A program made the position numbers and the translations under genes. This document shows, piece after piece, positions 1 through 64,000 of a stretch of DNA of 64,000 nucleotides. The notes under the pieces are model-generated. The model worked only from the letters and a program-made list of their open reading frames with translations. It had not been told where the DNA came from and searched no databases. The stretch covers positions 1 to 64,000 of the forward strand of contig JBDKVB010000138.1 of the NCBI GenBank assembly GCA_039679385.1, in the 5' to 3' direction. The DNA is from Armatimonadia bacterium. Its GTDB lineage: Bacteria; Armatimonadota; Zipacnadia; Zipacnadales; JABUFB01. Each line of letters opens with the position of its first letter. Position 1 is the first letter of the stretch.

Positions 1-899
1 GATAGCTCGTCGTAGAGGGGGTAGTAGAACTTGCGCAGCAGCCCGTGCTCCATCATCGGCATCCCGTGATCGGACAATAGCAGCACGAGGGTGTCGTCGG
101 CCAGCCCAGTCGCGTCCAGTGTATCCAAGACACGTCCGACGTAGGTGTCAGTCTCGGTGACGCCGGCCTTGTACAGCGCGTCGATGTGTTCCACATCGCC
201 GGGCATGAGCCACTCCTCGGAGTGCGGCGCCATCGGCATCGGCAGGTAGCGGCCCTCGTAGCCCAGGTGTGGCTCATACATACTGCGGAAGGGCTCCCCG
301 GCATCCCACGGCTCATGAGGCTGGAAGCTATCGACCCACAGGAAGAAGGGCTTGTCGCTGCCCTTCTTGAGCCAGTTGCTGACCTCGCTGAAGAAGTACT
401 CGCCGGGCACCATCCCGTGCTGCTCAAGGCAGATCTGGCGGTTCGTGATCGTGTTGGCGTAGTACATTACTTCCTTCTCCGGATAGCCGGGCGGGAAGTA
501 GGCATGGGAGTAGTCGATGACCGGCCGTCCATCAGCAGGCGGCAGGCATTTGCCGGTTGCGAAGTGGTGGAACTCCTCGAACCCGCGGTCCATGTGCGCC
601 CCGTTGTTGAAGGGGGTGTCGGAGAAGGCCGCAGTGTGGTACCCAGCAGCGCGGAACGCCTCGGCTACGTGCAGGTCGGCGGGCTCCAGTGCTTGCCAGG
701 GACGCGCCGGGAAGGTGTAGATTCCGGAAACATAGGCCGTGCGCGATGGGATCGTGTTGGGGAACTCAGCGTAGGCCGACTCGAACAGCAGTGACTGAGA
801 CGCGAAGCGATCCAGGTTCGGCGTCCTAACCTCTTTGCTCCCATAGCAGCCTACGTGATCAGGGCGAAGGGAATCGAGCATCAGTACCAGAACATTCAC
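1..899 (-). CDS. Sulfatase-like alkaline-phosphatase-superfamily hydrolase, 3' end beyond window
   Basis: This open frame has no stop before the left edge; about 299 residues are visible. The start is GTG at 899, after an in-frame TGA at 906-908 and a weak AAGGTG ribosome site. The N-terminus has the metal-binding LMLDSLRPDHVGCYG segment and TPNLDRFA. Near the visible end there is LSDHGMPMMEHG, the second metal-binding stretch. This order is typical of sulfatases, which hydrolyse sulfate esters of sugars. The position that normally holds the formylglycine-forming Cys or Ser (C/S-x-P-x-R) reads T-I-P-S-R, so the nucleophile would be a threonine. The protein may therefore be a phosphodiesterase-like member of the superfamily. 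It is divergent from the GH30 gene, with about 125 bp between them. Confidence 0.85.
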   Translation of the reverse strand, partial: MNVLVLMLDSLRPDHVGCYGSKEVRTPNLDRFASQSLLFESAYAEFPNTIPSRTAYVSGIYTFPARPWQALEPADLHVAEAFRAAGYHTAAFSDTPFNNGAHMDRGFEEFHHFATGKCLPPADGRPVIDYSHAYFPPGYPEKEVMYYANTITNRQICLEQHGMVPGEYFFSEVSNWLKKGSDKPFFLWVDSFQPHEPWDAGEPFRSMYEPHLGYEGRYLPMPMAPHSEEWLMPGDVEHIDALYKAGVTETDTYVGRVLDTLDATGLADDTLVLLLSDHGMPMMEHGLLRKFYYPLYDEL

Positions 900-1025
900 G
901 ACCGATCACACCTTGCGAAAACGCGGATCTGGGCGGACAATGCGCCAATGAGGCGTAGCATAAACCCTTGGGCGCGTGGCGTCCACACCTTTTGTACGCT
1001 CCGGAGAGCCTAGGGAGAGACCGCA

Positions 1026-2870
1026 ATGACCCCTTCGATGTTGCCGGCCTTTGTAGCTGCGCTCGTAACTGCGGCGAGTGTCGTCTGCGCGTCCCAGCCG
1101 CTGACTGTGCTCGATCCCTCCGTGCGCTATCAGAGCCTGTCTGGCTATGGGCAAGGGAGCATGGACCAACGCAACGTGCCATGGTATGACCAACTGAGCG
1201 AGGGTGCACGTAAAGAGCTCCTCGACCGCCTCTACACCCTCGAAGGCGATGGCCTTGGGTGGAACGTGTGCCGCACCTATATCTGCGCCGGCGACGCGCC
1301 CGGGCACCAGCACTTCAGCCGTCGTCCCGGTGGGGCTCTCGCTCCGCTGGGCTACGAGCCTGCAGACGGTGTGTTCTCCTGGGAGGGCCACGAGGTCTCG
1401 GTGTGGCATGCCCAGGGCGCCCAGGCACGCGGAGCAACGATGGTGGCGTTCTGGAACAGTCCTCCGCACTGGATGACGGTCAGCGGGTGTACCGCCGGAT
1501 CGGTGAACGGCAAGGACAACAACCTCCGTGCAGGCATGGAGGGGCGCTTCGCGGAGCACCTTGGTGCGGTGCTCGAGCACTACCACGAGGCCTGGGGAGT
1601 CGACTTCGACTATGTGAGCCCCATCAATGAGCCCGAGGCCAACTGGTGGACGGCCAAGGGTGGCCAGGATGGTTGCCACGTTGACGCGGCCCAGGCTAAG
1701 AGCATCGTGACAGCGCTGGCGCAGGTGCTGCGTGCCAGAGGCCTGCGAACGCGAATCCAGGCACCCGAGGCGGCCTTCGCTGCAAGCCACGGTTACGTCG
1801 ATACGCTTCTTGCCGACCCGGTTGTGGCGAACGCACTGACCACTCTTACCTGCCATCAGTACTCGGCCGACGACCGATCTCTGCGGGGTTGGGCGAAGAG
1901 AGCCCGCGCTCAGGGCAAGGAGCTGTGGATGAGTGAGTGGGGCGACTGGACCCACCACGGCCTGGACCTCGCTATGAACTACGCCCAGAAGCTCCACCAG
2001 GCACACAGATCCATGCTGGTTCCTGTGTGGTGCGTGTGGGAGCCCGGCTTCCTACTCGACACCCAGGGCGGGAAGGTGCAGCCCAACAAGGCCTTCTACG
2101 CCGTGGCCCAGTTCACACGCCATGCACGGCCGGGCATGCAGGTGGTGGAGGCGACGGATACGACCTGCCGAACCACCGGCTATCTTGACGAGGCACAACG
2201 CCGGTTGGTTCTTGTCAGCGTGAACAGCAGCACCGAGGACGTCCCCATGACTTACGACCTGGACGCCTTCGCGGAAGTGTCCGCGGTGAGCGCACGACGC
2301 ACCTCGGAAACCGAGGACTACGCGCCTGTGTCAGGGACCTCTCTGAAGCTTGAGGGCAACGGCGAAGACAGGCGCTTGTCGGTCGACTTGCCGGCGCGAT
2401 CGGTCACGACCATCACCCTTACCTATAGCGCGGTGCTTCCCTCTCTCGTCGCCGATGCCGGGTTCGAAGAGGCGACAGGTGCCTGGCAGTTCGCGCGGGA
2501 TGGTCTGTCGGGGATCGAGGATAATCACCCGCAGGGAGGCCTGTGCGACGCCTACCTCCATCCGACGGCTGAAGCTCCTGCACGCCTGTGGCAGACCGTG
2601 CGGAATCTCAAGCCCGGTGGCCGCTACCGCCTAACCGCCGCCTGCGCAACCTCGGGGATCGGTGCTGAGTTTGGCGTGGAGAGTGGACAGACGCGGACCT
2701 GGGCTCTTGCTCAGGGAGGCGCCTACCGTCTGTATGACCTGTGCTTCCGTGCCGGGGAGGAGGGGACCGCCACCATCTCCTATGTTGCCCCTGCGACGGC
2801 AACCAGGGACTCCTGGGCGACGATCGACAACGTGACCTTGCGCCCGGTCGGAGCTGCTGACGCACTCTAG
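1026..2870 (+). CDS. Secreted glycoside hydrolase family 30-like protein
   Basis: A 614-residue protein with an N-terminal signal sequence of about 22 residues ending near VVCASQ. ATG at 1026 follows a GGGAGAG ribosome site. Residues about 27-470 look like a clan-A TIM barrel plus the side beta domain of GH30 (endo-beta-1,6-galactanase/glucanase-like). The likely acid/base is E202 in SPINEPE and the likely nucleophile is E304 in LWMSEWGDW, about 100 residues apart as expected. Residues about 485-605 form a separate beta-rich domain (VADAGFEEATGAW onward) resembling a carbohydrate-binding module. Its substrate cannot be read from sequence. Its TAG stop overlaps the stop of the convergent glycosyltransferase through a shared CTAG. 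Confidence 0.85.
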   Translation: MTPSMLPAFVAALVTAASVVCASQPLTVLDPSVRYQSLSGYGQGSMDQRNVPWYDQLSEGARKELLDRLYTLEGDGLGWNVCRTYICAGDAPGHQHFSRRPGGALAPLGYEPADGVFSWEGHEVSVWHAQGAQARGATMVAFWNSPPHWMTVSGCTAGSVNGKDNNLRAGMEGRFAEHLGAVLEHYHEAWGVDFDYVSPINEPEANWWTAKGGQDGCHVDAAQAKSIVTALAQVLRARGLRTRIQAPEAAFAASHGYVDTLLADPVVANALTTLTCHQYSADDRSLRGWAKRARAQGKELWMSEWGDWTHHGLDLAMNYAQKLHQAHRSMLVPVWCVWEPGFLLDTQGGKVQPNKAFYAVAQFTRHARPGMQVVEATDTTCRTTGYLDEAQRRLVLVSVNSSTEDVPMTYDLDAFAEVSAVSARRTSETEDYAPVSGTSLKLEGNGEDRRLSVDLPARSVTTITLTYSAVLPSLVADAGFEEATGAWQFARDGLSGIEDNHPQGGLCDAYLHPTAEAPARLWQTVRNLKPGGRYRLTAACATSGIGAEFGVESGQTRTWALAQGGAYRLYDLCFRAGEEGTATISYVAPATATRDSWATIDNVTLRPVGAADAL

Positions 2871-4057
2871 CTGCTCGCGGTCTCCCTGCGGAGGGCCCGA
2901 TCGAGAGCCTCGATCACACGCTGAGCGGGTATGCGCTCCAGGCATCGCCGGTCTTGGCAGTCGGGCATGTAACTGTCCGTGTAGCAGGGCCGGCAGGGGC
3001 ACTCATCGTCCAGGACCACCTGATCCTGCGGCCCACGTGGCCCCCATTTTCGCTCGTTAGTCGGTCCGAAGACTGCCACCACAGGAGTCCCCAGCGCGCA
3101 GGCCAGGTGCATGGGACCAGTATCGTTGGTCACCAGCGCCCGGGCTGTGCTCAGGATCGCGGCTGTCTCAACCAGCGAGGTCCGCCCCGCGAGATTCACC
3201 GCTCTGCTTGCATCCGCGACATGCTCACCGATCTCCTGCTCATAGCTCGCGCCGACGATGACCACGCTCATCTCGTGGCTGTCGGCGGCCCACTGTGCGA
3301 CCTCTGCGAAGCGCTCCGCCGGCCACTGCTTCTGCGGCCAGTTCCTGCTACTCCCTGGACACATCGCGATGTACGGCCCCTCGACGCCCGCCTCCTGCAG
3401 TATCCCTCTTGCACTCGTGAGGTTCTCCTCCGACAGGGGGAACTCGAGTTGGCGATCCTCACTGTGAGCCCCTGCGGCGGCGACGACTTCAAGGAAGCAC
3501 TCGAGCTCCCAGCGATCGGGGTCGCGGACGACGCTGTGCGTGAAGAGCCCTGCGCGATCAAAGCCAGGGGTGTCAAAGCCCACTCGCAGAGGCGCTCCGC
3601 TTAGATAGGCGAGCACCGGAGTGGCCCGGTAGTACAGATCCAGGTCAACCGCCAGCTCGGGCCGAGCCGCCCGCACACGACGAAGGATCCGCAGCGCCTC
3701 AACACCACCGGCCAGCAGCTCGCGAGGTCCTCCCAGACCAGACACCGGCAACAGGACGAGGTCGTCGATGAAGTTAAGGCGACGAAAGGCGTCGACGTCG
3801 CGAGTCGTGCAGAGCATCGTGAGCCTGGCCTCAGGCCAGCGTGTCTTCAGTGCTCGCAGCGCAGGCACCGCGAGGATCCCGTCGCCCAGGCAGCAGAGCT
3901 TGATGGCCAGGATCGAGGAGGGTGATGGCGTACCCGTGCGGGCATGGAGATAGAAGGGCCGCAGAATGCGTCGCAGACGATCATAGGCGCCCAGAGCCGC
4001 GAAGGCAGCGCGGCCCGTGAGCGCATCGGCAGACTTGAGGAGACGGTTACTACGCAT
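2867..4057 (-). CDS. Glycosyltransferase family 9 (heptosyltransferase-like)
   Basis: A 396-residue protein from ATG at 4057; a GTG at 4111 in the same frame would add 18 residues but has no better ribosome site. GT9 enzymes transfer heptose or related sugars from an ADP-sugar in cell-envelope polysaccharide synthesis. The GT9 signatures are CCLGDGILAVPALRAL near residues 55-70, CPGSSRNWPQKQWPAERF in the middle, and VTNDTGPMHLACALGTPVV plus FGPTNERKWGPRG in the C-terminal nucleotide-sugar domain. The cysteine-rich tail (CPCRPCYTDSYMPDC) is common in the family. The first 45 residues are an extra basic segment not usual in WaaC/WaaF, possibly a membrane-surface helix. The acceptor is unknown. 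Confidence 0.88.
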   Translation of the reverse strand: MRSNRLLKSADALTGRAAFAALGAYDRLRRILRPFYLHARTGTPSPSSILAIKLCCLGDGILAVPALRALKTRWPEARLTMLCTTRDVDAFRRLNFIDDLVLLPVSGLGGPRELLAGGVEALRILRRVRAARPELAVDLDLYYRATPVLAYLSGAPLRVGFDTPGFDRAGLFTHSVVRDPDRWELECFLEVVAAAGAHSEDRQLEFPLSEENLTSARGILQEAGVEGPYIAMCPGSSRNWPQKQWPAERFAEVAQWAADSHEMSVVIVGASYEQEIGEHVADASRAVNLAGRTSLVETAAILSTARALVTNDTGPMHLACALGTPVVAVFGPTNERKWGPRGPQDQVVLDDECPCRPCYTDSYMPDCQDRRCLERIPAQRVIEALDRALRRETASS

Positions 4058-4238
4058 GGTTACCGCCGCGCGTTGAGCGTTGGGTAGAAGCGTGCAGAAG
4101 GTCGGGAACACCGGCAGGTTCGCCTGCGCCTGCGGGGAGTCCTGCCCGGCCTTCCTGGGTCGCCCTGCAAGGGAATCTCGAGCGAGGAGGTTTGAGGTGG
4201 AAGCCCGTGGGGTAGGCTTGGACCGTTCGAGAGTGATC

Positions 4239-4311
4239 CTTGAGTAAATCCAGAGTTAACCCAGAAAAAAACTTGAAATGGGTATTGACTCTTGAGCCGG
4301 TCTTGAGTAAA
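4239..4311 (+). repeat. Two direct CTTGAGTAAA repeats over the flp promoter
   Basis: The decamer CTTGAGTAAA occurs at 4239-4248 and 4302-4311, 63 bp apart, and CTTGA also occurs at 4272 and 4291. The second copy overlaps the proposed -10 element of the flp promoter. Spacing of about six helical turns would suit an operator pair bound by a dimer or looped repressor. This is inference. The rest of 4058-4238 shows no gene. Confidence 0.45.
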
Positions 4312-4313
4312 CT
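4285..4313 (+). promoter_or_regulatory. Sigma-70-type promoter for the Flp pilin gene
   Basis: TTGACT at 4285-4290 and TAAACT at 4308-4313 are separated by exactly 17 bp, close to the sigma-70 consensus in an AT-rich island of otherwise GC-rich DNA. Transcription would begin near 4320, leaving a leader of about 140 nt before flp. No gene is seen between 4320 and 4461. Confidence 0.6.
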
Positions 4314-4461
4314 CTGAGACACATGGTCCAAAAGGACCGAGACGACCGCCAGACTTGGGCGCGCGAACGTTGGAAACTCGACAGGAAGCACAGCGCGGAG
4401 CGGTTGAGTGATCCGACGGGTCTCAAGTCGGGCACAAACACAACACCAGGAGGGCACTACC

Positions 4462-4644
4462 ATGTTCGGGATGGTCAAGGCGCTTTGGAAAGATGAAGAC
4501 GGTCTGACAACTGTTGAGTACGCACTGCTGCTGGCTCTGCTCGTCGTGGCTGCAATCGGTGTCTGGACTGCCTTCGGCGCGAAGGTTCAGGGCTCGGTCA
4601 ACGCTTCGACGTCCGCTTTCGACAACGCATCTGCCACCAAGTAG
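4462..4644 (+). CDS. flp: Flp/Fap-type major pilin subunit
   Basis: A 60-residue Flp prepilin, the building block of Tad pili. ATG at 4462 follows CCAGGAGGGC, a strong ribosome site; the frame is open further upstream but without another good start. The leader MFGMVKALWKDEDG precedes LTTVEYALLLALLVVAAIG. This gives the glycine processing site, the Glu-Tyr pair at mature positions 5-6 and the single hydrophobic helix typical of Flp pilins. A prepilin peptidase of the TadV/CpaA type lies at 5344. The ribosome site, upstream promoter and downstream hairpin are consistent with high expression. Confidence 0.92.
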   Translation: MFGMVKALWKDEDGLTTVEYALLLALLVVAAIGVWTAFGAKVQGSVNASTSAFDNASATK

Positions 4645-4655
4645 GATCGCTCTTG

Positions 4656-4685
4656 GGGACCCGGTGCCCGAAGGTGCCGGGTCCC
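4656..4685 (+). terminator. Strong hairpin after flp, likely transcript end or mRNA stabiliser
   Basis: GGGACCCGG at 4656-4664 pairs with CCGGGTCCC at 4677-4685. The stem continues inward through four more pairs, two of them G-U, to a CGAA loop, giving 13 bp. There is no T-run afterwards, so it may protect the flp mRNA 3' end rather than terminate fully, raising pilin over downstream gene levels. Confidence 0.55.
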
Positions 4686-5096
4686 TACTGTCCTTGCACC
4701 TTGGCAGGGGGGTGGAGGCGCAGGACTAGGGAAGGCCACTCCGCGGGCTTGCCTCTGTCCACCTCCGAGAACCAGCTCAACCTGGCCAAGTAGTGGTGCA
4801 GACACCTCCACCCCAAGCAGCATCCTTCAGACGGCGACGCAAAGGCACGGTGTGCGGCCGATCCCGAGAGGGGATCGGTGTCTGGCAGGCGACGGCGGAC
4901 GCAGCAGGGCCTCAGGGGTAAGAGGCGGGACGGACCCCAGACGGCGAGTTGAGCAGAACGGAACGGGAGGCAGTGTTCCGCGTACGCACGGGCCGGGCAA
5001 AAGCGGAAGGCTTCCAGGTCGCCCGTGGGGCAACAGACGGGGATGGGCATCTTGCCGAGGTGGTGCGTTGGGTGGCGTCAAAGGAGAGCCTCACCT
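4686..5096. other. Non-coding spacer between the two pilin genes
   Basis: No convincing gene is present in this 411-bp stretch; the frames open here lack a ribosome site and have no recognisable protein. It holds one clear hairpin, CCGATCCC (4858-4865) with GGGATCGG (4871-4878) and a GAGAG loop. A purine-rich ribosome site, AAAGGAG at 5080-5086, lies at its end for the second pilin. Confidence 0.5.
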
Positions 5097-5264
5097 ATGA
5101 GACGGGTGATCTCGAAACTCTGGACGGATGAGGAGGGAGCAGCCTCGGTAGAGTATGCCCTGTTGTTGGTAGTGATAGTCGTGGCGACGATGGGCGCCTG
5201 GGTGTCACTGCGCAACCGCATCATACAATCAATCACTGAGGTCGAGAACTCCTTCGATCAATAG
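5097..5264 (+). CDS. Second Flp-type pilin
   Basis: A 55-residue prepilin starting at ATG 5097, 10-11 bp after AAAGGAG. The frame is open upstream to 5025 but those residues do not resemble pilin. MRRVISKLWTDEEG is followed by AASVEYALLLVVIVVATMG, again giving a Gly processing site, Glu-Tyr at mature positions 5-6 and one hydrophobic helix. The mature part after the helix differs from the first pilin (WVSLRNRIIQSITEVENSFDQ), so it may be a minor or alternative subunit. It lies 79 bp before the prepilin peptidase. Confidence 0.88.
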   Translation: MRRVISKLWTDEEGAASVEYALLLVVIVVATMGAWVSLRNRIIQSITEVENSFDQ

Positions 5265-5343
5265 TGCGTGGCAGTGCCTGGGGGGGCGCTTGCTACGGAA
5301 AGCACCAAGCGGCTTCTGCGCCAGTCAGCGGGTGAGTCTGTTG

Positions 5344-5877
5344 ATGACGATGACGATCGTATCGGCGGTCCTTATGAGCGCGATGGTAGCGATCGCCGTC
5401 TACTCGGATGTTCGCCTGGGTCGCATCTACAACGCTGTCACCGCGCCATGCGCACTGCTGGGTCTCGTCCTGAACGGTGTGTCTGACGGAATGGACGGCG
5501 TCACCAGCAGCCTCCTAGGGCTGGCCGTCGGCTTCGGGGTCTTCCTCTTCAGTTCGATGTTCGGCAGGATCCTTGGTGGGGGAGACGTGAAGCTCCTGAT
5601 GGCCATCGGTGCCATCCAAGGTCCCGTCTTCCTCCTCTGGACCCTCATGTATATGGCCCTGATCGGTGGGGTCCTGGCTATCGTGGTCTCGCTTTGGCAT
5701 CGCGACCTGTTCGCCAGTCTCCGACGTCTGGCCGGGGGGCTCATGATGCGGGCCTTTGCCAGGGTGCCGATTGACGTCGGCAACACAAAGACCACGGCAA
5801 AGTTGCCCTACGCGATCCCGATCGCCCTTGGTAGCTATGTCGCACTTTATGTCGTGACCTTCCATGGGCTGCACTAG
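5344..5877 (+). CDS. cpaA: Prepilin peptidase, TadV/CpaA type
   Basis: A 177-residue integral membrane aspartic peptidase (A24A family) that cleaves the Flp and TadE leaders at the inner membrane. The two catalytic aspartates are visible: D22 in YSDVRLGRIYN and D81 in GGGDVKLL. Both are flanked by hydrophobic helices. As in other Tad peptidases there is no N-methylating cysteine domain. ATG 5344 is chosen over the TTG at 5290 because it begins the hydrophobic segment; the ribosome site (GCGGGTGAG) is modest. It is 79 bp after pilin 2 and about 28 bp before tadE. Confidence 0.9.
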   Translation: MTMTIVSAVLMSAMVAIAVYSDVRLGRIYNAVTAPCALLGLVLNGVSDGMDGVTSSLLGLAVGFGVFLFSSMFGRILGGGDVKLLMAIGAIQGPVFLLWTLMYMALIGGVLAIVVSLWHRDLFASLRRLAGGLMMRAFARVPIDVGNTKTTAKLPYAIPIALGSYVALYVVTFHGLH

Positions 5878-5905
5878 GCATCCTATCAGTATCGCAGGGC
5901 AGGGG

Positions 5906-6424
5906 ATGGTGAGCATGGTACGGCTAACCGATTCCTACGCCAACTGGTCTCGGCGGCACCGAGGGAAGCGGGCCTGCGGCAGCGTTGCAGTCGAGTTCGC
6001 TATCGTCGCTCCGATGCTGATCATCTTCATGTTCGGGGCGATCGAGTTCGGGCTCATCTTCAAGGACATGCTCACCCTCAACCAGGCGGCACGCGAGGCC
6101 TCGCGAACCGCCGCAGTGGGCAAGTCTACCAGCGAGATCGTTGCGAAGATGACGGCGGCAGGGGCGACCCTCCGAACCGCAGACATCACTTACTACCTGG
6201 AGCGCGGGGTCTACAACGGCAGCACGGGCGCGTGGACCTACACAACTCTGGGGGATACCGCGACGACACCGGTTCGCAACGACGCCTTGTCGGGTGACCA
6301 GGTGCGGGTGCGTCTCGAGTATCCCCACCGACTGGTAACTGGGGGCCTGTTCTCCCGCCTCGCCAACGCGCAGAACGGAACTGCTATCAGACTCCGCGGC
6401 ACGATGGTCATGAGGCGTGAGTAA
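5906..6424 (+). CDS. tadE: TadE-like pseudopilin
   Basis: A 172-residue TadE-family protein starting at ATG 5906 or 5915, behind GGGCAGGGG. GSVAVEFAIVAPMLIIFMFG at about residues 25-44 is the TadE processing and transmembrane motif, with the Glu that guides prepilin peptidase. EFGLIFKDMLTLNQAAREASR follows, typical of the family. The remainder is a soluble domain exposed outside the inner membrane. TadE proteins are minor pseudopilins needed for Tad pilus assembly. No TadF or TadG homologue is seen in this cluster. Confidence 0.85.
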   Translation: MVSMVRLTDSYANWSRRHRGKRACGSVAVEFAIVAPMLIIFMFGAIEFGLIFKDMLTLNQAAREASRTAAVGKSTSEIVAKMTAAGATLRTADITYYLERGVYNGSTGAWTYTTLGDTATTPVRNDALSGDQVRVRLEYPHRLVTGGLFSRLANAQNGTAIRLRGTMVMRRE

Positions 6425-6482
6425 GCAGCGCTACCGGGCCAGGCACCTTGACTCCTTGCGGCTTCGACCGGGGATGTGTTCC

Positions 6483-6509
6483 TTGACAACCGAGACGTTG
6501 GGCTATCAT
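6483..6509 (+). promoter_or_regulatory. Candidate promoter inside the Tad locus
   Basis: A perfect TTGACA at 6483-6488 and TATCAT at 6504-6509 are 15 bp apart; reading the -35 as CTTGAC gives 16 bp. Spacing is short but both hexamers are good. It points into the non-coding segment that ends at the terminator at 6912, giving a transcript of about 395 nt. Confidence 0.45.
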
Positions 6510-6515
6510 CGGCTG

Positions 6516-6912
6516 AAGCCAGTGCTTACCGCGAGTTCCCGAAATCCTTGGGGGGGTTAGGGACTCGCAGATAGTCGGCCCCACGGCGACATGGCGCAGG
6601 GCGTTGCGTAGGGCACCGATCACTTGCCTGCTAGAACGCGATCCGGGTAAGGTTGCCGGGCGCAGACCTCCCGGGGAGAACCAGCAACCGGGAAAGGTCC
6701 AGACCGGCACGGGTGCCCCGGAGGTGTTCAGGCGTCGTGAAGTCGTCGCTGCGGATTCGTGTGGGATGCCGCCGACCTTGAGGACAGGATAGCAACTACA
6801 GAACTGAGAGCTCGTGTACCTTGAGCCTTGTCTCCCCCCCACCCAGGGGCGCCGCGCTGTATGTTCACCCGCTGCGGCGTGGCGCCCCACCTTTTCACGG
6901 TGGGGCTTTTTT
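6516..6912 (+). ncRNA. Candidate structured RNA or leader of unknown class
   Basis: The 629 bp between tadE and cpaB hold no plausible gene. They do contain a promoter at 6483, several nested hairpins and an intrinsic terminator at 6884-6912. GGTTGC (6651-6656) pairs with GCAACC near 6684 around an inner CCGGG/CCCGG stem. GGCA(CGGG)TGCC follows near 6716. CGCGAG (6530-6535) can close with CTCGTG (6811-6816). I checked by eye for RNase P RNA, tmRNA, SRP RNA, cobalamin, c-di-GMP-I, TPP and SAM riboswitch motifs and found no convincing match. It could be a small RNA, a riboswitch or just the tadE 3' region. Confidence 0.4.
6884..6912 (+). terminator. Intrinsic terminator with competing upstream hairpin
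   Basis: GCCCCACC (6884-6891) and GGTGGGGC (6899-6906) form a perfect 8-bp stem with a TTTTCAC loop and six T's at 6907-6912. Immediately upstream, GGGGCGCC at 6846-6853 pairs with GGCGCCCC at 6881-6888. That stem extends through mostly paired bases to 6860/6874, about 15 bp with four G-U pairs. It shares bases 6884-6888 with the terminator, so the two structures are mutually exclusive. Confidence 0.85.
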
Positions 6913-6956
6913 GTGAGTGGCGAGTGTCAAGGTCGGCAAAAAAGTGCTCGATACAC

Positions 6957-6987
6957 TTGCGTCCTGTCCCTATACCTGTGCTATACT
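6957..6987 (+). promoter_or_regulatory. Extended -10 promoter for the cpaB-tadC operon
   Basis: TATACT at 6982-6987 is preceded by TGC, an extended -10 (TGnTATACT). TTGCGT at 6957-6962 is a weak -35 with 19-bp spacing, which an extended -10 tolerates. Start of transcription would be near 6994, leaving about 60 nt before cpaB. It lies just after the terminator, so the two halves of the Tad locus can be transcribed separately. Confidence 0.55.
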
Positions 6988-7053
6988 GCGCACCACTAGT
7001 AGTCGCAACAGCAATAGATGCGGTTTTCAACGCAGCAAAGAGGGTGACAACCC

Positions 7054-8145
<1,092 letters not shown>

Positions 8146-8242
8146 TAGCACTGAACTCGCACTAGTCCGGGTGGGCGCGTCCCCCTTTACGCGCCCTTAC
8201 CCTCTTTCGCAGCCTTGATCGCATCCTGGGGAGGATACCACC

Positions 8243-11200
8243 ATGAAGCGCTGGCCCCGGCACAGCCACCAGCCTCCAACACCTGGCCTTCGTCCGTTGC
8301 TGATGGCTGTTGGAATGGCCTGCCTGTTCTGCTTCGTCCTCGAGAACTGCTTCGCCAGCGACGCGCTGGTCCTGAAGCAGGGCGATGCCCGCATCCTCAA
8401 GTTCAACAAGATGACTCGGGTGTGGGTCACCGATCCCAGCATCATCGACGTCGTCGTCGCTGGCTACAACGAACTGCTTGTCTACTCCAAGACCGTGGGC
8501 TATACCAAGCTCTACGTCTGGGACGCCCAGGGCAGACACGAATATGCCGTGGAGACCAAGCGTCTCCCAACGGCCGACCAGGTGCTGCGAGAGATCAGCA
8601 GCTACCTCGGCCGTGGGCTGCGCTACAACATCGTCGATGACAAGACGGTCTTCATCGACGGTGAGGTCGAAAGCACCGCTGAGCGCGATCGCGTCGCCCA
8701 GGTCGTCGAGGCCACCAGCAATGGCCTCAAGGTCGTCAACCTCGTCCGCGTACGCGATGCCAACCTCACCGCGGCTGAGTCCTACCGCCGCGGTTTTGAG
8801 AAACTCTTCCCCGGACAGTTCACGTACACTGCGATCGACGACCAGACCCTCGTCCTGGAGGGAGAGGTCGCAACCACTGCTGAGAAGCAGCGCCTCACCG
8901 CCATCCTCACCGCCGCCAGCGGCATCAAGACCGTCGATCTGGTCCGCTGCCTGGAGAACCAACTCACACCTCAGCAGCAGCGCATCGAAAGCATCAAGCA
9001 GGCTGTCGGCGACGTCTACCGCTACCAGGCGCTCGAGGACAAGATCCTCGTCATCAGCGGCGAGGCGGCCTCTGAGGCCGAGCTGAAGCGCATCGACAAG
9101 ATCGCCACCGCCGCAGCCGGCGACCTGACCGTCATCAACGCTGTCATGCTTGCCAGCGATACCCGTTCACCGGCCGCGCGCTATGCCGAGGTCCTGAAAG
9201 CGACCCTCGGATCCCAGTACAAACTCACCCCGATGGGCGATACGGGTCTCGTCGTCGAAGGCGCTGCTCAGACCTCGGCTGACGAGGCCAGGGTGCGCCA
9301 GATCGTGGACCTCCTCAAGGGGAGCGTACAGGTAGTCAATCTGGTGTCCGCCGGTGGCGCACAGACAGCCGGGCAGAAGACACAGGCCATGCTCAAGGAG
9401 GCCCTCGGCGACCGCTACCAGGTGTCCTTGCTTACCAACGATGTCGTGCTGGTCGACGGGCTGGCAGCCACCACTGCTGAGAAGGACCGGGTGGACAAGC
9501 TCGTGGCCGCAGTGCCCGCTGACACCAAGGTCGTCAACTGCGTAGCGATAGGCGAGCCGGGGCATGACAACCGAGCCGCTGCCCGTTACGCGGAGGCCCT
9601 CCGGACCGTGCTCGGCGGCAACCTGACCTACCGCGTGCTCGACGACAATACGCTCATGGTCGAGGGTGAGGCCATCAGCGCCGCGGACAAGGCGAAGACC
9701 GACAGCGTCCTGAAGGCCCTCAGTGGCGGCGTCAACGTCCTGAACCTCGTGACGGTCAAGCCAGGGCTGGAGGTCGTCGGAGACTCGGCCGCGGCCCGCA
9801 AGGCGAGAGTTGTCCAGCAGGTGCTCGGCGACAAGTACAAGGCCTCGGTGGTAGACGAGAAGACCGTCCTGGTCCAGGGCGTCGCACCAGGCGAGGCCGA
9901 GCAGCAGCGGCTTGAAGGTGTGCTGCGACAGATTGCCGGTGACGTGACGATCGTCAGCATGATCGATGCCGGCGTCGGTGCAAGTACCCTCACGCCCGCG
10001 CAGCGCGCCATCCAGAGCCTCAAGGCGGTTGTCCCGGCTGAGGTCAAGCTCGTGGAACTCGATGCGAAGACCGTGCTCGTCGAGGGCATCGTCCCGACCA
10101 CCATCGAGAAGGACCGCATGGACAAGATCGCGGAGATGACCGCGAAGTCAAGCCAGGTAAACGTCGTGTCGCTCGTGCTGACGCAGATGCAGTCGAAGAC
10201 ACCGGCGGCACGCCGGATCGAGGGTCTCAAGAAGATCCTCGGCGACAAGTACAACTACATCGTCTGGGATGACGAGACGGTCCTGGTGGACGGGCAAGTG
10301 GATTCCCAGCAGGAGCTGGACCGCGTCACAAAGATCCTCGAGGCAGCGGACAAGGACTGGAAGGTCGGGAACCTGGTCACCTATGGCGCAGCGGGTGCCG
10401 GGACCACTACACCGGAAGCCTCCGCCGCTGTCGTGGAGAGACTCTCGAAAGCTATCGGTGAGCCGTACCGGGTCTGGCACCTGAAGAGCAGTAAGTACGT
10501 GGTGGAGGGCGTCTCCACCGATCAGGTTGCGGCCAACCGACTGCAGGAGATACTGAAAGCCTTCACCGACGAAGGCGAGATTCTCAACCTCACGACGCTG
10601 GCTGAGACGCCGACCGTGTCACTGACCGCACGAGCCGAAGCTCTCCGCACTGTCCTGGGCGACGACTTCCAGGTCAAGACACTTCAGGGTCGGGCAGTGG
10701 TGGTCGAGGCCACAGTGCCCACCAAGGTCGCAGCCGAGCGAGCGCGATCCATCATGAGCGCCATGGGCAGTGATGTGCCGATCGTTGATCTGGTCACAGT
10801 CGTGGACCCGGCCAAGCGGCAAGTGGTAGCCCACGTCAAGGTAGTCGATATCACCCAGGGCGGATCCAAAAAACTGGGCATCGACTGGGGCAATATCGTC
10901 GCGGGCAGCCAGGAAGGCACGGTCAGTTTCGGGGATCAGCCCTTCCTGTTCAACCTCAACGACGGAGCCCACAAGGTCGGCGACGTAGGAGCGAACCTCA
11001 ACGCACTCAGGCAGAACGACCAGGCGCGGATCCTCGCGGAGCCCAACCTGGTGGTCAACGACGGCGAGGAGGCCGAGATCCTCGTCGGGGGAGAGGTTCC
11101 CATTCCGGTTCCCCAGACGGGACAGGGCGGCTCGGCCATCACAATTGAGTATAAGCAGTACGGCGTAGTACTGCGCATCAAGCCGCAGATCATGGCGGAC

Positions 11201-11515
11201 GGCAAGTCGGTGAAGCTGGAGGTCGAGCCGGAGGTCAGCTCCGTGGACACCTCCACCCAGGTCAGCATCGGCGGTATCGCCGTTCCCGCTTTCCGCACAC
11301 GACGCGCCAAGACCACCTTGGATATGCCGGACGGCGCGACACTGGTCATCGGTGGCCTGATCCAGCAGGACCAGAGCAAGGTTGTAAGGGCGATCCCCTT
11401 CCTGAGCAAACTGCCGATCCTGGGAGAGTTCTTCAAGAGCACCGATACGCAGCAACGTCGCAATGAACTGGTGATCCTGGTCACGCCAGAGATACTACAA
11501 CCAAGCAAGCCCTGA
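8243..11515 (+). CDS. cpaC: Giant CpaC/RcpA-type Tad secretin with tandem BON-like modules
   Basis: A 1090-residue protein against about 450-600 for ordinary CpaC/RcpA. ATG 8243 follows GGGGAGGATACC. A signal segment (about residues 17-38) leads into the N-terminal RcpA domain (about 40-108: VLKQGDARILKFNKMTRVWV). Residues about 111-854 consist of about eleven repeats of roughly 68 residues, each resembling a BON domain (helix, Y-x-x-x-x-D-x-x-x-LVEGE strand, helix, VxNLV strand). The last 230 residues are the secretin pore domain, with VVAHVKVVDITQGGSKKLGIDWG, ARILAEPNLVVNDGEEAEILVGGEVPIPV in two adjoining parts, and the VIGGLIQ...IPFLSKLPILGEFF signature. It forms the outer-membrane channel of the pilus. 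Confidence 0.93.
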   Translation: MKRWPRHSHQPPTPGLRPLLMAVGMACLFCFVLENCFASDALVLKQGDARILKFNKMTRVWVTDPSIIDVVVAGYNELLVYSKTVGYTKLYVWDAQGRHEYAVETKRLPTADQVLREISSYLGRGLRYNIVDDKTVFIDGEVESTAERDRVAQVVEATSNGLKVVNLVRVRDANLTAAESYRRGFEKLFPGQFTYTAIDDQTLVLEGEVATTAEKQRLTAILTAASGIKTVDLVRCLENQLTPQQQRIESIKQAVGDVYRYQALEDKILVISGEAASEAELKRIDKIATAAAGDLTVINAVMLASDTRSPAARYAEVLKATLGSQYKLTPMGDTGLVVEGAAQTSADEARVRQIVDLLKGSVQVVNLVSAGGAQTAGQKTQAMLKEALGDRYQVSLLTNDVVLVDGLAATTAEKDRVDKLVAAVPADTKVVNCVAIGEPGHDNRAAARYAEALRTVLGGNLTYRVLDDNTLMVEGEAISAADKAKTDSVLKALSGGVNVLNLVTVKPGLEVVGDSAAARKARVVQQVLGDKYKASVVDEKTVLVQGVAPGEAEQQRLEGVLRQIAGDVTIVSMIDAGVGASTLTPAQRAIQSLKAVVPAEVKLVELDAKTVLVEGIVPTTIEKDRMDKIAEMTAKSSQVNVVSLVLTQMQSKTPAARRIEGLKKILGDKYNYIVWDDETVLVDGQVDSQQELDRVTKILEAADKDWKVGNLVTYGAAGAGTTTPEASAAVVERLSKAIGEPYRVWHLKSSKYVVEGVSTDQVAANRLQEILKAFTDEGEILNLTTLAETPTVSLTARAEALRTVLGDDFQVKTLQGRAVVVEATVPTKVAAERARSIMSAMGSDVPIVDLVTVVDPAKRQVVAHVKVVDITQGGSKKLGIDWGNIVAGSQEGTVSFGDQPFLFNLNDGAHKVGDVGANLNALRQNDQARILAEPNLVVNDGEEAEILVGGEVPIPVPQTGQGGSAITIEYKQYGVVLRIKPQIMADGKSVKLEVEPEVSSVDTSTQVSIGGIAVPAFRTRRAKTTLDMPDGATLVIGGLIQQDQSKVVRAIPFLSKLPILGEFFKSTDTQQRRNELVILVTPEILQPSKP
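8573..10804 (+). repeat. About eleven tandem BON-like modules in the secretin
   Basis: Each module is close to 204 bp. Recurrent landmarks are AARYAEVLKATLG-type helices, a DDxTVLVxGE-type strand (DDKTVFIDGE, DDQTLVLEGE, DDNTLMVEGE, DEKTVLVQGV, DAKTVLVEGI, DDETVLVDGQ), a TAEKDRV-type helix and a closing VVNLV strand. The copies have diverged, so duplication is not recent, except that modules with DDxTVLV strands remain clearly alike. Confidence 0.85.
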
Positions 11516-11576
11516 GCGGGTCCCACAGGACCGCTTCACCCTCCCGCCCCGGGCTCAGACAAAGGAGTCGGCAACC

Positions 11577-12734
11577 TTGATCCGGTTAGTGATCACGGAA
11601 GCAAGCCCTGGGGCGGCTGAGGGTGTGCGTGGACGGTTGGCGAGCAACGAGTTGGAGATCATCGGGTACGCACGCGACGGCCTTGAGGCCGCGCAGATGG
11701 CCCTTCAGCTCAAGCCCGATGTGCTCTTGGTCCATGAGGACCTCCCCGGCGTCGACGGCTACAAGGTCTCTGGCCTGGTGAACGCCGCCACCGCCGACGT
11801 TGCTGTCGTACTCCTCGCCAATCGCGAGAACGAGGCCACACTCCGGCGCGCCATGGCCGCAGGCATCCGTGCCGTCGTCTCAGTGGACGCTCCAGCCGAC
11901 AGACTCCTGGAGGTTCTGCGAGAGGTCGGCGGGATGAACAGCGTCCGTGAGGAGCCGGAGTTCCCGCTCGTTACTGACCCCAACCTGATGCCTCGCAGCA
12001 TCGCCGTGACCGGGGCCAAGGGCGGAGTGGGCAAGACCACCTGTGCGGTGAACCTGGCGGTGCTGTTTGCCAAGCGGTTCCCCAACGAGGTGGCTCTCGT
12101 GGATTTCCACGGGCAGTTCGGCGATGCTGCTCTTGCTCTCGACATCGCAGCTCACGAGACGATCGCCGACCTGGCCTCCTTTGACGAGCTCGACCCCGAT
12201 CTCGTCGAGACCCACCTCAGCATCCATCAGGCCTCCTCTCTGCGTCTGCTCGCAAGCCCTGATGTTCTTCGCGGCTCCGACATGGACATGAGCCGCCTGA
12301 ACATCCCCTTCATGGCCGAGCTGATCGGCCTGCTCCGGCGATCCTACCGTTACGTCTTCTTTGATCTGCCTCCGCTTGTCTGGCCGGCGAGTCAGTACGT
12401 GTTCTCGCGCTGCCAGCAGGTGTTGGTCGTCACCAACCTCTTCGACCTCGCAGCGATTCGCGACACCAAGGCACTGCTGGAGCTGATCACCGCTGTGATG
12501 GGCGACGAGTCACGCATCAAGGTCGTGGCCAACCGGTCGCCGTGGCGAGGTGACTTCAAGCTCGATGACCTCCAGACCACGGCCGGGCGGAAGGTCTTCT
12601 TTGAGCTACCCGACGACTTGGAGACCGCGACGGGAGCCCTGAACGCAGGGGTGCCGGCGGTGCTCGAGAGCCCGAACTCCGCCCTTGCACGCGCACTGAA
12701 CACCTTGGCTGACCGGCTGGCCGGCGAGCTCTAG
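11577..12734 (+). CDS. tadZ: Tad pilus localisation ATPase TadZ/CpaE
   Basis: A 385-residue protein starting at TTG 11577, well placed behind AAAGGAG. Residues 1-118 are a receiver-like domain, but the phosphoacceptor position in VLLVHEDLPGVDG is His rather than Asp, so it is a pseudo-receiver as in other CpaE proteins. Residues about 137-375 are a MinD/ParA-type ATPase with a deviant Walker A, GAKGGVGKTT, and a following VALVDFHGQFGD. TadZ marks the membrane site where the Tad machine assembles. It lies 61 bp after cpaC and 87 bp before tadA. Confidence 0.9.
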   Translation: MIRLVITEASPGAAEGVRGRLASNELEIIGYARDGLEAAQMALQLKPDVLLVHEDLPGVDGYKVSGLVNAATADVAVVLLANRENEATLRRAMAAGIRAVVSVDAPADRLLEVLREVGGMNSVREEPEFPLVTDPNLMPRSIAVTGAKGGVGKTTCAVNLAVLFAKRFPNEVALVDFHGQFGDAALALDIAAHETIADLASFDELDPDLVETHLSIHQASSLRLLASPDVLRGSDMDMSRLNIPFMAELIGLLRRSYRYVFFDLPPLVWPASQYVFSRCQQVLVVTNLFDLAAIRDTKALLELITAVMGDESRIKVVANRSPWRGDFKLDDLQTTAGRKVFFELPDDLETATGALNAGVPAVLESPNSALARALNTLADRLAGEL

Positions 12735-12821
12735 CCCCAGGGACGTTGGGGGGCGCAAAGGGTCTGGGCACACACCGGGGGACGGCCCTTACGATAGCCG
12801 CCGTAGGAGGAAGGAACACGA

Positions 12822-14150
<1,329 letters not shown>

Positions 14151-14199
14151 CCGGTGCCGTGGGCCGGTTGTCGTGTAAGTCGAAAGGGGACCGAGGGGT

Positions 14200-15159
14200 A
14201 TGACGCCCACCATCCTTTTGATCGGGGCCTTCATCCTGGGCGCAGTGATGATTGGCTCACTCGTGCTGGTCTTCGTGGGCTCGAATGACCGCGGCAGGCA
14301 GCGCCTGGCTACCCTGGAAGCGAAAGGAGCGACCTCTGGCGAGGCCACGGTCTCTACCACCGGGGCACGCGCGGACAACGCACCGACGCTAACCCGTGCC
14401 CTGGAGAACAGCGAGTGGGGGCAGGCGCTCCAGGTGGGGCTGATCCGCGCCGGATGGATGCTGCGGCCTTCAGAGTTTGTCGCCCTGTGCCTGCTGGTCG
14501 GCGCCGGCACCGCCGCGCTGGTGATGCTGATCTCCCATAGCCTGATCACGGGCATCCTTGTTGGTCTCGCCGGCGTGGTCGCGCCTCACTTTGCGCTCAA
14601 GAGCCGCCAGCAGAAGCGCATCAAAGACCTCAGCGCACAGTTGCCTGATGGCCTGGACATGCTCGCAGGATCGCTGCGCAGTGGCTTCTCAGTGCTTCGC
14701 GCGATGCAGGTCGTACGTTCGCAGATGCACCCACCAATCGCCGAGGAGTTCGGCCGCGTGGTCGACGAGGTGCAGTACGGCATCCCGCTGGAGGTCGCCC
14801 TCGACAACCTGGTAGAGCGCAGTGGAAGCTATGACCTCGAGCTAATCGTCGCAGCCGTGCAGACCCAGTTGGCGGTCGGTGGTAACCTCGCTGAGATCTT
14901 CGATAGCATCGCTGAGATGATCCGTGAGCGTGTGCGTCTGCTCGGCGAACTGCAGGCGGCGACCGCTGAGGGCCGGCTTTCTGCCGGCATCCTGCTGGCC
15001 ATGCCCTTTGTGATGGCGCTCGCGGTGAATGTCATGAGCCCGGGCTACCTGGCACCACTCTTCCATAGCCAGCTGGGGCTCGTTCTTGTGGGCGTCGCCC
15101 TGGTGATGATGGGGCTTGGCACCATCATCATGCGAAAACTCATCGAGATTGACGTCTGA
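14200..15159 (+). CDS. tadB: Tad inner-membrane platform protein TadB
   Basis: A 319-residue membrane protein of the T2SSF/GspF family. ATG 14200 follows AAAGGGGACCGAGGGGT. Hydrophobic segments lie near residues 3-26, 85-125, 265-285 and 290-312. The cytoplasmic T2SSF core has LSAQLPDGLDMLAGSLRSGFS and VAAVQTQLAVGGNLAEIFD, classic for TadB. With TadC it forms the platform that couples TadA to pilin polymerisation. It is 49 bp after tadA and 23 bp before tadC. Confidence 0.93.
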   Translation: MTPTILLIGAFILGAVMIGSLVLVFVGSNDRGRQRLATLEAKGATSGEATVSTTGARADNAPTLTRALENSEWGQALQVGLIRAGWMLRPSEFVALCLLVGAGTAALVMLISHSLITGILVGLAGVVAPHFALKSRQQKRIKDLSAQLPDGLDMLAGSLRSGFSVLRAMQVVRSQMHPPIAEEFGRVVDEVQYGIPLEVALDNLVERSGSYDLELIVAAVQTQLAVGGNLAEIFDSIAEMIRERVRLLGELQAATAEGRLSAGILLAMPFVMALAVNVMSPGYLAPLFHSQLGLVLVGVALVMMGLGTIIMRKLIEIDV

Positions 15160-15182
15160 CGGGTCAGAGGGAGGCGGGCAAG

Positions 15183-16121
15183 TTGGTACTCGTATACTCT
15201 ATCGTGGGCTTGATGTTTGCGGGTGTGGCTGTCCTGGTCGTCGGCTCCTTCCTTGAGAGCCGGTCGATCCGCGTCCGCGAGCGCATCGACCGCATTCAGT
15301 CCTCGCAGTGGGCTGGCGGATCCCCCCTGGCTCGCGAGCTGCAGAAATCCCTGTATGAACGCGCCATCAAGCCGGCCCTGAGCAAGGCAGGCTCCACTAT
15401 CCTGCAGATGACCCCGGGAGGGGCCGTCGATACCGCCAAGACAAAGCTGGAAATGGCGGGAGGACCCCAGTCCTTGTCGGTCGCTACCTACCTGGTCCTG
15501 CGCGCCCTGGCCTTGGCCGCCGGAGTCCTCGGTGCGATCGCCATCATGGTCATGTGGCAGCACGGCATGCTCATACACCGTATTGGGGCTGCCGGATTCG
15601 CGCTCTGTGCAGGCATGATGCTGCCAGAGTATCTGCTGGACAACTCCATTCGGAAGCGGCAGTACATCATCACCAAGAGCCTCCCCGACATCATCGACCT
15701 GCTGGTCGTCAGCGCAGAAGCCGGAACCGGTCTCGATGGCGCTCTGGCCGAAGTCGTACGGCGCAAGAAGGGGCCGCTACCTGATGAGTTCCGGCGGGTG
15801 CTCACCGAGATCCGCCTCGGCAAACGACGGATGGAGTCTTGGCAGGACCTCTCTGAGCGCTGCGGCATCGAGGACCTCAAGAACCTGGTGGCCGCCCTCC
15901 ATCAAGCTGAGGAGTTGGGTGTGAGTATCGCCAACACCCTTCGCGCCCAGTCCGACTCCCTGCGGACCCGCCGGAGCATGCGGATCCGGGCGGCTGCAGC
16001 TACCCTGTCGGTCAAGATGCTGTTCCCGCTGATCTTCTGTATCTTTCCATCGCTGTTCGTAGTCGTGCTGGGACCTGGCGTAATGTCCATCAACTCTGCC
16101 ATGAGCGGCCTGGGCTGGTAG
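15183..16121 (+). CDS. tadC: Tad inner-membrane platform protein TadC
   Basis: A 312-residue T2SSF-family partner of TadB. It starts at TTG 15183 behind GGGAGGCGGGC. Transmembrane segments lie near residues 2-24, 100-150 and 285-308. The core has SLPDIIDLLVVSAEAGTGLD and LVAALHQAEELGVSIANTL, standard TadC signatures, followed by KMLFPLIFCIFPSLFVVVLG. It is the last gene of the Tad structural operon; a new promoter follows at 16205. No TadD, TadF, TadG or CpaD is next to it. Confidence 0.93.
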   Translation: MVLVYSIVGLMFAGVAVLVVGSFLESRSIRVRERIDRIQSSQWAGGSPLARELQKSLYERAIKPALSKAGSTILQMTPGGAVDTAKTKLEMAGGPQSLSVATYLVLRALALAAGVLGAIAIMVMWQHGMLIHRIGAAGFALCAGMMLPEYLLDNSIRKRQYIITKSLPDIIDLLVVSAEAGTGLDGALAEVVRRKKGPLPDEFRRVLTEIRLGKRRMESWQDLSERCGIEDLKNLVAALHQAEELGVSIANTLRAQSDSLRTRRSMRIRAAAATLSVKMLFPLIFCIFPSLFVVVLGPGVMSINSAMSGLGW

Positions 16122-16204
16122 AAGCAGCCTGACCCACGTCGCCACACGTCGCCCTCGCATGGTGCTCGACAGCGGGAGGGTAACGATTTCGTGTGATGCG
16201 GAAC

Positions 16205-16234
16205 TTGACGGATTATTGAACGGTTGGTTAGTAT
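16205..16234 (+). promoter_or_regulatory. Promoter for the histidine kinase operon
   Basis: TTGACG at 16205-16210 and TAGTAT at 16229-16234 are 18 bp apart, in a short AT-rich patch. The start would be near 16241, about 80 nt before the kinase gene. This separates the two-component genes from the Tad operon. Confidence 0.5.
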
Positions 16235-16321
16235 GGTATTGAGACAACCGCAACGCGCACTCTGGCTCCTTCCGCTGGGGCGGCGAGGGCGCCACAGGGT
16301 TGTCAGTGCCCGGGAGCGCGG

Positions 16322-19300
16322 ATGGGCATGAGAGTACTCATCACAAGTCAGGACATCCGGTCCTCCGAGATCGGGGCTGACTTGCTGACACAACGAGAAC
16401 GGGACTGGGAGGTCATTTCCTGCCACGGTGCTGAGGCTTGGCGCGAACTTGACCGTGGCGGGTTGTGGGATATAGTCGTCTGGGACCTTGAGCTGGGGCG
16501 CTGGCCCCATCGCAGGGGAACGGAGCGCCCGGTCATTGTGGCCTGGTGTGCGCCGGAAGACAGTGGGGCTCTCTCCGAAGCCATGGCCCAGGGCGCCGAC
16601 TACCCTCTCGTCAGGCATCAGGGCTGGGAGAGCTACTTCCCTGAGGTCCTCGAGTGTGCTGCCGAACGGGCTGCGGAGACCAAGGGCCGCCGCTCGGAGC
16701 AAGACTCCGTGGATGCCCTGCGGCTGGTGCAGCAGAGCCTGCTCGGGAGCATGTCCGAACCGGCCCTGGTGACGAACAGCCTTGGGGCTATCACGCACTT
16801 CAATGACGCTGCGGAGCAGTTCTTCGGCCACGATTCCGCGGCGGTCATCGGGGCAAGGCTCGGGCTCTTCTTCGAGCCCTCATCCCTTGCGGACGCTGTA
16901 CTCGGTGTCTTGGCAACCGGCAGGTCGGTCCGGGAATTACGGTCCGAGCGCGGACTTCTGGAAGTCAACGAGGATGCTCGCGGGATCCTCCTGCGAGCCT
17001 TTCTACGCCGTTGCGACGGCAGCTATGCGCTCTGTGACGTGAAGCTGCGGTCGGTAAGCTCGGCGGCCGGTCGCTTCGACGGATGCGTGATGGTTGTGTC
17101 TGAGAGTGCTGCCGGCGGCGAAGAAGCAGCGCGTGAACTGGCACCGGCAGCCAGACTGACAGTGGGGGCTCTGGAGGCCGTAGCGGTGCCGCTGGCCGTT
17201 GTGGACGGCACCGGCACGGTACTCCGCCAGAACCGGGCGATGGAGGAGTTCCTCCGTGCGCATGGGATAGCCGCCTCCCAGGGACGCCGGTTCCAGGAGT
17301 ATCTGTCTGATCCGCAGGGCCTGGTACTGGCCCTTGCCGAAGTCAGCCGCGGCCGCAGTGCCGAGATGCCCTCCCCGGTCACCTTTGTTGGGCGTGGCCC
17401 GGCACAGAAGCTTTACCTTAGCCCCGTTCTGGACGGCACGGGTCGGATGGATGCAGCGGTCCTGGTGCTCCAGGAGTGGCAGGGGACGACGGGCAAAGAG
17501 AGGGAAGGCAACATCACCGACGCCAGCATCAAGGCACTCACCGCAGCACTGGACATCGTCTCGCGACAGGCCGATCCTGAGGCAATCCTGGCAGGAGTAC
17601 TGGAGGCGGCAGAGGTCCTGGTTGGCGCCGAGATGGGCATCGCCGTCGTGCGCGTCGGCGACGCGGTGCAGATGGCCCGGGCGAGTCGCGCGGTGTCCCA
17701 GGTCTCGACGCAGGCGCTTCAGGAAGCCCTTGAGCAACGGGTGAGCATGGGCTCGGCCCCGACTCATCCCGCTGTCTCGCAGGTGAACTCCATCCAGGGT
17801 GGCCCGAACGAGGAGGCACTCCGCAACGTCCTGACCACTGAAGGCGTTCGCACCTTGTGCGAAGCTCCATTCCGGGTGGCTGGCGAGGTGGTGGGTTGGA
17901 TGCTGCTGGGCAGACGGCGCAGTGACGAGTTCGCGGACAGTTGCAGTCCCCTTACAGAGATTCTGGCAGGCTGTGCTGCCAGCCGCGTTCACGCCCTGGG
18001 AGCGACACGCAGGACCCGGTCGTCGGCAACCTCCCAGGAGAAGCTTCTCGAGGTTTCGGTTGCCCTTGGTGCAAGCCGAGACCAGGCGCAGGTGCTGCGG
18101 ACGGTCGCTGAATCGGCCCTTGATATCATCAACTCCGAGTGTTGCTGCGTGCAGTTACTGGACGAGGAAGGGCAGCAGTTCGAGCAGGACTACACGGCTT
18201 GTCGCGCTGGGGTCAGCGCCGCCTGCGGGCGTAAGTCCAGCGAGTTGGTCTGGGAGTCGATCCGCGGGGGCAGGCTGGCCGTACAGACCTTGCCCTTGCT
18301 GGAGGGCCAGACTGAGGCAGCTACCGAGGCGGCGGTGCCGATGCTCGTCGATGGCGACCCGCTTGGTGCCATCATCTCGCGGGCGGCCCCGGGCAAGCCT
18401 CACACCGATGCCGAGCTGAGTTGCCTACAGCTCCTCGCAGCCCAGGCATCAGCGGCTCTCCATAGCGCCCGGCTCTACGAGGTCTCCAGACGCCGCAGTC
18501 AGCACATGGAAGTGATCGCGGCCCAGGCGTGGCAGGAAGAGGCCCGTGCCCGCGCTCTCTTCGAGGTTGCGACGGCCGTGTCCGAGAAGACCGACCTGCC
18601 CGAGATCCTGACTGTTGTCACCAAGAGCGCCTGCGCTGAGATCGGTTTCGAGCGGGCACGAATCTACCTGGCTGACCAGGAGCACCTCACCCTCGTGGGA
18701 GAGCTGGAGGCGAGGGCCGACGTCGTTGAGACCGTGAAGGAGCTCGATGTCGTTCCCCTGCGACGAGAGCCGGGCAACCGTCTGGCCGAAGCCGCCCTGG
18801 GATCGGCTCCGTACATGATCGATGCGGTCGAGGACACCGAGGTCGGAGCTGTCAGTCGACACGAACGGCTCTATGTTCCCCTGGCTTCGCAGGGCATGCT
18901 GGTTGGGCTCTTCGTGGCGGACAATCCGCAATCGGGTGCCCCGATCTCGCCGCAGCAGACGCGACTCTTGCGTTCCCTGGCGGGGCTTGCGAGCGTCGCC
19001 ATTGAGCGAGCCCGTGTAGAGAAGCTGCGTGGAACGCTGATCTCGTCGGTCTCGCACGAGCTACGAGCGCCCCTGGCTTCCATTCGGGCTTACAACGAGT
19101 TGGTGTTGGCAGGCGACGCGGGTGCGATCAATGACGAGCAGCGGCTGTATCTGGAGCGTGTCGAGAAGGCCTCGGCCCGCCTGGAGAGGCTGATCGCCGA
19201 CCTGATGAACCTGTCCAAGCTGCGGGCCGGCGAGGTCACGATCACCAGGGCACCGTCCGACCTGTCGCACATCGTTCAGAGCGTCATGGACACCATGACG

Positions 19301-19801
19301 CCGAAGGCGAACGACGCCGGGGTCGTGCTGGAGATAGGCCCAATCGACCCCCTTCCGGTCACCGTGACCGACCAGGGCAGACTGGAGCAGGTCCTGACCA
19401 ACCTGGTGGACAACGCGATCAAGTTCAACAACGAGGGCGGTTGGGTGCGCGTCAGCCTTCGTGGCGAAGGGGCAGAGGCTGTCCTCAGTGTGGCAGACAA
19501 CGGACCTGGGATACCCAAGTCAGCCCAGGCCCTTATCTTTGAGGAGTTCCAGCACGGAACCGACGCACGTAGCAGAGGGAAAGAGGGCGCTGGGCTGGGC
19601 CTGGCCATCGCGAAGCGGGTCGTTGGTGTGCTCGGCGGACGTATGTGGCTGGCGAGCGAGCCCGGACGTGGCTCGACCTTCTACGTCTCGCTTCCGCTGG
19701 AGCCCGTCGCCGAGCAAGTCACGGCAGCCGAGGCACAGCAGCCTGGTCTGCCTATGAATCTGGGGGATACGCATGAGCGGGCGCAAAATACTAATCATTG
19801 A
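16322..19801 (+). CDS. Multi-sensor hybrid-like histidine kinase
   Basis: A 1159-residue soluble kinase with no evident membrane segment. By eye the order is: a degenerate receiver-like domain (1-115, VVWDLE at about 53-58), two PAS-like domains (about 130-260 and 275-395), three GAF-like domains (about 405-560, 575-720, 740-885), HisKA with phospho-accepting His near 912 in SSVSHELRAPLASI, and HATPase (about 1010-1140) with the N box LTNLVDNAIKFNNEGG and G boxes VADNGPGIP and GAGLGLAIAK. It would sense cytoplasmic ligands and phosphorylate the regulator encoded with a 29-bp overlap. Position after tadC suggests, but does not prove, pilus control. ATG 16322 follows GGGAG. Confidence 0.9.
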   Translation: MGMRVLITSQDIRSSEIGADLLTQRERDWEVISCHGAEAWRELDRGGLWDIVVWDLELGRWPHRRGTERPVIVAWCAPEDSGALSEAMAQGADYPLVRHQGWESYFPEVLECAAERAAETKGRRSEQDSVDALRLVQQSLLGSMSEPALVTNSLGAITHFNDAAEQFFGHDSAAVIGARLGLFFEPSSLADAVLGVLATGRSVRELRSERGLLEVNEDARGILLRAFLRRCDGSYALCDVKLRSVSSAAGRFDGCVMVVSESAAGGEEAARELAPAARLTVGALEAVAVPLAVVDGTGTVLRQNRAMEEFLRAHGIAASQGRRFQEYLSDPQGLVLALAEVSRGRSAEMPSPVTFVGRGPAQKLYLSPVLDGTGRMDAAVLVLQEWQGTTGKEREGNITDASIKALTAALDIVSRQADPEAILAGVLEAAEVLVGAEMGIAVVRVGDAVQMARASRAVSQVSTQALQEALEQRVSMGSAPTHPAVSQVNSIQGGPNEEALRNVLTTEGVRTLCEAPFRVAGEVVGWMLLGRRRSDEFADSCSPLTEILAGCAASRVHALGATRRTRSSATSQEKLLEVSVALGASRDQAQVLRTVAESALDIINSECCCVQLLDEEGQQFEQDYTACRAGVSAACGRKSSELVWESIRGGRLAVQTLPLLEGQTEAATEAAVPMLVDGDPLGAIISRAAPGKPHTDAELSCLQLLAAQASAALHSARLYEVSRRRSQHMEVIAAQAWQEEARARALFEVATAVSEKTDLPEILTVVTKSACAEIGFERARIYLADQEHLTLVGELEARADVVETVKELDVVPLRREPGNRLAEAALGSAPYMIDAVEDTEVGAVSRHERLYVPLASQGMLVGLFVADNPQSGAPISPQQTRLLRSLAGLASVAIERARVEKLRGTLISSVSHELRAPLASIRAYNELVLAGDAGAINDEQRLYLERVEKASARLERLIADLMNLSKLRAGEVTITRAPSDLSHIVQSVMDTMTPKANDAGVVLEIGPIDPLPVTVTDQGRLEQVLTNLVDNAIKFNNEGGWVRVSLRGEGAEAVLSVADNGPGIPKSAQALIFEEFQHGTDARSRGKEGAGLGLAIAKRVVGVLGGRMWLASEPGRGSTFYVSLPLEPVAEQVTAAEAQQPGLPMNLGDTHERAQNTNH

Positions 19802-20462
19802 CGACGACGAACTGCTGGTGGGCGCAATCCAGCGGAAGTTCGAAACCGCCGGATTCCAGGTGATCACGGCGACCCGGGGCGGACAGGGCCGCGAGCGGGT
19901 CAAGAGCGAGAGCCCTGACCTGGTGATCCTCGACCTTGCCTTGCCAGATGATGACGGCACGGACATCTGCCGAGATGTCCGCGCCTTCTCACGCGTGCCG
20001 ATCATCATGCTGACCGGCAGGGCCGAGGAGACCGACCGCATCGTCGGCCTCGAGCTTGGCGCCGACGACTACGTGACCAAGCCCTTCAGCCTCAGCGAAC
20101 TGGTCGCACGCGCTCGTGCCGTGCTGCGCCGCATGGAGCCGCAGCGTGAACCGCCCAAGGAAGAGCCTTCCTATCTTGAGGGCCTGGGCATCACCGTCGA
20201 CCTGCGCGCACACGAGGTCAAGGTCAGCGACTCGGCGATCTCCCTGACGCCGACCGAGTACAAGCTGCTGGTCGCCCTCATGAAGCGGCCGGGCGAGGTC
20301 GTCAGCGCTCAGGAGCTGCTCGATGAGGTCTGGGGATACGACGAGTACGACACCCACCTCGTCGAGGTCCACATCGCGAACCTGCGCAGCAAGGTCGAGG
20401 CCGATCCGAAGAACCCGGAGCGCATCCAGACGCTGCGGTCCTTCGGCTACCGCTTCGGGTAG
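19773..20462 (+). CDS. OmpR/PhoB-family response regulator
   Basis: A 229-residue DNA-binding regulator. The receiver domain (1-120) has the acidic cluster IIDDDE, the phosphoacceptor Asp in LVILDLALPDDDGTD near residue 53, the Thr in MLTGRAEE and the Lys in DDYVTKPFS. The winged-helix domain (about 130-229) has LTPTEYKLLVALMKRPGEVV and VEVHIANLRSKVEADP, typical of OmpR members. Its start lies inside the kinase gene (29-bp overlap) behind TGGGGGAT, so the two are translationally linked. Confidence 0.95.
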   Translation: MSGRKILIIDDDELLVGAIQRKFETAGFQVITATRGGQGRERVKSESPDLVILDLALPDDDGTDICRDVRAFSRVPIIMLTGRAEETDRIVGLELGADDYVTKPFSLSELVARARAVLRRMEPQREPPKEEPSYLEGLGITVDLRAHEVKVSDSAISLTPTEYKLLVALMKRPGEVVSAQELLDEVWGYDEYDTHLVEVHIANLRSKVEADPKNPERIQTLRSFGYRFG

Positions 20463-20494
20463 ACGCCGCCAAGGCACTACCTACGCAACAGGAA

Positions 20495-20520
20495 AGAGAC
20501 GCCTGGTAACAGGCGTCTCT
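20495..20520. terminator. Bidirectional hairpin between convergent genes
   Basis: AGAGACGCCTG (20495-20505) and CAGGCGTCTCT (20510-20520) form a perfect 11-bp stem with a GTAA loop. T's after it are few on the plus strand and TTTCC on the minus strand. It separates the response regulator from the convergent DUF4091 gene. Confidence 0.75.
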
Positions 20521-20525
20521 GTTGC

Positions 20526-22214
20526 TTACCGGCTCAGGAGCCTCAGGACGGCCTCGCGTCTGCCCAGCAACGTCTCCGGCAGTTGGTCGAAGTAATGGGG
20601 GCTGACGAAGACCCCTGGCACAGGTGCTAACAGTTGCATCAGCTCCGTCGCCTTGTCACCTGAGATGGCACCGGAGGCCAGCTCCCTGCGCGCGGCTTCC
20701 AGAAGCGCGACGTCCTCGAGCCCGTCGCGGATGACCTTCAGCCGCAGCGATGGCACCGTAGCCCCGCCATCGGGGGATGGGTAGACGACCCAGCCGTTGC
20801 CGTTGTGCACACCACCATAGGGGAACCCCGAAGGCTTGTCGTCCAGCGTAAGCGTCTTCCAGAAGTCCGGCCCGAAGGTGTACGCGCTCCCGGCCCAGAT
20901 GAAGATCGCCCTGGCGCCGAAGCAGTGCGACATCCAGATGGCCAGGCGATGCTCCAGCGCCGGGTTGTCGATCTGCATGTTGGGCGCCTGGACCAGCGGT
21001 GCGCGCATCTGCCACCGGACCGGCAGGTGGCAGTAGTAGTGCCACAATTGCGGCGTCTTCACGTGACGCTGGCTCTCCGGATCATACCCACTGGCAGACA
21101 GGTCCGTCATCCAGGCGTCGCAGCCCTGGGCCATGTCCGCCTGGCCGTCCGAGGCCAGGTAGACGCGGATCCCGGGGTACTTCTCATGCACCATCCGGCA
21201 GAAGGGGATGTTCTCGTTGAGGAAGGTCTGGGCGTCCGGCTCGTCACGGTTGCTGTAGACCCAGGTGTTCTCCAGCCATCCCTTCTCACGCAAGTGGGCG
21301 TACAGTGAGTCGAAGTCGACGTTGCGCGTGCCCGGACGATCCACGTCGAACATCCGCTGGCCGTGCGCGGCGAGGAACTCGCGAAGGCTATCGAACTTGG
21401 CGGGATCTGCCGGGTCCCACTGGCCGCGGAGAGCGTCCACGGGCACAACATGGTGGTCGAGAGCCAGCGCGCACAGGTCCCGGTACTGCTCCTCCGACAG
21501 CTTGTTGCGCCGGAACCAGGAGACAAAGGGGTAAGCCTTCGGATCAAGTGTCAGCCCACCGACAACGCGGACCGGCACAACCGCACCGGCAGTCTCTCGG
21601 CCGTCGCTGAGGGCAACGCGACAGGTGACGGTCCCCGTTTTCATTTCCGCCGGTAGGTGCACATCGACCCAGAAGACGCCGCAGTCGGTGCCCGAGACCG
21701 CTACGTGATCCTCGGGCAGCAGTGGGTCAGGCCAGCGTTCGGAGTGGAACCGCGGATAGGTGGCCGCGGCAGAGGTCTTGACGAAGACCTCGCGGTAGAC
21801 TTCAACCTGTGCGCCGGGTGCCTCAACAGTCAGTGTGTAGGTAGCCTCCTGCGCAGCGATGCGGGGAAGCGCCACAACCTGAAAGCTCTGGGTCTCTCCG
21901 GCGGCGGCCCAGCGCTCGCGGGCTGTGATCGCTGCCGAACCGGCGGGCGCGGCTTCGCCGCGGAACCAGTACTTGGTCGGCCATACCTTCACCAAGTCAT
22001 GGGTGATCCCCAGGGCGAAGGCTGCCTGCGGTCTGTCTGCGAAGATGGCCTCGAACCGTGCCAGTTGGTCGCTGAAGGCCAGGCCCCAGGGGTCGACGGT
22101 ATCCTTCATGCCCTGCTCCACCTCCGGAAGCTCGGCAGGCCAAGCTCCGGCAGCCAACAGGAGCACCAGCATTGCGGAAAGCCCCAGCACCCCACCCAAC
22201 TGCGTTAGGTCCAT
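20526..22214 (-). CDS. Secreted DUF4091-type glycoside hydrolase-like protein
   Basis: A 562-residue protein. The start is the ATG at 22214, which has GGAGG seven bases upstream and begins a clear signal peptide (LGGVLGLSAMLVLLLAAGAW); the ATG at 22220 is too close to that site. Residues about 60-230 are a beta-rich domain. The rest is a TIM-barrel-like catalytic region with DVDRPG, YSNRDEPDAQTFLN (a DE pair as in GH123 hexosaminidases) and the DUF4091 tail LKVIRDGLEDVALLEAARR. The family is related to GH123, and substrate is likely an exported or environmental glycan. It is convergent with the response regulator and divergent from the methyltransferase gene. Confidence 0.8.
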   Translation of the reverse strand: MDLTQLGGVLGLSAMLVLLLAAGAWPAELPEVEQGMKDTVDPWGLAFSDQLARFEAIFADRPQAAFALGITHDLVKVWPTKYWFRGEAAPAGSAAITARERWAAAGETQSFQVVALPRIAAQEATYTLTVEAPGAQVEVYREVFVKTSAAATYPRFHSERWPDPLLPEDHVAVSGTDCGVFWVDVHLPAEMKTGTVTCRVALSDGRETAGAVVPVRVVGGLTLDPKAYPFVSWFRRNKLSEEQYRDLCALALDHHVVPVDALRGQWDPADPAKFDSLREFLAAHGQRMFDVDRPGTRNVDFDSLYAHLREKGWLENTWVYSNRDEPDAQTFLNENIPFCRMVHEKYPGIRVYLASDGQADMAQGCDAWMTDLSASGYDPESQRHVKTPQLWHYYCHLPVRWQMRAPLVQAPNMQIDNPALEHRLAIWMSHCFGARAIFIWAGSAYTFGPDFWKTLTLDDKPSGFPYGGVHNGNGWVVYPSPDGGATVPSLRLKVIRDGLEDVALLEAARRELASGAISGDKATELMQLLAPVPGVFVSPHYFDQLPETLLGRREAVLRLLSR

Positions 22215-22360
22215 GTGCATCCCTCCAGTGAAACGGGTGAAGCAATGTTGGGCGTTACTTCGCTTCCCGAGCCCTGCCTTCCTGCGCGGAGGGTACGCCG
22301 GGCAAGAGGGCGAATAGCCTAACACTACAGGCGTCTGGCCCTGCGAGGAGGAGGCACGCT

Positions 22361-23104
22361 ATGACTACTGAATACCGCACCGACGACTGGAACACCTACA
22401 AGATGCAGACCCGCGAGCCGCACCGCGAACTGGAGCCGCTGGATGCAGAGATCGCGGCCGTTGACGGCGCACTGGCGGTGTTGCAGCAGGCAGGAATCCT
22501 CCCGCACATCGACTACGATCAGGAGCGCTTCCTGGCGCATCGCAAGGCCGTCGCGGAGTCCTTCGAGATCCCCTGGACTGCCATCACGCCACGGATGCAG
22601 CGTCTCCTGTACGCGATCAGCGCCATCCGGCAGCCCCAGACCATGATCGCAGCGGGCGTCTTCTGTGGCAACACCTTCATCTCGAACGCGGGTGCGGGAG
22701 TGGGCCCCGGTGCCTGCTACGGAGCGCAGGAGCTGATCGGCGTCGAGATCAAGCCTGAAGAAGCCGAACGGGCAGAGCGCAACGTGCGGCGAATCGATCC
22801 GACCGGCGTCGCCCGCGTTGTCGCTGCCGATGCGGTCGAAGTTGTCGCGGAGTACCCCGGCTCACTCGGCCTGCTCTACCTGGACGCCGACGGCGACAGG
22901 CAGCGCGGCAAGGGTATCTACCTGGAGATCCTGCAGGCCGGGTACGACAAGCTGACGCCGGGAGCTGTGATCCTCGCCCACAACAGCGTCAACTGTGCCG
23001 AGCGGCTCAAGGACTACCTGGCCTTCGTGCGCGATCCCGCAAACCTGAGCGCGAGTGTCAACGTGATCTTCGACGGTGAGGGCCTGGAAGTGTCCGCCCG
23101 ATGA
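22361..23104 (+). CDS. Class I SAM-dependent methyltransferase-like protein
   Basis: A 247-residue soluble protein with a strong GAGGAGGAGG ribosome site before ATG 22361. The Rossmann-type pattern is AISAIRQPQTMIAAGVFCGN (motif I region, although the usual GxGxG is weak), ELIGVEIKPEEAERAERNV (acidic residue ending strand 2), RVVAADAVEVV, and GLLYLDADGDRQRGKGIYLE, like the metal-site Asp region of O-methyltransferases. The substrate is unknown. Transcription is probably shared with the nitroreductase 58 bp downstream. Confidence 0.65.
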   Translation: MTTEYRTDDWNTYKMQTREPHRELEPLDAEIAAVDGALAVLQQAGILPHIDYDQERFLAHRKAVAESFEIPWTAITPRMQRLLYAISAIRQPQTMIAAGVFCGNTFISNAGAGVGPGACYGAQELIGVEIKPEEAERAERNVRRIDPTGVARVVAADAVEVVAEYPGSLGLLYLDADGDRQRGKGIYLEILQAGYDKLTPGAVILAHNSVNCAERLKDYLAFVRDPANLSASVNVIFDGEGLEVSAR

Positions 23105-23162
23105 TCGGCACTGGCTGCCCTGTGGGCAGACCTCTGTGCATCGCGGGAGTGCTGCGCCGACG

Positions 23163-23756
23163 ATGAACACTTTCCTGGAACTTGCTCGCACGCGACGCAG
23201 TGTCCGGCGCTACCGTCCCGAGCCGGTCCCCGAGGAACTTCTCGAAGAGCTCCTCGAGGCGGCACGTTGGGCGCCCTCAGCGGTCAACACTCAGCCCTGG
23301 GAATTCATCGTCGTCACCGACCCTGCGCTCAAGCAGGAAGTGGGGAAGAGGGCACGCTACTTCGGGGTCGGCTGGCCGCATATCCACGAGGCTCCGGCAC
23401 TGATCGCCGTCTGCGCAAAGCGCCTGACGGCGTTCTCGCGGGACGACTGCATCTTCGCCGGTGCCAACCTGATGCTGGCGGCCGCTGACCGAGGTCTTGG
23501 CACCTGCTGGATCGGCGGCTTCGACGAGAGCGTCCTGAAGCAACTCCTGGCAATCCCGGAGTCGTATCTCCTGCCGGGCTTTTGCACCGTCGGCTACCAG
23601 GAGGGAGAGACACCCGCGCCCCCTCGACGCGAGCTGCACGAGATGATGCACCGGGATGGCTTCGCCGGCCGCCATGCCTCGCTGGGGCGTTGGGCAGGCC
23701 CGCTCGAAGTGCTGCTGCGGCTCCTCAAGCTCCAGTTTCGGCGTCGGCCTCGGTAG
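23163..23756 (+). CDS. Nitroreductase-family FMN oxidoreductase
   Basis: A 197-residue protein from ATG 23163. It has the nitroreductase pattern: FLELARTRRSVRRYRPEPVP for FMN phosphate binding, ARWAPSAVNTQPWEFIVV, and GLGTCWIGGFDESVLKQLL for the FMN ring. The family reduces nitro compounds, quinones or activated alkenes with NAD(P)H; the natural substrate is not visible. The basic C-terminus (LLRLLKLQFRRRPR) is an unusual extra tail. A frame extension upstream to 23076 overlaps the methyltransferase and is not supported by a ribosome site. Confidence 0.85.
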   Translation: MNTFLELARTRRSVRRYRPEPVPEELLEELLEAARWAPSAVNTQPWEFIVVTDPALKQEVGKRARYFGVGWPHIHEAPALIAVCAKRLTAFSRDDCIFAGANLMLAAADRGLGTCWIGGFDESVLKQLLAIPESYLLPGFCTVGYQEGETPAPPRRELHEMMHRDGFAGRHASLGRWAGPLEVLLRLLKLQFRRRPR

Positions 23757-23793
23757 CCTTGCCGGCCGGTCCGCCAACTCTACCTGGAATCGA

Positions 23794-23821
23794 AGGGCCG
23801 CCCCTTGACTGGGGCGGCCCT
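23794..23821. terminator. Bidirectional GC-rich hairpin
   Basis: AGGGCCGCCCC (23794-23804) and GGGGCGGCCCT (23811-23821) form an 11-bp perfect stem with a TTGACT loop, between the convergent nitroreductase and secretin genes. The T-tract is poor. Confidence 0.7.
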
Positions 23822-23845
23822 GTGTCTCTGCGGGATCACAACCGG

Positions 23846-25597
23846 CTACTTCGCCGGTGGTGGGGTCGACGCGGGAGCCTGGTAGCCGCAATCGCCGGGC
23901 TCCAGGAGACGGTTCCGCAGGTCTGCCTGCGACTTGTCGAAGATCTCGCCGTCCACGCTGAGGATGCGCGGGGTCACGAAGATCACCAGTTCGGTATCGA
24001 TGGTCGTCGAGGACTTGCCGCGGAACAGCGCGCCGATGATGGGGATATCTCCCAGCAGTGGGATCTTGCGGTCTGTGGTCTCCTTCTGGCGCTGGCGCAG
24101 TCCGCCGATGATGATCGTCTCCCCGTCCTTGGTGCGGACCGAACTCTCTGCCTCTCGGCTGCTCAGCAAGGGCAGACCGGTGGTCGGGTCCACCTCGCTG
24201 ATGTTGCTGACCGCTACGTTGACGAGGGACGTGATCTCCCCGTTGCCACCGGTCCAGGGCCTGATCTTGAGCTGGACGCCGACCGGGACAGCCTCGATGC
24301 GCTGCTGGAGCTGTCCGCCACTGTTGTACTCCACGAGGACGAATCGGTCCTGGCCGATGAAGATATCCGCAGTCTTCCCATTCACGGCCGCGATGCGCGG
24401 ATTGGAGCGGATCTTGGCCCGGCCGGAACTGGTCAGGGCCTCCAGGGTAGCCTTGAGTTTTGAGGTCGAGGCCACCGTCTTCGTTAGTGCGCCCGCCGCA
24501 GCATCCTCAAAGCTCACGCTGCCGTTGGAGCTGTCGGTGCCGAAGCGTTGCTCGTTGCTGCTGTAGAGCCAGCTAAGGTCGCGTTCGACCCCGCCGGTGT
24601 TGGTCAGCTCGACCGCCACGACCTCCACCATGATGAGCGGAGGCGGGATATCGACGCTCTGCAGGTCGCGCTGGATCTTCTCCAGCATCTGCTGCGGCGC
24701 CGTGGCAACGACGGCATTCTGCTCTTCGTTGGACTGCAAGTATTTGGTCAGGAAGGTCGGCAGGAGCTCCTTGGCATCCTCAGCCCGCAGGTAGCGCATG
24801 GGGAAAGACGCTGTGCCGCTGCGGTTGTAGGTTGTGAGGTCGCGCGGCACGCCTTCGCTGAGCATGTAGACGTCGCCATTGGTTGAGAGGGCAAGTCCAT
24901 AGCCGGTGGCAATCGCCTGGATCACCTCCAGCGGAGCCATGTCCTTGAGGTTCACGTTCACCTTGTGCGCGACTGCGTCATCCAGGGTGATGTTCAGGCC
25001 GGTCTGTCGGGCTACCTCGGCAATGGTCTTGTGGATGTCTGCCCGCAGCGCCCGCAGTGTGACCCGGCCGTCAGCGACGTTCACGGACAGGAACTCCTCC
25101 TGCTTGCTCTTCGCCCCGGTCTTTGCGGCCTCTCCACCTTCCGAGCGCAGGGGCGCATCTATGCTCAGGATGAAGGACCGCTCGTCGGTGCTCCCTACCC
25201 CCTTGAAGCGGCTGCGCTCCGAGAGGGTTACCTCCATTACGATACCGGTCCCGCCCTGGGCGTTCTGCGGGGTGTAGAGGACCACAGTGCTGACCGGAGG
25301 GGTCTCGACGTCGATGAAGTGTTCGTCCATCTTGAGCCGCGCACCGGGGAAACGCACGCTGATGAACTGGCGCGGCGAGCTATCATCGCCGCTCTCCCAG
25401 TCCCACTTCAGGATGCCGTCGGCCTTGACGGTGATCTGCACTGCGTTGGATGCCGGGTCCGCCTTGACCTCAGTGATGTTGCACCAGGTCTCAGCGGAAG
25501 CCTGCCCGGCCATCGCCAGTAGGGCTCCCAACACCAACAGAAGCGGGATGAAGGAGCGCGGCACGGCCGTAAGCCGACCTGTCAGTCTTCGGTTCAT
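23846..25597 (-). CDS. Secretin-family protein with AMIN-like N-terminus (third of three)
   Basis: A 583-residue PilQ/GspD-like outer-membrane protein. The signal peptide ends near MAGQASAE. Residues about 38-165 form an AMIN-like domain (ITEVKADPASNAVQITVKAD). An STN/N0-like region follows (LRADIHKTIAEVARQTGLNI), then N1 (MRYLRAEDAKELLPTFLTKY) and the secretin pore (about 330-555), with IRSNPRIAAVNGKTADIFIG and the intact signature IIIGGLRQRQKE...IPLLGDIPIIGALF. ATG 25597 overlaps the stop of the preceding secretin by 4 bp (ATGA), so translation is coupled. Secretins form multimeric gates for pili or secretion. Confidence 0.9.
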   Translation of the reverse strand: MNRRLTGRLTAVPRSFIPLLLVLGALLAMAGQASAETWCNITEVKADPASNAVQITVKADGILKWDWESGDDSSPRQFISVRFPGARLKMDEHFIDVETPPVSTVVLYTPQNAQGGTGIVMEVTLSERSRFKGVGSTDERSFILSIDAPLRSEGGEAAKTGAKSKQEEFLSVNVADGRVTLRALRADIHKTIAEVARQTGLNITLDDAVAHKVNVNLKDMAPLEVIQAIATGYGLALSTNGDVYMLSEGVPRDLTTYNRSGTASFPMRYLRAEDAKELLPTFLTKYLQSNEEQNAVVATAPQQMLEKIQRDLQSVDIPPPLIMVEVVAVELTNTGGVERDLSWLYSSNEQRFGTDSSNGSVSFEDAAAGALTKTVASTSKLKATLEALTSSGRAKIRSNPRIAAVNGKTADIFIGQDRFVLVEYNSGGQLQQRIEAVPVGVQLKIRPWTGGNGEITSLVNVAVSNISEVDPTTGLPLLSSREAESSVRTKDGETIIIGGLRQRQKETTDRKIPLLGDIPIIGALFRGKSSTTIDTELVIFVTPRILSVDGEIFDKSQADLRNRLLEPGDCGYQAPASTPPPAK

Positions 25598-27561
25598 GAT
25601 CTCGCCACCTTGAAGGCACTGCCGAGGTCCTGGAACGTCGGGGCTGGAGCTGGGCCTCCGGGCGGTGCGGTTCTGGGTGCTCGAAGTCCCATTGTGCCTA
25701 CTTGCTGGGAACTGGGATGGCTTCCTGTTGCGCCGGCAGTCGCTGGATTGGAAGCGGCCGCCTGCGATGGTAAGTCAGAGCTGATCTCGTTGACCTTGGC
25801 CTCTTCCACACTGAGGAACACGATCACGTCGGTCAGGGCGCTCTCCTCGTCGGTGTCGGTCAGCAAGTCCCCAACAAGGGGAGCCGAGGCCAGAGGGGAC
25901 AGACTGTCACGTGTCTTCTCCACGGTACGAGTGCGCAGGCCGCCGACGACGATTGTGTTGCCGGCCAGGATGCGGAGCGACCCGTCGGCCTGCTGCTGTG
26001 CGACGATGGGCGCACCCTCTGCGGTCCTGCCGATGAGGTTGTCGGCGCTGATCTCAAAGGGTACCGTGATCGTGCGTCCGTCTCCTGTCCATGGCGAGGT
26101 GCTCACCCGCACGCCTACATCGACACTGCTCAACTGAACTCTGATCCCCCGCCAGCTCTCTCGCACCGACTGGTAGTACTGGCGCTTGCCGACGAAGACC
26201 GTTGCCTCGCTGCCGCTGAGAACGGTCACAGAGGGCCGCACATCGGTTTGTACGCTTTCGTCCTCCAGCAGGTGGCGCAGGTCGACGAGGATATGGTCGA
26301 GCTTCTCGGTCACCACTCCGACCTGGATCGACCCGGACACCGGCGTGAGGCTCACAGAAGTCGTCCCGCGCTCGAAGAGTGCGTTCAGAGTGCGAGTGAT
26401 GGACTGCGACCTTTCAGACTGCAGCACGACCATCCGCACCCGCAGTTGCTTGCCCTTCTGGTCCAGCGCCCTGATGTCGCGCTCGATCTTGTCGAGGAAG
26501 CTCTCGGGCCCGTAGGCGATAAGGGTGTTGCTCTCGACGTCCGTCTTCACGTACCGGAGGGCGAAGTCGGGCAGGAGCTTGATTGCATCGCCTACGGAGA
26601 TGTTCTGCAGGCGCACCTTGCGAACGCTGGCCGACCAGTAGGAGCTGACGTCGACCACATCGCCTTGGCTGATGTAGTAGGTGCCCCCGTGCTCGTCGAG
26701 TTCCAGGCACGCGGAGCTACAGACTGCACGCAGAAGCTCATCCACGGCCATATGGGGCAGGTTGGCCGTGACCCGACGGTCGATCGACGGGCTCACAACG
26801 ATCGGCTGGTCTGCGAGCCGGCTAACCTCAGCTATCACGTCGCCGAAGGGTGCGTTGACGGTGCGAAGGGTCAGGCCCTCGGCGCAGGGCTCAACCATCA
26901 TGCTCTCGCGAAGAGGCCCGGCAGCTCGTGCCCCGGCATCCGCCTCCGCCTCATACTGCCGGTCGGAGTGGACGGTGAGGATAAGCTGACGCCGGTCGTC
27001 GGACAGGATCAGGTCCACCTGCACCGGGACCACTATGTTGTAGCGGCCCCACTCGGCCACGGAATCGTTCTGCTGCATGGCACCGATCTGAGCGGGTATG
27101 TAGGTGAACAGCGCTACCTCAAGCCCGACACCCTCCTGGGCATCTGCCGGAACGGACAGAGTGATGTGGCTCACCGGGTAGATGCCGACGTCCACATAGC
27201 GTCCGACTTGCGAGCGAGCATTGTAGAGGCTGATCGGGAAGCGCTGTAGTTGGGCCGGCAGGTAGCGCCGGCGCCGCTGATCATAGGCGAAGAAACTCTC
27301 GCTGGCATTGGCGGTCAGGGTTCCGTCGGCCTGGAGGATGATGCGTATCGCGTTGCTGAGGCGCTCGACCTTGGCCTCGGTAATGTTGACGTAGTTCGAC
27401 GAGCTGCCCCAGGTGTACTGGCAGTGCGCCGGCTGTGCCCCGGCAAGCACCACCAGGACCAGGGCGGCCGACCAGCGCAGACCCAGCCACGATACACGCC
27501 AACCGAGGTCGATCGGTGGGCGTGCAGACTGCGGCCGGTTGTCATAGCCAAGTGCGGGCAT
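25594..27561 (-). CDS. Divergent secretin-family protein (second of three)
   Basis: A 655-residue protein with an N-terminal hydrophobic segment near residues 31-47 (SAALVLVVLAGAQPAHC) after a long polar lead. An AMIN-like domain follows (ITEAKVERLSNAIRIILQAD), then an STN-like region (APFGDVIAEVSRLADQPIVV) and an N1-like region (ISVGDAIKLLPDFALRYVKT). The pore domain is degenerate: the normal IPLLGDIPIIG signature reads LSPLASAPLVGDLLTD, though NTIVVGGLRTRTVEKTRD is kept. The tail after residue 600 is Pro/Gly-rich. It may form a mixed ring with, or regulate, the neighbouring secretins. ATG 27561 follows GGAGACGG. Confidence 0.82.
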   Translation of the reverse strand: MPALGYDNRPQSARPPIDLGWRVSWLGLRWSAALVLVVLAGAQPAHCQYTWGSSSNYVNITEAKVERLSNAIRIILQADGTLTANASESFFAYDQRRRRYLPAQLQRFPISLYNARSQVGRYVDVGIYPVSHITLSVPADAQEGVGLEVALFTYIPAQIGAMQQNDSVAEWGRYNIVVPVQVDLILSDDRRQLILTVHSDRQYEAEADAGARAAGPLRESMMVEPCAEGLTLRTVNAPFGDVIAEVSRLADQPIVVSPSIDRRVTANLPHMAVDELLRAVCSSACLELDEHGGTYYISQGDVVDVSSYWSASVRKVRLQNISVGDAIKLLPDFALRYVKTDVESNTLIAYGPESFLDKIERDIRALDQKGKQLRVRMVVLQSERSQSITRTLNALFERGTTSVSLTPVSGSIQVGVVTEKLDHILVDLRHLLEDESVQTDVRPSVTVLSGSEATVFVGKRQYYQSVRESWRGIRVQLSSVDVGVRVSTSPWTGDGRTITVPFEISADNLIGRTAEGAPIVAQQQADGSLRILAGNTIVVGGLRTRTVEKTRDSLSPLASAPLVGDLLTDTDEESALTDVIVFLSVEEAKVNEISSDLPSQAAASNPATAGATGSHPSSQQVGTMGLRAPRTAPPGGPAPAPTFQDLGSAFKVARS

Positions 27562-27623
27562 TGACCGTCTCCGTGGCCGGGTTGTAGGGTCGGACTCCTG
27601 GTGGCAGCCGATCGCTTCGGCTG

Positions 27624-29063
27624 CTACTGCGGGCCTGCGGTAGCTGCAGTGCTTGGCGTCGTGCTAAGCCCGTTCGCGTTGAAGTGGTCGCGAATGCGCG
27701 TCTCCTCTTCCGCGGGGAGATGCCCCTTCTCATCGAGGACCCGCGCGGTGATGAACACCGCGAGCTCGACGTTGGTGTTCTCGATGCGCTTGGACTGGAA
27801 GAGCCGGCCGATGATCGGTATCTCGCCGACGATGGGGATGCGACTGCGCTTCTCGCGCAGTTCCGACTGGCACAGGCCGCCGATAACGACCGTCTGCCCG
27901 TCCCTCACACGCACGGTGGTCTGGGCCGTGCGTTTCGTCTTGGTCGGGAGTCCCGTGGCGGGGTCAAGAGCGCTGAGGGTGCTGATCTCCTGGTTGATCC
28001 AGAGGATGATCTCGCCCTGGCCGCCGGTGAGGGGACGCATATTCAGCCGCACACCGGCGTCGATCGAGTTCGTCTGGCCGCGGCCGGGGATGTTCACGGG
28101 CTTGGTCAGATAGCGCTGCTGGCCAATGAAGACGTTTGCGTACAGCCCGCTGATGGTGGCGACTCTCGGGTTCGCTCGGACGCGGGCCTTGCGCTGTGTG
28201 ATGAGGGCATCGAGGTTGGCATAGAAGTCCCGAGGCAGGTGGGTGATGGCGGTTAGCACCGTCTGGCCGGTCAGGGAGTCGGTGGTGAGGCCGAGACTGT
28301 CGTTCTGGTACCCGAGACTCGCCGAGAAGGTGTCCGTCGACACGTCGGTGTACTCGACAACCAGCACATCCAGCATGATCTGGGCTGCCGGGATATCGAA
28401 CTGCTCCACATCGCGCCGGAACTTGTCCAGCACTGCGCGTGGACCAGAGAGTACGACCGAGTTCTGGTCGGTGTTCATCTTCACGTCGCTCTGCAGGAAG
28501 ATGGGAAGGAGCGACCGGGCACGCGCGGGCTGCACGTACTTGGTCGTAACGGCCTCGATCTCGCCGAGCATATAGGAGGAAGGCTTCTTGGGCACGCCCT
28601 CGCTGACGACGTAGACCTTGTTCACCTCGGAGAACGAGAAGCCGTACGCATCGACGAGGAGGGCGATGATGTCCTTGGGCTGCTTGCTGACGATGTTGAT
28701 GGTGATGTTGCCCTGAACAGTATCGTCGACGATGAGGGGGAGACCGGCGGCCGCAGCCACCTTGGAGAAGACGTCATGGGCGTCGGCATTGACAGCGAAG
28801 ACCGACATTCCCTTGTCCGACATCGAGACCGAGAGGCTCGGTTTCTCTGAGTCGGTGCCGGTAGCCGGCGCAGCAGGAGACTCTGTGGGTCTTGGACCAC
28901 CGGGCGGGCCACCGGCGCTGCGGGTGAAAGTGGGCCTGGTGGGACGGGGCGGCGGCGCTTCCTCGTCTCCGTCTGCGGCCAGGGCTGGACCGACAGCGAA
29001 GATGATGCAGGTGAGGAGGGCGATAAGGGCGGTCAGGCAGCGGGCCTTGCTGGAGTCGAGCAT
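27624..29063 (-). CDS. Secretin-family protein (first of three)
   Basis: A 479-residue protein from ATG 29063, chosen because GCAGGAGG lies six bases upstream; an ATG at 29069 is too close. The signal peptide is LTALIALLTCIIFAVGPALA. A Pro/Arg-rich stretch follows instead of an AMIN domain. Then come an STN/N0-like region (VNADAHDVFSKVAAAAGLPL), an N1 region (TTKYVQPARARSLLPIFLQS) and the pore domain with VRANPRVATISGLYANVFIG and VIGGLCQSELREKRSRIPIV plus GEIPIIGRLF, all intact. The gap to the next secretin gene is 62 bp. Confidence 0.9.
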   Translation of the reverse strand: MLDSSKARCLTALIALLTCIIFAVGPALAADGDEEAPPPRPTRPTFTRSAGGPPGGPRPTESPAAPATGTDSEKPSLSVSMSDKGMSVFAVNADAHDVFSKVAAAAGLPLIVDDTVQGNITINIVSKQPKDIIALLVDAYGFSFSEVNKVYVVSEGVPKKPSSYMLGEIEAVTTKYVQPARARSLLPIFLQSDVKMNTDQNSVVLSGPRAVLDKFRRDVEQFDIPAAQIMLDVLVVEYTDVSTDTFSASLGYQNDSLGLTTDSLTGQTVLTAITHLPRDFYANLDALITQRKARVRANPRVATISGLYANVFIGQQRYLTKPVNIPGRGQTNSIDAGVRLNMRPLTGGQGEIILWINQEISTLSALDPATGLPTKTKRTAQTTVRVRDGQTVVIGGLCQSELREKRSRIPIVGEIPIIGRLFQSKRIENTNVELAVFITARVLDEKGHLPAEEETRIRDHFNANGLSTTPSTAATAGPQ

Positions 29064-29189
29064 AGGCATCCTCCTGCTTCTCCCTGGGAGTCCCGCAGGG
29101 GCCCTTGCGGGTCCCTGCAGGTCCGTCACTTGTCATCCGTTACTGCGTCAGCAACCTCACTCGGCCAGAGGCCTGGACCGATGTTCCAG

Positions 29190-30056
29190 TTAACGCAACA
29201 TGGCCTCAGCAGCGGGCCTCAGGAAACGGGCGCCATGCCTGGGGCTGAGCATATCAGCTTTGTCAAGGGCGCTCAGGGCAACTCGGGCCCAGGCGCGTGC
29301 GTCTTCGGTATGGTTGGTGTCGACCGCAGCGGCAGCGCGTGTGAGGGCAGTGGCGGCCGTGCCACTCCACGCCAGAGCAAGCATCTCACGATTGGTAATG
29401 GCCAGCCCGCCTACCGGCGCATCAAGGGGACGGCGTGCACCGGCGCGCAGGCATTGGTTGAAGGCTTCATCAGCGGCCTGGAGTTGCTCCGTGCGACCCC
29501 ACCGGGCGTGCCGGAACAGCTCCTCCAGAGCTTCAGGATCGAGTCCGTCTTCACGGATGCCCAGACGCACGAAGCCCAGACACAGGGCCGCTTCGGCCAG
29601 TGCCGGGTCGATCCGCAGAGCCGTCTCCAGATCCGCCTGCGCCCCCGAGACATCGCCTCCCGCCAGCCGCTGGACCCCTGACTGGTACACTGCCCGGGCA
29701 CGCGTGGCCGGGCAGTTGAAGTACCAAGCAACAGCGCCAATGAGGGTCAGGACGAGAAGCGCGCCTAGAAGGTTCAGCCCCCAAACAAAGTCATCTGCGT
29801 TGCGACCGGCGCGCTGTGGCCGCGGTTTGAGCCCGGCACCCGGCGCTAGGCCCTTGCCGCCTTTCGCGATCCGCTGCCAGGATTCCTCCACCGCCGGCAA
29901 ATCCTCAGCCGCGAGTGGCCCGCCGGGCGCTGGGGATGCGGACCCAGCAGGACTGGGCTGCGGGACCCCGGGCACCCCAGAGGACTGCTCTCCCTCGCCG
30001 GGAGCCTGCGAAGTCTCGTCCCTGGGGTCCAGGTCACGGTCTCGGGCGTCAGTCAC
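29190..30056 (-). CDS. Single-pass membrane protein with TPR-like repeats
   Basis: A 288-residue protein starting at GTG 30056 with only a weak ribosome site (CAGGTG). Residues 1-88 are polar and rich in Pro, Gly and Ser. A transmembrane helix lies at about 91-113. The rest is alpha-helical with TPR-like pairs (AVYQSGVQRLAGGDVSGAQA and LETALRIDPALAEAALCLGF). It is the first gene of the secretin operon, 126 bp before the first secretin. TPR proteins are frequent secretin pilotins or assembly factors, so a chaperone or pilotin role is a reasonable guess, although this one has no lipobox. Confidence 0.7.
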   Translation of the reverse strand: MTDARDRDLDPRDETSQAPGEGEQSSGVPGVPQPSPAGSASPAPGGPLAAEDLPAVEESWQRIAKGGKGLAPGAGLKPRPQRAGRNADDFVWGLNLLGALLVLTLIGAVAWYFNCPATRARAVYQSGVQRLAGGDVSGAQADLETALRIDPALAEAALCLGFVRLGIREDGLDPEALEELFRHARWGRTEQLQAADEAFNQCLRAGARRPLDAPVGGLAITNREMLALAWSGTAATALTRAAAAVDTNHTEDARAWARVALSALDKADMLSPRHGARFLRPAAEAMLR

Positions 30057-30071
30057 CGAAAAACACCTGAT

Positions 30072-30108
30072 AGACTCGCAGCCAGGATAGCATCGACTGC
30101 GAGTCTAC
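30072..30108. repeat. 11-bp perfect inverted repeat upstream of the secretin operon
   Basis: TAGACTCGCAG (30072-30082) and CTGCGAGTCTA (30098-30108) flank 15 bp containing GATAGCATC. It lies just upstream of the GTG of the TPR gene, so it could be an operator or a transcript hairpin. Confidence 0.55.
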
Positions 30109-30121
30109 CAGATTCCAGTCC

Positions 30122-30144
30122 CCAGGGACAGGGGGTGTCCCTGG
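30122..30144 (-). terminator. Hairpin after the aminotransferase gene
   Basis: CCAGGGACA (30122-30130) and TGTCCCTGG (30136-30144) form a 9-bp stem around five G's on the plus strand. A smaller repeat, GCCGTGA with TCACGGC, lies at about 30149-30170. No T-run is present, so termination strength is uncertain. Confidence 0.5.
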
Positions 30145-30175
30145 TTTGCCGTGAGCGATGGTTCACGGCACGACG

Positions 30176-31489
30176 CTAGCTCAGCTCGGACAGTACCTTC
30201 TCCATTGCGTCGGCGCTCTGCTCGGCCTGGTCGATGGTGATGACCAGCGGCGGTGCCACACGGATCACGTTGCCGTGGAAGCCGACGCGTCCACAGACGA
30301 CGCCCTCGGTGCACATGCGCCGGATGATCTCCATGGTCAGATCGGGCGCGGGCTCCTTGGTCTGGCTGTCCTTGACGAACTCCAGGCCGATGACGAGGCC
30401 CTTCCCGCGGGCTTCGCCGAGGACGTTGTAGCGCTCCTCCATCTGCTTGAACCGCTCAAGCAGGTAGGCGCCAATCCGTGCGGAGTTCTCGACCAGGTGC
30501 TCCTGCTCCATGATATCCAGAACGGCATGCGCCGCGGAGCACGAGACCGGGTTCCCGCCGGTTGTGCTGCTCATGTCACCGGGTGGCAGTGTGGCCATGA
30601 TACGGGACTCCGCGATCAGGGCCGCGGTCGGGATGCCGCTGCCGATGCCCTTGCCCAGGCATAGTAGGTTGGGGCTGAGCCCCTCGTGCTCGATGCAGAA
30701 CAGCTTGCCGGTGCGCCCGAAGGACGCCTGCACCTCGTCAACAATGAATAGCACCTCGTGCTGGCGGCACCACTCCTGGACGCGGGTCAGCCAGCCGTCC
30801 GGAGGGATGATGAAACCAGAGCTGCCCTGGTAGGGCTCGACGATTACCGCAGCCAGGTCGCCGGTGGAGGTGGTCTCGACTACGCGGTCCATCCAGCTCA
30901 GGCAGTAGAAGTCGCAGTTTTCGGGCTTCATGCCAAAGGGGCAGCGGTAGCAGTAGGCGTAGGGGCTGTACAGGCAGCCCGGCATGAGCGGACCCCACTG
31001 CTTCTTGGTGCCCATCTTGCCGGCCATGCTCATTGAACCCCAGGTGCGACCGTGGAAGCCGCCCCAGAAGGACAGCATCTCGTGCTTGCCGGTGAAGCGC
31101 TTGGCGACGCGCATCGCGGCTTCGGTTGCCTCGGCCCCGGTGGTGAGCATGAAGCAGGTGTCGAGGTTCTTGGCGCAGGTGGGCATGGCCTCGACCATGC
31201 GCTTCGCGAGCGTCACGCGCTCCGGGGTGGGGAAGTCGTACGGGTTCATGAGCCGCGCAACGGCTTCCTGGATCTTCTTCACATGGTGCGGGTGGCAGTG
31301 GCCCACGTTGGCGACCAGAACGCCGGAGGTCCAGTCGATGAACTCATGGCCGTCGACATCCCGCACGATGCAGCCTTGCGCACTCTCCCACACGATGGGT
31401 GCCTGCTGGGAGGTGCACCCCGGCTCGTACTGTTGCGATATGGCAATGTACTCGGCCGACTTCGGCCCGGGCAGTTGGTACTTGGGCAT
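30176..31489 (-). CDS. Class III PLP-dependent aminotransferase
   Basis: A 437-residue fold-type I enzyme of the GabT/ornithine-aminotransferase class, about family length. ATG 31489 follows GGAGGAGATACC. Landmarks: GHCHPHHVKKIQEAV, LTTGAEATEAAMRVAKRFTG (phosphate site), FHGRTWGS, VIVEPYQGSSGFIIPP, LFIVDEVQASFGRTGKLF (Asp binding the PLP ring) and the Schiff-base Lys at about 280 in LCLGKGIGSGIPTAAL. It moves an omega-amino group from a donor such as 4-aminobutyrate or another amine to a keto acid; the precise substrate is not readable. A four-Cys patch near YCYRCPFGMKPENCDFYC is unusual and may bind metal. Confidence 0.9.
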   Translation of the reverse strand: MPKYQLPGPKSAEYIAISQQYEPGCTSQQAPIVWESAQGCIVRDVDGHEFIDWTSGVLVANVGHCHPHHVKKIQEAVARLMNPYDFPTPERVTLAKRMVEAMPTCAKNLDTCFMLTTGAEATEAAMRVAKRFTGKHEMLSFWGGFHGRTWGSMSMAGKMGTKKQWGPLMPGCLYSPYAYCYRCPFGMKPENCDFYCLSWMDRVVETTSTGDLAAVIVEPYQGSSGFIIPPDGWLTRVQEWCRQHEVLFIVDEVQASFGRTGKLFCIEHEGLSPNLLCLGKGIGSGIPTAALIAESRIMATLPPGDMSSTTGGNPVSCSAAHAVLDIMEQEHLVENSARIGAYLLERFKQMEERYNVLGEARGKGLVIGLEFVKDSQTKEPAPDLTMEIIRRMCTEGVVCGRVGFHGNVIRVAPPLVITIDQAEQSADAMEKVLSELS

Positions 31490-31507
31490 GGTATCTCCTC
31501 CGGCGGG

Positions 31508-31554
31508 GCGCTCTCCGTTCTCGCCGGTTTGTGATGTCCCTGACGGGAGAGCGC
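31508..31554. repeat. Long-stem inverted repeat between two minus-strand genes
   Basis: GCGCTCTCCGT (31508-31518) pairs with ACGGGAGAGCGC (31543-31554), an 11-bp stem with one bulged base and a 24-nt loop. It lies just before the aminotransferase ribosome site, so it would be in the 5' leader or act as an intercistronic attenuator. Confidence 0.45.
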
Positions 31555-31580
31555 TCCCGCGCCTTCACTGATTGTCGGTG

Positions 31581-32678
31581 CTACTCGTCGAGAGTGCCTT
31601 CACGCAGGCCCATGGGCAGCGGTGCCGGCCGCTCGCAGGTGCTGCTCAGAGCGACGGTCGCGCCCTTCTCTGCAGCGTCGTACAGCGACTGCATGATGTC
31701 GAGCACGTGGAAGGCAAGGTCACCACTGGCGCGATGGGCCCGACCGGACTGCATGGCATAGGCCATGTCGGCGGCGCCGATGCTGCGGTAGTTCTCGGTG
31801 TAGACGTGGGTGAGAGGTACTTCCTTCCACTCACCGGCACGCCAGACGCTGACCGGGCCGCCGAAGGTGTTCGGATCGGGAACGCTGAGCGTGCCCTCCG
31901 TTCCGTAGACCTCGATGCGCGGCAGCCGCGAACCCCAGACATCGAAGCTCGTGGTGATGGTGCCCACTGCGCCACCGGCGAAGTGCAGGATACCGTTCAC
32001 GTGGGTCGGCACCTCAACGTCGATCAGGGTCCCGTACTTCGGCTTGCTGGTGATGAGACGCTGCGGGAAGGAGATCGTGGCCGCGCTGGCGACCTTCTGC
32101 ACCGGGCCGAGAAGGTTGACCAGTGTGGTGAGGTAGTACGGGCCCATGTCGAAGAGCGGGCCGCCGCCTGCCTTGTAGAAGAACTCGGGGTTCTCATGCC
32201 AGTGCTCTGGGCCGTGACCCATCATGAAGGCGCTGGCGCCCACGGGTTTGCCGATCCAGCCGTCGTCGATGAGCTTGCGGCAAGTCTGCAGGCCGCCACC
32301 GAGGAAGGTGTCCGGAGCGCAGCCGACGCGCAGGCCCTTCTGGCGCGCGGACTCGATGACCTTCAGACCGTCCTCGCGCACGACTGCGAAGGGCTTCTCA
32401 GTGTACGCGCACTTGCCGGCTGCGAGGGTCTTGAGGCTGATCTCGGCATGGGCGGCGGGGATGGTCAGGTTCACAACGATGTCGATGTTCGGGTCTGCCA
32501 GCAACTCGTCTACCGTGCAGACCTTCGGGACCCCGTACTCCTCGCCCTTGGCCTTGGCGACCTCCATATTGATGTCGCTGCAGGCGGCCGTCTCGAGGAT
32601 TGGGAACTTCGCAGCAGCGCTGAGGTACGCACCGCTGATCTTGCCACAACCGATGACGCCAATTCTGACCTTCTTCAT
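31581..32678 (-). CDS. Gfo/Idh/MocA-family NAD(P)-dependent oxidoreductase
   Basis: A 365-residue protein with the N-terminal Rossmann motif RIGVIGCGKISGAYL, the conserved CAYTEKPFAV (the EKP motif with catalytic Lys), and a C-terminal alpha/beta domain with GGGPLFDMGPYYLTTLVNLL, the characteristic D-x-G-x-H-like region (here D-M-G-P-Y-Y). Members oxidise or epimerise sugars, inositols or sugar amines. The Tyr in place of the usual His at the catalytic D-x-G-x-x-H position is worth noting. Start ATG 32678 is 24 bp after the restriction enzyme gene. Confidence 0.88.
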   Translation of the reverse strand: MKKVRIGVIGCGKISGAYLSAAAKFPILETAACSDINMEVAKAKGEEYGVPKVCTVDELLADPNIDIVVNLTIPAAHAEISLKTLAAGKCAYTEKPFAVVREDGLKVIESARQKGLRVGCAPDTFLGGGLQTCRKLIDDGWIGKPVGASAFMMGHGPEHWHENPEFFYKAGGGPLFDMGPYYLTTLVNLLGPVQKVASAATISFPQRLITSKPKYGTLIDVEVPTHVNGILHFAGGAVGTITTSFDVWGSRLPRIEVYGTEGTLSVPDPNTFGGPVSVWRAGEWKEVPLTHVYTENYRSIGAADMAYAMQSGRAHRASGDLAFHVLDIMQSLYDAAEKGATVALSSTCERPAPLPMGLREGTLDE

Positions 32679-32702
32679 GCTGTTTCTCTTTCCGTGGATA
32701 CC

Positions 32703-33251
32703 CTAATCCACATCAATGAGGATGACCTTGACAGGTACGGCTGGGAAATGCCTCTTGAGACGCTCGATGTCGTACACGAGCTGCTCGCCGTAGGAGACGC
32801 CACTCGACATCTCCCGGTGCAGCGAGTGGCACGGCACGATCTCAACGCCGACGTCGCACTTGCTCTCATTGAAGAAGTACTGGAACTTGGCCATGTCGTA
32901 GAACATGAACGCGTACTTGCCGAACTGGACCTCTACCAACACTCGATCCTTGACGAAGTCGACTTGCTTGTATGCACCGGCTATCGCGACCTCGGAACCG
33001 GGGATACGGATGGTGTAGGTATCCCTGAGCTCCTCGAAGCCACGAGAGCGGAACTCCTCGGTGAAACGCGCATTGAGTTCCTTCGGAGAGTAGAGCATCC
33101 GACCGACCTTCGTCTTCTCGCGGCTTTCCTTGTTCTTCCCGATCTGGCTGATGGCCGAGATTGTGGCGTCGATCTCGGCGCCAATCTCCGGGTAGCGCAC
33201 GAGCAGTATCTCGGCTCCGCCAAGGTGCGAGTACTCGTAGACCTTCTCCAT
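32703..33251 (-). CDS. Type II restriction endonuclease, BglII/BstYI family
   Basis: A 182-residue protein. ATG 33251 is chosen because MEKVYEYSHLGG lines up with the start of BstYI as I know it and GGGGGG lies upstream; a GTG at 33284 that overlaps the methylase stop lacks a ribosome site. ESREKTKVGRMLYSPKELN resembles the conserved core of BstYI. The BglII-type catalytic pattern D-x8-E-x-Q is exact: D98, E107, Q109 in VDFVKDRVLVEVQFGKYAF. EMSSGVSYGEQL matches the family C-terminal motif. BstYI cuts R/GATCY and BglII A/GATCT, so a GATC-core target is expected but not certain. The partner methylase is directly upstream. Confidence 0.88.
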   Translation of the reverse strand: MEKVYEYSHLGGAEILLVRYPEIGAEIDATISAISQIGKNKESREKTKVGRMLYSPKELNARFTEEFRSRGFEELRDTYTIRIPGSEVAIAGAYKQVDFVKDRVLVEVQFGKYAFMFYDMAKFQYFFNESKCDVGVEIVPCHSLHREMSSGVSYGEQLVYDIERLKRHFPAVPVKVILIDVD

Positions 33252-33280
33252 GGGCGCTGTACCCCCCGATGTCTGTGCGA

Positions 33281-34213
33281 TCACCAGTCGAGCGGACGCT
33301 GCGACAAGGTGCTGGACGGGTCGGGCTCGTAGACCGGCTTCCCCATGGGGCGTGTCCGCAGAGTACCGGCTACCTCAGCGTCAACGCGCCCTTTGGCGAT
33401 CTCGAGATACCGAGCCATGATGTCGGCCCCTGCACAACGTCGCCCGTGCCTCACGGCAGCGACCGCCGTGCTCCCGACGCCGATGTAGGGATCGACGACC
33501 AGACCATCGGGCAGGGTCATGCTCAGCACCAGCCGCTCGATCAGCTCCACGGGAAACTGGCAGGGATGCTCGGTCTTCTCCACGTGGTTCGACTTCACGT
33601 TGGGAATATCCCAGACGTCCGTCGGGTTCTTGCCCAGTGGGTTGCCCGACAGCTCGCCCGCCCTCGGCCCCTTGAAGTGTCTCTTTCCCGGGTACTTCTG
33701 AGGCACTCGAACAGGATCGAGATCGAAGATGTAGTCGTCGCTCTTCGTGAACCACACGATCGTCTCGTGGCGGCCCGAGAAACGTTTCGAGCAGTGGAGA
33801 CCATGCCCGAAGTGCCAGACGATCCGATTGCGCAGTTTCAGCCCAAAACTCTTGAACACGGGGTACAGGGCCATGTCCAGCGGAATCACTTCGCCGTCCG
33901 CTGCAATGCAGTTGCCGACCTGCCAACAAATGCTCCCGTTGGCAGCGAGAATACGAACGGCTTCGGAGATGGTCTCCGCCTGCTCAGCCACATAGTCGTC
34001 TAGACGCTGGCGGCTCTCGTACTCCTTGCCGATGTTGTAGGGAGGGGACGTGACGACCAGTTGCGCGGCGCCGTCGGGTATCTGGCGTAGCAGGTCAAGC
34101 CTGTCGCCCTCGTACAGTGTGACTCTATTCGTGGCTGAATACCGCGCTGCCACCGTTGAGGCTCCGCGGTCAGTCACAGTCTCTATCAGCTGCTGCTGGG
34201 GCTCCGCACCCAA
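33281..34213 (-). CDS. Beta-class DNA methyltransferase (probable N4-cytosine) of the R-M pair
   Basis: A 310-residue enzyme. The start is TTG 34213, nine bases after GGAGGT that itself overlaps the end of the upstream dehydrogenase; frames open farther upstream run into that gene. Motif IV is TSPPYNIGKEYE at about 55-66 and the SAM-binding motif I is DPYIGVGSTAVAA at about 241-253. The order IV then I makes it beta class, and Ser before PPY favours N4-cytosine methylation over N6-adenine. It would protect host DNA from the endonuclease encoded 29 bp downstream. No specificity subunit or controller protein is seen. Confidence 0.88.
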   Translation of the reverse strand: MGAEPQQQLIETVTDRGASTVAARYSATNRVTLYEGDRLDLLRQIPDGAAQLVVTSPPYNIGKEYESRQRLDDYVAEQAETISEAVRILAANGSICWQVGNCIAADGEVIPLDMALYPVFKSFGLKLRNRIVWHFGHGLHCSKRFSGRHETIVWFTKSDDYIFDLDPVRVPQKYPGKRHFKGPRAGELSGNPLGKNPTDVWDIPNVKSNHVEKTEHPCQFPVELIERLVLSMTLPDGLVVDPYIGVGSTAVAAVRHGRRCAGADIMARYLEIAKGRVDAEVAGTLRTRPMGKPVYEPDPSSTLSQRPLDW

Positions 34214-34218
34214 TCTCG

Positions 34219-35244
34219 CTACACCTCCCGATACACGCGGCCGTCCAGAATTGTGTCGATTTCCTTGTTCACTGTGTAGGCCGGCGGCTCCTTGCGCAGA
34301 CACGCCTTCACGTCGTCCATGATGTTCTGCCGGATCCGCCAGCCCGCCTCCACTGAGCACCAACCCAGATGCGCCGACAGGGTCGCATTGGGCAGACTGA
34401 GCAGCTCCTGGTCCGCGGGTGGCGGCTCGACTTCATACACGTCGATGCCCGCACCGGCGATCCAGTTCTCTCGCAGCGCCTTCTCGAGTGCCGAGGTCTT
34501 GATGACGCCGCCGCGGGAGGTATTGACCAGGTATGCCGTCGGTTTCATCCTCCGGAGTTGCGGCTCGTCGATCATGTACCGCGTCTCGTCGTTCAGAGGG
34601 GTGTGCAGGGTCACGATGTCGGCGGTCTTCAGCACCGTCTCCAGGTCGTAGGTCTCCTCGATGCCCAGGGCACCCTTCTGCCGGTCGTCGAGGTACGGGT
34701 CGCAGACCATCAGGTGCATCCCGACAGCCTTCATGATCCGGTAGACGCGTCCGCCGATTCTGCCGCAACCGACGATCCCCAGGGTGGAGCCGAAGAGCCG
34801 GTGAATGTCGCCGAGGGTCGAGAAATCCCACTGCCCGGTAGTGCTGGACTCCTGGAGGATGCGGCGGCCGATGTCCAGCCTGCGTGCGCACGAGAAGATC
34901 AGGGAAACCGCTTGCTCGGACACCTCGGAGGCGCAGTAGTCCGGCTGGTAGGAGAAGCGGATACCGTGCCGGGTGCAGGCGTCCACGTCCACGTTGTCGT
35001 ACCCGATCCCATGGCGGATCAGGAGCTTGCAGCGCTTGCAGCCGGCGATGACCTCCTCATCGAACTTGGCCATGTTGACCACGATGATGTCCGCGTCGGC
35101 GATGGTGGCGATGAGCTCCTCGCGGGGCGCCAGCTTGAGCTGGTGGTAGGAGAACTCCACGTCGGGCATCTTGGCGAACTCCTGAATCTCCCAGTCCAGA
35201 TCGTTCTCAATGTAGTCGGTGACCACGACTTTGGTTTTCGGCAC
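34219..35244 (-). CDS. D-isomer-specific 2-hydroxyacid dehydrogenase
   Basis: A 341-residue protein of the phosphoglycerate dehydrogenase/CtBP superfamily. GTG 35244 follows GGAGGGTC. The NAD-binding fold is inserted between the halves of the catalytic domain: GIVGCGRIGGRVYRIMKAVG near residues 155-175, LHTPLNDETRYMID, VNTSRGGVI (catalytic Arg) and AHLGWCSVEAG (catalytic His). It would reduce a 2-keto acid or oxidise a D-2-hydroxy acid with NAD; the substrate is not clear. The gene runs into the methyltransferase with only 5 bp between stop and start, so the R-M genes probably share its transcript. Confidence 0.9.
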   Translation of the reverse strand: MPKTKVVVTDYIENDLDWEIQEFAKMPDVEFSYHQLKLAPREELIATIADADIIVVNMAKFDEEVIAGCKRCKLLIRHGIGYDNVDVDACTRHGIRFSYQPDYCASEVSEQAVSLIFSCARRLDIGRRILQESSTTGQWDFSTLGDIHRLFGSTLGIVGCGRIGGRVYRIMKAVGMHLMVCDPYLDDRQKGALGIEETYDLETVLKTADIVTLHTPLNDETRYMIDEPQLRRMKPTAYLVNTSRGGVIKTSALEKALRENWIAGAGIDVYEVEPPPADQELLSLPNATLSAHLGWCSVEAGWRIRQNIMDDVKACLRKEPPAYTVNKEIDTILDGRVYREV

Positions 35245-35265
35245 GGTTATGACCCTCCAGGCGTG

Positions 35266-36096
35266 TCACATATAGGATACCGCATCAATGGTCCATTTGA
35301 GGTCTTCGGAGTACCTGGCAGTTCCGTAGAGCCAACCAGCGGCGGCCTCCGCCGGCACTGTATAGCCGCCGAAGGTGGCTTCGCGTCGGAAGGTGGCGCC
35401 GAAGGGCACGTACTCCGCTTCCGGATCGCGGTTGCTGTCGTCGTAGCGGTCGACCACGATCTCACTCAGACTTCCGTCCTGCCTCACCCGCAGTACAGTC
35501 GCCACGGGGGTTCCGTGGATGGTAGCCGACACGCGGACCTGGTCGCTGCCGACCGCTTCCCACTTCGCCTCGGGCAGCCGCAGCAAACCTCCCGGACAGA
35601 AGGCTGCTTCCGCCATGAGCCGACCCGCACAGGACCACGAAGCCGCCTCCCCCGACAGGTTGACCAGCGGGATGATCCCCGCCACTCGGAAGCGCACCAT
35701 GCCCACGCCGTCCACATACTGATCCGCGCCGCGCAGGGGAATCATCCCCATCTTCGCCCTCGCAGACCAGACAAAGCCAACGCCCGGGCGAAGGACCTCC
35801 CGGGCCTGAAGTCGGATCCAGGGCGCCTCGGGTCCTTCCCGGAGCTGCCCGTGCAGTGTGACGACCGCGCAGTCGCTGACCGGAGTACCAGGGGCAATCG
35901 CGTGGGCGAAGTACCTCTGTGCTGCCTCCGGCAGGTCGGCCACCATCGAGGCGTCGAAGACCTGCCCGTCGCCGGGCGCCGAGAGCGAATCCCAGGCGGC
36001 CTGCACGCGGGCGTCCTCACGGAACGCCAACACCAGCAGAGCGCCGATCGCTGCCAGCAGGATCAGACCTATTGAGACCCCCAACCAGGGCACCAT
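35266..36096 (-). CDS. DUF6544-like membrane-anchored protein
   Basis: A 276-residue protein from ATG 36096 behind GGAGCAATCC; upstream in-frame codons are basic and not signal-like. One hydrophobic helix at about residues 4-24 (LGVSIGLILLAAIGALLVLA) anchors or exports it. The rest has the pattern LPEAAQRYFAHAIAPGTPV, GFVWSARAKMGMIPL and GMVRFRVAGIIPLVNLSG, which I associate with DUF6544, a family without known function. It is 21 bp before the dehydrogenase and probably in the same operon. Confidence 0.65.
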   Translation of the reverse strand: MVPWLGVSIGLILLAAIGALLVLAFREDARVQAAWDSLSAPGDGQVFDASMVADLPEAAQRYFAHAIAPGTPVSDCAVVTLHGQLREGPEAPWIRLQAREVLRPGVGFVWSARAKMGMIPLRGADQYVDGVGMVRFRVAGIIPLVNLSGEAASWSCAGRLMAEAAFCPGGLLRLPEAKWEAVGSDQVRVSATIHGTPVATVLRVRQDGSLSEIVVDRYDDSNRDPEAEYVPFGATFRREATFGGYTVPAEAAAGWLYGTARYSEDLKWTIDAVSYM

Positions 36097-36262
36097 CGGG
36101 ATTGCTCCAGGCCTCCATGACCTGCGCCTGGTCGGGCACGGTCGAGGCGTGATGCGACATAGCTGCCGACGAACTCCTGACCTTCCGCAACCGACAGCCC
36201 GAATCCTCCACGTCGTCGGCGCCACCCGTCGGGGTCATGATACCTTTGGTACTGCCGCTTGT

Positions 36263-36301
36263 CGAGGACGGACGTCGGCTACCTCGCAAGAGCCGTCCTC
36301 G
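36263..36301 (-). repeat. Inverted repeat after the sulfatase gene
   Basis: CGAGGACGG (36263-36271) and CCGTCCTCG (36293-36301) form a 9-bp stem with a 21-nt loop between the sulfatase stop and the DUF6544 gene. No T-run follows, so it is at best a weak terminator. Confidence 0.4.
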
Positions 36302-36314
36302 CAGTCGCCGGAGC

Positions 36315-37631
36315 CTACTCGTAGAACTTCCCGTCCGTGATCTCCGCCTCGGGCTCACCGGCCGCCACCATCTGCCGCTTGAGACGGGCCTTGAGCTCCT
36401 GGCGCACCGCGTCGTACTGCTTGCGGCCGATCAGGTTGACGGACTCATAAGGGTCGGCCCAGAGGTCGTACAGGTAGCGCTCCACGTAGTGGTCGCTGCC
36501 GCTGTCCTTCCAGGCCTGCTTGTCTGGGGCATAGACTGCGTACTTCCAGCGTTCCGTCCGCACGGCGCGTCCAACCTCGGCCTCGCTGATCTGGACGTAC
36601 ACCTCGTTAGCCCAGTCCTTGTTCTGGCCCCGGGTCAGCGGTGTTGCGTCGCGTCCCTGCATCGAAGCAGGCACCGTCAGCCCGGCTGCGCTCAGAATCG
36701 TCGAGGGAACGTCGACCAGACTGACCAGCTCGGGCACCGTGCGCGAAACGTCCATCCCCGGCCCCTGCATCACAAAGGGGATGCGGATGCTGGACTCATG
36801 GCAACTGCGCTTGTACTCGCCGTTGCGCGTGCGGAAGTGGCAGCCGTGATCGCTGGTGAAGACCACCACGGTGTTGTCCAGCGTGCCCTGCTGCTCGAGG
36901 GCGCCCAGCAGCCGGCCGAGATTGTCGTCGAGACTCCGTACGCAGCCGTAGTATCCCGGAAGCGACTCGTACCAATCGCCCGGACGGCTCAGCAGGTCCT
37001 GCGGAACCCACGGGTCCTTGTAGTGATCGCGGTACTCGTCGGGGCCGACGAAGGCGTGCATGTCATTCTGGAAATGGGGTTCGAGGTAGGAGATGAACAG
37101 GTAGAAGGGCTTGTCGCGGTCGCGGCTGACGAACTCGACTGCCCGGTCGGTCATAGCATCCACACGATAGCCGGGGTACCACACCTGCTGGTTGTCCTGA
37201 TTCCACATCCGGCAGTCGTAGGGGTGGGAGGTGAACTCCAGGACATCTGCACCCTCCCAGTAGCCCTCATAGCCGCCGCGGAGCTCGCGAGGAACGGGAT
37301 CGGCCCCGGTGTTGGCCAGATGCCACTTGCCCAGGTAGCCGACGTCGTACCCGGCCTCGGTGAAGCAATGCCCGAGGGTTCGCTGGTCCTGGGGCAGCGC
37401 AATCCCATTGCGCCAGACTCCATGTCCCGTGCCGTGCTTGCCGGTCTGAAGCGAGCCACGGGCGGGTGCGCAGACGGGCTGACAAGTGAAGGCGTTCTGG
37501 AACAGGACGCCGCGACGGGCCATGGCGTCGAGGTTGGGCGTCAGGTCCATCGGACACCCGTAGCAACCGCAGGTATCCCAGCGCTGCTGATCCGTGAAGA
37601 ACACCAGGACGTTCGGGCTGGCGGTCGGCAA
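36315..37631 (-). CDS. Type I sulfatase (formylglycine-dependent)
   Basis: A 438-residue arylsulfatase-family enzyme. It starts at TTG 37631, seven bases after AGGAGG. Metal-binding FFTDQQRWDTCGCYG opens the protein. C54 in CAPARGSLQTG is the classic C-x-P-x-R site converted to formylglycine by a separate maturase. GYLGKWHLA and VVVFTSDHGCHF complete the active site. No signal peptide is visible, so it may act in the cytoplasm. It would remove sulfate from a sugar ester; the exact substrate is unknown. No maturase is in the window. It contrasts with the Thr-containing homologue at the left edge. Confidence 0.92.
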   Translation of the reverse strand: MPTASPNVLVFFTDQQRWDTCGCYGCPMDLTPNLDAMARRGVLFQNAFTCQPVCAPARGSLQTGKHGTGHGVWRNGIALPQDQRTLGHCFTEAGYDVGYLGKWHLANTGADPVPRELRGGYEGYWEGADVLEFTSHPYDCRMWNQDNQQVWYPGYRVDAMTDRAVEFVSRDRDKPFYLFISYLEPHFQNDMHAFVGPDEYRDHYKDPWVPQDLLSRPGDWYESLPGYYGCVRSLDDNLGRLLGALEQQGTLDNTVVVFTSDHGCHFRTRNGEYKRSCHESSIRIPFVMQGPGMDVSRTVPELVSLVDVPSTILSAAGLTVPASMQGRDATPLTRGQNKDWANEVYVQISEAEVGRAVRTERWKYAVYAPDKQAWKDSGSDHYVERYLYDLWADPYESVNLIGRKQYDAVRQELKARLKRQMVAAGEPEAEITDGKFYE

Positions 37632-37811
37632 GAGACACCCTCCTCTGAAGTGGGAATCGGCGTTGCCCCCGAGGATCGACCGGGCACGACCAACCCAAGT
37701 GTCGAGGGCCGCCGCAAAGACGCGACCTCAACCCCACACATTCCCCGCAGGAGGTCGCTTCTCCTGCGCCCCGACTTCACGTCTGAACGGACCGCTCTGA
37801 CGCAGTCGCGC

Positions 37812-38843
37812 CTAGACGCTGAAGCGGAACTCGATCACGTCGCCATCCTGCACCACGTAGTTCTTGCCCTCCAGGCGCAGTTGGCCCTTCGCGCGACATT
37901 CCTGGTGAGAGCCCGAGGCGATCAGGTCGTCATAGGCCACGACTTCGGCTCGGATGAAGCCCTTCTCGATGTCGCTGTGGATCTTGCCTGCAGCACGGGG
38001 AGCCAGGGTGCCCCGGGGGATGCTCCAGGCACGTACCTCGTCAGGGCCGACGGTGAAGAAGCTGATCAGGTCGACCAGAGCGTAGGCGGCGCGGATGAAG
38101 CGGTCGCGCGCTGAGTCCGAGATTCCGTAGTCGGCGAGGAAGGCAGTTCGATCCTCCGCTGGAAGCTGGGCGATCTCAGCCTCCAGGGGCGCACACAGCT
38201 CGAAGGTGGGGAGGCCCTGAGCGCCGGCGACCTCGCTGATCGACGCCGTCACTGGTTTGCCCAGGTCACTCTCGCTCACGTTGGCCAGAACCAGCGTCGG
38301 CTTGCGGGTCACGAACTGGTACCCGCGCAGCGTCTTGAACTCCTCCTCCGAGAGCTCCACACCGGCGATCCGGCGGCCTGAGGAGAGTGTCTCCTGAAGA
38401 CGCGCCATGAGAGGCTTCTCGGAGGCAGACTCCTTCTTGCCGCGCAGGAGGTCCTTGTCGATGCGCTCGAGGCGGTTCTCGACCACCGACAAATCGGCAA
38501 GGGTGAGGTCGAGCAGGTAGCTATCGAGACTCCCCGCAGCATCGCCCGGGAGGAACCCGCCGACCACGACCGCCAGGGCGTCGCAGTCGGCCAGGGCTCC
38601 GGTGATGGCGGAGAGCTTGTCCGATGTTGCACCGGCTGCCCCGAGGTCGATGAAGGTGATCTCGGCGGGAGTGGTCTTCTTGGGGTTGAACATGCCCGAC
38701 AGGACTTCGAGACGGTCGTCGGGAACGCCGACGACGCCCAGATTCGGACCGCGCGTCGCGAAACCCTCCAGGTCCAGACCCGTCAGGCTGCTGAAGACAG
38801 TGGTCTTGCCCGACCCCTCGGGGCCGATAATGCCGATCTTCAC
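37812..38843 (-). CDS. YchF/Obg-like NTPase, divergent
   Basis: A 343-residue P-loop NTPase. The G1 loop is GPEGSGKTT rather than the family norm GLPNVGKST. The switch motif is FIDLGAAG, and the base-recognition motif is ANVSESDL (NxxE), the YchF signature that allows ATP binding. A helical insert (RLERIDKDLLRGKKES) and a C-terminal TGS-like domain (about 260-343, FFTVGPDEVRAWSIPRGTLA and VVQDGDVIEFRF) follow. YchF proteins bind ribosomes and affect stress responses. It has its own promoter at 38967-38996. Confidence 0.85.
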   Translation of the reverse strand: MKIGIIGPEGSGKTTVFSSLTGLDLEGFATRGPNLGVVGVPDDRLEVLSGMFNPKKTTPAEITFIDLGAAGATSDKLSAITGALADCDALAVVVGGFLPGDAAGSLDSYLLDLTLADLSVVENRLERIDKDLLRGKKESASEKPLMARLQETLSSGRRIAGVELSEEEFKTLRGYQFVTRKPTLVLANVSESDLGKPVTASISEVAGAQGLPTFELCAPLEAEIAQLPAEDRTAFLADYGISDSARDRFIRAAYALVDLISFFTVGPDEVRAWSIPRGTLAPRAAGKIHSDIEKGFIRAEVVAYDDLIASGSHQECRAKGQLRLEGKNYVVQDGDVIEFRFSV

Positions 38844-38893
38844 TTCACGTCACCTCATGCCGGCGCCGGCTGGGAGTTGGCACACAAAGCAAA

Positions 38894-38915
38894 CGTCGCG
38901 ACTTTCGTCGCGACG
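38894..38915 (-). promoter_or_regulatory. Terminator-like hairpin in the YchF leader
   Basis: CGTCGCGAC (38894-38902) and GTCGCGACG (38907-38915) form a perfect 9-bp stem with a TTTC loop (GAAA on the transcript), followed on the minus strand by TTTGCTTTG. It sits between the promoter and the start codon, so it could attenuate transcription. Confidence 0.5.
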
Positions 38916-38966
38916 CTGCGGGAAACCCGTAGACGCCCTGTACGCCTAGACAGCGCTATACACCTA

Positions 38967-38996
38967 ATGATAACCTCGCCGGGCGCATCAAGTCAA
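38967..38996 (-). promoter_or_regulatory. Sigma-70-type promoter for the YchF gene
   Basis: On the minus strand TTGACT (38996-38991) and TATCAT (38972-38967) are 18 bp apart. Transcription would start near 38960, giving a leader of about 117 nt that contains the hairpin at 38894-38915. Confidence 0.6.
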
Positions 38997-39037
38997 TGCT
39001 CTGACGGCCCGCCATATGCCACACGCGAGCAGTCGCT

Positions 39038-40087
39038 CTAGAGTCGCACGACCGCCTTCAGTATCCGCTCCGGCGCCTCTCCCATCAGCTTCAGTGCCTC
39101 TTCCGCCTGCGTCAGTTCCAGGCGTTGCGTGAGCAGGGGCAGGACGTCGACCCGGCCACGGGCGATCAGCTCTATCGCCTGGGGGACTGTGCCGCAGTGG
39201 AGGCGGGAGCCCAGGAAGTCGAGCTCCTTCTTCACCATCACGTTCCCCGGGATCGTGATGTCGCTGCTGATGAGGCCAAGCAGGACAACTCGTCCGGCGT
39301 GGACGACCAGGTCCAGAGCCTGTGCCACGGTCCCCGAAGTTCCGACGGCCTCGACTACGAGGCTGGGGCCGCTGCCTCCGGCGAAGTCCTTCAGTGCCGA
39401 CACGAAGCCCTCCTCACGAGGGTCGAAGGCGGCATCTGCCCCCAACTCCAGGGCCTTCTCACGTCGCGCCGCCGAGAGGTCGCTGAGGGCAACGCGAGCC
39501 CCACGGGCCTTCGCCACCAGCATCACACAAAGCCCAATGGTGCCTGCGCCGATGATAAGCACCGCATCCTCGGGACCGGTGCGTCCGCGGTTGTTCGCCT
39601 CCACACCGATGGACAGCGGCTCCACGAGCGCTGCCTGATCGTCGGTGAGCTCAACCGGAACTCGGTGCAGGCACTCAAGCGGTGCGAGGTAGTACTCCGC
39701 CAGCGCTCCCGGCGCATGAACCCCGATTACCTGCTGGTTCTCACAGCAGTTGTAGCGGCCATGGGTGCACGGGTAGCACTTCCCGCAGGGCATTGCCGGG
39801 TCGAGCACCACGCGATCTCCCGGCTGCAGGTTCTCCTCGACCGGACGGTTCGGCAGACGCAGCAGGCCCTCAGGACGTGGGCGGACCTCCATCACTGTGC
39901 CGACCACCTCGTGACCAGGTACTTCAGGATAGCGGAAGAAGGGCTGGGTGCCCTCATAGGCGTGCAGGTCGGAGCCGCAGATGCCGCAGGCATGAACCTT
40001 GATCAGCGCCTGCCCCGGCTGCGGCGTGGGTTGCGGACGGTCGGTCACGACGGCATCATGTCGGCCACGAATCACAAAGGCTTTCAC
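39038..40087 (-). CDS. Zinc-dependent medium-chain alcohol/sugar-alcohol dehydrogenase
   Basis: A 349-residue MDR enzyme. The start is GTG 40087 behind GAGAGAGGG; the open frame extends upstream without a better start. Catalytic zinc ligands are the Cys in ACGICGSDLHAYEG and the HE pair in PEVPGHEVVG. The structural zinc site is CGKCYPCTHGRYNCC. The NAD-binding turn is LIIGAGTIGLCVMLV. The pattern is closest to sorbitol/threonine dehydrogenases. It likely oxidises a sugar alcohol or related secondary alcohol. Confidence 0.9.
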   Translation of the reverse strand: MKAFVIRGRHDAVVTDRPQPTPQPGQALIKVHACGICGSDLHAYEGTQPFFRYPEVPGHEVVGTVMEVRPRPEGLLRLPNRPVEENLQPGDRVVLDPAMPCGKCYPCTHGRYNCCENQQVIGVHAPGALAEYYLAPLECLHRVPVELTDDQAALVEPLSIGVEANNRGRTGPEDAVLIIGAGTIGLCVMLVAKARGARVALSDLSAARREKALELGADAAFDPREEGFVSALKDFAGGSGPSLVVEAVGTSGTVAQALDLVVHAGRVVLLGLISSDITIPGNVMVKKELDFLGSRLHCGTVPQAIELIARGRVDVLPLLTQRLELTQAEEALKLMGEAPERILKAVVRL

Positions 40088-40228
40088 AACGTTCCCTCTC
40101 TCACTGCTTGGCGAAGAGCTTGTGCTGGGAACCTCCGCATCGCGCTTCCGGGAGGCCACAGACGCCCATCTTTCCGCGTGCAGGCGCCTGTGTCCTGCGT
40201 GAGAGTCACAGGACCCTCAACAAGCTGA

Positions 40229-40259
40229 CGGGCCGGCGCTCCAGAAGGAGGCCGGCCCG
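40229..40259 (-). terminator. Hairpin ending the giant-protein operon
   Basis: CGGGCCGGC (40229-40237) and GCCGGCCCG (40251-40259) form a 9-bp GC stem with a 13-nt loop, just past the stop of the 1518-residue protein. There is no long T-run. Confidence 0.6.
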
Positions 40260-40282
40260 GAGGCGGCGATGGCGACTTCAGA

Positions 40283-43200
40283 TCAGAACTCGAAGGTCTC
40301 GGCGTATACGAGACGCGGCGTCGTCGGCTGTGCCGGGACGGCAACCACGGCCAGGGGTATCCCGCCGGGCCGATCGATCTCGTAGACCTCGTACTCCTTC
40401 AGCGCCAGGCGGAAGGCCTGGGTCCCACGGTCAGCCGGGAGGGTCATGCGCCCTGTCCAGGTCCAGCGGCGGCTTCCATCAGCAGGGCGCTGAGCAGAGA
40501 GTTGGATGGGATCGCCGGCTACCGGCCGCCAACGCAGGTCACCAGTCAGGTTTGCGCTGGCGGTCTCCAACGAGACCTCCATGCGGCTGCTGCCGCTTAC
40601 CCTGGCACTGCCGATGTAGCTGACGCCCGTGACCGAGATCGCGATCGTGCGGTTGTCGAGGTAGGTCATCGTCGCGATGCGCTCGGGCAGCAGTTGCACA
40701 AAGTCGGCCAGCACCACGCGGGAGAGCTTGACGTCCATGCCGTCGTGCTGGACGGACTTCGGCTGGTAACGCGCGAGGGCGAGGCGCACGAAGGGGAAGT
40801 ACGACTGCCCCGGATCGAGCTCGATGTCGCTGTACCACAACTGGCGCTGCGGATCATAGAGCACTTCGTGGCCGACCACTGCCACGCGCAGGTCACGGCG
40901 CATCCGCATCAGGCTGTCGGGCCCCTGGGTGAGCTCATCGAGGGTTAGGTCGCCCTCCCAGGCCAGCTTGTGAGTGAAGGCCTCAGGACCCGGCCAGGCT
41001 GGTGTCGCAGTCGTTCGCCAGGTCGGGTCGGCACCCATCTGCGTCACGAGGGACTTGAGCACCGGCATCCAGCCATAGGTGTCCTTGTGCATCACGTCTA
41101 CTCCGGCCGCTCGTGGCCACGGGATGACGACGCCGAGTTGCTCGCCCTCACCTGAGGAGAACCACGGGCGCTCCAGGTAGACGCGCATCCCGCCACTGGT
41201 GCGGCGACTCATCTGTCCGTTCGGCAGGGCCTGTCGCTCCCAGCCGAAGGTGGGGATGACGTACATGAGCTTGGGAGCCGCCGGGCGCGCCGAACTGGGC
41301 ACCTCGACTGTCACCTGTTGTGAGACACGAGTGATCGGCGTCTTGCCGCTCCTGATGTCGGCCTCGCTGAGGTTGAAGCAGCTCTTGTGCCGGGTCGTGG
41401 TGATCGCGGTGTAGCGCACCTTGCGGTACTTGGTGTCGCCAAACTCATGCCGTCGCGGGATGCCTGCCGGGAGCACCTGCAGGAGACCCGGGTCGAAAAG
41501 ACGCGATCGGGCCACATCCTTGCGCAGGGCCTGGTTGCTCAGATTGCGCGTGAGCCCGGTCCTGGCCTCGGGGCGTGCAGCGAGTGAGGCGGCCGATACC
41601 CTCCCTGCCGTGCCGGTGCGCAGTACCATCGGTGTCGCGGCACCGATCGGCACCGACTGGGCGGCTGGCGCCGTGGGCTGTATGGGCTGTATGGGCTGGG
41701 TTGGCTGCAGCCGTACCGGTGGACGGCCGGGCAGGGGCTGCACCGTTGCCGCAGGTGGCTGCACAGCAGTGGGTGTTGGTCTGATGGCCCCTGCAACGGC
41801 GCCTATCAAGGCCGGGTTGACCTCCATGATCTTGGCGACCGGCTGGGCGATGAGCGCGTACTTGTCACTCGTCTCGACGCCGATCTCCCACACGTGCGAA
41901 CTGCCGGTCACGCCCTGCCATTGTGGCCAGGCAAGGTCATCGACCGGGTCGGTCCAGTCCGCATGGACATCCACCTTGACCGCGCTCTTGCCGTCCAGGG
42001 CCACGCGGCCGTAGAAGGAAGCATAGGTGTCGCCGAAGTCGCGGGCGACGGTGAGGTACTGGATCTGCGGCACACCAAGAGGCTGCTGCACCGCGTGAAG
42101 CACCGTGATTGGGTGCGCAGGGGTGAGCAGCACGTTGCGCCCCTCGGTAGCAATCCGCCCAAGATCCGCGAGGCGGCGGGTCAGGTTCGCGTCGAGGCCT
42201 GCCCGGGGAGCCGCCAGGCTGAGCTGGCGCGGATCGGCAAGCTGGAAGCGTAGTCGCTGCCTATCAAGGGGAGCGGCCTGAAGAGCGGCAAGCTTCGGGA
42301 TCGTCAGGTTGTCCATCGACATCCGCCAGACCGCCATGTTCCCGACTGCCTGGGCCGGCAGGCTGCAGCTCACACTGATCTCGGCGGTCTCTGCCTTCGG
42401 TAGCGGCAGGCGCAGCGTCCGACTGGCTGCATCGAACTCGGGCACGGCTCCCGCCGCTGCGGGCTCATACACGTCCAGTCGGAAGGGCTCGATGTCCGGC
42501 CAAGTACCGGTGAAGGGAACCTGGAGCGCGTACTCCTTCGCCGGGTCTGCCGACAGCGGGAACTTGATCCGCACGAGGGCCAGGGTCGCCAGAGGATCGG
42601 GCAGATAGGGCATCGGCATCCGGTCGGCATCGTAGAACTTGGCCAGCGGCTTGTCGTGGTCGATGAGCATCTGGAAGGTCTGTGGATCGCCCTTCATTCC
42701 GGCGTCGGTGTCGAGCATGCCGTGCATCTCCGACATCAACTCCGAGGTCTTGGGCGGTGCGATATGCCGTGCCGACACCTCCGTCGTGCGTGCGGCGTCC
42801 CGGGCCTGTGCCTGGGATGCATCGGTCGGGAGGAAGGCACCCGGTACGCCGCCGGGGGCCGCTGGACCAGCCTGGTTCATCGAGCGAAGCACCACGTGAT
42901 CGACGGTCTCGCCCTTGGCGTTGCTGAGGTCCTTGCGGGCTACGATCACCGGAGCGTTCACCGGCTCATGGCGGGAGAACACCAGAGGCTCCGAGGCCGA
43001 TCCGGCCGCTGTCGAGGTCCAGGGGATACCATTCCCGGCGAGGTCCACCAGGCGAGCACGAAGTCGGTACTGGCGACCGAAACGCAGCCTGGGCAGGCTG
43101 CCGGGCTTCGCGACGAACTCGGTGTCGAGCCCATATTCGGTCGTGTCACCCGGTGTGACGCCGGGCTCCGCGAGCGGTTTGTCCGGCCTTGGCGCAGATA

Positions 43201-44839
43201 GGCTCCAGCCCTCCCACCGGACGAAGATCTCGTGCAGGCTCATGGACTTCGAGCCGTCCGCAGCACCGCGCGCACCCGAGCTGATCCACCCCTCGTCTTC
43301 CACGCCGGCGATCATCCGGTCGACGCCCTTCGCGGCGTTCGCGAAGTGGTACGTCCCGATGCGCCGGCACAGCGAGTGCCACTGGCTCGACTTGTCGTCC
43401 CACACGTCAACCCGCCAGCCGCGCACCAGGTCTTCGGCCCACAGTTCCATCTGGGCATCTTCCGTCGCGCTCGTGGCGATGGGCGCGACCGGTCCGGCGC
43501 TGCGCAAGGCGGGCGCCGCTGCGAATCGGCTCTCGAGGGCCTTCACGACTTCATTGCGAGCGGTGGCCGTCGGCAGAATCTGGGTCGCCAGTTGGATGGC
43601 CCGGTTCACCCTCGCCACCCAGATCCCGGCTGTGCGAAGGGGCGGAGGAGTCGTCTCAGCCGCAGGCGGTGTTGGAATCGGCGCCCCTACCTGCAATGCA
43701 GCGGCCGCCATGGCTACCCATTGCGTGACCTTGCCGGCGTAGTCGATGGCGCGAAGGGCAGCGGCATCCACATCCATCTGCCCGATCTCGAACAGCCCGG
43801 GATCGTTGAGGCGAAGCATCCCGTCCTCAATGTCGCTGCCTTCGGCCGGAGTCTGCCGGGGACGGGCAACGAAAGAGTTCGCAGCAACCGTGCAACGGGT
43901 CCGCGGAGTGACGTTCGCCGTCGCGAAGTCCGAAGTCCAGGAGGGCACCACTCGCACGGCCGTCGCAGCGGTCATCCCCGCCTGAAGCGGAACCTCCAGC
44001 TCAATCACCAGACCAAGTCGGCGCATCACCTCGGGATACTGGCCGAGGTGGGTGAGGATCTCATGGAAGTCGGGCGTCGGCGCCCTGATCGCCATGAGGT
44101 TCGGCGAGAGCTTGCCCACCTTGCGCTCGACAGGCTCATGAAACATCGCTACCTGGTGGAAGGCCAGGGCGGACGGTGTGACGGTTGTCCGAAAGGCGTT
44201 TGTGCGGGCGACGAAGGCACTCGTGGCCGGACGCGCTGTGCCTCCCATGAGCGCCCTTCGTGGAGTCGTCGCCGGCGGCTCGGTGTACAGAGCCTTGAAC
44301 TGCAAGCTCTGCATCTGCCGGCCTAGGCCGCTGGTCAGCTCCTGCTGCTGGGTCTTCGGCAGCACCAGGTTCTTGAGAAGGTCGCTCGTAGGTCCCAGTC
44401 CCGGCTGCGTGGGCCCGAAGTCCGGCGGCCGGTCGGGAGACACCACGGCGACTGTCTCGTAGACCGCCCGGACGTCCTCCTGGATGTTCTGGACCGGGAA
44501 GGAGTTGATGACGCGGCCGGTGTAGTCCGGGAAGACATAGGTCTTCAGCCGCGTCTGCTCATGGAAGATCGCCTTCCAGAGGTCAGCGGGTGGTGGGTCA
44601 CCCGCGGGAGCCACCCGGGTCGCAGCCACCGTCGGGCCGCCATCGAACTTGACCTGAAAAGTGGCCGCTGCCATCTTGTCGGGCCAGTGCAGGAAGTCTG
44701 GGAACTGCTGCAGCGTCGGATTGCTCCCTCCCTCGTTGGTCTGCAGGCGAGGGGAGACAAACACAGACAACTGGAGCCGCGCACCATCCTGGGTGATGCC
44801 CTTCGGTACTGCGGTCCAGATGATCGTCTGCTTCTTCAT
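40283..44839 (-). CDS. Giant uncharacterised protein B (1518 aa)
   Basis: I do not recognise this protein. ATG 44839 follows AGGAGG by six bases. It has no signal peptide, membrane helix or nucleotide-binding motif. The N-terminus (MKKQTIIWTAVPKGI then LQLSVFVSPRLQTN) is beta-rich, and the whole protein alternates beta-rich stretches with Pro/Ala-rich linkers, for example near residues 1040-1100 (IRPTPTAVQPPAATVQPLPG). Near residues 590-640 there is FVRWEGWSLSAPRPDKP followed by RLRFGRQYRLRARLVDLAGN, reminiscent of fibronectin-like folds. The end (RWTWTGRMTLPADRG, FRLALKEYEVYE) is also beta. It is the second gene of a two-gene operon, 72 bp after giant A. A structural or surface role is only a guess. 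Confidence 0.85.
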   Translation of the reverse strand: MKKQTIIWTAVPKGITQDGARLQLSVFVSPRLQTNEGGSNPTLQQFPDFLHWPDKMAAATFQVKFDGGPTVAATRVAPAGDPPPADLWKAIFHEQTRLKTYVFPDYTGRVINSFPVQNIQEDVRAVYETVAVVSPDRPPDFGPTQPGLGPTSDLLKNLVLPKTQQQELTSGLGRQMQSLQFKALYTEPPATTPRRALMGGTARPATSAFVARTNAFRTTVTPSALAFHQVAMFHEPVERKVGKLSPNLMAIRAPTPDFHEILTHLGQYPEVMRRLGLVIELEVPLQAGMTAATAVRVVPSWTSDFATANVTPRTRCTVAANSFVARPRQTPAEGSDIEDGMLRLNDPGLFEIGQMDVDAAALRAIDYAGKVTQWVAMAAAALQVGAPIPTPPAAETTPPPLRTAGIWVARVNRAIQLATQILPTATARNEVVKALESRFAAAPALRSAGPVAPIATSATEDAQMELWAEDLVRGWRVDVWDDKSSQWHSLCRRIGTYHFANAAKGVDRMIAGVEDEGWISSGARGAADGSKSMSLHEIFVRWEGWSLSAPRPDKPLAEPGVTPGDTTEYGLDTEFVAKPGSLPRLRFGRQYRLRARLVDLAGNGIPWTSTAAGSASEPLVFSRHEPVNAPVIVARKDLSNAKGETVDHVVLRSMNQAGPAAPGGVPGAFLPTDASQAQARDAARTTEVSARHIAPPKTSELMSEMHGMLDTDAGMKGDPQTFQMLIDHDKPLAKFYDADRMPMPYLPDPLATLALVRIKFPLSADPAKEYALQVPFTGTWPDIEPFRLDVYEPAAAGAVPEFDAASRTLRLPLPKAETAEISVSCSLPAQAVGNMAVWRMSMDNLTIPKLAALQAAPLDRQRLRFQLADPRQLSLAAPRAGLDANLTRRLADLGRIATEGRNVLLTPAHPITVLHAVQQPLGVPQIQYLTVARDFGDTYASFYGRVALDGKSAVKVDVHADWTDPVDDLAWPQWQGVTGSSHVWEIGVETSDKYALIAQPVAKIMEVNPALIGAVAGAIRPTPTAVQPPAATVQPLPGRPPVRLQPTQPIQPIQPTAPAAQSVPIGAATPMVLRTGTAGRVSAASLAARPEARTGLTRNLSNQALRKDVARSRLFDPGLLQVLPAGIPRRHEFGDTKYRKVRYTAITTTRHKSCFNLSEADIRSGKTPITRVSQQVTVEVPSSARPAAPKLMYVIPTFGWERQALPNGQMSRRTSGGMRVYLERPWFSSGEGEQLGVVIPWPRAAGVDVMHKDTYGWMPVLKSLVTQMGADPTWRTTATPAWPGPEAFTHKLAWEGDLTLDELTQGPDSLMRMRRDLRVAVVGHEVLYDPQRQLWYSDIELDPGQSYFPFVRLALARYQPKSVQHDGMDVKLSRVVLADFVQLLPERIATMTYLDNRTIAISVTGVSYIGSARVSGSSRMEVSLETASANLTGDLRWRPVAGDPIQLSAQRPADGSRRWTWTGRMTLPADRGTQAFRLALKEYEVYEIDRPGGIPLAVVAVPAQPTTPRLVYAETFEF

Positions 44840-44911
44840 GGCGAGCCTCCTGTCCAGAGCGCTCAGATAGATAACGGCGGGCACTGCATCGGTCTCGGCC
44901 GGTCGAGTCGG

Positions 44912-47900
44912 CTAGGCGAAGGCGGCGCAGTAGGTTGCCCAGGTCTGGGGCTCCAGAACGTCGCTGAGCGTCGCTCGCGGCAGACTGACCGCCCGGGGCC
45001 GGGTAGCCCGCAGCCCGCGCAGATCATCCGCCGCCGCCAACTTCGCGCCGTCCCACAGCATGGCGGTCTCTGAGGAGCCTGCGAACTGCCGCTCGACTGT
45101 GAGGGTGACGCCGAAGCTGAAGAACAGGATTTCGATCTCCACCTCGAGACTGGCAGTACCGTAAAGGCGGTTGCCATCCGACTCGTAGGTCATCCCCAGG
45201 TAGAACTCGGCCGAGATCGTGATGAGGCCCAGGACCGACAGGCTTCCGCCGCAGCGCACGTAAGCGGTGAGGCTGATCGAGTCGACATACTTGAAGTAGA
45301 TGCCCGCCATGAGATGGATGCCGCCACTGGCGACGCCGATGTCCATCGCCATGTTGCCGCCGAACTCAAAGGCGGCCTCGATCAGCTTGATGTCATCGGG
45401 CACGACTTCAATGCCGAAGAAACCGCCGCCGCCGAAGATCCCGACCGAGATGATGAAGGGGTCGGCCTTCTCCGAGAAGTTGAAGCGCAAGGTGACGGGA
45501 TCGTTGAGGTAGGAGAGTGTGAGCGCCGCTCCCAGGCGGATGTTCTCGATGCTCATCACGCCGCAGCCGATGCTGGGAAGCGTGATGCTGAAGGCCGCCG
45601 TGATACTCGTCGGCTGCGGATCGATGCTGAGCCCGCCGAGGTCGCCGCTCTTGAGCACTTCCTTCAGCTCATTGACGAAGGTCAGTGCTCCGCCGAACTC
45701 CACGCCCTCCAGGTCCACCTCCACATCCGGCTGCATCCCGGTGCGAGCGGAGAACCGTGCCAGCTTGAAGTTGGCGATGAGCAGGTCGAACAGGTTCAGC
45801 GCGAAGGTCTCGAGCTTCGCCTCGGCCTCAAACAGAGGTGGCTGAGCCTGTGGTCCGGGAAGCAGCGGCGTCTCGGCTCGCGCATTGAAGGTGAACTTGG
45901 CCGCCCCACCACGGTCCTCGAAGGGACCGGCGCTGCTCACCTTGGGGCTCCAGTTGTACTTGGCGATGAGCCGTTCCGGGATGCCCAGCGAGTTCTTCTG
46001 CGTCTCGGTGGTCAGTCCGGGCACCTGTGCAAGCCCAAGGCCCTTCATGATGATGCTAACCAGATCGACGCAGCCAAACAGCTTCGGGAACATCCCGCTG
46101 AAGAAGTCCGACGGGTCGAACTGCCCGCCGGCGACGTTCGACAGCGCACCACCGAGAGGACCGAAGGAACGCGAGAGACCGTTGATGAGGACGTCCGGGG
46201 AGAGCATCCCGCCGGACTTGTCCGTGGGGAACATGAGACCCTGGTTGGCCGCCTTACCCAAGTCGTCGACGAGCTTGAGGAATACCTCACCGGCGTTCTT
46301 GGCGGCGTCCCAGGCGTTGTTCACGTATGCCGAGTCCAGCGCCACCCACACCGGTACGTCCTGGCCGATCATGTTGGTGATCGCCGGTACTCGAACCAGA
46401 GCCTGAGCCACGGTCGGGTAGAACTGTGGCTGGTCCTGGAGCTCGAAGGCAACGCCGAGTTGCTGGGCGACCGAGGGCCTGACAGGTGCCGGAACCGAGT
46501 TGAGGATCGTCGCGCACTGGGTCGGTGCCTCAGCGCCGAAGCGGATCGTCGTTGTCTCGAAGCTGGTGTCGTCCTTCCCGGCGGTGCCTTCCGCCAGGGC
46601 CACGGACTGGCCTGCGATGTCACGGTTCCGTAGGGCGACGGGAACCTCTTTGTTGTAGTAGTTGCAGGCCGCCGCCATCTTGCTGTAGTCGAAGGAGATC
46701 GTGGACTCGATGAACATGAGCGGACAGGTGAACTCGATGGTGTTGCCCTCGGAGTCCTCGCCGACCATGTGGAACTCGAATTCCTTGCCGTTGACCTTGG
46801 GCCAGAACGCCTCCTGGGCGGTGTTGCTGATGTTGCCCGCCTTGCAGGCGGCCGGGTCGTCGAGAGTCGGGGTCACCAGCGTCTTGATCCGCACCTTGCG
46901 CAGGGACATCTGGCGTCCGTCGTTGAGCTGCCAGAAGGCGGGGTAGTCCTTCTCGGGCTGGCGGACGACGATGAAGTAGCGCTGGCGCAGGTACGCCACC
47001 GAGCCGTCGCGCGTGTCCTCGAACTTGCGCTCGGTGACCTTCACAAGGGCCGCCATGTTGCCGAAGGGGAACAGGTAGCCCTTGTAGACGACCTTCACGT
47101 ACTGGTCGCGGCCCATTGTGGCCTGGTGGACCCACTCGATCAGGGAGATGCTGATGCCGATCGGCTTGGGCGCCCCGTAGTGAACATCCAGCCAGGCGCC
47201 CAGGGAGCTGAGCATGACCCGGTTGGCCTCGATCACGCGCTCCCGGGCATCCGTGATCTTCTGGAAGTCCGAGGTGAGCGTGACCAGGTCTGAGCGATCC
47301 CGCTTGTCCAGCGACATGCGGAAGGGCTGCGGTGTGTTAGGCCGATCGGGAGAGGGGTCGGACCAGTCAGGTGACCAGATCGCGCGGAGCGTTCGGTAGT
47401 ACCCGGCCGGGTCTGGGACCGAGGCCACCTCCACGACCTGCAAGACACCGTTTCTGACCTCGTAGGCATACTGCCGGTCCCAGATGCGGTTCGGGCCGGA
47501 TCTCACACCCAGCCGAGTATGCCATAGCTCCGTACGAGTGCCCCGCGTGACCGGCTGAAGAGCATGTACCCAACCGGCGCCGGAGTGCGGCGACAGGATG
47601 AGCCGGTAGGGCGCCTCGATGGCGGTATGGAGTGTCGGGTCTGGCGCCGCTGGACGAGGTGGCGCAGAGGGTAGCATGACCACCCCGGTCGCAACAGGTG
47701 CGATGTAGTCGGTGCCGGGTTTGACCCACTCGACGCGCTTCGTTGGAATGTCCGCGGCCGTGCGGGTAGTCGCTGTGACCGGCGTCGCCCTCACCAGATC
47801 GGGGCGCATGCGGATTGTGCCGGTTGCAGGAGCGGCTCCGGTGGCCGGAGCGACGGCACCTGGGGGCAGAGCGCGTGTGGCCGGTCCGCCGGTCGTTGGT

Positions 47901-49933
47901 GTCCGCGGGACTCCAGTGGCTGGTAGGGCACCGGCCGGCAGGAAGGGACGCAGTTGGCTTCCCTGCAGGGCCCCGGGGCGGATGGCCACTGCGCGTATCG
48001 GTGGCGGCAGCGCATTCGGCGCCACCGAGAGCTCCATCTGCGTCCAGTCGAGAAGCGCCTCCAGAGTGTAGGGGATCTGCTGCGTACTCGCCGGGAGCTT
48101 GAACACCAGTCGCGAGGCGCCACTGAGGCGTGTCTGGACTGGGCTATTCACACCGGGGAGAGTGCTGACCCCGTCGTTGTCGGGCTTCCCGGCGATCTCC
48201 GGGGCCTTCTCCAGGATGGCCTCCTCACCCACATGCTGGGGCGGGAACTGGACGACGAGGTAGGCGGCTTCGTTGGGCTTGGACCGCTGCAGAACCGCCG
48301 GCTTCCCGGCCTCGGTCTTGAGAACGAGGTTGGCGAAGCGGAAGGTCAGCGACAGCAGGTCTGCGGTTCGCGTGACCTGTACCGTGAAGGGTTCGAGGTT
48401 CAGCAGACCGGCCAGGCGGTCAGGCGAGATCTGGATACGAGTGGCGTCCGGGGTGATCCGCGTTGGCGGCGTGATCGTTCCGGGAGTGGCCGCACCCGGA
48501 GTGACCGTCGTTGCACCGGTCGCAGGGGTCGTCACAGGCGGAACGCGTACCCCGGGCCGTAGGGTCGGCTTGGGGAGCGGCTTGGGCTGCTCCTCCACAG
48601 GGGCCGGTTTGAGGACGGGTGTGTTCTGCGCGAGCCGGTCTCCGTCAGTGATGAGTTCCACCCGGGTGTCGGCCAGGGCTCGTGCAGGTGAGACCAGCGC
48701 TCCGGCCAGGGGAGCAGCCATTCCCAGCAGCGCCGGTACGCAGTGGCTGACAAGCGTCTTGCCCGCACGGGCGAAGACTTCGAAGGCCGAGGCATCCGAG
48801 GGCGAGCCGACCTGGATCGATAGGTCTCCGGCCTGCACCCACACCGGCTCCTCGGCAAACCCCGCCATCAGCGCCTTCTCGCCGTGGCCATCGTCGAAGG
48901 CCACGGCATAGCGAGGGTGCGCCAGTGGCAGCCGGGCAGCACCGCCGTCGGCACCAGTGAGCCCACGCGGGACGAAGGCCAGCCGCGGGTCACCGTCCTT
49001 CGCGAGCGCTACCAAGGCTTGCTGCACCCGTGAGGGGTCAAGCTCCGCGAACTCAAGCCGCACCACATCGAAGGGTTCGCCCTGAGCCTGGATCTCACCG
49101 CCTGTGGGGTCGGGAGCGGTGCTGTGCAGCGTCCACTTCCGCTCCCCGCGCTCGAGGCAGACCAGACACCTGGGGCCTTGAGGCGATTCCAGCAGGCTCG
49201 GCTCCTGGGTCGCCAGCAAGCTGAGCACCACCGCCTCGGCCCCGAGGCTCCCGGCATCCCGAACCGCCGGTGCCGTGAGATCGAGCCGCGCGACGGATGT
49301 GCCGGTGAGCCGCAGCGTCCAGTCGGGGCGGAACTCCGCCTCGGCAGCACTCTCCACCCGCAGTCGGCCGACGTCACCCAGTTGCGCCGACACCGCTCGA
49401 CCATGCAGGTGCCCACGAGCGGCCTCAGACCCGCTGAGCCAGCGCTCGAAGGGAACTTCCGCCCGGAAGCCTCCCAGCGAGGTCTGCACCTTCATGGTCC
49501 AGCCCGTTAGGCCTCGGGACAGCTCGCAGGTGAAGTCGGCAGGCAACTCGGTGCCGGGGAAACGAGCCCCGCTCAAGGCCAGGTGCACCGTCTCTCCCGT
49601 GCGCTCGAAGTGCAGCTTCGGCGCACCGGCGAAGCGCCGCGTGTCGATCACCCAGCGTTCCTGGCCGCCCAGCCGGAAGACGACGCGGTGCCGGTCGGCC
49701 GAGTACTCCACCGGACCGGCCATGCGTCCGCTCAGAGCTCGTGAGAGCGGTGAGGCGGCTACGGCCGCGGTGCCGGCGAGTCCCAGCATATGACGACGGG
49801 ACATCGGCACGTCCAGACCCGCAGTGGCGATCTCACCAAGAGTAGGCGCCGTCTGCAGGGGACGTGGCAGCAGGTTCTCACGAAGAGCTGCCACCTTGAG
49901 CAGGGAACGGCCTTCAGAGTTGTCAGCCGCCAT
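44912..49933 (-). CDS. Giant uncharacterised protein A with Tat-like motif (1673 aa)
   Basis: Not recognised. ATG 49933 has AGGAGG seven bases upstream. After a 43-residue polar lead, MSRRHMLGLAGTAAVAASPL (residues 44-63) looks like a twin-arginine signal, so the protein is probably exported folded. Pro/Thr-rich linkers lie near residues 445-510 and 680-760. The middle (about 780-1270) holds VTERKFEDTRDGSVAYLRQR and EFTCPLMFIESTISFDYSKM. The last 350 residues are glycine-punctuated beta strands (FIISVGIFGGGGFFGIEVVP, LTAYVRCGGSLSVLGLITIS, LEVEIEILFFSFGVTLTVER), like a beta-barrel or beta-solenoid. It precedes giant B in one operon and is divergent from the RING/JAMM/FHA genes. Confidence 0.85.
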   Translation of the reverse strand: MAADNSEGRSLLKVAALRENLLPRPLQTAPTLGEIATAGLDVPMSRRHMLGLAGTAAVAASPLSRALSGRMAGPVEYSADRHRVVFRLGGQERWVIDTRRFAGAPKLHFERTGETVHLALSGARFPGTELPADFTCELSRGLTGWTMKVQTSLGGFRAEVPFERWLSGSEAARGHLHGRAVSAQLGDVGRLRVESAAEAEFRPDWTLRLTGTSVARLDLTAPAVRDAGSLGAEAVVLSLLATQEPSLLESPQGPRCLVCLERGERKWTLHSTAPDPTGGEIQAQGEPFDVVRLEFAELDPSRVQQALVALAKDGDPRLAFVPRGLTGADGGAARLPLAHPRYAVAFDDGHGEKALMAGFAEEPVWVQAGDLSIQVGSPSDASAFEVFARAGKTLVSHCVPALLGMAAPLAGALVSPARALADTRVELITDGDRLAQNTPVLKPAPVEEQPKPLPKPTLRPGVRVPPVTTPATGATTVTPGAATPGTITPPTRITPDATRIQISPDRLAGLLNLEPFTVQVTRTADLLSLTFRFANLVLKTEAGKPAVLQRSKPNEAAYLVVQFPPQHVGEEAILEKAPEIAGKPDNDGVSTLPGVNSPVQTRLSGASRLVFKLPASTQQIPYTLEALLDWTQMELSVAPNALPPPIRAVAIRPGALQGSQLRPFLPAGALPATGVPRTPTTGGPATRALPPGAVAPATGAAPATGTIRMRPDLVRATPVTATTRTAADIPTKRVEWVKPGTDYIAPVATGVVMLPSAPPRPAAPDPTLHTAIEAPYRLILSPHSGAGWVHALQPVTRGTRTELWHTRLGVRSGPNRIWDRQYAYEVRNGVLQVVEVASVPDPAGYYRTLRAIWSPDWSDPSPDRPNTPQPFRMSLDKRDRSDLVTLTSDFQKITDARERVIEANRVMLSSLGAWLDVHYGAPKPIGISISLIEWVHQATMGRDQYVKVVYKGYLFPFGNMAALVKVTERKFEDTRDGSVAYLRQRYFIVVRQPEKDYPAFWQLNDGRQMSLRKVRIKTLVTPTLDDPAACKAGNISNTAQEAFWPKVNGKEFEFHMVGEDSEGNTIEFTCPLMFIESTISFDYSKMAAACNYYNKEVPVALRNRDIAGQSVALAEGTAGKDDTSFETTTIRFGAEAPTQCATILNSVPAPVRPSVAQQLGVAFELQDQPQFYPTVAQALVRVPAITNMIGQDVPVWVALDSAYVNNAWDAAKNAGEVFLKLVDDLGKAANQGLMFPTDKSGGMLSPDVLINGLSRSFGPLGGALSNVAGGQFDPSDFFSGMFPKLFGCVDLVSIIMKGLGLAQVPGLTTETQKNSLGIPERLIAKYNWSPKVSSAGPFEDRGGAAKFTFNARAETPLLPGPQAQPPLFEAEAKLETFALNLFDLLIANFKLARFSARTGMQPDVEVDLEGVEFGGALTFVNELKEVLKSGDLGGLSIDPQPTSITAAFSITLPSIGCGVMSIENIRLGAALTLSYLNDPVTLRFNFSEKADPFIISVGIFGGGGFFGIEVVPDDIKLIEAAFEFGGNMAMDIGVASGGIHLMAGIYFKYVDSISLTAYVRCGGSLSVLGLITISAEFYLGMTYESDGNRLYGTASLEVEIEILFFSFGVTLTVERQFAGSSETAMLWDGAKLAAADDLRGLRATRPRAVSLPRATLSDVLEPQTWATYCAAFA

Positions 49934-50237
49934 TGCCTTGCCTCCTGATGCCCGACGAGGTGACACTCCTACCGGCGCCCCAGAGGGTCGCCGGGACTCG
50001 TCCAGGCAAGAGACTTATCACTCATAGCAGGCAGAATAGTGGGCTATTCGCGTTGTCGGTATGGCTTCCTTCCTGTGCCTCCGACATTTTTACCAGCAGC
50101 GCAGCAGTAACACGACGCCCTGGAGTACTCGGCGAAGGCGATGGCGATTCGTGTATCTGGTCGCTTGAAGCGGCGTCTTCACGTCGGTAGACGGCAGCGC
50201 CCTTGACAGGTGCGCCGACACACCGCAAACTAGACCC
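49934..50237. other. Divergent intergenic region between giant and RING operons
   Basis: This 304-bp non-coding stretch must hold start signals for both operons. Visible are AGGAGG for giant A at its left end, a short inverted repeat GAATAG/CTATTC (50034-50039 and 50044-50049, TGGG loop) in the only AT-richer patch, and the promoter at 50203-50231 on the plus strand. I cannot name a confident minus-strand promoter. Confidence 0.5.
50203..50231 (+). promoter_or_regulatory. Promoter placed for a leaderless mRNA
   Basis: A perfect TTGACA (50203-50208) is followed after 17 bp by CAAACT (50226-50231), which keeps the key A at position 2 and T at position 6 of a -10. The expected start falls at about 50237-50239, on the ATG at 50238. 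There is no ribosome site between, which fits leaderless translation. Confidence 0.5.
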
Positions 50238-50963
50238 ATGCGCTGCCCGTACTGCAGACATGATATCCGTGTGGCCGGACGCTTCTGCCCCCGCTGTGGA
50301 CGGCAGATCTTCGGCCTACCGGCTACGCCCGAACCTCCGGTGACGCCTCGACCGCTGGCGCCGACGACGCCTCCCTGGGCAGTGCCGACCTTGCAGCAGC
50401 CTGCTGAGCCGCCGATTGAGCCTTCCGGCCCACATACCGTTGGCAAGACCTGCCCCTTTGACCAGTACCCGATCTCCGTGGGCGAGCAGGTCATCGTCTG
50501 CCCGGAGTGCGGCGTACCCCACCATGCTGATTGCTGGCGGGAGAACGACGGCTGCACAACCTATGGGTGTGCACGGTCGCCGCAGGCACGCACGGCTGCG
50601 GCCCAGTCGGCGGAACAGGGAACGATGCCGCCTGGACCCTTTCCGGGCTACCCCGGCAGGCCGCCCAGACCGTCATCATCCTCTCCGACGGGGTCACCAA
50701 TCGCCCTGATGGTCGCTGAGTTGGAGCGCAGTGCAACGAACGCCCTGCTCTGGAGCATCCTGGGTGTCTTCTGCTGCGGTGCTCCGTCGCTGGTCGGCTT
50801 CTTCATGGCCGTGAGTGTCTTCGGAACGATGACCCGCATCGGTATCGACAGCCCCAGCGTAAAGATGAAGGCCACCTGGGCGCTCATCGTGGGTGCTGCC
50901 ATCCCCATCGCGTGGGCTGCGCTGTGGATCTCCGGCACTGCTGGTTCGGGATCCCTCCACTAG
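50238..50963 (+). CDS. Zinc-ribbon / prokaryotic RING-like membrane protein
   Basis: A 241-residue protein. Residues 3-20 are a zinc ribbon (CPYC...CPRC). After a Pro-rich linker, residues 72-111 form a RING-like treble clef: C72, C88, C91, H95/H96, C99, C106 and C111 in CPECGVPHHADCWRENDGC, matching the Prok-RING_1 pattern. Two hydrophobic segments (about 167-195 and 211-232) place the C-terminus in the membrane. Prokaryotic RING domains occur with ubiquitin-like or membrane signalling systems; the JAMM peptidase gene is 14 bp downstream. Whether it acts as an E3-like ligase or only binds protein is unknown. Confidence 0.82.
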   Translation: MRCPYCRHDIRVAGRFCPRCGRQIFGLPATPEPPVTPRPLAPTTPPWAVPTLQQPAEPPIEPSGPHTVGKTCPFDQYPISVGEQVIVCPECGVPHHADCWRENDGCTTYGCARSPQARTAAAQSAEQGTMPPGPFPGYPGRPPRPSSSSPTGSPIALMVAELERSATNALLWSILGVFCCGAPSLVGFFMAVSVFGTMTRIGIDSPSVKMKATWALIVGAAIPIAWAALWISGTAGSGSLH

Positions 50964-50977
50964 TAGCGAGTGCTCTC

Positions 50978-51640
50978 ATGGTTCAGGTCCCCGACGACGA
51001 TCTCTCGATTGAGCTGACGCCCTTGGCGGCTGCTGCTCCCCTGTGGCGTCCGCGTCCCGGCCTTGGTGAGGAAGCGGCACAGGTTGTCGGCGTCAGCGCG
51101 CCCGGTGAGCTTGCGGTCTATCTGAGTCTGCGCTCCATCGAGGCCATGTTTGTCTTCGCCCAGCAGTTCCCCAACCTTGAGACCGGCGGGCTTCTCGTCG
51201 GCCAGCCTTGCGAGGACTCTCGGGGTGAGTACCTCAAGGTCGTTGACGCCATCGCGGCGCATCATGCGGTCGGCACGAGCACCAGTCTGACCTTCACCCA
51301 GGAAGCCTGGAACGGAATGCTCACGACCGCGGAGGAGCTCTATCCCGATGCGTCCGTCGTCGGCTGGTACCATACCCATCCGGGGCTCAAAGTGTTCCTG
51401 TCCGGCCCGGACCAGTTCATCCACCACAGCTTCTTCCACGGTCCTCGGGACATCGCCGTGGTCCTGGATTTGCAGGGGAGCGAATGGGCGGTGTTCGGCT
51501 GGTGTGGCGAGCAGTTACGGATGCTGCAAGGGTTCTGGGTCTATGCCGAGGAAACGCCGGATACCTTGCGCCTGCCGGCGGTCCTGAATCACCTGCGTGG
51601 GCGTCCGGCCAGTCAGGCTGCGGGAGGAGCCGACCGATAG
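50978..51640 (+). CDS. JAMM/MPN+ metallopeptidase (deubiquitinase-like)
   Basis: A 220-residue protein from ATG 50978. The zinc protease motif is complete: E68 in ETGGLLVG, H132 and H134 in YHTHPGLKVFLSGPDQF, S142 and D145, fitting H-x-H-x7-S-x2-D. Bacterial JAMM enzymes cleave isopeptide or C-terminal bonds of ubiquitin-like or sulfur-carrier proteins, or process cysteine conjugates. No signal peptide is present. The N-terminal 40 residues are a low-complexity lead. It is flanked by a RING-like gene (14 bp) and an FHA-like gene (132 bp), suggesting a protein-modification or signalling unit rather than sulfur transfer. Confidence 0.9.
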   Translation: MVQVPDDDLSIELTPLAAAAPLWRPRPGLGEEAAQVVGVSAPGELAVYLSLRSIEAMFVFAQQFPNLETGGLLVGQPCEDSRGEYLKVVDAIAAHHAVGTSTSLTFTQEAWNGMLTTAEELYPDASVVGWYHTHPGLKVFLSGPDQFIHHSFFHGPRDIAVVLDLQGSEWAVFGWCGEQLRMLQGFWVYAEETPDTLRLPAVLNHLRGRPASQAAGGADR

Positions 51641-51772
51641 GCCTGCTGGACGGCAGTGAGGGGAACCACTGACTGCGCCGGTACCGTTGAGACTTACAAG
51701 GATGCCTTGAGCGGCAAAGCAGCGCTGCCCTGACGGCCTGACGGGCAAGCACACGACTGACTGCGAACACCC

Positions 51773-53017
51773 ATGGACACCCCTGACGCCGCACCCAACA
51801 ATCTGCCCGAGGACGACAGCGACGGCGAGCTCGAGATCGAGCTCCAGCCTCCAACTGCGCCTGCTCAGCCGCCGGGCGAAGACACAGATGCGCTCCCTCC
51901 TGCGCCGGCGCAGGAGGACGTGCTGGTCATCGACACCGAGGACCTGGCCGACCTTGACGATCAGCCCTTCCCGGCGGCGGAGGCCGGGTACTTCCCACCC
52001 GTGGATACGTCGCCGATGGGGATGTGGGCGGCGAAAAAGAAGGTCAAGCCGGGCCTGTTGTCGGGCGGCCTCGTCGGCTCCATGATGCTGCAGATGATCA
52101 TCGCGGGTGCCGTGGGCGCCTTCCTGGCCTGGCTGATGGTTGAGCCCGGGCTCCGCTACAGTGAGTTGCACCGGGGCTTCGAGAGTCCTGGCCTGGGGGC
52201 GATGCTGGCCAACGTCACCTTCTTCGGGGCGGCCCTGGGCGGAATGATCGGCATGGCTCTGGGCGCGGTGGAGGGGCTGGTGGTCTCGGCCTGGGGACGC
52301 GCAGCCACTGGAGCGGCCCTGGGGCTGCTGATCGGCGGCGTCGGCGGAGCCCTTGGTGGCCTGGCCGGTCAGGCGATCTTCTCGATGCTTCTCAGCGGCG
52401 TCGGGCACAGTCCGGGCGCCGGCACCATGTTTCGCGTTGTCCTTGCGCGGGCCCTCGGCTGGGCTCTGGTTGGCGCCTGTGTTGGCCTTGGCCCGGGCGT
52501 GATGATGATGGTGCCCCGCAAGATACTCAATGGGCTGATTGGCGGGGCAGCCGGTGGTTTCCTCGGTGGCCTGCTCTTCGATCCGCTCGGGGCCGTTCTG
52601 ATGGCCAGTGGCAGCTTCGTCGGCACGCCCTCGCGCTTTGTGGGCATCCTCGTGATGGGTATGGCCACCGGCGCAGGGATCGGTCTGGTCGAGGAGATCC
52701 GCAAGGAGGCCTGGCTGCTGATCGTTGGTGGACCCTTGACCGGCAAGCAGTTCATCCTCTACAAGCCGGTCACCTGGATCGGCAGCGCTCCGGGCATGGA
52801 CCTTCCGCTGCTCAAGGACCGCACCCTGGCGCCCAAGCATTGCTCACTGGAGCAGGTAGGCGGCGGTCACGTCTTGCGCGATCTCTCCGGCGGTCGCACC
52901 GCGGTCAACGGCATGCCACCGACGGACCGGAGGCTCGTGGCTGGTGACGTCCTGCAACTGGGTAGCACTATGCTACAGTACCAGACGCGTCCCTTCGCCT
53001 CCGGCCCCTTGAGCTGA
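51773..53017 (+). CDS. Polytopic membrane protein with C-terminal FHA-like domain
   Basis: A 414-residue protein from ATG 51773; an in-frame TGA at 51758 excludes an earlier start, and no ribosome site is seen. Residues 1-85 are acidic and Pro-rich. Residues about 95-305 hold several glycine-rich transmembrane helices (GAALGGMIGMALGAVEGLVV, GGVGGALGGLAGQAIFSMLL). Residues about 310-405 look like an FHA domain: VTWIGSAPGMDLPL, LAPKHCSLEQ and RTAVNGMPP. The phosphothreonine-binding Arg (normally IGR) is Ser and the usual Ser before K/RH is absent, so phosphopeptide binding may be lost. It ends 6 bp from a convergent gene. Confidence 0.8.
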   Translation: MDTPDAAPNNLPEDDSDGELEIELQPPTAPAQPPGEDTDALPPAPAQEDVLVIDTEDLADLDDQPFPAAEAGYFPPVDTSPMGMWAAKKKVKPGLLSGGLVGSMMLQMIIAGAVGAFLAWLMVEPGLRYSELHRGFESPGLGAMLANVTFFGAALGGMIGMALGAVEGLVVSAWGRAATGAALGLLIGGVGGALGGLAGQAIFSMLLSGVGHSPGAGTMFRVVLARALGWALVGACVGLGPGVMMMVPRKILNGLIGGAAGGFLGGLLFDPLGAVLMASGSFVGTPSRFVGILVMGMATGAGIGLVEEIRKEAWLLIVGGPLTGKQFILYKPVTWIGSAPGMDLPLLKDRTLAPKHCSLEQVGGGHVLRDLSGGRTAVNGMPPTDRRLVAGDVLQLGSTMLQYQTRPFASGPLS

Positions 53018-53023
53018 TCTGCC

Positions 53024-56000
53024 TCAGGGCAGCGGCACCTGTCGCGACACTACGGTAACGTCCCTCGGACCGACTTCCAGGCTCAGCTCAGCGTACGCAC
53101 CTGCCACGCGGAAGGGCACCTCGCGTCCGGTCATCTCGTCGCGGTACTGTGCACCGGGCTGGTACAGAACGCGGAGCAGCCCACCTCGCACGGTCCGGTA
53201 GTTCGTGTTGTACACCGTCCAGCAGGTCTTCCCCCGGCCATCGGCGCGCTCGGCGAACTCGTTGGCGTAGATGCCCTCCAGCAGCGTCGGCACCAGCGGA
53301 CGCGGGTAGTCCCCGGAAAAGCAGCTCCGATTGTCGCGCAGCACCTTGTGGCTCCGGGCGATGTAGGCTCGGGCCTCCGGCGTGAACCACCGGTCGGCGA
53401 TCCCCTCCAGCCACACGGCCTCGCCATTGAACAGGATGCGCCGCAGGGCCTCGGTGTTGCTCCCCAGTGGGTGATCACAGGTGATGATCTCGATGGTCTT
53501 GAAGGTCGGCATCGCGAATCGGTACAGGTTCACGTGACTGGGCGACCAGACATCGGACACCGAGGAGATGGCATAGGTGAAGCTGCCATCCTGGAACTGC
53601 GAGTTGACGTCGGTCGGGTTCTCCTCCGTGTAGAGCGCGCACTCCGGTCCCAGGGCCTCATGCACTCGCCGGGTCATCTCGCGCTCCCCGAGGATCGGTG
53701 TCGCGCCCAGAGGGTGGTCATGCGCCGGGTTGTAGCACAGGTGGTTGGTCGCGCTGAACCCGTACTCGTCGATGTAGAAACCGACCGCACCTGTCTGTGA
53801 CTTCGCGCGGGCATAGGTGGCCGAGAGATAGTCCTGCCAGTCCTTCACCCAGGGGCAGATATTGTAGCTCGGGGCGAAGTAGGTGTAGGGCCGGCCCTTC
53901 TCGTCCAGGAGTTGCCAGTCCTTTCCGTGAGCCTTGCCCAGGTCCGAGGGCGGATCGACGAGGTAGCCCTCGATGTACAGGCCGACCGGAGTGCCGTCCT
54001 GCTTCACCTCCGCCACCGCTTTGTGGAGGGCCTCTGCACCGCCGAGATAGTCCCACGGCGCATAGTCTCCGCAGCGCCCGTGGACCGGGTCCCATCCCCA
54101 GTCGAACAGGTGCAGGTAGTCCACGCCGCCGAAGGCCTCGCGGTCCTGATCCACGACCTGCTTCACGTGCAGCGTCTTTGTCTGGGCATCGAACATGCCG
54201 CTCGGGTTGGGCGTGCCGAAATGCAGGAAGTGCTGGCGGAAGTTGAACACCTCACGGAACCACGCCTTCCGCGGCGTGGCCGGCGTGTACCACTCGGCGA
54301 CCCACTGGCGGTAACGCTCAAGCTGCTCGTGCCAGTCTCCCTGCAGGCACCCGAGGCGAACCCAGGGCGTTCCTGTCTGGCGTTGACGCGTCGAGGCCAG
54401 GCGCCCGAGACCGGCAGAGGTGTCCCAGACCGCGAGGTCGCCTCCGTAGGGCGTCCACTCGACTGCCAGGCGCACACCCGTGTTGCCCTTCTGGAGTCGG
54501 TAGAACCGAGGCACCGCCTGCAGGTCCCTGGTCATCAGGTAGAGCCCTGTCCCCAGACGGGGCGCGAAGGTTCCCATGATTTGCAGCGGGTTCCCGGCGC
54601 CTGCGTAGGTCTCGCGCAGACCAATCGGGACGTTGCTGATGACCGCACCACGTCGGGGCATCCAGTACCAGGTGTCGTCGGGCTTGTCGCTGAAGCTCAG
54701 ACCACCGACTTCGGGAAAAAAGAAGCGCGTCGTGAGCGGGTCACGACCGCCGGTATCGCAGTCGGCGCTGAGTGCCAGTTCGCCCGAGGTGTCCGGGCGC
54801 GGGTCTATCTTCACCGTGACGCGCACCGGCGGGTTCTGCTTGTCCCAGACCAGACTGATCTCCACGGGACCGGGCTGCGCTGCACTGCTCGGTCGCACGC
54901 TCTCGACGCGGAAGTCCTCGGAGGTGACCTTCTGGTCTCCCAGTTCGAGATGGAAGAGTGGCCCAGGTGTGATGCCCAGCAACGCGCCGGATCCGTCGTG
55001 GTTCTCGAGGCCGATCACCCGCAGACCCTCGGTGACGTCTAGCAGCAGGCTGAGCTTGCCGGCATCGAATCGCAAGCGGCCGCCCTCGCGTCGGAAGCCG
55101 GGTTCCTGGTCTCTTGCTGCCTTGCGCGGCGCGGCTGCCGCGGTCGGAGTGAGCATGCTCGCGCTGGTGGCAGGTCCCGGTTTGTCGCTGAGCGTTGCAG
55201 CCACGACTCCGAAGGCGGCGTTGCGCATTCCATCGCGAAGGGTCACAGTCTTCAGGGGCTTGGTCGGGTCAAGAGCCAGGGCATACACTGCCAGCCCAGG
55301 CGTGACCTGGTGAAGACCGGTCGGGAGGATCACCGGGAACTGCTCCTCGGAGCTCCCGTCCGCATAGGCGACACCGGCCACGAACCGCTCCACCTGTCGG
55401 ATCGCCCTCAGGTTGCCTCCCCCGAAGGAAGGCTCTTCAACAGGCGGAAGCTTGGCGGCCAGTATCAGGTACAGCTCTGCAGCCTTGCCGTCGACAGGGA
55501 CCTCGATGCTGCCCACGTCCTTGACGGGAGTCATCACCGCCGCATCGAGCCCGGAACGCAGGGAGAAGGGGATGCCCTGTGCAGTGATGCGCTCACCCTC
55601 GATCCAGCCTTCAAAGCCCAGACGAGTGGAGAGGCCCAGGCCCTCCTGGTTGCCCGGCGGTAGCGATACCGGACGCCAACCGGCGGCCTCGTTAGGCCAG
55701 CCCTGAGTGTAGGGGAAAACGTCCGCAAGGCGCACCGCCGGAACCCCCTCCATGAAGGTGATGCCGGCGATCTCAAGACTTGCGTCGGGCGCTGCCGCCT
55801 GCACCTGCACCGCTAAGGTGTTGATCGAGGCGACCGCAATCGCTGCCGAGGACACGTGCCACAGACCATCCGAGTTGAGGTCCCCGAACTGGACGAGGTA
55901 CTGCTCCTCCGGCGCACGTCCACCGGCCTGGTTCGCTACATAGAGGGCGTAGTCGCTGGTCGCGCCGCCAACACCGCGAGCACGGTAGCGGAAGGCCACC

Positions 56001-56761
56001 CTTCGGGCACCGGTCACCGGCTCTGCCAGCGTACGCGACCACTTGCAGCCCATCCCGGCCTCCGGCACGGCGAAACGCAGGCCCTCTGGGGTCTTCTCGA
56101 TGTGGCTATCGGGCGCGTAGTTGCCCAGCCATCCGGGCTGCGCTGTCCAGGAGGTCGGCTCATCCAGGGACACCGGCCAGCGCTGCCCCTCGCCCTGAGG
56201 TGGACGATAGCCCTCGGCATCCGTCGGCGGGGCATCGGTGAAGGCCAGCCAGTCCACCCACAACTCAGCTTTCGGAGCTCCGCCTGCCTGGCAGGCCAGA
56301 GCGACAGCCCGCACCGGAGCGACCGCGCCCGCCTCGGAGAGGTTGAGGGCACGGGTATGCCACTTACCGTCGGCCATCAGGTCGGTGTCGCGGATCAGCC
56401 GCAGTCCATCGCGGCCCTTCGAGGAGTCACCCAGCCACAGGAGGTAATCGACGCTGGAGGGATACCCCGTGGCCCGATACCGGATCACCAGCCAGGGCGC
56501 GAGCCCCGTCTCAATGTCGTCGAAGTCCTTGCGCCACTTCATCCCACGCCCTGAGGGCCCGGCGGTGAAGTGCCCGACTCCATCACTGACCTCCGCTTTG
56601 GCCTGGGGATCCGCTGCGCTTCCCATCCAGTCCGGACGCGCGGTCCAGCCCTCAAGGGTAGTGAAGTCGTCTCGCGCCTCCTCGTCAGAGGATGCCACGA
56701 GAGGCAACAAGGCCGCACAGAAAAGCGCTGTCGCGAGGAGTAGATAGTGACGGCTGTTCAC
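53024..56761 (-). CDS. Very large secreted DUF6259-like glycoside hydrolase
   Basis: A 1245-residue protein. GTG 56761 has AGGAGG eight bases upstream and begins a signal peptide (HYLLLATALFCAALLPLVAS). Two repeated carbohydrate-binding-like domains come first (about 30-180 and 195-335; compare SLDEPTSWTAQPGWLGNYAP with DFTTLEGWTARPDWMGSAAD), then a beta domain, a super-sandwich region (about 560-780) and a TIM-barrel-like catalytic part (about 820-1130) with YLHLFDWGWDPVHGRCGDYA and GAVGFYIDEYGFSATNHL, whose Asp/Glu are likely catalytic. I associate this layout with DUF6259. The substrate is unknown. Confidence 0.75.
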   Translation of the reverse strand: MNSRHYLLLATALFCAALLPLVASSDEEARDDFTTLEGWTARPDWMGSAADPQAKAEVSDGVGHFTAGPSGRGMKWRKDFDDIETGLAPWLVIRYRATGYPSSVDYLLWLGDSSKGRDGLRLIRDTDLMADGKWHTRALNLSEAGAVAPVRAVALACQAGGAPKAELWVDWLAFTDAPPTDAEGYRPPQGEGQRWPVSLDEPTSWTAQPGWLGNYAPDSHIEKTPEGLRFAVPEAGMGCKWSRTLAEPVTGARRVAFRYRARGVGGATSDYALYVANQAGGRAPEEQYLVQFGDLNSDGLWHVSSAAIAVASINTLAVQVQAAAPDASLEIAGITFMEGVPAVRLADVFPYTQGWPNEAAGWRPVSLPPGNQEGLGLSTRLGFEGWIEGERITAQGIPFSLRSGLDAAVMTPVKDVGSIEVPVDGKAAELYLILAAKLPPVEEPSFGGGNLRAIRQVERFVAGVAYADGSSEEQFPVILPTGLHQVTPGLAVYALALDPTKPLKTVTLRDGMRNAAFGVVAATLSDKPGPATSASMLTPTAAAAPRKAARDQEPGFRREGGRLRFDAGKLSLLLDVTEGLRVIGLENHDGSGALLGITPGPLFHLELGDQKVTSEDFRVESVRPSSAAQPGPVEISLVWDKQNPPVRVTVKIDPRPDTSGELALSADCDTGGRDPLTTRFFFPEVGGLSFSDKPDDTWYWMPRRGAVISNVPIGLRETYAGAGNPLQIMGTFAPRLGTGLYLMTRDLQAVPRFYRLQKGNTGVRLAVEWTPYGGDLAVWDTSAGLGRLASTRQRQTGTPWVRLGCLQGDWHEQLERYRQWVAEWYTPATPRKAWFREVFNFRQHFLHFGTPNPSGMFDAQTKTLHVKQVVDQDREAFGGVDYLHLFDWGWDPVHGRCGDYAPWDYLGGAEALHKAVAEVKQDGTPVGLYIEGYLVDPPSDLGKAHGKDWQLLDEKGRPYTYFAPSYNICPWVKDWQDYLSATYARAKSQTGAVGFYIDEYGFSATNHLCYNPAHDHPLGATPILGEREMTRRVHEALGPECALYTEENPTDVNSQFQDGSFTYAISSVSDVWSPSHVNLYRFAMPTFKTIEIITCDHPLGSNTEALRRILFNGEAVWLEGIADRWFTPEARAYIARSHKVLRDNRSCFSGDYPRPLVPTLLEGIYANEFAERADGRGKTCWTVYNTNYRTVRGGLLRVLYQPGAQYRDEMTGREVPFRVAGAYAELSLEVGPRDVTVVSRQVPLP

Positions 56762-56911
56762 GGGAGGGGCCTCCTGTCGATCGCTGGTCATGTCCACTCA
56801 GGTGATTCGTCCCGGCCTCTGGCTTACCCTCCGTGCACAAGGAAGGATTCGCCACGGCCGCTGCTCAACGTATGTATGAAGCGTTCATCTGGTCGTGATG
56901 GAGGCTAGACG

Positions 56912-59038
56912 ATGAGGCTTGAGTTGCGAAGACTGTGGCTAGTGCTGCTGGCGCTCGTCGCAGCCACCTGCGCTGCAGATACGGTATCCGAGCGCATGGT
57001 TGCGCCCGGAGTGGCATACACGGCCTTGCGCCGAGAGGCCGGACCCTGGGAGATCCGCGTCCTGCGGGTCGCTCGCGACGAGAAGCGTGTCCGTCTGGAG
57101 ACCGCCCTGGCTCAGGGCACCGTGAAGGGCGTGGAGGCACTCTCGGCCACCATCAAGCGCGAGACGCAGCCTGGAGACTATGTGGTCGCTGCAGTCAACG
57201 CCGACTTCTTCGTCATGGCGGGCAACCCGCTCGCAGGAACGCTCTGCGGTCTGACGCTCCGCCACGGGGAGCTGGTGATGACCGCCCGCAACCGTCCGGC
57301 GGCTGTGCTGATGGCCGACGGTACTCCCCGGATTGGCACCTTCAACACCACGGGGTCCCTGGAGACACCGGCCGGGACTGTCACAGTCGGCGGGGTCAAT
57401 CAGGAGCCGCCGAAGGACAGTGTCAGCGTGTTCACGGCTCGCTACGGCTGGGTACAGACCTTGCCCTGTGTGGTCCTGAAAGGTGAGGGCCTGCCGCTGA
57501 CGCCGACCGGTCAGTGGAAGGCAACCGTCACCGAGACGCCGGCGGCCGGGAGCAATCGCGTAGCCGCCGAAGGCGAGCTGATCCTCCGTGCTGCCGGCAC
57601 TGCTCAGGACGCTCTGTCGCGGCTGAAGCCCGGCGACGCAGTGACGCTCAAGCTCGACACACCGGACCTTCCCGCCGGCGCCTCTGAAGCTGTGGGCGGC
57701 AGCACGGTTCTGGTACGTGACGGTCGCGTCCTCCCCGACCCGAAAGGCACCGATCCCAGGCACCCTCGTACAGCCTTCGGCTACAACAGCCGGGAGATTG
57801 CCCTCGTGACCGTCGACGGTCGGCAGACGGGCTGGAGCGTGGGCATGAGAATGGGGGAGCTGGCGTCACTGATGGCCGAGTTGGGATGCACCGACGCCGT
57901 GAACCTTGATGGCGGAGGGTCGACGACGGCCTGGGTCCGGGGAGAGGTGATGAACCGCCCGTCGGATGGGGGAGAGCGCCGCATCGCCGACTCGCTGCTG
58001 GTGCGGTCGCGCGTTCCCGTGGGGCCGGCAGTCCGCATCACCGTCGACCATGAGCGTATCACGGCACTGCCGGGGGCCAGGGTCCCGGTTCGCTACTGGC
58101 TCACGGACGAGGGCTACAACGCGGTGAAGATCGATCCAGCCCGGATGTCGCTGGAGGTCGTACCCCGGAGCTCCGGGGTCAGCGCCTCGCTGGCCGAGGG
58201 GGTCATCACCATCGGTCCCGCGACCGGCTCGGCGACGCTGCGGCTGCACTACCGGGGAGAGCATCACGTGGTGGCGAGAGTCGCGCTGGTCGTACTCCCA
58301 ACCTGTGCGAGGCTCGAGGTTGAGCCGCCGATGGCCGAGCTCTGCACCGGTGAGACGGTTCGTTTCTGCGCCCAGGGCGTGACCGCGGAGGGAGAGCAAG
58401 TCTGGGTGCCGCAGGAACTCGTGCAGTGGCAGGCGGCAGGCAACGCCCTGCGAACCTCTGGCTTCGGCACCTTCACCGCACTTCGCGGCGGCATGACCGC
58501 TCCGGTGACGGCCCGTCTTGGAGAGGCCACAGGCACCGGCACGGTGCGCATCGCTCAGGAAGTGGCTGTGGAAGGCTTCGAGGGCACACCGCCTGTGCGC
58601 TTCTCGGTCTACCCGGAGAAGGGCTCGGTGACCGGGAAGGTAGAGCTACAGAAGGGGGATGCGGCGGCCGGACAGGGCCACTGCCGGATGACCTATGACC
58701 TGGGCAAGCCGGAGGGCACACGTGCAGCCTACGTGATGCTCGACAAGCCGATCCCGGGTGCCCTCAAGCTCAGTCTCTCGGCTCGCGCGAGTGGCCCGGC
58801 AAAGACCTGGCTGCGGGCGGCTGTGGTGGACGGCAACGGTACGCGGCAGCTGTTCTCCTTCAGCGAGGGACTGGCGCCTGCGAAGACCTGGCGGCAGCTC
58901 TCTGTGCGCCTTCCGGAGGGCATCAAGCAGCCTGTGACATGGCAGTCCGTGTACGTGGTGGCGACGACGGGGGATACGGGAGCCGGCTCTGTAGACGTGG
59001 ACGACCTGCGCATCCTCAGCGGCGGTGACGGCCACTGA
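56912..59038 (+). CDS. Secreted phosphodiester glycosidase (NAGPA/DUF2233 type)
   Basis: A 708-residue protein with a signal peptide (LWLVLLALVAATCA) and GGAGG before ATG 56912. The catalytic domain (about 30-375) has VAAVNADFFVMAGNPLAGTL and the family hallmark VNLDGGGSTTAWVRGEVMNR with D333. NAGPA enzymes hydrolyse GlcNAc-1-phosphodiester links; bacterial relatives act on cell-wall or exopolysaccharide phosphodiesters. The C-terminal half has Ig/BIG-like beta repeats (CARLEVEPPMAELCTGETVR) and a last carbohydrate-binding-like domain (about 545-705). It is divergent from the DUF6259-like gene. Confidence 0.88.
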   Translation: MRLELRRLWLVLLALVAATCAADTVSERMVAPGVAYTALRREAGPWEIRVLRVARDEKRVRLETALAQGTVKGVEALSATIKRETQPGDYVVAAVNADFFVMAGNPLAGTLCGLTLRHGELVMTARNRPAAVLMADGTPRIGTFNTTGSLETPAGTVTVGGVNQEPPKDSVSVFTARYGWVQTLPCVVLKGEGLPLTPTGQWKATVTETPAAGSNRVAAEGELILRAAGTAQDALSRLKPGDAVTLKLDTPDLPAGASEAVGGSTVLVRDGRVLPDPKGTDPRHPRTAFGYNSREIALVTVDGRQTGWSVGMRMGELASLMAELGCTDAVNLDGGGSTTAWVRGEVMNRPSDGGERRIADSLLVRSRVPVGPAVRITVDHERITALPGARVPVRYWLTDEGYNAVKIDPARMSLEVVPRSSGVSASLAEGVITIGPATGSATLRLHYRGEHHVVARVALVVLPTCARLEVEPPMAELCTGETVRFCAQGVTAEGEQVWVPQELVQWQAAGNALRTSGFGTFTALRGGMTAPVTARLGEATGTGTVRIAQEVAVEGFEGTPPVRFSVYPEKGSVTGKVELQKGDAAAGQGHCRMTYDLGKPEGTRAAYVMLDKPIPGALKLSLSARASGPAKTWLRAAVVDGNGTRQLFSFSEGLAPAKTWRQLSVRLPEGIKQPVTWQSVYVVATTGDTGAGSVDVDDLRILSGGDGH

Positions 59039-59091
59039 AGCCAGCGCGTTCTCTGAGAGGGAACAGGCGCTGTCGCACTGAGGCAAAGAGA

Positions 59092-59125
59092 AGGGAGACG
59101 CCGGCTGTGGGCCGTGCGTCTCCCT
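59092..59125. terminator. Bidirectional terminator hairpin
   Basis: AGGGAGACGC (59092-59101) and GCGTCTCCCT (59116-59125) form a 10-bp perfect stem with a 14-nt loop between two convergent genes. The tail GCTTGCTT is moderately T-rich. Confidence 0.7.
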
Positions 59126-59159
59126 GCTTGCTTGCGGAACTCAGCTTCTGGCCGTAGGG

Positions 59160-59813
59160 TTACTGCCAGGCCTGCGAGATGGGCTTGTTGTAGTTGGGGC
59201 TACTCGTGGAGAGGTTGTAGATGAACTGGTTGTAGTTGATCCCGCTGAGCTTCTGCCACTTGACGTGGCCGTCCATGAACAGGGCGTTGATGCCCTCGTT
59301 GTGCAGGTCCGTGCGGGTGCTGGTGTTGCCGTAGGTGCCCTTGCCCAGACGGTCGTAGATGAAGGGACCGCTGTCGAGCCAGGGGTTGTTGGAGTCGACA
59401 ACGTACACGGTGTTGCACTCGTCAGTGATAGCTGAGAGAGCTGCGCCAAGCACCGTCTGGTTCGCGCCGTAGCTGGATCGCCAGACAACGCCCGACTTGG
59501 TGTAGACCCAGCCGTTGGTGTTGCTCGGGCACAGCAGCATCTGCATGTTCTTGGTGTAGGGGGCCAGCGGCCAGCACCAGAAGTACTCGTCGCCGGAGTG
59601 CCAACTCACGTAGTATCCACCAGGCGTCTTTTCGTCGTAGTCCTGCTCATACATCTTGAAGGCCAGACCGATCTGCTTCTGGTTCGACTGGCAGCTCGCC
59701 TGACGAGCCTTCTCGCGCGCCCGTGCGAAGACCGGGAACAGGATGGCGGCAAGAATGGCAATGATGGCGATGACAACCAGCAGTTCAATGAGCGTAAAGC
59801 CCTTTCGTTTCAA
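59160..59813 (-). CDS. Type II/IV pseudopilin-like protein with H-x9-DG motif
   Basis: A 217-residue prepilin. MKRKG is the leader; cleavage would precede F6, with the conserved Glu at mature position 5 and the hydrophobic helix [36 protein letters not shown] and [16 protein letters not shown] follow, typical of the large family of such proteins in Armatimonadota. Near the end, [16 protein letters not shown] is the H-x9-DG element also seen in DUF1559 proteins. These proteins are exported and probably displayed at the surface; their function is unknown. Ribosome site AGGAGG is about 8 bases upstream. Confidence 0.9.
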
Positions 59814-59892
59814 AGCTAACAGCCTCCTTGCTGAGGTGGGCCGTCAGGAACGGCCCGCCTTGGCGACCATACGCCGCCAAGTGCCAGGAGGC

Positions 59893-59921
59893 ATGATAGC
59901 ACCCGCTACCGGATAGATCAA
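59893..59921 (-). promoter_or_regulatory. Promoter for the pseudopilin gene
   Basis: On the minus strand TTGATC (59921-59916) and TATCAT (59898-59893) are exactly 17 bp apart. Start would be near 59886. The leader then holds a GGGCCGT/ACGGCCC hairpin at about 59841-59859 before the ribosome site. Confidence 0.65.
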
Positions 59922-59979
59922 TAGATACACAGTTACAGTTACGTATAGTATCCCGCTGAGTGGGCAGTCGGGTGCCTCG

Positions 59980-61881
59980 TCAGACATGAGCCTTCAGCCA
60001 CTGGACTGTGCGCTCAAAGAGGTCCTGCTGATGGGGTACCTCGCCGAGGCCATGCCCCTCACGCGGGTAGATCACCAGTTCTGTCTCCACGCCGGCATGG
60101 CGCAGTCCCCAGTAGAGCTCGTAGCTCTGCGCGATCGGCACCCGCACGTCTTGCTCACCGTGCCAGATCAAGGTGGGCGTCGTCGCCTTCGTGACGAAGG
60201 TCATCGCGGACCTACTCCGGTACGCTTCCGGTTCGTCATAGGGTGCAGCGCCCAGGTACAACTCGAGAAAGGAAGGGGTGATGTCGGTCTGGCCATGGAA
60301 GGAGAACAGGTCGGTGAGGCCACAGCCGCAGATGGCCGCTTTGAAGCGGTTGGTCTGTGTGATGGACCAGGAGGTCAGGTAGCCGCCATAGCTGGCTCCG
60401 TAGACAGCCAGTCGTTCCGGGTCGGCGATACCACTGCCGATGAGTAGGTCCACGCCGGCCATGAGATCCTTGAAGTCGCCGTCTCCCCAGTCCTGGACAT
60501 TGGCTCCTCCGAAGGCCGCGCCGTAGCCCTGTGAGCCACGCGGGTTAGGTGCCAGGACGACATAGCCCTCCGCCGCCAGGAGTTGCCGTGGAATCAGCCC
60601 AAGGTCTTGCCGGAACCGCCCATGGGGCCCACCGTGAATCATGAGAACCGTCGGGTAGCGCTGGCCGTGTCGGTACCCCGGCGGCAAGGTGACGAGTCCC
60701 TCGATCTCCAGTCCGCCCTCAGAGGGCCAGCGCACCAACTGCGTCCGCCCCAGCCGGAACTTGGAGACGCTCGCCGACTCCTGGGTCAACCGCGTCGCCG
60801 TAGTGGGCTCGAGACTGGAGCGCCACACCTCCTGCCCCTGATCCAGACTTTGCGCAAGGGCAAAGACCGTCTGGCCGTCTCGGCTGACCTGCAGGCCATC
60901 GAGGGCGACCGGCAGACCAGTTGCCACACGCTGGAGCTTGCCGGGCGAGTCGAGGCGTACAGTGCAAAGCACGGTGGTGGTCCCCTCGGCGACCATCAGC
61001 ACCAGGCCGGAGCTGTCGGGAAGCCACTCGGCGGTCACCGCTGCGCCGACGATCTCCGGCGTCAGTCGCACCACCAGACCTTGAGACAGATCGACGGCCC
61101 AGGCTTCCGTGGCAAAGGCATTGTCGCGGGTGCCGCCGAGGACTGTGACCTGTCTCCCATCGGGCGACACTCGTAGCTGCCCGATCCAGCGGAACTGGTC
61201 GGAGAGCGTCGTGACCTCGCTGGAGCCCAGGTCCAGGACGCCCAGCTTCGGACGCATCATCAGCGAGTCCACGCGCGGCTCGTCGGTGAACAGCACAGCC
61301 GCCTTGCGACCGTCCGGCAGCCAGGCATACTCCCAGACGGCCACGCTCTCAGGTGACACGGCTTTGGGCTTGCCCGCGTCAGCTGACATCATCCACAACC
61401 GCTTGGGCCTGTCATCCAGCACAAAGCGCCGCGCGTCCTCACCCTTCTCCTTGCGGCGCTTCGTCTTGGCATCGTCGGGCTGCGGAGCGAGGAAGCTGAG
61501 CCGCTTCCCGTCGGGTGTGTAGCGCAGCGACTCCGGCGCGGTCTCGAGCTCGCCCAATCTGGAGGGCTCGCCACCTTCGCGGGGAAGCAGGAACACCTGC
61601 GGCGGACGGTCACGGTCGACCTTGCGGGTGAAGGCGAGGGTCTGGCCATCGGGCGACCACTGCGGCTGTCCATCCTCGACGCCCTGAGTGAGCGGCCGGG
61701 TCTTGGCACCGTAGGGCGTGACCGACCAAATGCTGGTGCCGCGGGTCTTCTCGCCCGGACGTCGCACGGCTCTGACGAAGGCCAGTAGCTCTCCCTCGGG
61801 GGAGAGCCTCAACTCGGAGAGTACCGGCAGATCGAGAGCTTCACGGATGGTTGCGAAACGCGGCTTCGTCTTCTTGGCCAT
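59980..61881 (-). CDS. S9-family prolyl oligopeptidase / acylaminoacyl peptidase
   Basis: A 633-residue serine peptidase. ATG 61881 follows GAGGG; a GTG one codon upstream is also possible. Residues 1-370 form a WD40-like beta propeller (LRLSPEGELLAFVR, PQWSPDGQTLAFTR, LRYTPDGKRLSFLA). Residues about 385-633 are the alpha/beta hydrolase domain with the oxyanion segment MIHGGPHGRF, the nucleophile S497 in YGASYGGYLTSW, the Asp in WHGEQDVRVPIAQS and the His in YPREGHGLGE. No signal peptide is seen, so it probably degrades oligopeptides in the cytoplasm. Confidence 0.93.
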   Translation of the reverse strand: MAKKTKPRFATIREALDLPVLSELRLSPEGELLAFVRAVRRPGEKTRGTSIWSVTPYGAKTRPLTQGVEDGQPQWSPDGQTLAFTRKVDRDRPPQVFLLPREGGEPSRLGELETAPESLRYTPDGKRLSFLAPQPDDAKTKRRKEKGEDARRFVLDDRPKRLWMMSADAGKPKAVSPESVAVWEYAWLPDGRKAAVLFTDEPRVDSLMMRPKLGVLDLGSSEVTTLSDQFRWIGQLRVSPDGRQVTVLGGTRDNAFATEAWAVDLSQGLVVRLTPEIVGAAVTAEWLPDSSGLVLMVAEGTTTVLCTVRLDSPGKLQRVATGLPVALDGLQVSRDGQTVFALAQSLDQGQEVWRSSLEPTTATRLTQESASVSKFRLGRTQLVRWPSEGGLEIEGLVTLPPGYRHGQRYPTVLMIHGGPHGRFRQDLGLIPRQLLAAEGYVVLAPNPRGSQGYGAAFGGANVQDWGDGDFKDLMAGVDLLIGSGIADPERLAVYGASYGGYLTSWSITQTNRFKAAICGCGLTDLFSFHGQTDITPSFLELYLGAAPYDEPEAYRSRSAMTFVTKATTPTLIWHGEQDVRVPIAQSYELYWGLRHAGVETELVIYPREGHGLGEVPHQQDLFERTVQWLKAHV

Positions 61882-61996
61882 CACTGTATCCCTCGCAATC
61901 AGGATTCGTCTACGTGAGGCTGTCGCAGTCTACTTCAACAGTGTTGTCTTCCTGGCGAAGCCCGGCAGCGTCTCAGCCACAGGCCTCAGAACTGGG

Positions 61997-62425
61997 CTAG
62001 TCAGGCTGAGACTGGGAGGCGAGCCAGTCCTCCGCCATGACGAGTGCAGCGTAGTGGTCGAGCGGCCCCGGTGGGACGATCATGCCACGCGGAATCAGCC
62101 TGCGCCAGCCTTGTGGTGGATGGTCCTGCAGGTAGCGCTCCCTGGCGCGGAGTGTGGTGTTGTGCTCGGGTACGACGTGAAGGGGTGCCTCGATCCCCAG
62201 GGCCTGCAACTCGCCGATCACCGCTCGATGGGTCGTCCGATCGCCGACGAGCAAAGCGGCAAGGGGCCTGCCCTGCACAAGCTGCGAGACCGTCGCCGCC
62301 AGTTCACTTCGGGCGACAACGGCCATCTCGAGGACGCGGCCGGATTCAGTGAGGAGGGCGAGACCGCACTTCGCGCTTCCGGGGTCAACGGCCAGCAGGA
62401 GCCTGTCGGGCTCGGGGTCTGTCAT
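61997..62425 (-). CDS. YqgF/RuvX-like RNase H-fold nuclease
   Basis: A 142-residue protein with the RNase H-fold order seen in YqgF: LLLAVDPGSAKCGLALL with the first acidic residue, ALLVGDRTTHRAVIGEL, the Glu in HVVPEHNTTLRARERYL, and the final Asp in GPLDHYAALVMAEDWL. All four acidic positions needed for metal binding appear present. YqgF proteins process the 5' end of 16S rRNA or act on branched DNA. The start overlaps the stop of the upstream DUF3084 gene by 4 bp (ATGA). This pairing with DUF3084 is, to my knowledge, also seen in cyanobacteria. Confidence 0.82.
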   Translation of the reverse strand: MTDPEPDRLLLAVDPGSAKCGLALLTESGRVLEMAVVARSELAATVSQLVQGRPLAALLVGDRTTHRAVIGELQALGIEAPLHVVPEHNTTLRARERYLQDHPPQGWRRLIPRGMIVPPGPLDHYAALVMAEDWLASQSQPD

Positions 62426-63945
62426 GGGCGGCTCAGTTGCGACACGTCCAGGCGAACCAGCATCGGCTGGTCTCCCGGTGACGCGACCGGCGTGTCCTTG
62501 AGCACCACGACGTTAACGCGAGCTGGACCATTGATGGCCAGTAGCTTGTCGAGCGCCGAGAGCAATTCCTCCGCGGGCACCTCGCCATAGCGTCCGGACT
62601 TGGGGCTCGGGAGCATTCCTCGGTCGGCGGCGACCCGGCGCATGGCTGTGACCGTCTGCCACAGCTCGCGGAACACGTAGGCGCGGGGCAGACTCCCATC
62701 GACTTCCGAGGAAAGGACCGTCTCGCCGGCCTGGAAGACGGTGCGATTCGGCGCCACCCAGAACTCGGCCGTCATCTGCTCAGCCTGGCGCTTGAAGGCG
62801 CGTCCCCAGGCTCGGACGATCACCACGTAGGTGGGCGCTGCGCCGCTGCGGATGTTCTCCGCCACCTCGCGAACGATATCCGCCTCGGTGGCACGGCTGG
62901 GAGGAAGACCCGGCGGGATGGGCGAGAGGACGCGGACCGCTCGCAGGTTCGGCCCGACAGCGATCCCCTGACGAACAGCGGCGGCACTCGCGAAGTTCAG
63001 AAGCTCATAGAGGATGGTCTCGAGTTGCTGCTCGCTGCGGTCGGCCTCGACGATGGCCCGAATGAGCTCCTCGCCGGGCTCGTAGGCCACGTCCTGGCCC
63101 ACCATCGCGCTCAAGGCGATCTTGTAGCGGGCGAGGCTCTCCTCGGTCTCGGCAAGCTGATCGGAGAGCTCCGTCAGATGAGCCTGGGCCTGCTCGACCT
63201 CGCGGTGCACCTTGTCGGCCGTCTGCAGTTCAGCAACGGCGCTCTGCAGCAGTTTCTGCTTGTCGGCAAGGTCGGTCTTGGCGGCCTCGAGTTGGGTCTT
63301 CGCCTCAAGGGTGTCGGACTGGGCACGGGCAAGATCGGTACGGGCGCCGGCCAGGTCGCTCTTGGACCTGGCCAGTTCGGTGTTGGCGCGAGTGACCTCG
63401 ATCTTGGCGGTGCCAAGGTCGCGCCGGGCTGTCGCCAGTCCGCTTCGGGCCACCACAAGCTGGGTGCGAGCTTTGCCCAGAGAGGTGCGGGCAAGCTGAA
63501 GGCTGCCCTGGGTGTTGTGCAGTACAGTCTGGACTGAGGCGAGGGTCTTCTGACTGGCGGCGAGCTGCTCCTCGGCCTTGAGACGGCTGAGGTTGGCAGT
63601 ACGGGCGCGGTCACGTTCCGAGCGCGCCTCCTGCTGGGTACGGCGGACCTCGGCCTGCAACTGGGGAAGACGCTGGGAGAGAGAGGAGGCCTGCTGGCGG
63701 AGATCGTCGATGCGCAGGACGGCGTCGCGGGCGTCCTGGCTGACCGCCATTGCGAACAGTAGACCGGCCAGAGGGAGCAGAGCGCCTACCGCAGCACCAA
63801 CCGCGCGTGCCGTCGTGCGCGGACGCAACCCGAACAAGGAGCGCCGACTCTTGCCCAGGCGATAGCCGATTACGTCGCCAGCCCAGGCGATCAGCGCCCC
63901 CATGACGGGAAGCAGCACAAAGGCGATTACGAGGTTTGAAAACAT
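62422..63945 (-). CDS. DUF3084 membrane coiled-coil protein
   Basis: A 507-residue protein from ATG 63945; the frame stays open to the right edge but offers no other start, and family members begin at this point. Two transmembrane helices (about 3-24 and 48-68) flank the conserved loop GYRLGKSRRSLFGLRPRTTA. Residues about 75-280 are a long heptad coiled coil built of degenerate repeats such as ARTDLARAQSDTLEAKTQLE. The C-terminal 200 residues are a globular domain (YVVIVRAWGRAFKRQAEQMT, TVFQAGETVLSSEVDG). The function of DUF3084 is unknown. It is translationally coupled to the YqgF-like gene. Confidence 0.85.
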   Translation of the reverse strand: MFSNLVIAFVLLPVMGALIAWAGDVIGYRLGKSRRSLFGLRPRTTARAVGAAVGALLPLAGLLFAMAVSQDARDAVLRIDDLRQQASSLSQRLPQLQAEVRRTQQEARSERDRARTANLSRLKAEEQLAASQKTLASVQTVLHNTQGSLQLARTSLGKARTQLVVARSGLATARRDLGTAKIEVTRANTELARSKSDLAGARTDLARAQSDTLEAKTQLEAAKTDLADKQKLLQSAVAELQTADKVHREVEQAQAHLTELSDQLAETEESLARYKIALSAMVGQDVAYEPGEELIRAIVEADRSEQQLETILYELLNFASAAAVRQGIAVGPNLRAVRVLSPIPPGLPPSRATEADIVREVAENIRSGAAPTYVVIVRAWGRAFKRQAEQMTAEFWVAPNRTVFQAGETVLSSEVDGSLPRAYVFRELWQTVTAMRRVAADRGMLPSPKSGRYGEVPAEELLSALDKLLAINGPARVNVVVLKDTPVASPGDQPMLVRLDVSQLSRP

Positions 63946-64000
63946 GGCCGCCCACTGCCATCCGACGACGTTGCGATATCGAACCTCCGTCAGCGGCTTG

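Follow-up and report, generated by a model that had tools for sequence, protein, structure and literature searches.

A RING, JAMM and FHA-like gene triplet as the probable membrane half of a ubiquitin-like conjugation system divided between two loci in Armatimonadota

Bacterial systems of the kind discussed here have been predicted before. Burroughs, Iyer and Aravind (Mol BioSyst, 2011) reportedly predicted that a bacterial E1, E2, RING protein, JAB peptidase and YukD-like ubiquitin-like protein (UBL) act together, and are said to have placed related operons in Planctomycetes, Actinobacteria and Acidobacteria. These RING-containing bacterial ubiquitin systems are cited in passages of PMC4197634 and PMC11354881. 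Caldiarchaeum subterraneum carries a Ub-E1-E2-RING-Rpn11 operon (PMC5654768, PMC6043591). The Bil system (BilABCD, or Bub) consists of four genes, with a two-domain ISG15-like UBL and no RING (PMC11354881). Our literature searches, which gave mainly reviews and unrelated papers, found no report of a reconstituted RING-type bacterial ubiquitin-like cascade.

The stretch of DNA analysed here, called the window, is 64,000 nucleotides long, and the nearest named genomes belong to Armatimonadota (Zipacnadia/WS1). It carries three adjacent genes for a RING protein, a JAMM peptidase and an FHA-like membrane protein. Very probably, this triplet is the membrane-anchored E3 and deconjugation half of a UBL conjugation system that uses an E1-E2-RING cascade and is split over two loci. 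We read it this way because a second contig of the same genome holds the UBL, E1 and E2, because relatives keep all these genes in a shared operon, and because RING and E2 genes co-occur.

The genome has E1, E2, RING, JAB and YukD-like UBL, as in the 2011 predictions; the UBL has its conserved C-terminal Gly, the E2 its HPN and Cys, and the JAMM active site is intact. Unlike that kind as reported, the system is found in Armatimonadota, occupies two loci and has three JAMMs, one of them with LysM. It also has an HtrA-like protease, an FHA-like polytopic protein and a shared terminal motif like a SUMO-interacting motif (SIM), a short hydrophobic strand with acidic flanks that binds in the beta2/alpha1 groove; this SIM-like motif across the components seems to be what is new.

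The Caldiarchaeum operon provides the same five functions, and the UBL model resembles CsUbiquitin, and the window JAMM resembles Rpn11. Here, however, the system is bacterial, with a membrane-anchored RING (as predicted), extra membrane or periplasmic parts, and only one proteasome-family gene, adjoining an HslU. Bil shares UBL, E1, E2 and JAMM with the present system, but a RING is present here, and the PADLOC models of the Bil components match only the E1 and one JAMM (J2), weakly; this is not the RING-less set that makes up Bil. CBASS Cap2/Cap3 (PMC10097602) has E1, E2 and JAB activities in common with it, whereas here E1 and E2 are separate, there is a dedicated UBL and a RING, and no cGAS-like gene was recognised in the system loci. 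The YukD/EccD proteins of type VII secretion (T7SS) are of the same UBL family, but this genome has the enzymes of a covalent cascade and gave 0 matches to WXG100 (PF06013), with a positive B. subtilis control.

The gene triplet in the window

The three genes lie on the forward strand, all are real open reading frames, and the flanking window genes are on the other strand. An initial annotation had described them as RING-like, JAMM and FHA-like neighbours, and the reading frames, Pfam and structure models agree with this.

The RING gene (50238..50963) encodes 241 amino acids, and was studied by Pfam, alignment, a ligand survey, AlphaFold2 and Foldseek. The protein has an N-terminal zinc ribbon with ligands C3/C6/C17/C20, a Prok-RING_1 domain and two or three hydrophobic segments, predicted to be C-terminal transmembrane helices. 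PF14446 matches residues 68-114 (50439..50579, + strand) with E=1.2e-9 and 38.4 bits against a cut-off of 29.1, in keeping with the zinc ribbon plus Prok-RING_1-like membrane protein noted initially. The eight ligand positions (72/75/88/91/96/99/106/111) follow the C4HC3 order and are conserved across 22 homologues; the second ligand is C in 19 and D in 3, and in the window protein it is Asp75. The initial annotation would have failed had the Cys/His cluster proved to be no treble clef. AlphaFold2 models it as a RING, with pLDDT about 93-97 over residues 61-110. The best 15 Foldseek matches to this model are all RING-domain E3 structures (RNF38, RNF12, RNF13 and others), at probabilities mostly of 0.8-0.98 and weak E-values (0.14 and above). 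The gene product is predicted to be a membrane E3.

The JAMM/JAB metalloprotease gene, J3 for short, runs from 50978 to 51640 (+), for 220 amino acids. We prefer the ATG at 50978 over the GTG at 50912 chosen by the ORF finder. The protein matches JAB (PF01398) with E=3.7e-8, and its closest solved structures are Rpn11 and CSN5. Like these, it has the active site Glu, HxH, Ser and Asp, as E68, H132, H134, S142 and D145; every catalytic residue is intact, as had been claimed. These residues are invariant throughout all three JAMM groups. Near the N-terminus sits the SIM-like motif DDDLSIEL (amino acids 6-13, 50993..51016, +), identified from sequence and motif statistics.

The third gene (51773..53017, +) encodes a 414 amino acid polytopic protein with several hydrophobic Gly-rich segments. 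It does end in an FHA fold, at amino acids about 317-402, with Pfam matches to Yop-YscD_cpl (4.2e-9) and FHA (6.7e-6). This domain is degenerate: neither the Arg nor the Ser with which a classical FHA domain binds phosphothreonine is retained (IGS, APKH), so the protein lacks the pocket of a phosphothreonine reader and 'FHA-like' is the apt term. In most homologues the pocket Arg has become Ser. The protein carries a SIM-like motif, EDDSDGELEIEL, at amino acids 13-24 (51809..51844, +), which homologues also support. A second SIM-like stretch, EDVLVIDTEDL (amino acids 48-58, 51914..51946, +), has similar counterparts in homologues, like DILVIEADDL and MLVIETDDL. Polytopic FHA homologues are also present in genomes without E2, and the tie of this protein to the system is therefore weaker.

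Partner genes elsewhere in the genome

That no E1, E2 or UBL lies nearby is true for the window. It does not hold for the genome, where contig C51 (L031) has the full set, so partners do exist elsewhere, as the initial annotation had allowed. Its other suggestion, a minimal membrane-located processing system, is not supported, given this set and its contiguity with the triplet in relatives.

The genes on C51 are an HtrA-like membrane protease (7296-8276), the UBL (8297-8566; YukD, 9e-17), the E1 (8625-9827; ThiF PF00899, 4e-56), the JAMM J1 with a transmembrane segment and LysM (9840-10853; JAB and LysM), the JAMM J2 (10831-11559; JAB) and the E2 (11636-12187; UQ_con, 8e-10). The UBL has a YukD-like ubiquitin fold, and its model resembles archaeal ubiquitin, NEDD8, SUMO and ubiquitin, with CsUbiquitin as best fold match. 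Its PEITAG end is nearly invariant, and several homologues carry C-terminal extensions. The E1 is related to the MoeB/ThiF adenylyltransferases. In the E2, H87-P88-N89 and the catalytic C95 are invariant among 20 E2s, and a search of its profile against the PDB matched eukaryotic E2s at 5e-8.

What is split here is contiguous in relatives. L083 and L113 have a single nine-gene operon in the order protease-UBL-E1-JAMM-JAMM-E2-RING-JAMM-FHA, and this order is kept in Armatimonadota-type loci across families of one order. Homologous JAMM genes that never sit beside RING or FHA genes would have spoken against the initial annotation; in all 13 named Armatimonadota-type loci with a window-type JAMM, the RING gene precedes it. 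A RING was found in 27 of the 28 genomes with E2 and never where E2 was missing; 33 genomes had neither (Fisher p=2e-16, a test that ignores shared ancestry). For UBL and E2, both were present in 23 genomes, E2 only in 5, UBL only in 0 and neither in 33. In another phylum, locus L135 has a RING-trypsin fusion, which links the RING with a protease.

Contamination of the assembly was considered as the origin of the split, and rejected. The compositions of C51 and the window's contig C138 agree, and among the stretches compared C51 gave the best tetranucleotide match (0.76) to the window at 40-60 kb. Both places are internal to their contigs (48 and 143 kb), and same-family homologues rank first. 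A scan for promoters and terminators was uninformative.

Together this gives a complete parts list of a RING-type ubiquitin-like cascade for Armatimonadota and relatives, in which a seemingly orphan triplet is very probably the other half. The system is tied to the envelope by LysM, the HtrA-like protease and several membrane proteins.

Possible mechanism and rival readings

Conjugation activity, topology, targets and biological role are things we infer from this gene content. The ThiF-type E1 would adenylate the UBL with its PEITAG end and hand it over to the E2, a UBC-fold protein, at its catalytic Cys95. At the cytoplasmic membrane, the window RING protein may then keep the E2~UBL on the inner side and promote transfer to target proteins located there. 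The three JAMM isopeptidases (J3, J1 and J2) could mature UBLs that have a C-terminal extension, and strip UBL from its targets. The HtrA-like protease and the FHA-like protein probably serve on the envelope side, as effectors or scaffold; for this reason quality control of envelope or membrane proteins is the most likely job, though we put this somewhat below even odds.

An anti-phage role, where phage or host proteins are tagged as in BilABCD or CBASS Cap2/Cap3, we consider unlikely. It is true that the cases of bacterial UBL-type conjugation studied to date have a role in defence (PMC10097602; for Bil, PMC11354881), and that the CBASS E1-E2, BilD, BilC and JAB models are distant relatives of the E1 and JAMMs. 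But these matches cover only part of the models and score low (BilD 26 bits, BilC 19 bits), and no PADLOC model matches the UBL, E2, RING or FHA proteins. A defence assignment was rejected, the PADLOC and NCBIfam matches being below family level. The gene order conserved across families also argues against it, as do LysM, the HtrA-like protease and FHA, which are additional parts of an envelope type. Considerably less probable is that the UBL is a non-covalent secretion subunit of the YukD/T7SS type, not conjugated by E1, E2 and RING. The YukD match does fit, as do a weak one to EccD and the ESX-5 subunits among the fold matches, but the genome has no WXG100 match, the three JAMMs have intact active sites, and the HPN/Cys of the E2 and the PEITAG end are near-invariant across phyla.

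The triplet might also be an independent membrane protein-processing unit, unlinked to any UBL, given that it is isolated in the window, with genes of the other strand on both sides, and that an FHA homologue occurs elsewhere without E2. Since RING and JAMM co-occur with E2 and UBL and share their operon in relatives, this is very improbable and already largely refuted. The last reading, a sulfur-carrier pathway with a ThiS/MoaD-like UBL as thiocarboxylate donor, can draw on the best NCBIfam matches of the E1, which are ThiF/MoeB, but below the cut-offs of those models. The UBL however is YukD- and ubiquitin-like, not ThiS or MoaD. We know of no role for E2 or RING in sulfur transfer, and give this reading next to no weight.

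A shared SIM-like motif

An acidic-flanked h-x-h-x-h motif is found at termini or linkers of the E1, E2, RING, JAMM, FHA and protease proteins, and never in the UBL. It sits at the N-terminus of the E1, JAMMs and FHA protein, at the C-terminus of the E2 (often twice), in the RING linker, and in the C-terminal tail of the protease, which is predicted to be cytosolic. Examples are EEEIEIELL in an E2 tail, LSDVDITLH in a protease tail and GDVLDIELED in a RING linker. A strict regular expression missed many motifs in E1, J and RING proteins; a broader definition plus alignment picked them up. The motif is strongly enriched in the components, but because the broader definition was set after examples were seen, its significance is descriptive.

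Its presence in almost every component except the tag suggests, going by sequence, that all of them dock on the tag. A strand of the motif might bind the UBL non-covalently by strand addition beside helix 1, a counterpart of SIM binding that would hold the cascade together; the UBL would then be both tag and multivalent scaffold, gathering the machine at the membrane. We offer this tentatively, at somewhat below even odds. If true, substrates and receptors could be sought by the motif as their signature, and eukaryotic SUMO would not be alone as a ubiquitin-like tag that is recognised through a motif. A short motif shared in this way opens the way to specific binding tests.

A basic residue occurs in helix 1 of the UBL at 17/17 loci with the E2 motif and 0/10 without, an association confounded by clade. 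In an AlphaFold2 model (28 sequences, short tether), the protease tail of L107 was read in frame into the UBL, with Q put in for the TAA. In this model the UBL is folded; the tethered motif was disordered (pLDDT about 53, no strand) and not docked. This lends docking no support, but with so few sequences and so short a tether it need not speak against it.

The motif was also searched for genome-wide with DNA patterns. An acidic pattern had one match, within HslU. The C-terminal pattern had two in 5.6 Mb: one is the protease gene, and the other, judged spurious, falls in a reading frame that runs opposite to a HEAT-repeat gene. For a second C-terminal-type pattern, the protease was the sole match.

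The window triplet and its partner genes

The three adjacent genes reported in the initial annotation are real open reading frames, in the same direction and with small gaps, and each matches the expected Pfam families. They encode a membrane RING protein (50238-50963, + strand; Prok-RING_1 1.2e-9, above cut-off), a JAMM peptidase called J3 (50978-51640, +; JAB 3.7e-8) and a polytopic membrane protein with an FHA-like C-terminus (51773-53017, +; Yop-YscD_cpl 4.2e-9, FHA 6.7e-6). J3 does have every catalytic residue (E68, H132, H134, S142, D145), and matches Rpn11 and CSN5. The RING ligand order is C4HC3, the arrangement described for prokaryotic RINGs (PMC11354881). Its second Cys is replaced by Asp75, as in two others of 22 homologues. 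AlphaFold2 models the Cys/His cluster as a RING at a pLDDT of about 93-97; the first 15 Foldseek matches are eukaryotic RING domains, at weak E-values (0.14 and worse).

Opposite-strand genes flank the triplet on both sides, one for a DUF6259 protein and one for a protein of 1684 aa that matches no Pfam family, so within the window it stands alone. The 1684-aa protein, with a twin-arginine-like N-terminus, is the second of two adjacent giants without Pfam match (40283-49966, - strand; the other has 1533 aa). The window also encodes, in a Tad-type pilus region, a secretin (8243-11515) that carries BON and pilus N-terminal domains.

The claim that no E1, E2 or ubiquitin-like protein is nearby holds for the window, but not for the genome. 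Searching 61 genomes with J3 found two more JAMM genes of the same genome on another contig, C51. There, locus L031 holds an HtrA-like membrane protease (7296-8276), a YukD-like ubiquitin-fold protein or UBL (8297-8566; YukD 9e-17; ending PEITAG), a ThiF-type E1 (8625-9827; ThiF 4e-56), J1, a JAMM with TM and LysM (9840-10853), J2, another JAMM (10831-11559), and a UBC-fold E2 (11636-12187; UQ_con 8e-10). The E2 HPN and Cys95 are kept in 20/20 aligned homologues, and the E2 profile finds eukaryotic E2s in PDB (5e-8). The structure predicted for the UBL matches those of Caldiarchaeum ubiquitin, NEDD8, SUMO and ubiquitin. In the alignment, 3-6 extra residues follow PEITAG in the UBLs of L111, L113, L117, L137, L151, L156 and L161, which implies UBL processing. 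In this genome the system is divided between C51 and the window's contig, C138; in composition, C51 resembles the window's 40-60 kb part more closely than does any other stretch compared.

Conservation in relatives

In relatives, both halves are one operon. The complete order, in L083/L113, is protease-UBL-E1-J1-J2-E2-RING-J3-FHA. Among 26 named Armatimonadota-type loci, E2-RING adjacency is counted 20 times, and a J3-type JAMM follows a RING in 13/13 loci where one is found. RING and E2 occur together in 27 genomes, E2 alone in 1, RING alone in 0 and neither in 33 (Fisher 2e-16, ignoring phylogeny). For UBL and E2 the counts are 23/5/0/33; fragmented assemblies may be why the UBL was missed in five genomes with an E2. 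Polytopic-FHA homologues are also present in genomes without E2, which makes the FHA protein a looser partner.

Among named relatives, the closest systems are in Armatimonadota, class Zipacnadia/WS1. More distant ones occur in Planctomycetota, Sumerlaeota, Riflebacteria, Verrucomicrobiota, Fibrobacter and Bacillota, and Ignavibacteria have E2+JAMM pairs. One planctomycete protein (L135:4006-5334) fuses RING and trypsin-like domains, an independent link of RING to protease.

Several further phyla also have protease-type matches directly upstream of E2. Between UBL and E1, a channel-like membrane protein is inserted at L032:2784-3653 (genome G001), and a PepSY protein at L082:9411-10577.

A shared acidic motif

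An acidic-flanked h-x-h-x-h motif, likened to a SUMO-interacting motif, recurs across unrelated folds and in tails that are otherwise variable. E2s end like DVEIELL or DLDIELC, and proteases like SDIDITLH. E1 starts resemble ILDIDLEED, J2 starts with ELEIEL, FHA proteins with sequences like VLDISL, and RING linkers have, for example, GDVLDIELED. The motif was defined by acidic x and at least 3 acidic residues around, with shuffled termini as expectation; since the definition was tuned on the same families, the counts describe and do not test. It is found in 23/23 E2 C-termini (2.4 expected), 21/26 E1 N-termini (3.9), 8/9 FHA proteins (1.1), 13/19 J2 (1.2), 9/16 protease tails (0.6; 17/19 by a looser expression), 4/12 J3 (0.5) and 4/26 J1 (1.7). 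Other ORFs of the same loci give 13/275 (8.6 expected) and 9/275 (7.3 expected). About 15/24 RING proteins have it within residues 1-120. Among the window's proteins, J3 carries DDDLSIEL and the FHA protein two such stretches; the RING has none, unlike most homologues.

Under the same definition the motif is absent from the UBL (0/20) and from the auxiliary E2b of some loci (0/7). Because the UBL lacks it throughout, the UBL is the predicted natural partner. Among 27 UBL loci, 17 have an E2 with the motif at its end (16 by regular expression, plus L165, whose tail IDIEFL it missed), and in 17/17 of these a basic residue occupies the position I-I-x-[KR]-L in helix 1 of the UBL; in the 10/10 others that residue is Leu/Val. 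This pattern tracks the split between an Armatimonadota-like clade and the rest, so the correlation may be one event. In an AlphaFold2 model of the motif tethered to the UBL through in-frame read-through, the motif stays disordered, which lends docking no support, though it is no disproof.

A single-TM protein starting ...DDEELDIEIQ... (L174:2222-2896, - strand, G000:C140), with a HEAT-repeat protein nearby, has the same motif and could be a client or chance. The only match to an acidic-motif DNA pattern in the genome is EEEEIEIEVEE inside HslU (L175, G000:C94), beside the probable HslV.

Proposed role, precedents and variants

The most likely reading is a UBL cascade. The E1 would activate the UBL, the E2 would then carry it, and the membrane RING would place it on membrane or envelope proteins, with the JAMMs processing and recycling it. 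The HtrA-like protease, its tail presumably cytosolic, and the LysM-bearing JAMM would connect cytosolic tagging with the periplasm. From these parts, we infer a role in envelope quality control. Tag-driven degradation by a 20S proteasome is unlikely, given that the genome's one proteasome-family gene directly precedes the HslU gene and is therefore probably HslV. A role in a T7SS is likewise unlikely, as no WXG100 protein was found in the genome.

Burroughs 2011 reportedly covers conjugation of YukD-like UBLs. Iyer 2006 describes bacterial E1/E2/JAB/UBL operons and treats YukD with the ESAT-6 export system (PMC1779556), and Burroughs 2011, as cited in PMC4197634 and PMC11354881, adds RING-containing operons. 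The present system is thus a variant of a predicted kind. To our knowledge, neither the division over two contigs, nor a set of three JAMMs with LysM, nor the shared motif has been described so far, Burroughs 2011 being compared through the papers that cite it.

Some E2s have a Cys/His-rich, zinc-finger-like C-terminal extension in place of the acidic tail motif (L135:5334-6221; similarly L137, L146, L151, L161). L036 (G047:C32; 6814-7335 and 11628-12794) encodes an additional E2, the E2b, which lies upstream of the protease, as well as a protein that combines two MshEN domains with two RINGs. In the window's own genome, away from both system halves, L067 (G000:C157:28000-42000) holds three adjacent Prok-RING proteins (5037-6784, - strand), two above the Pfam cut-off and one below, which are possibly extra E3s. 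Comparable tandem sets occur in G001 (L068) and G002 (L070).
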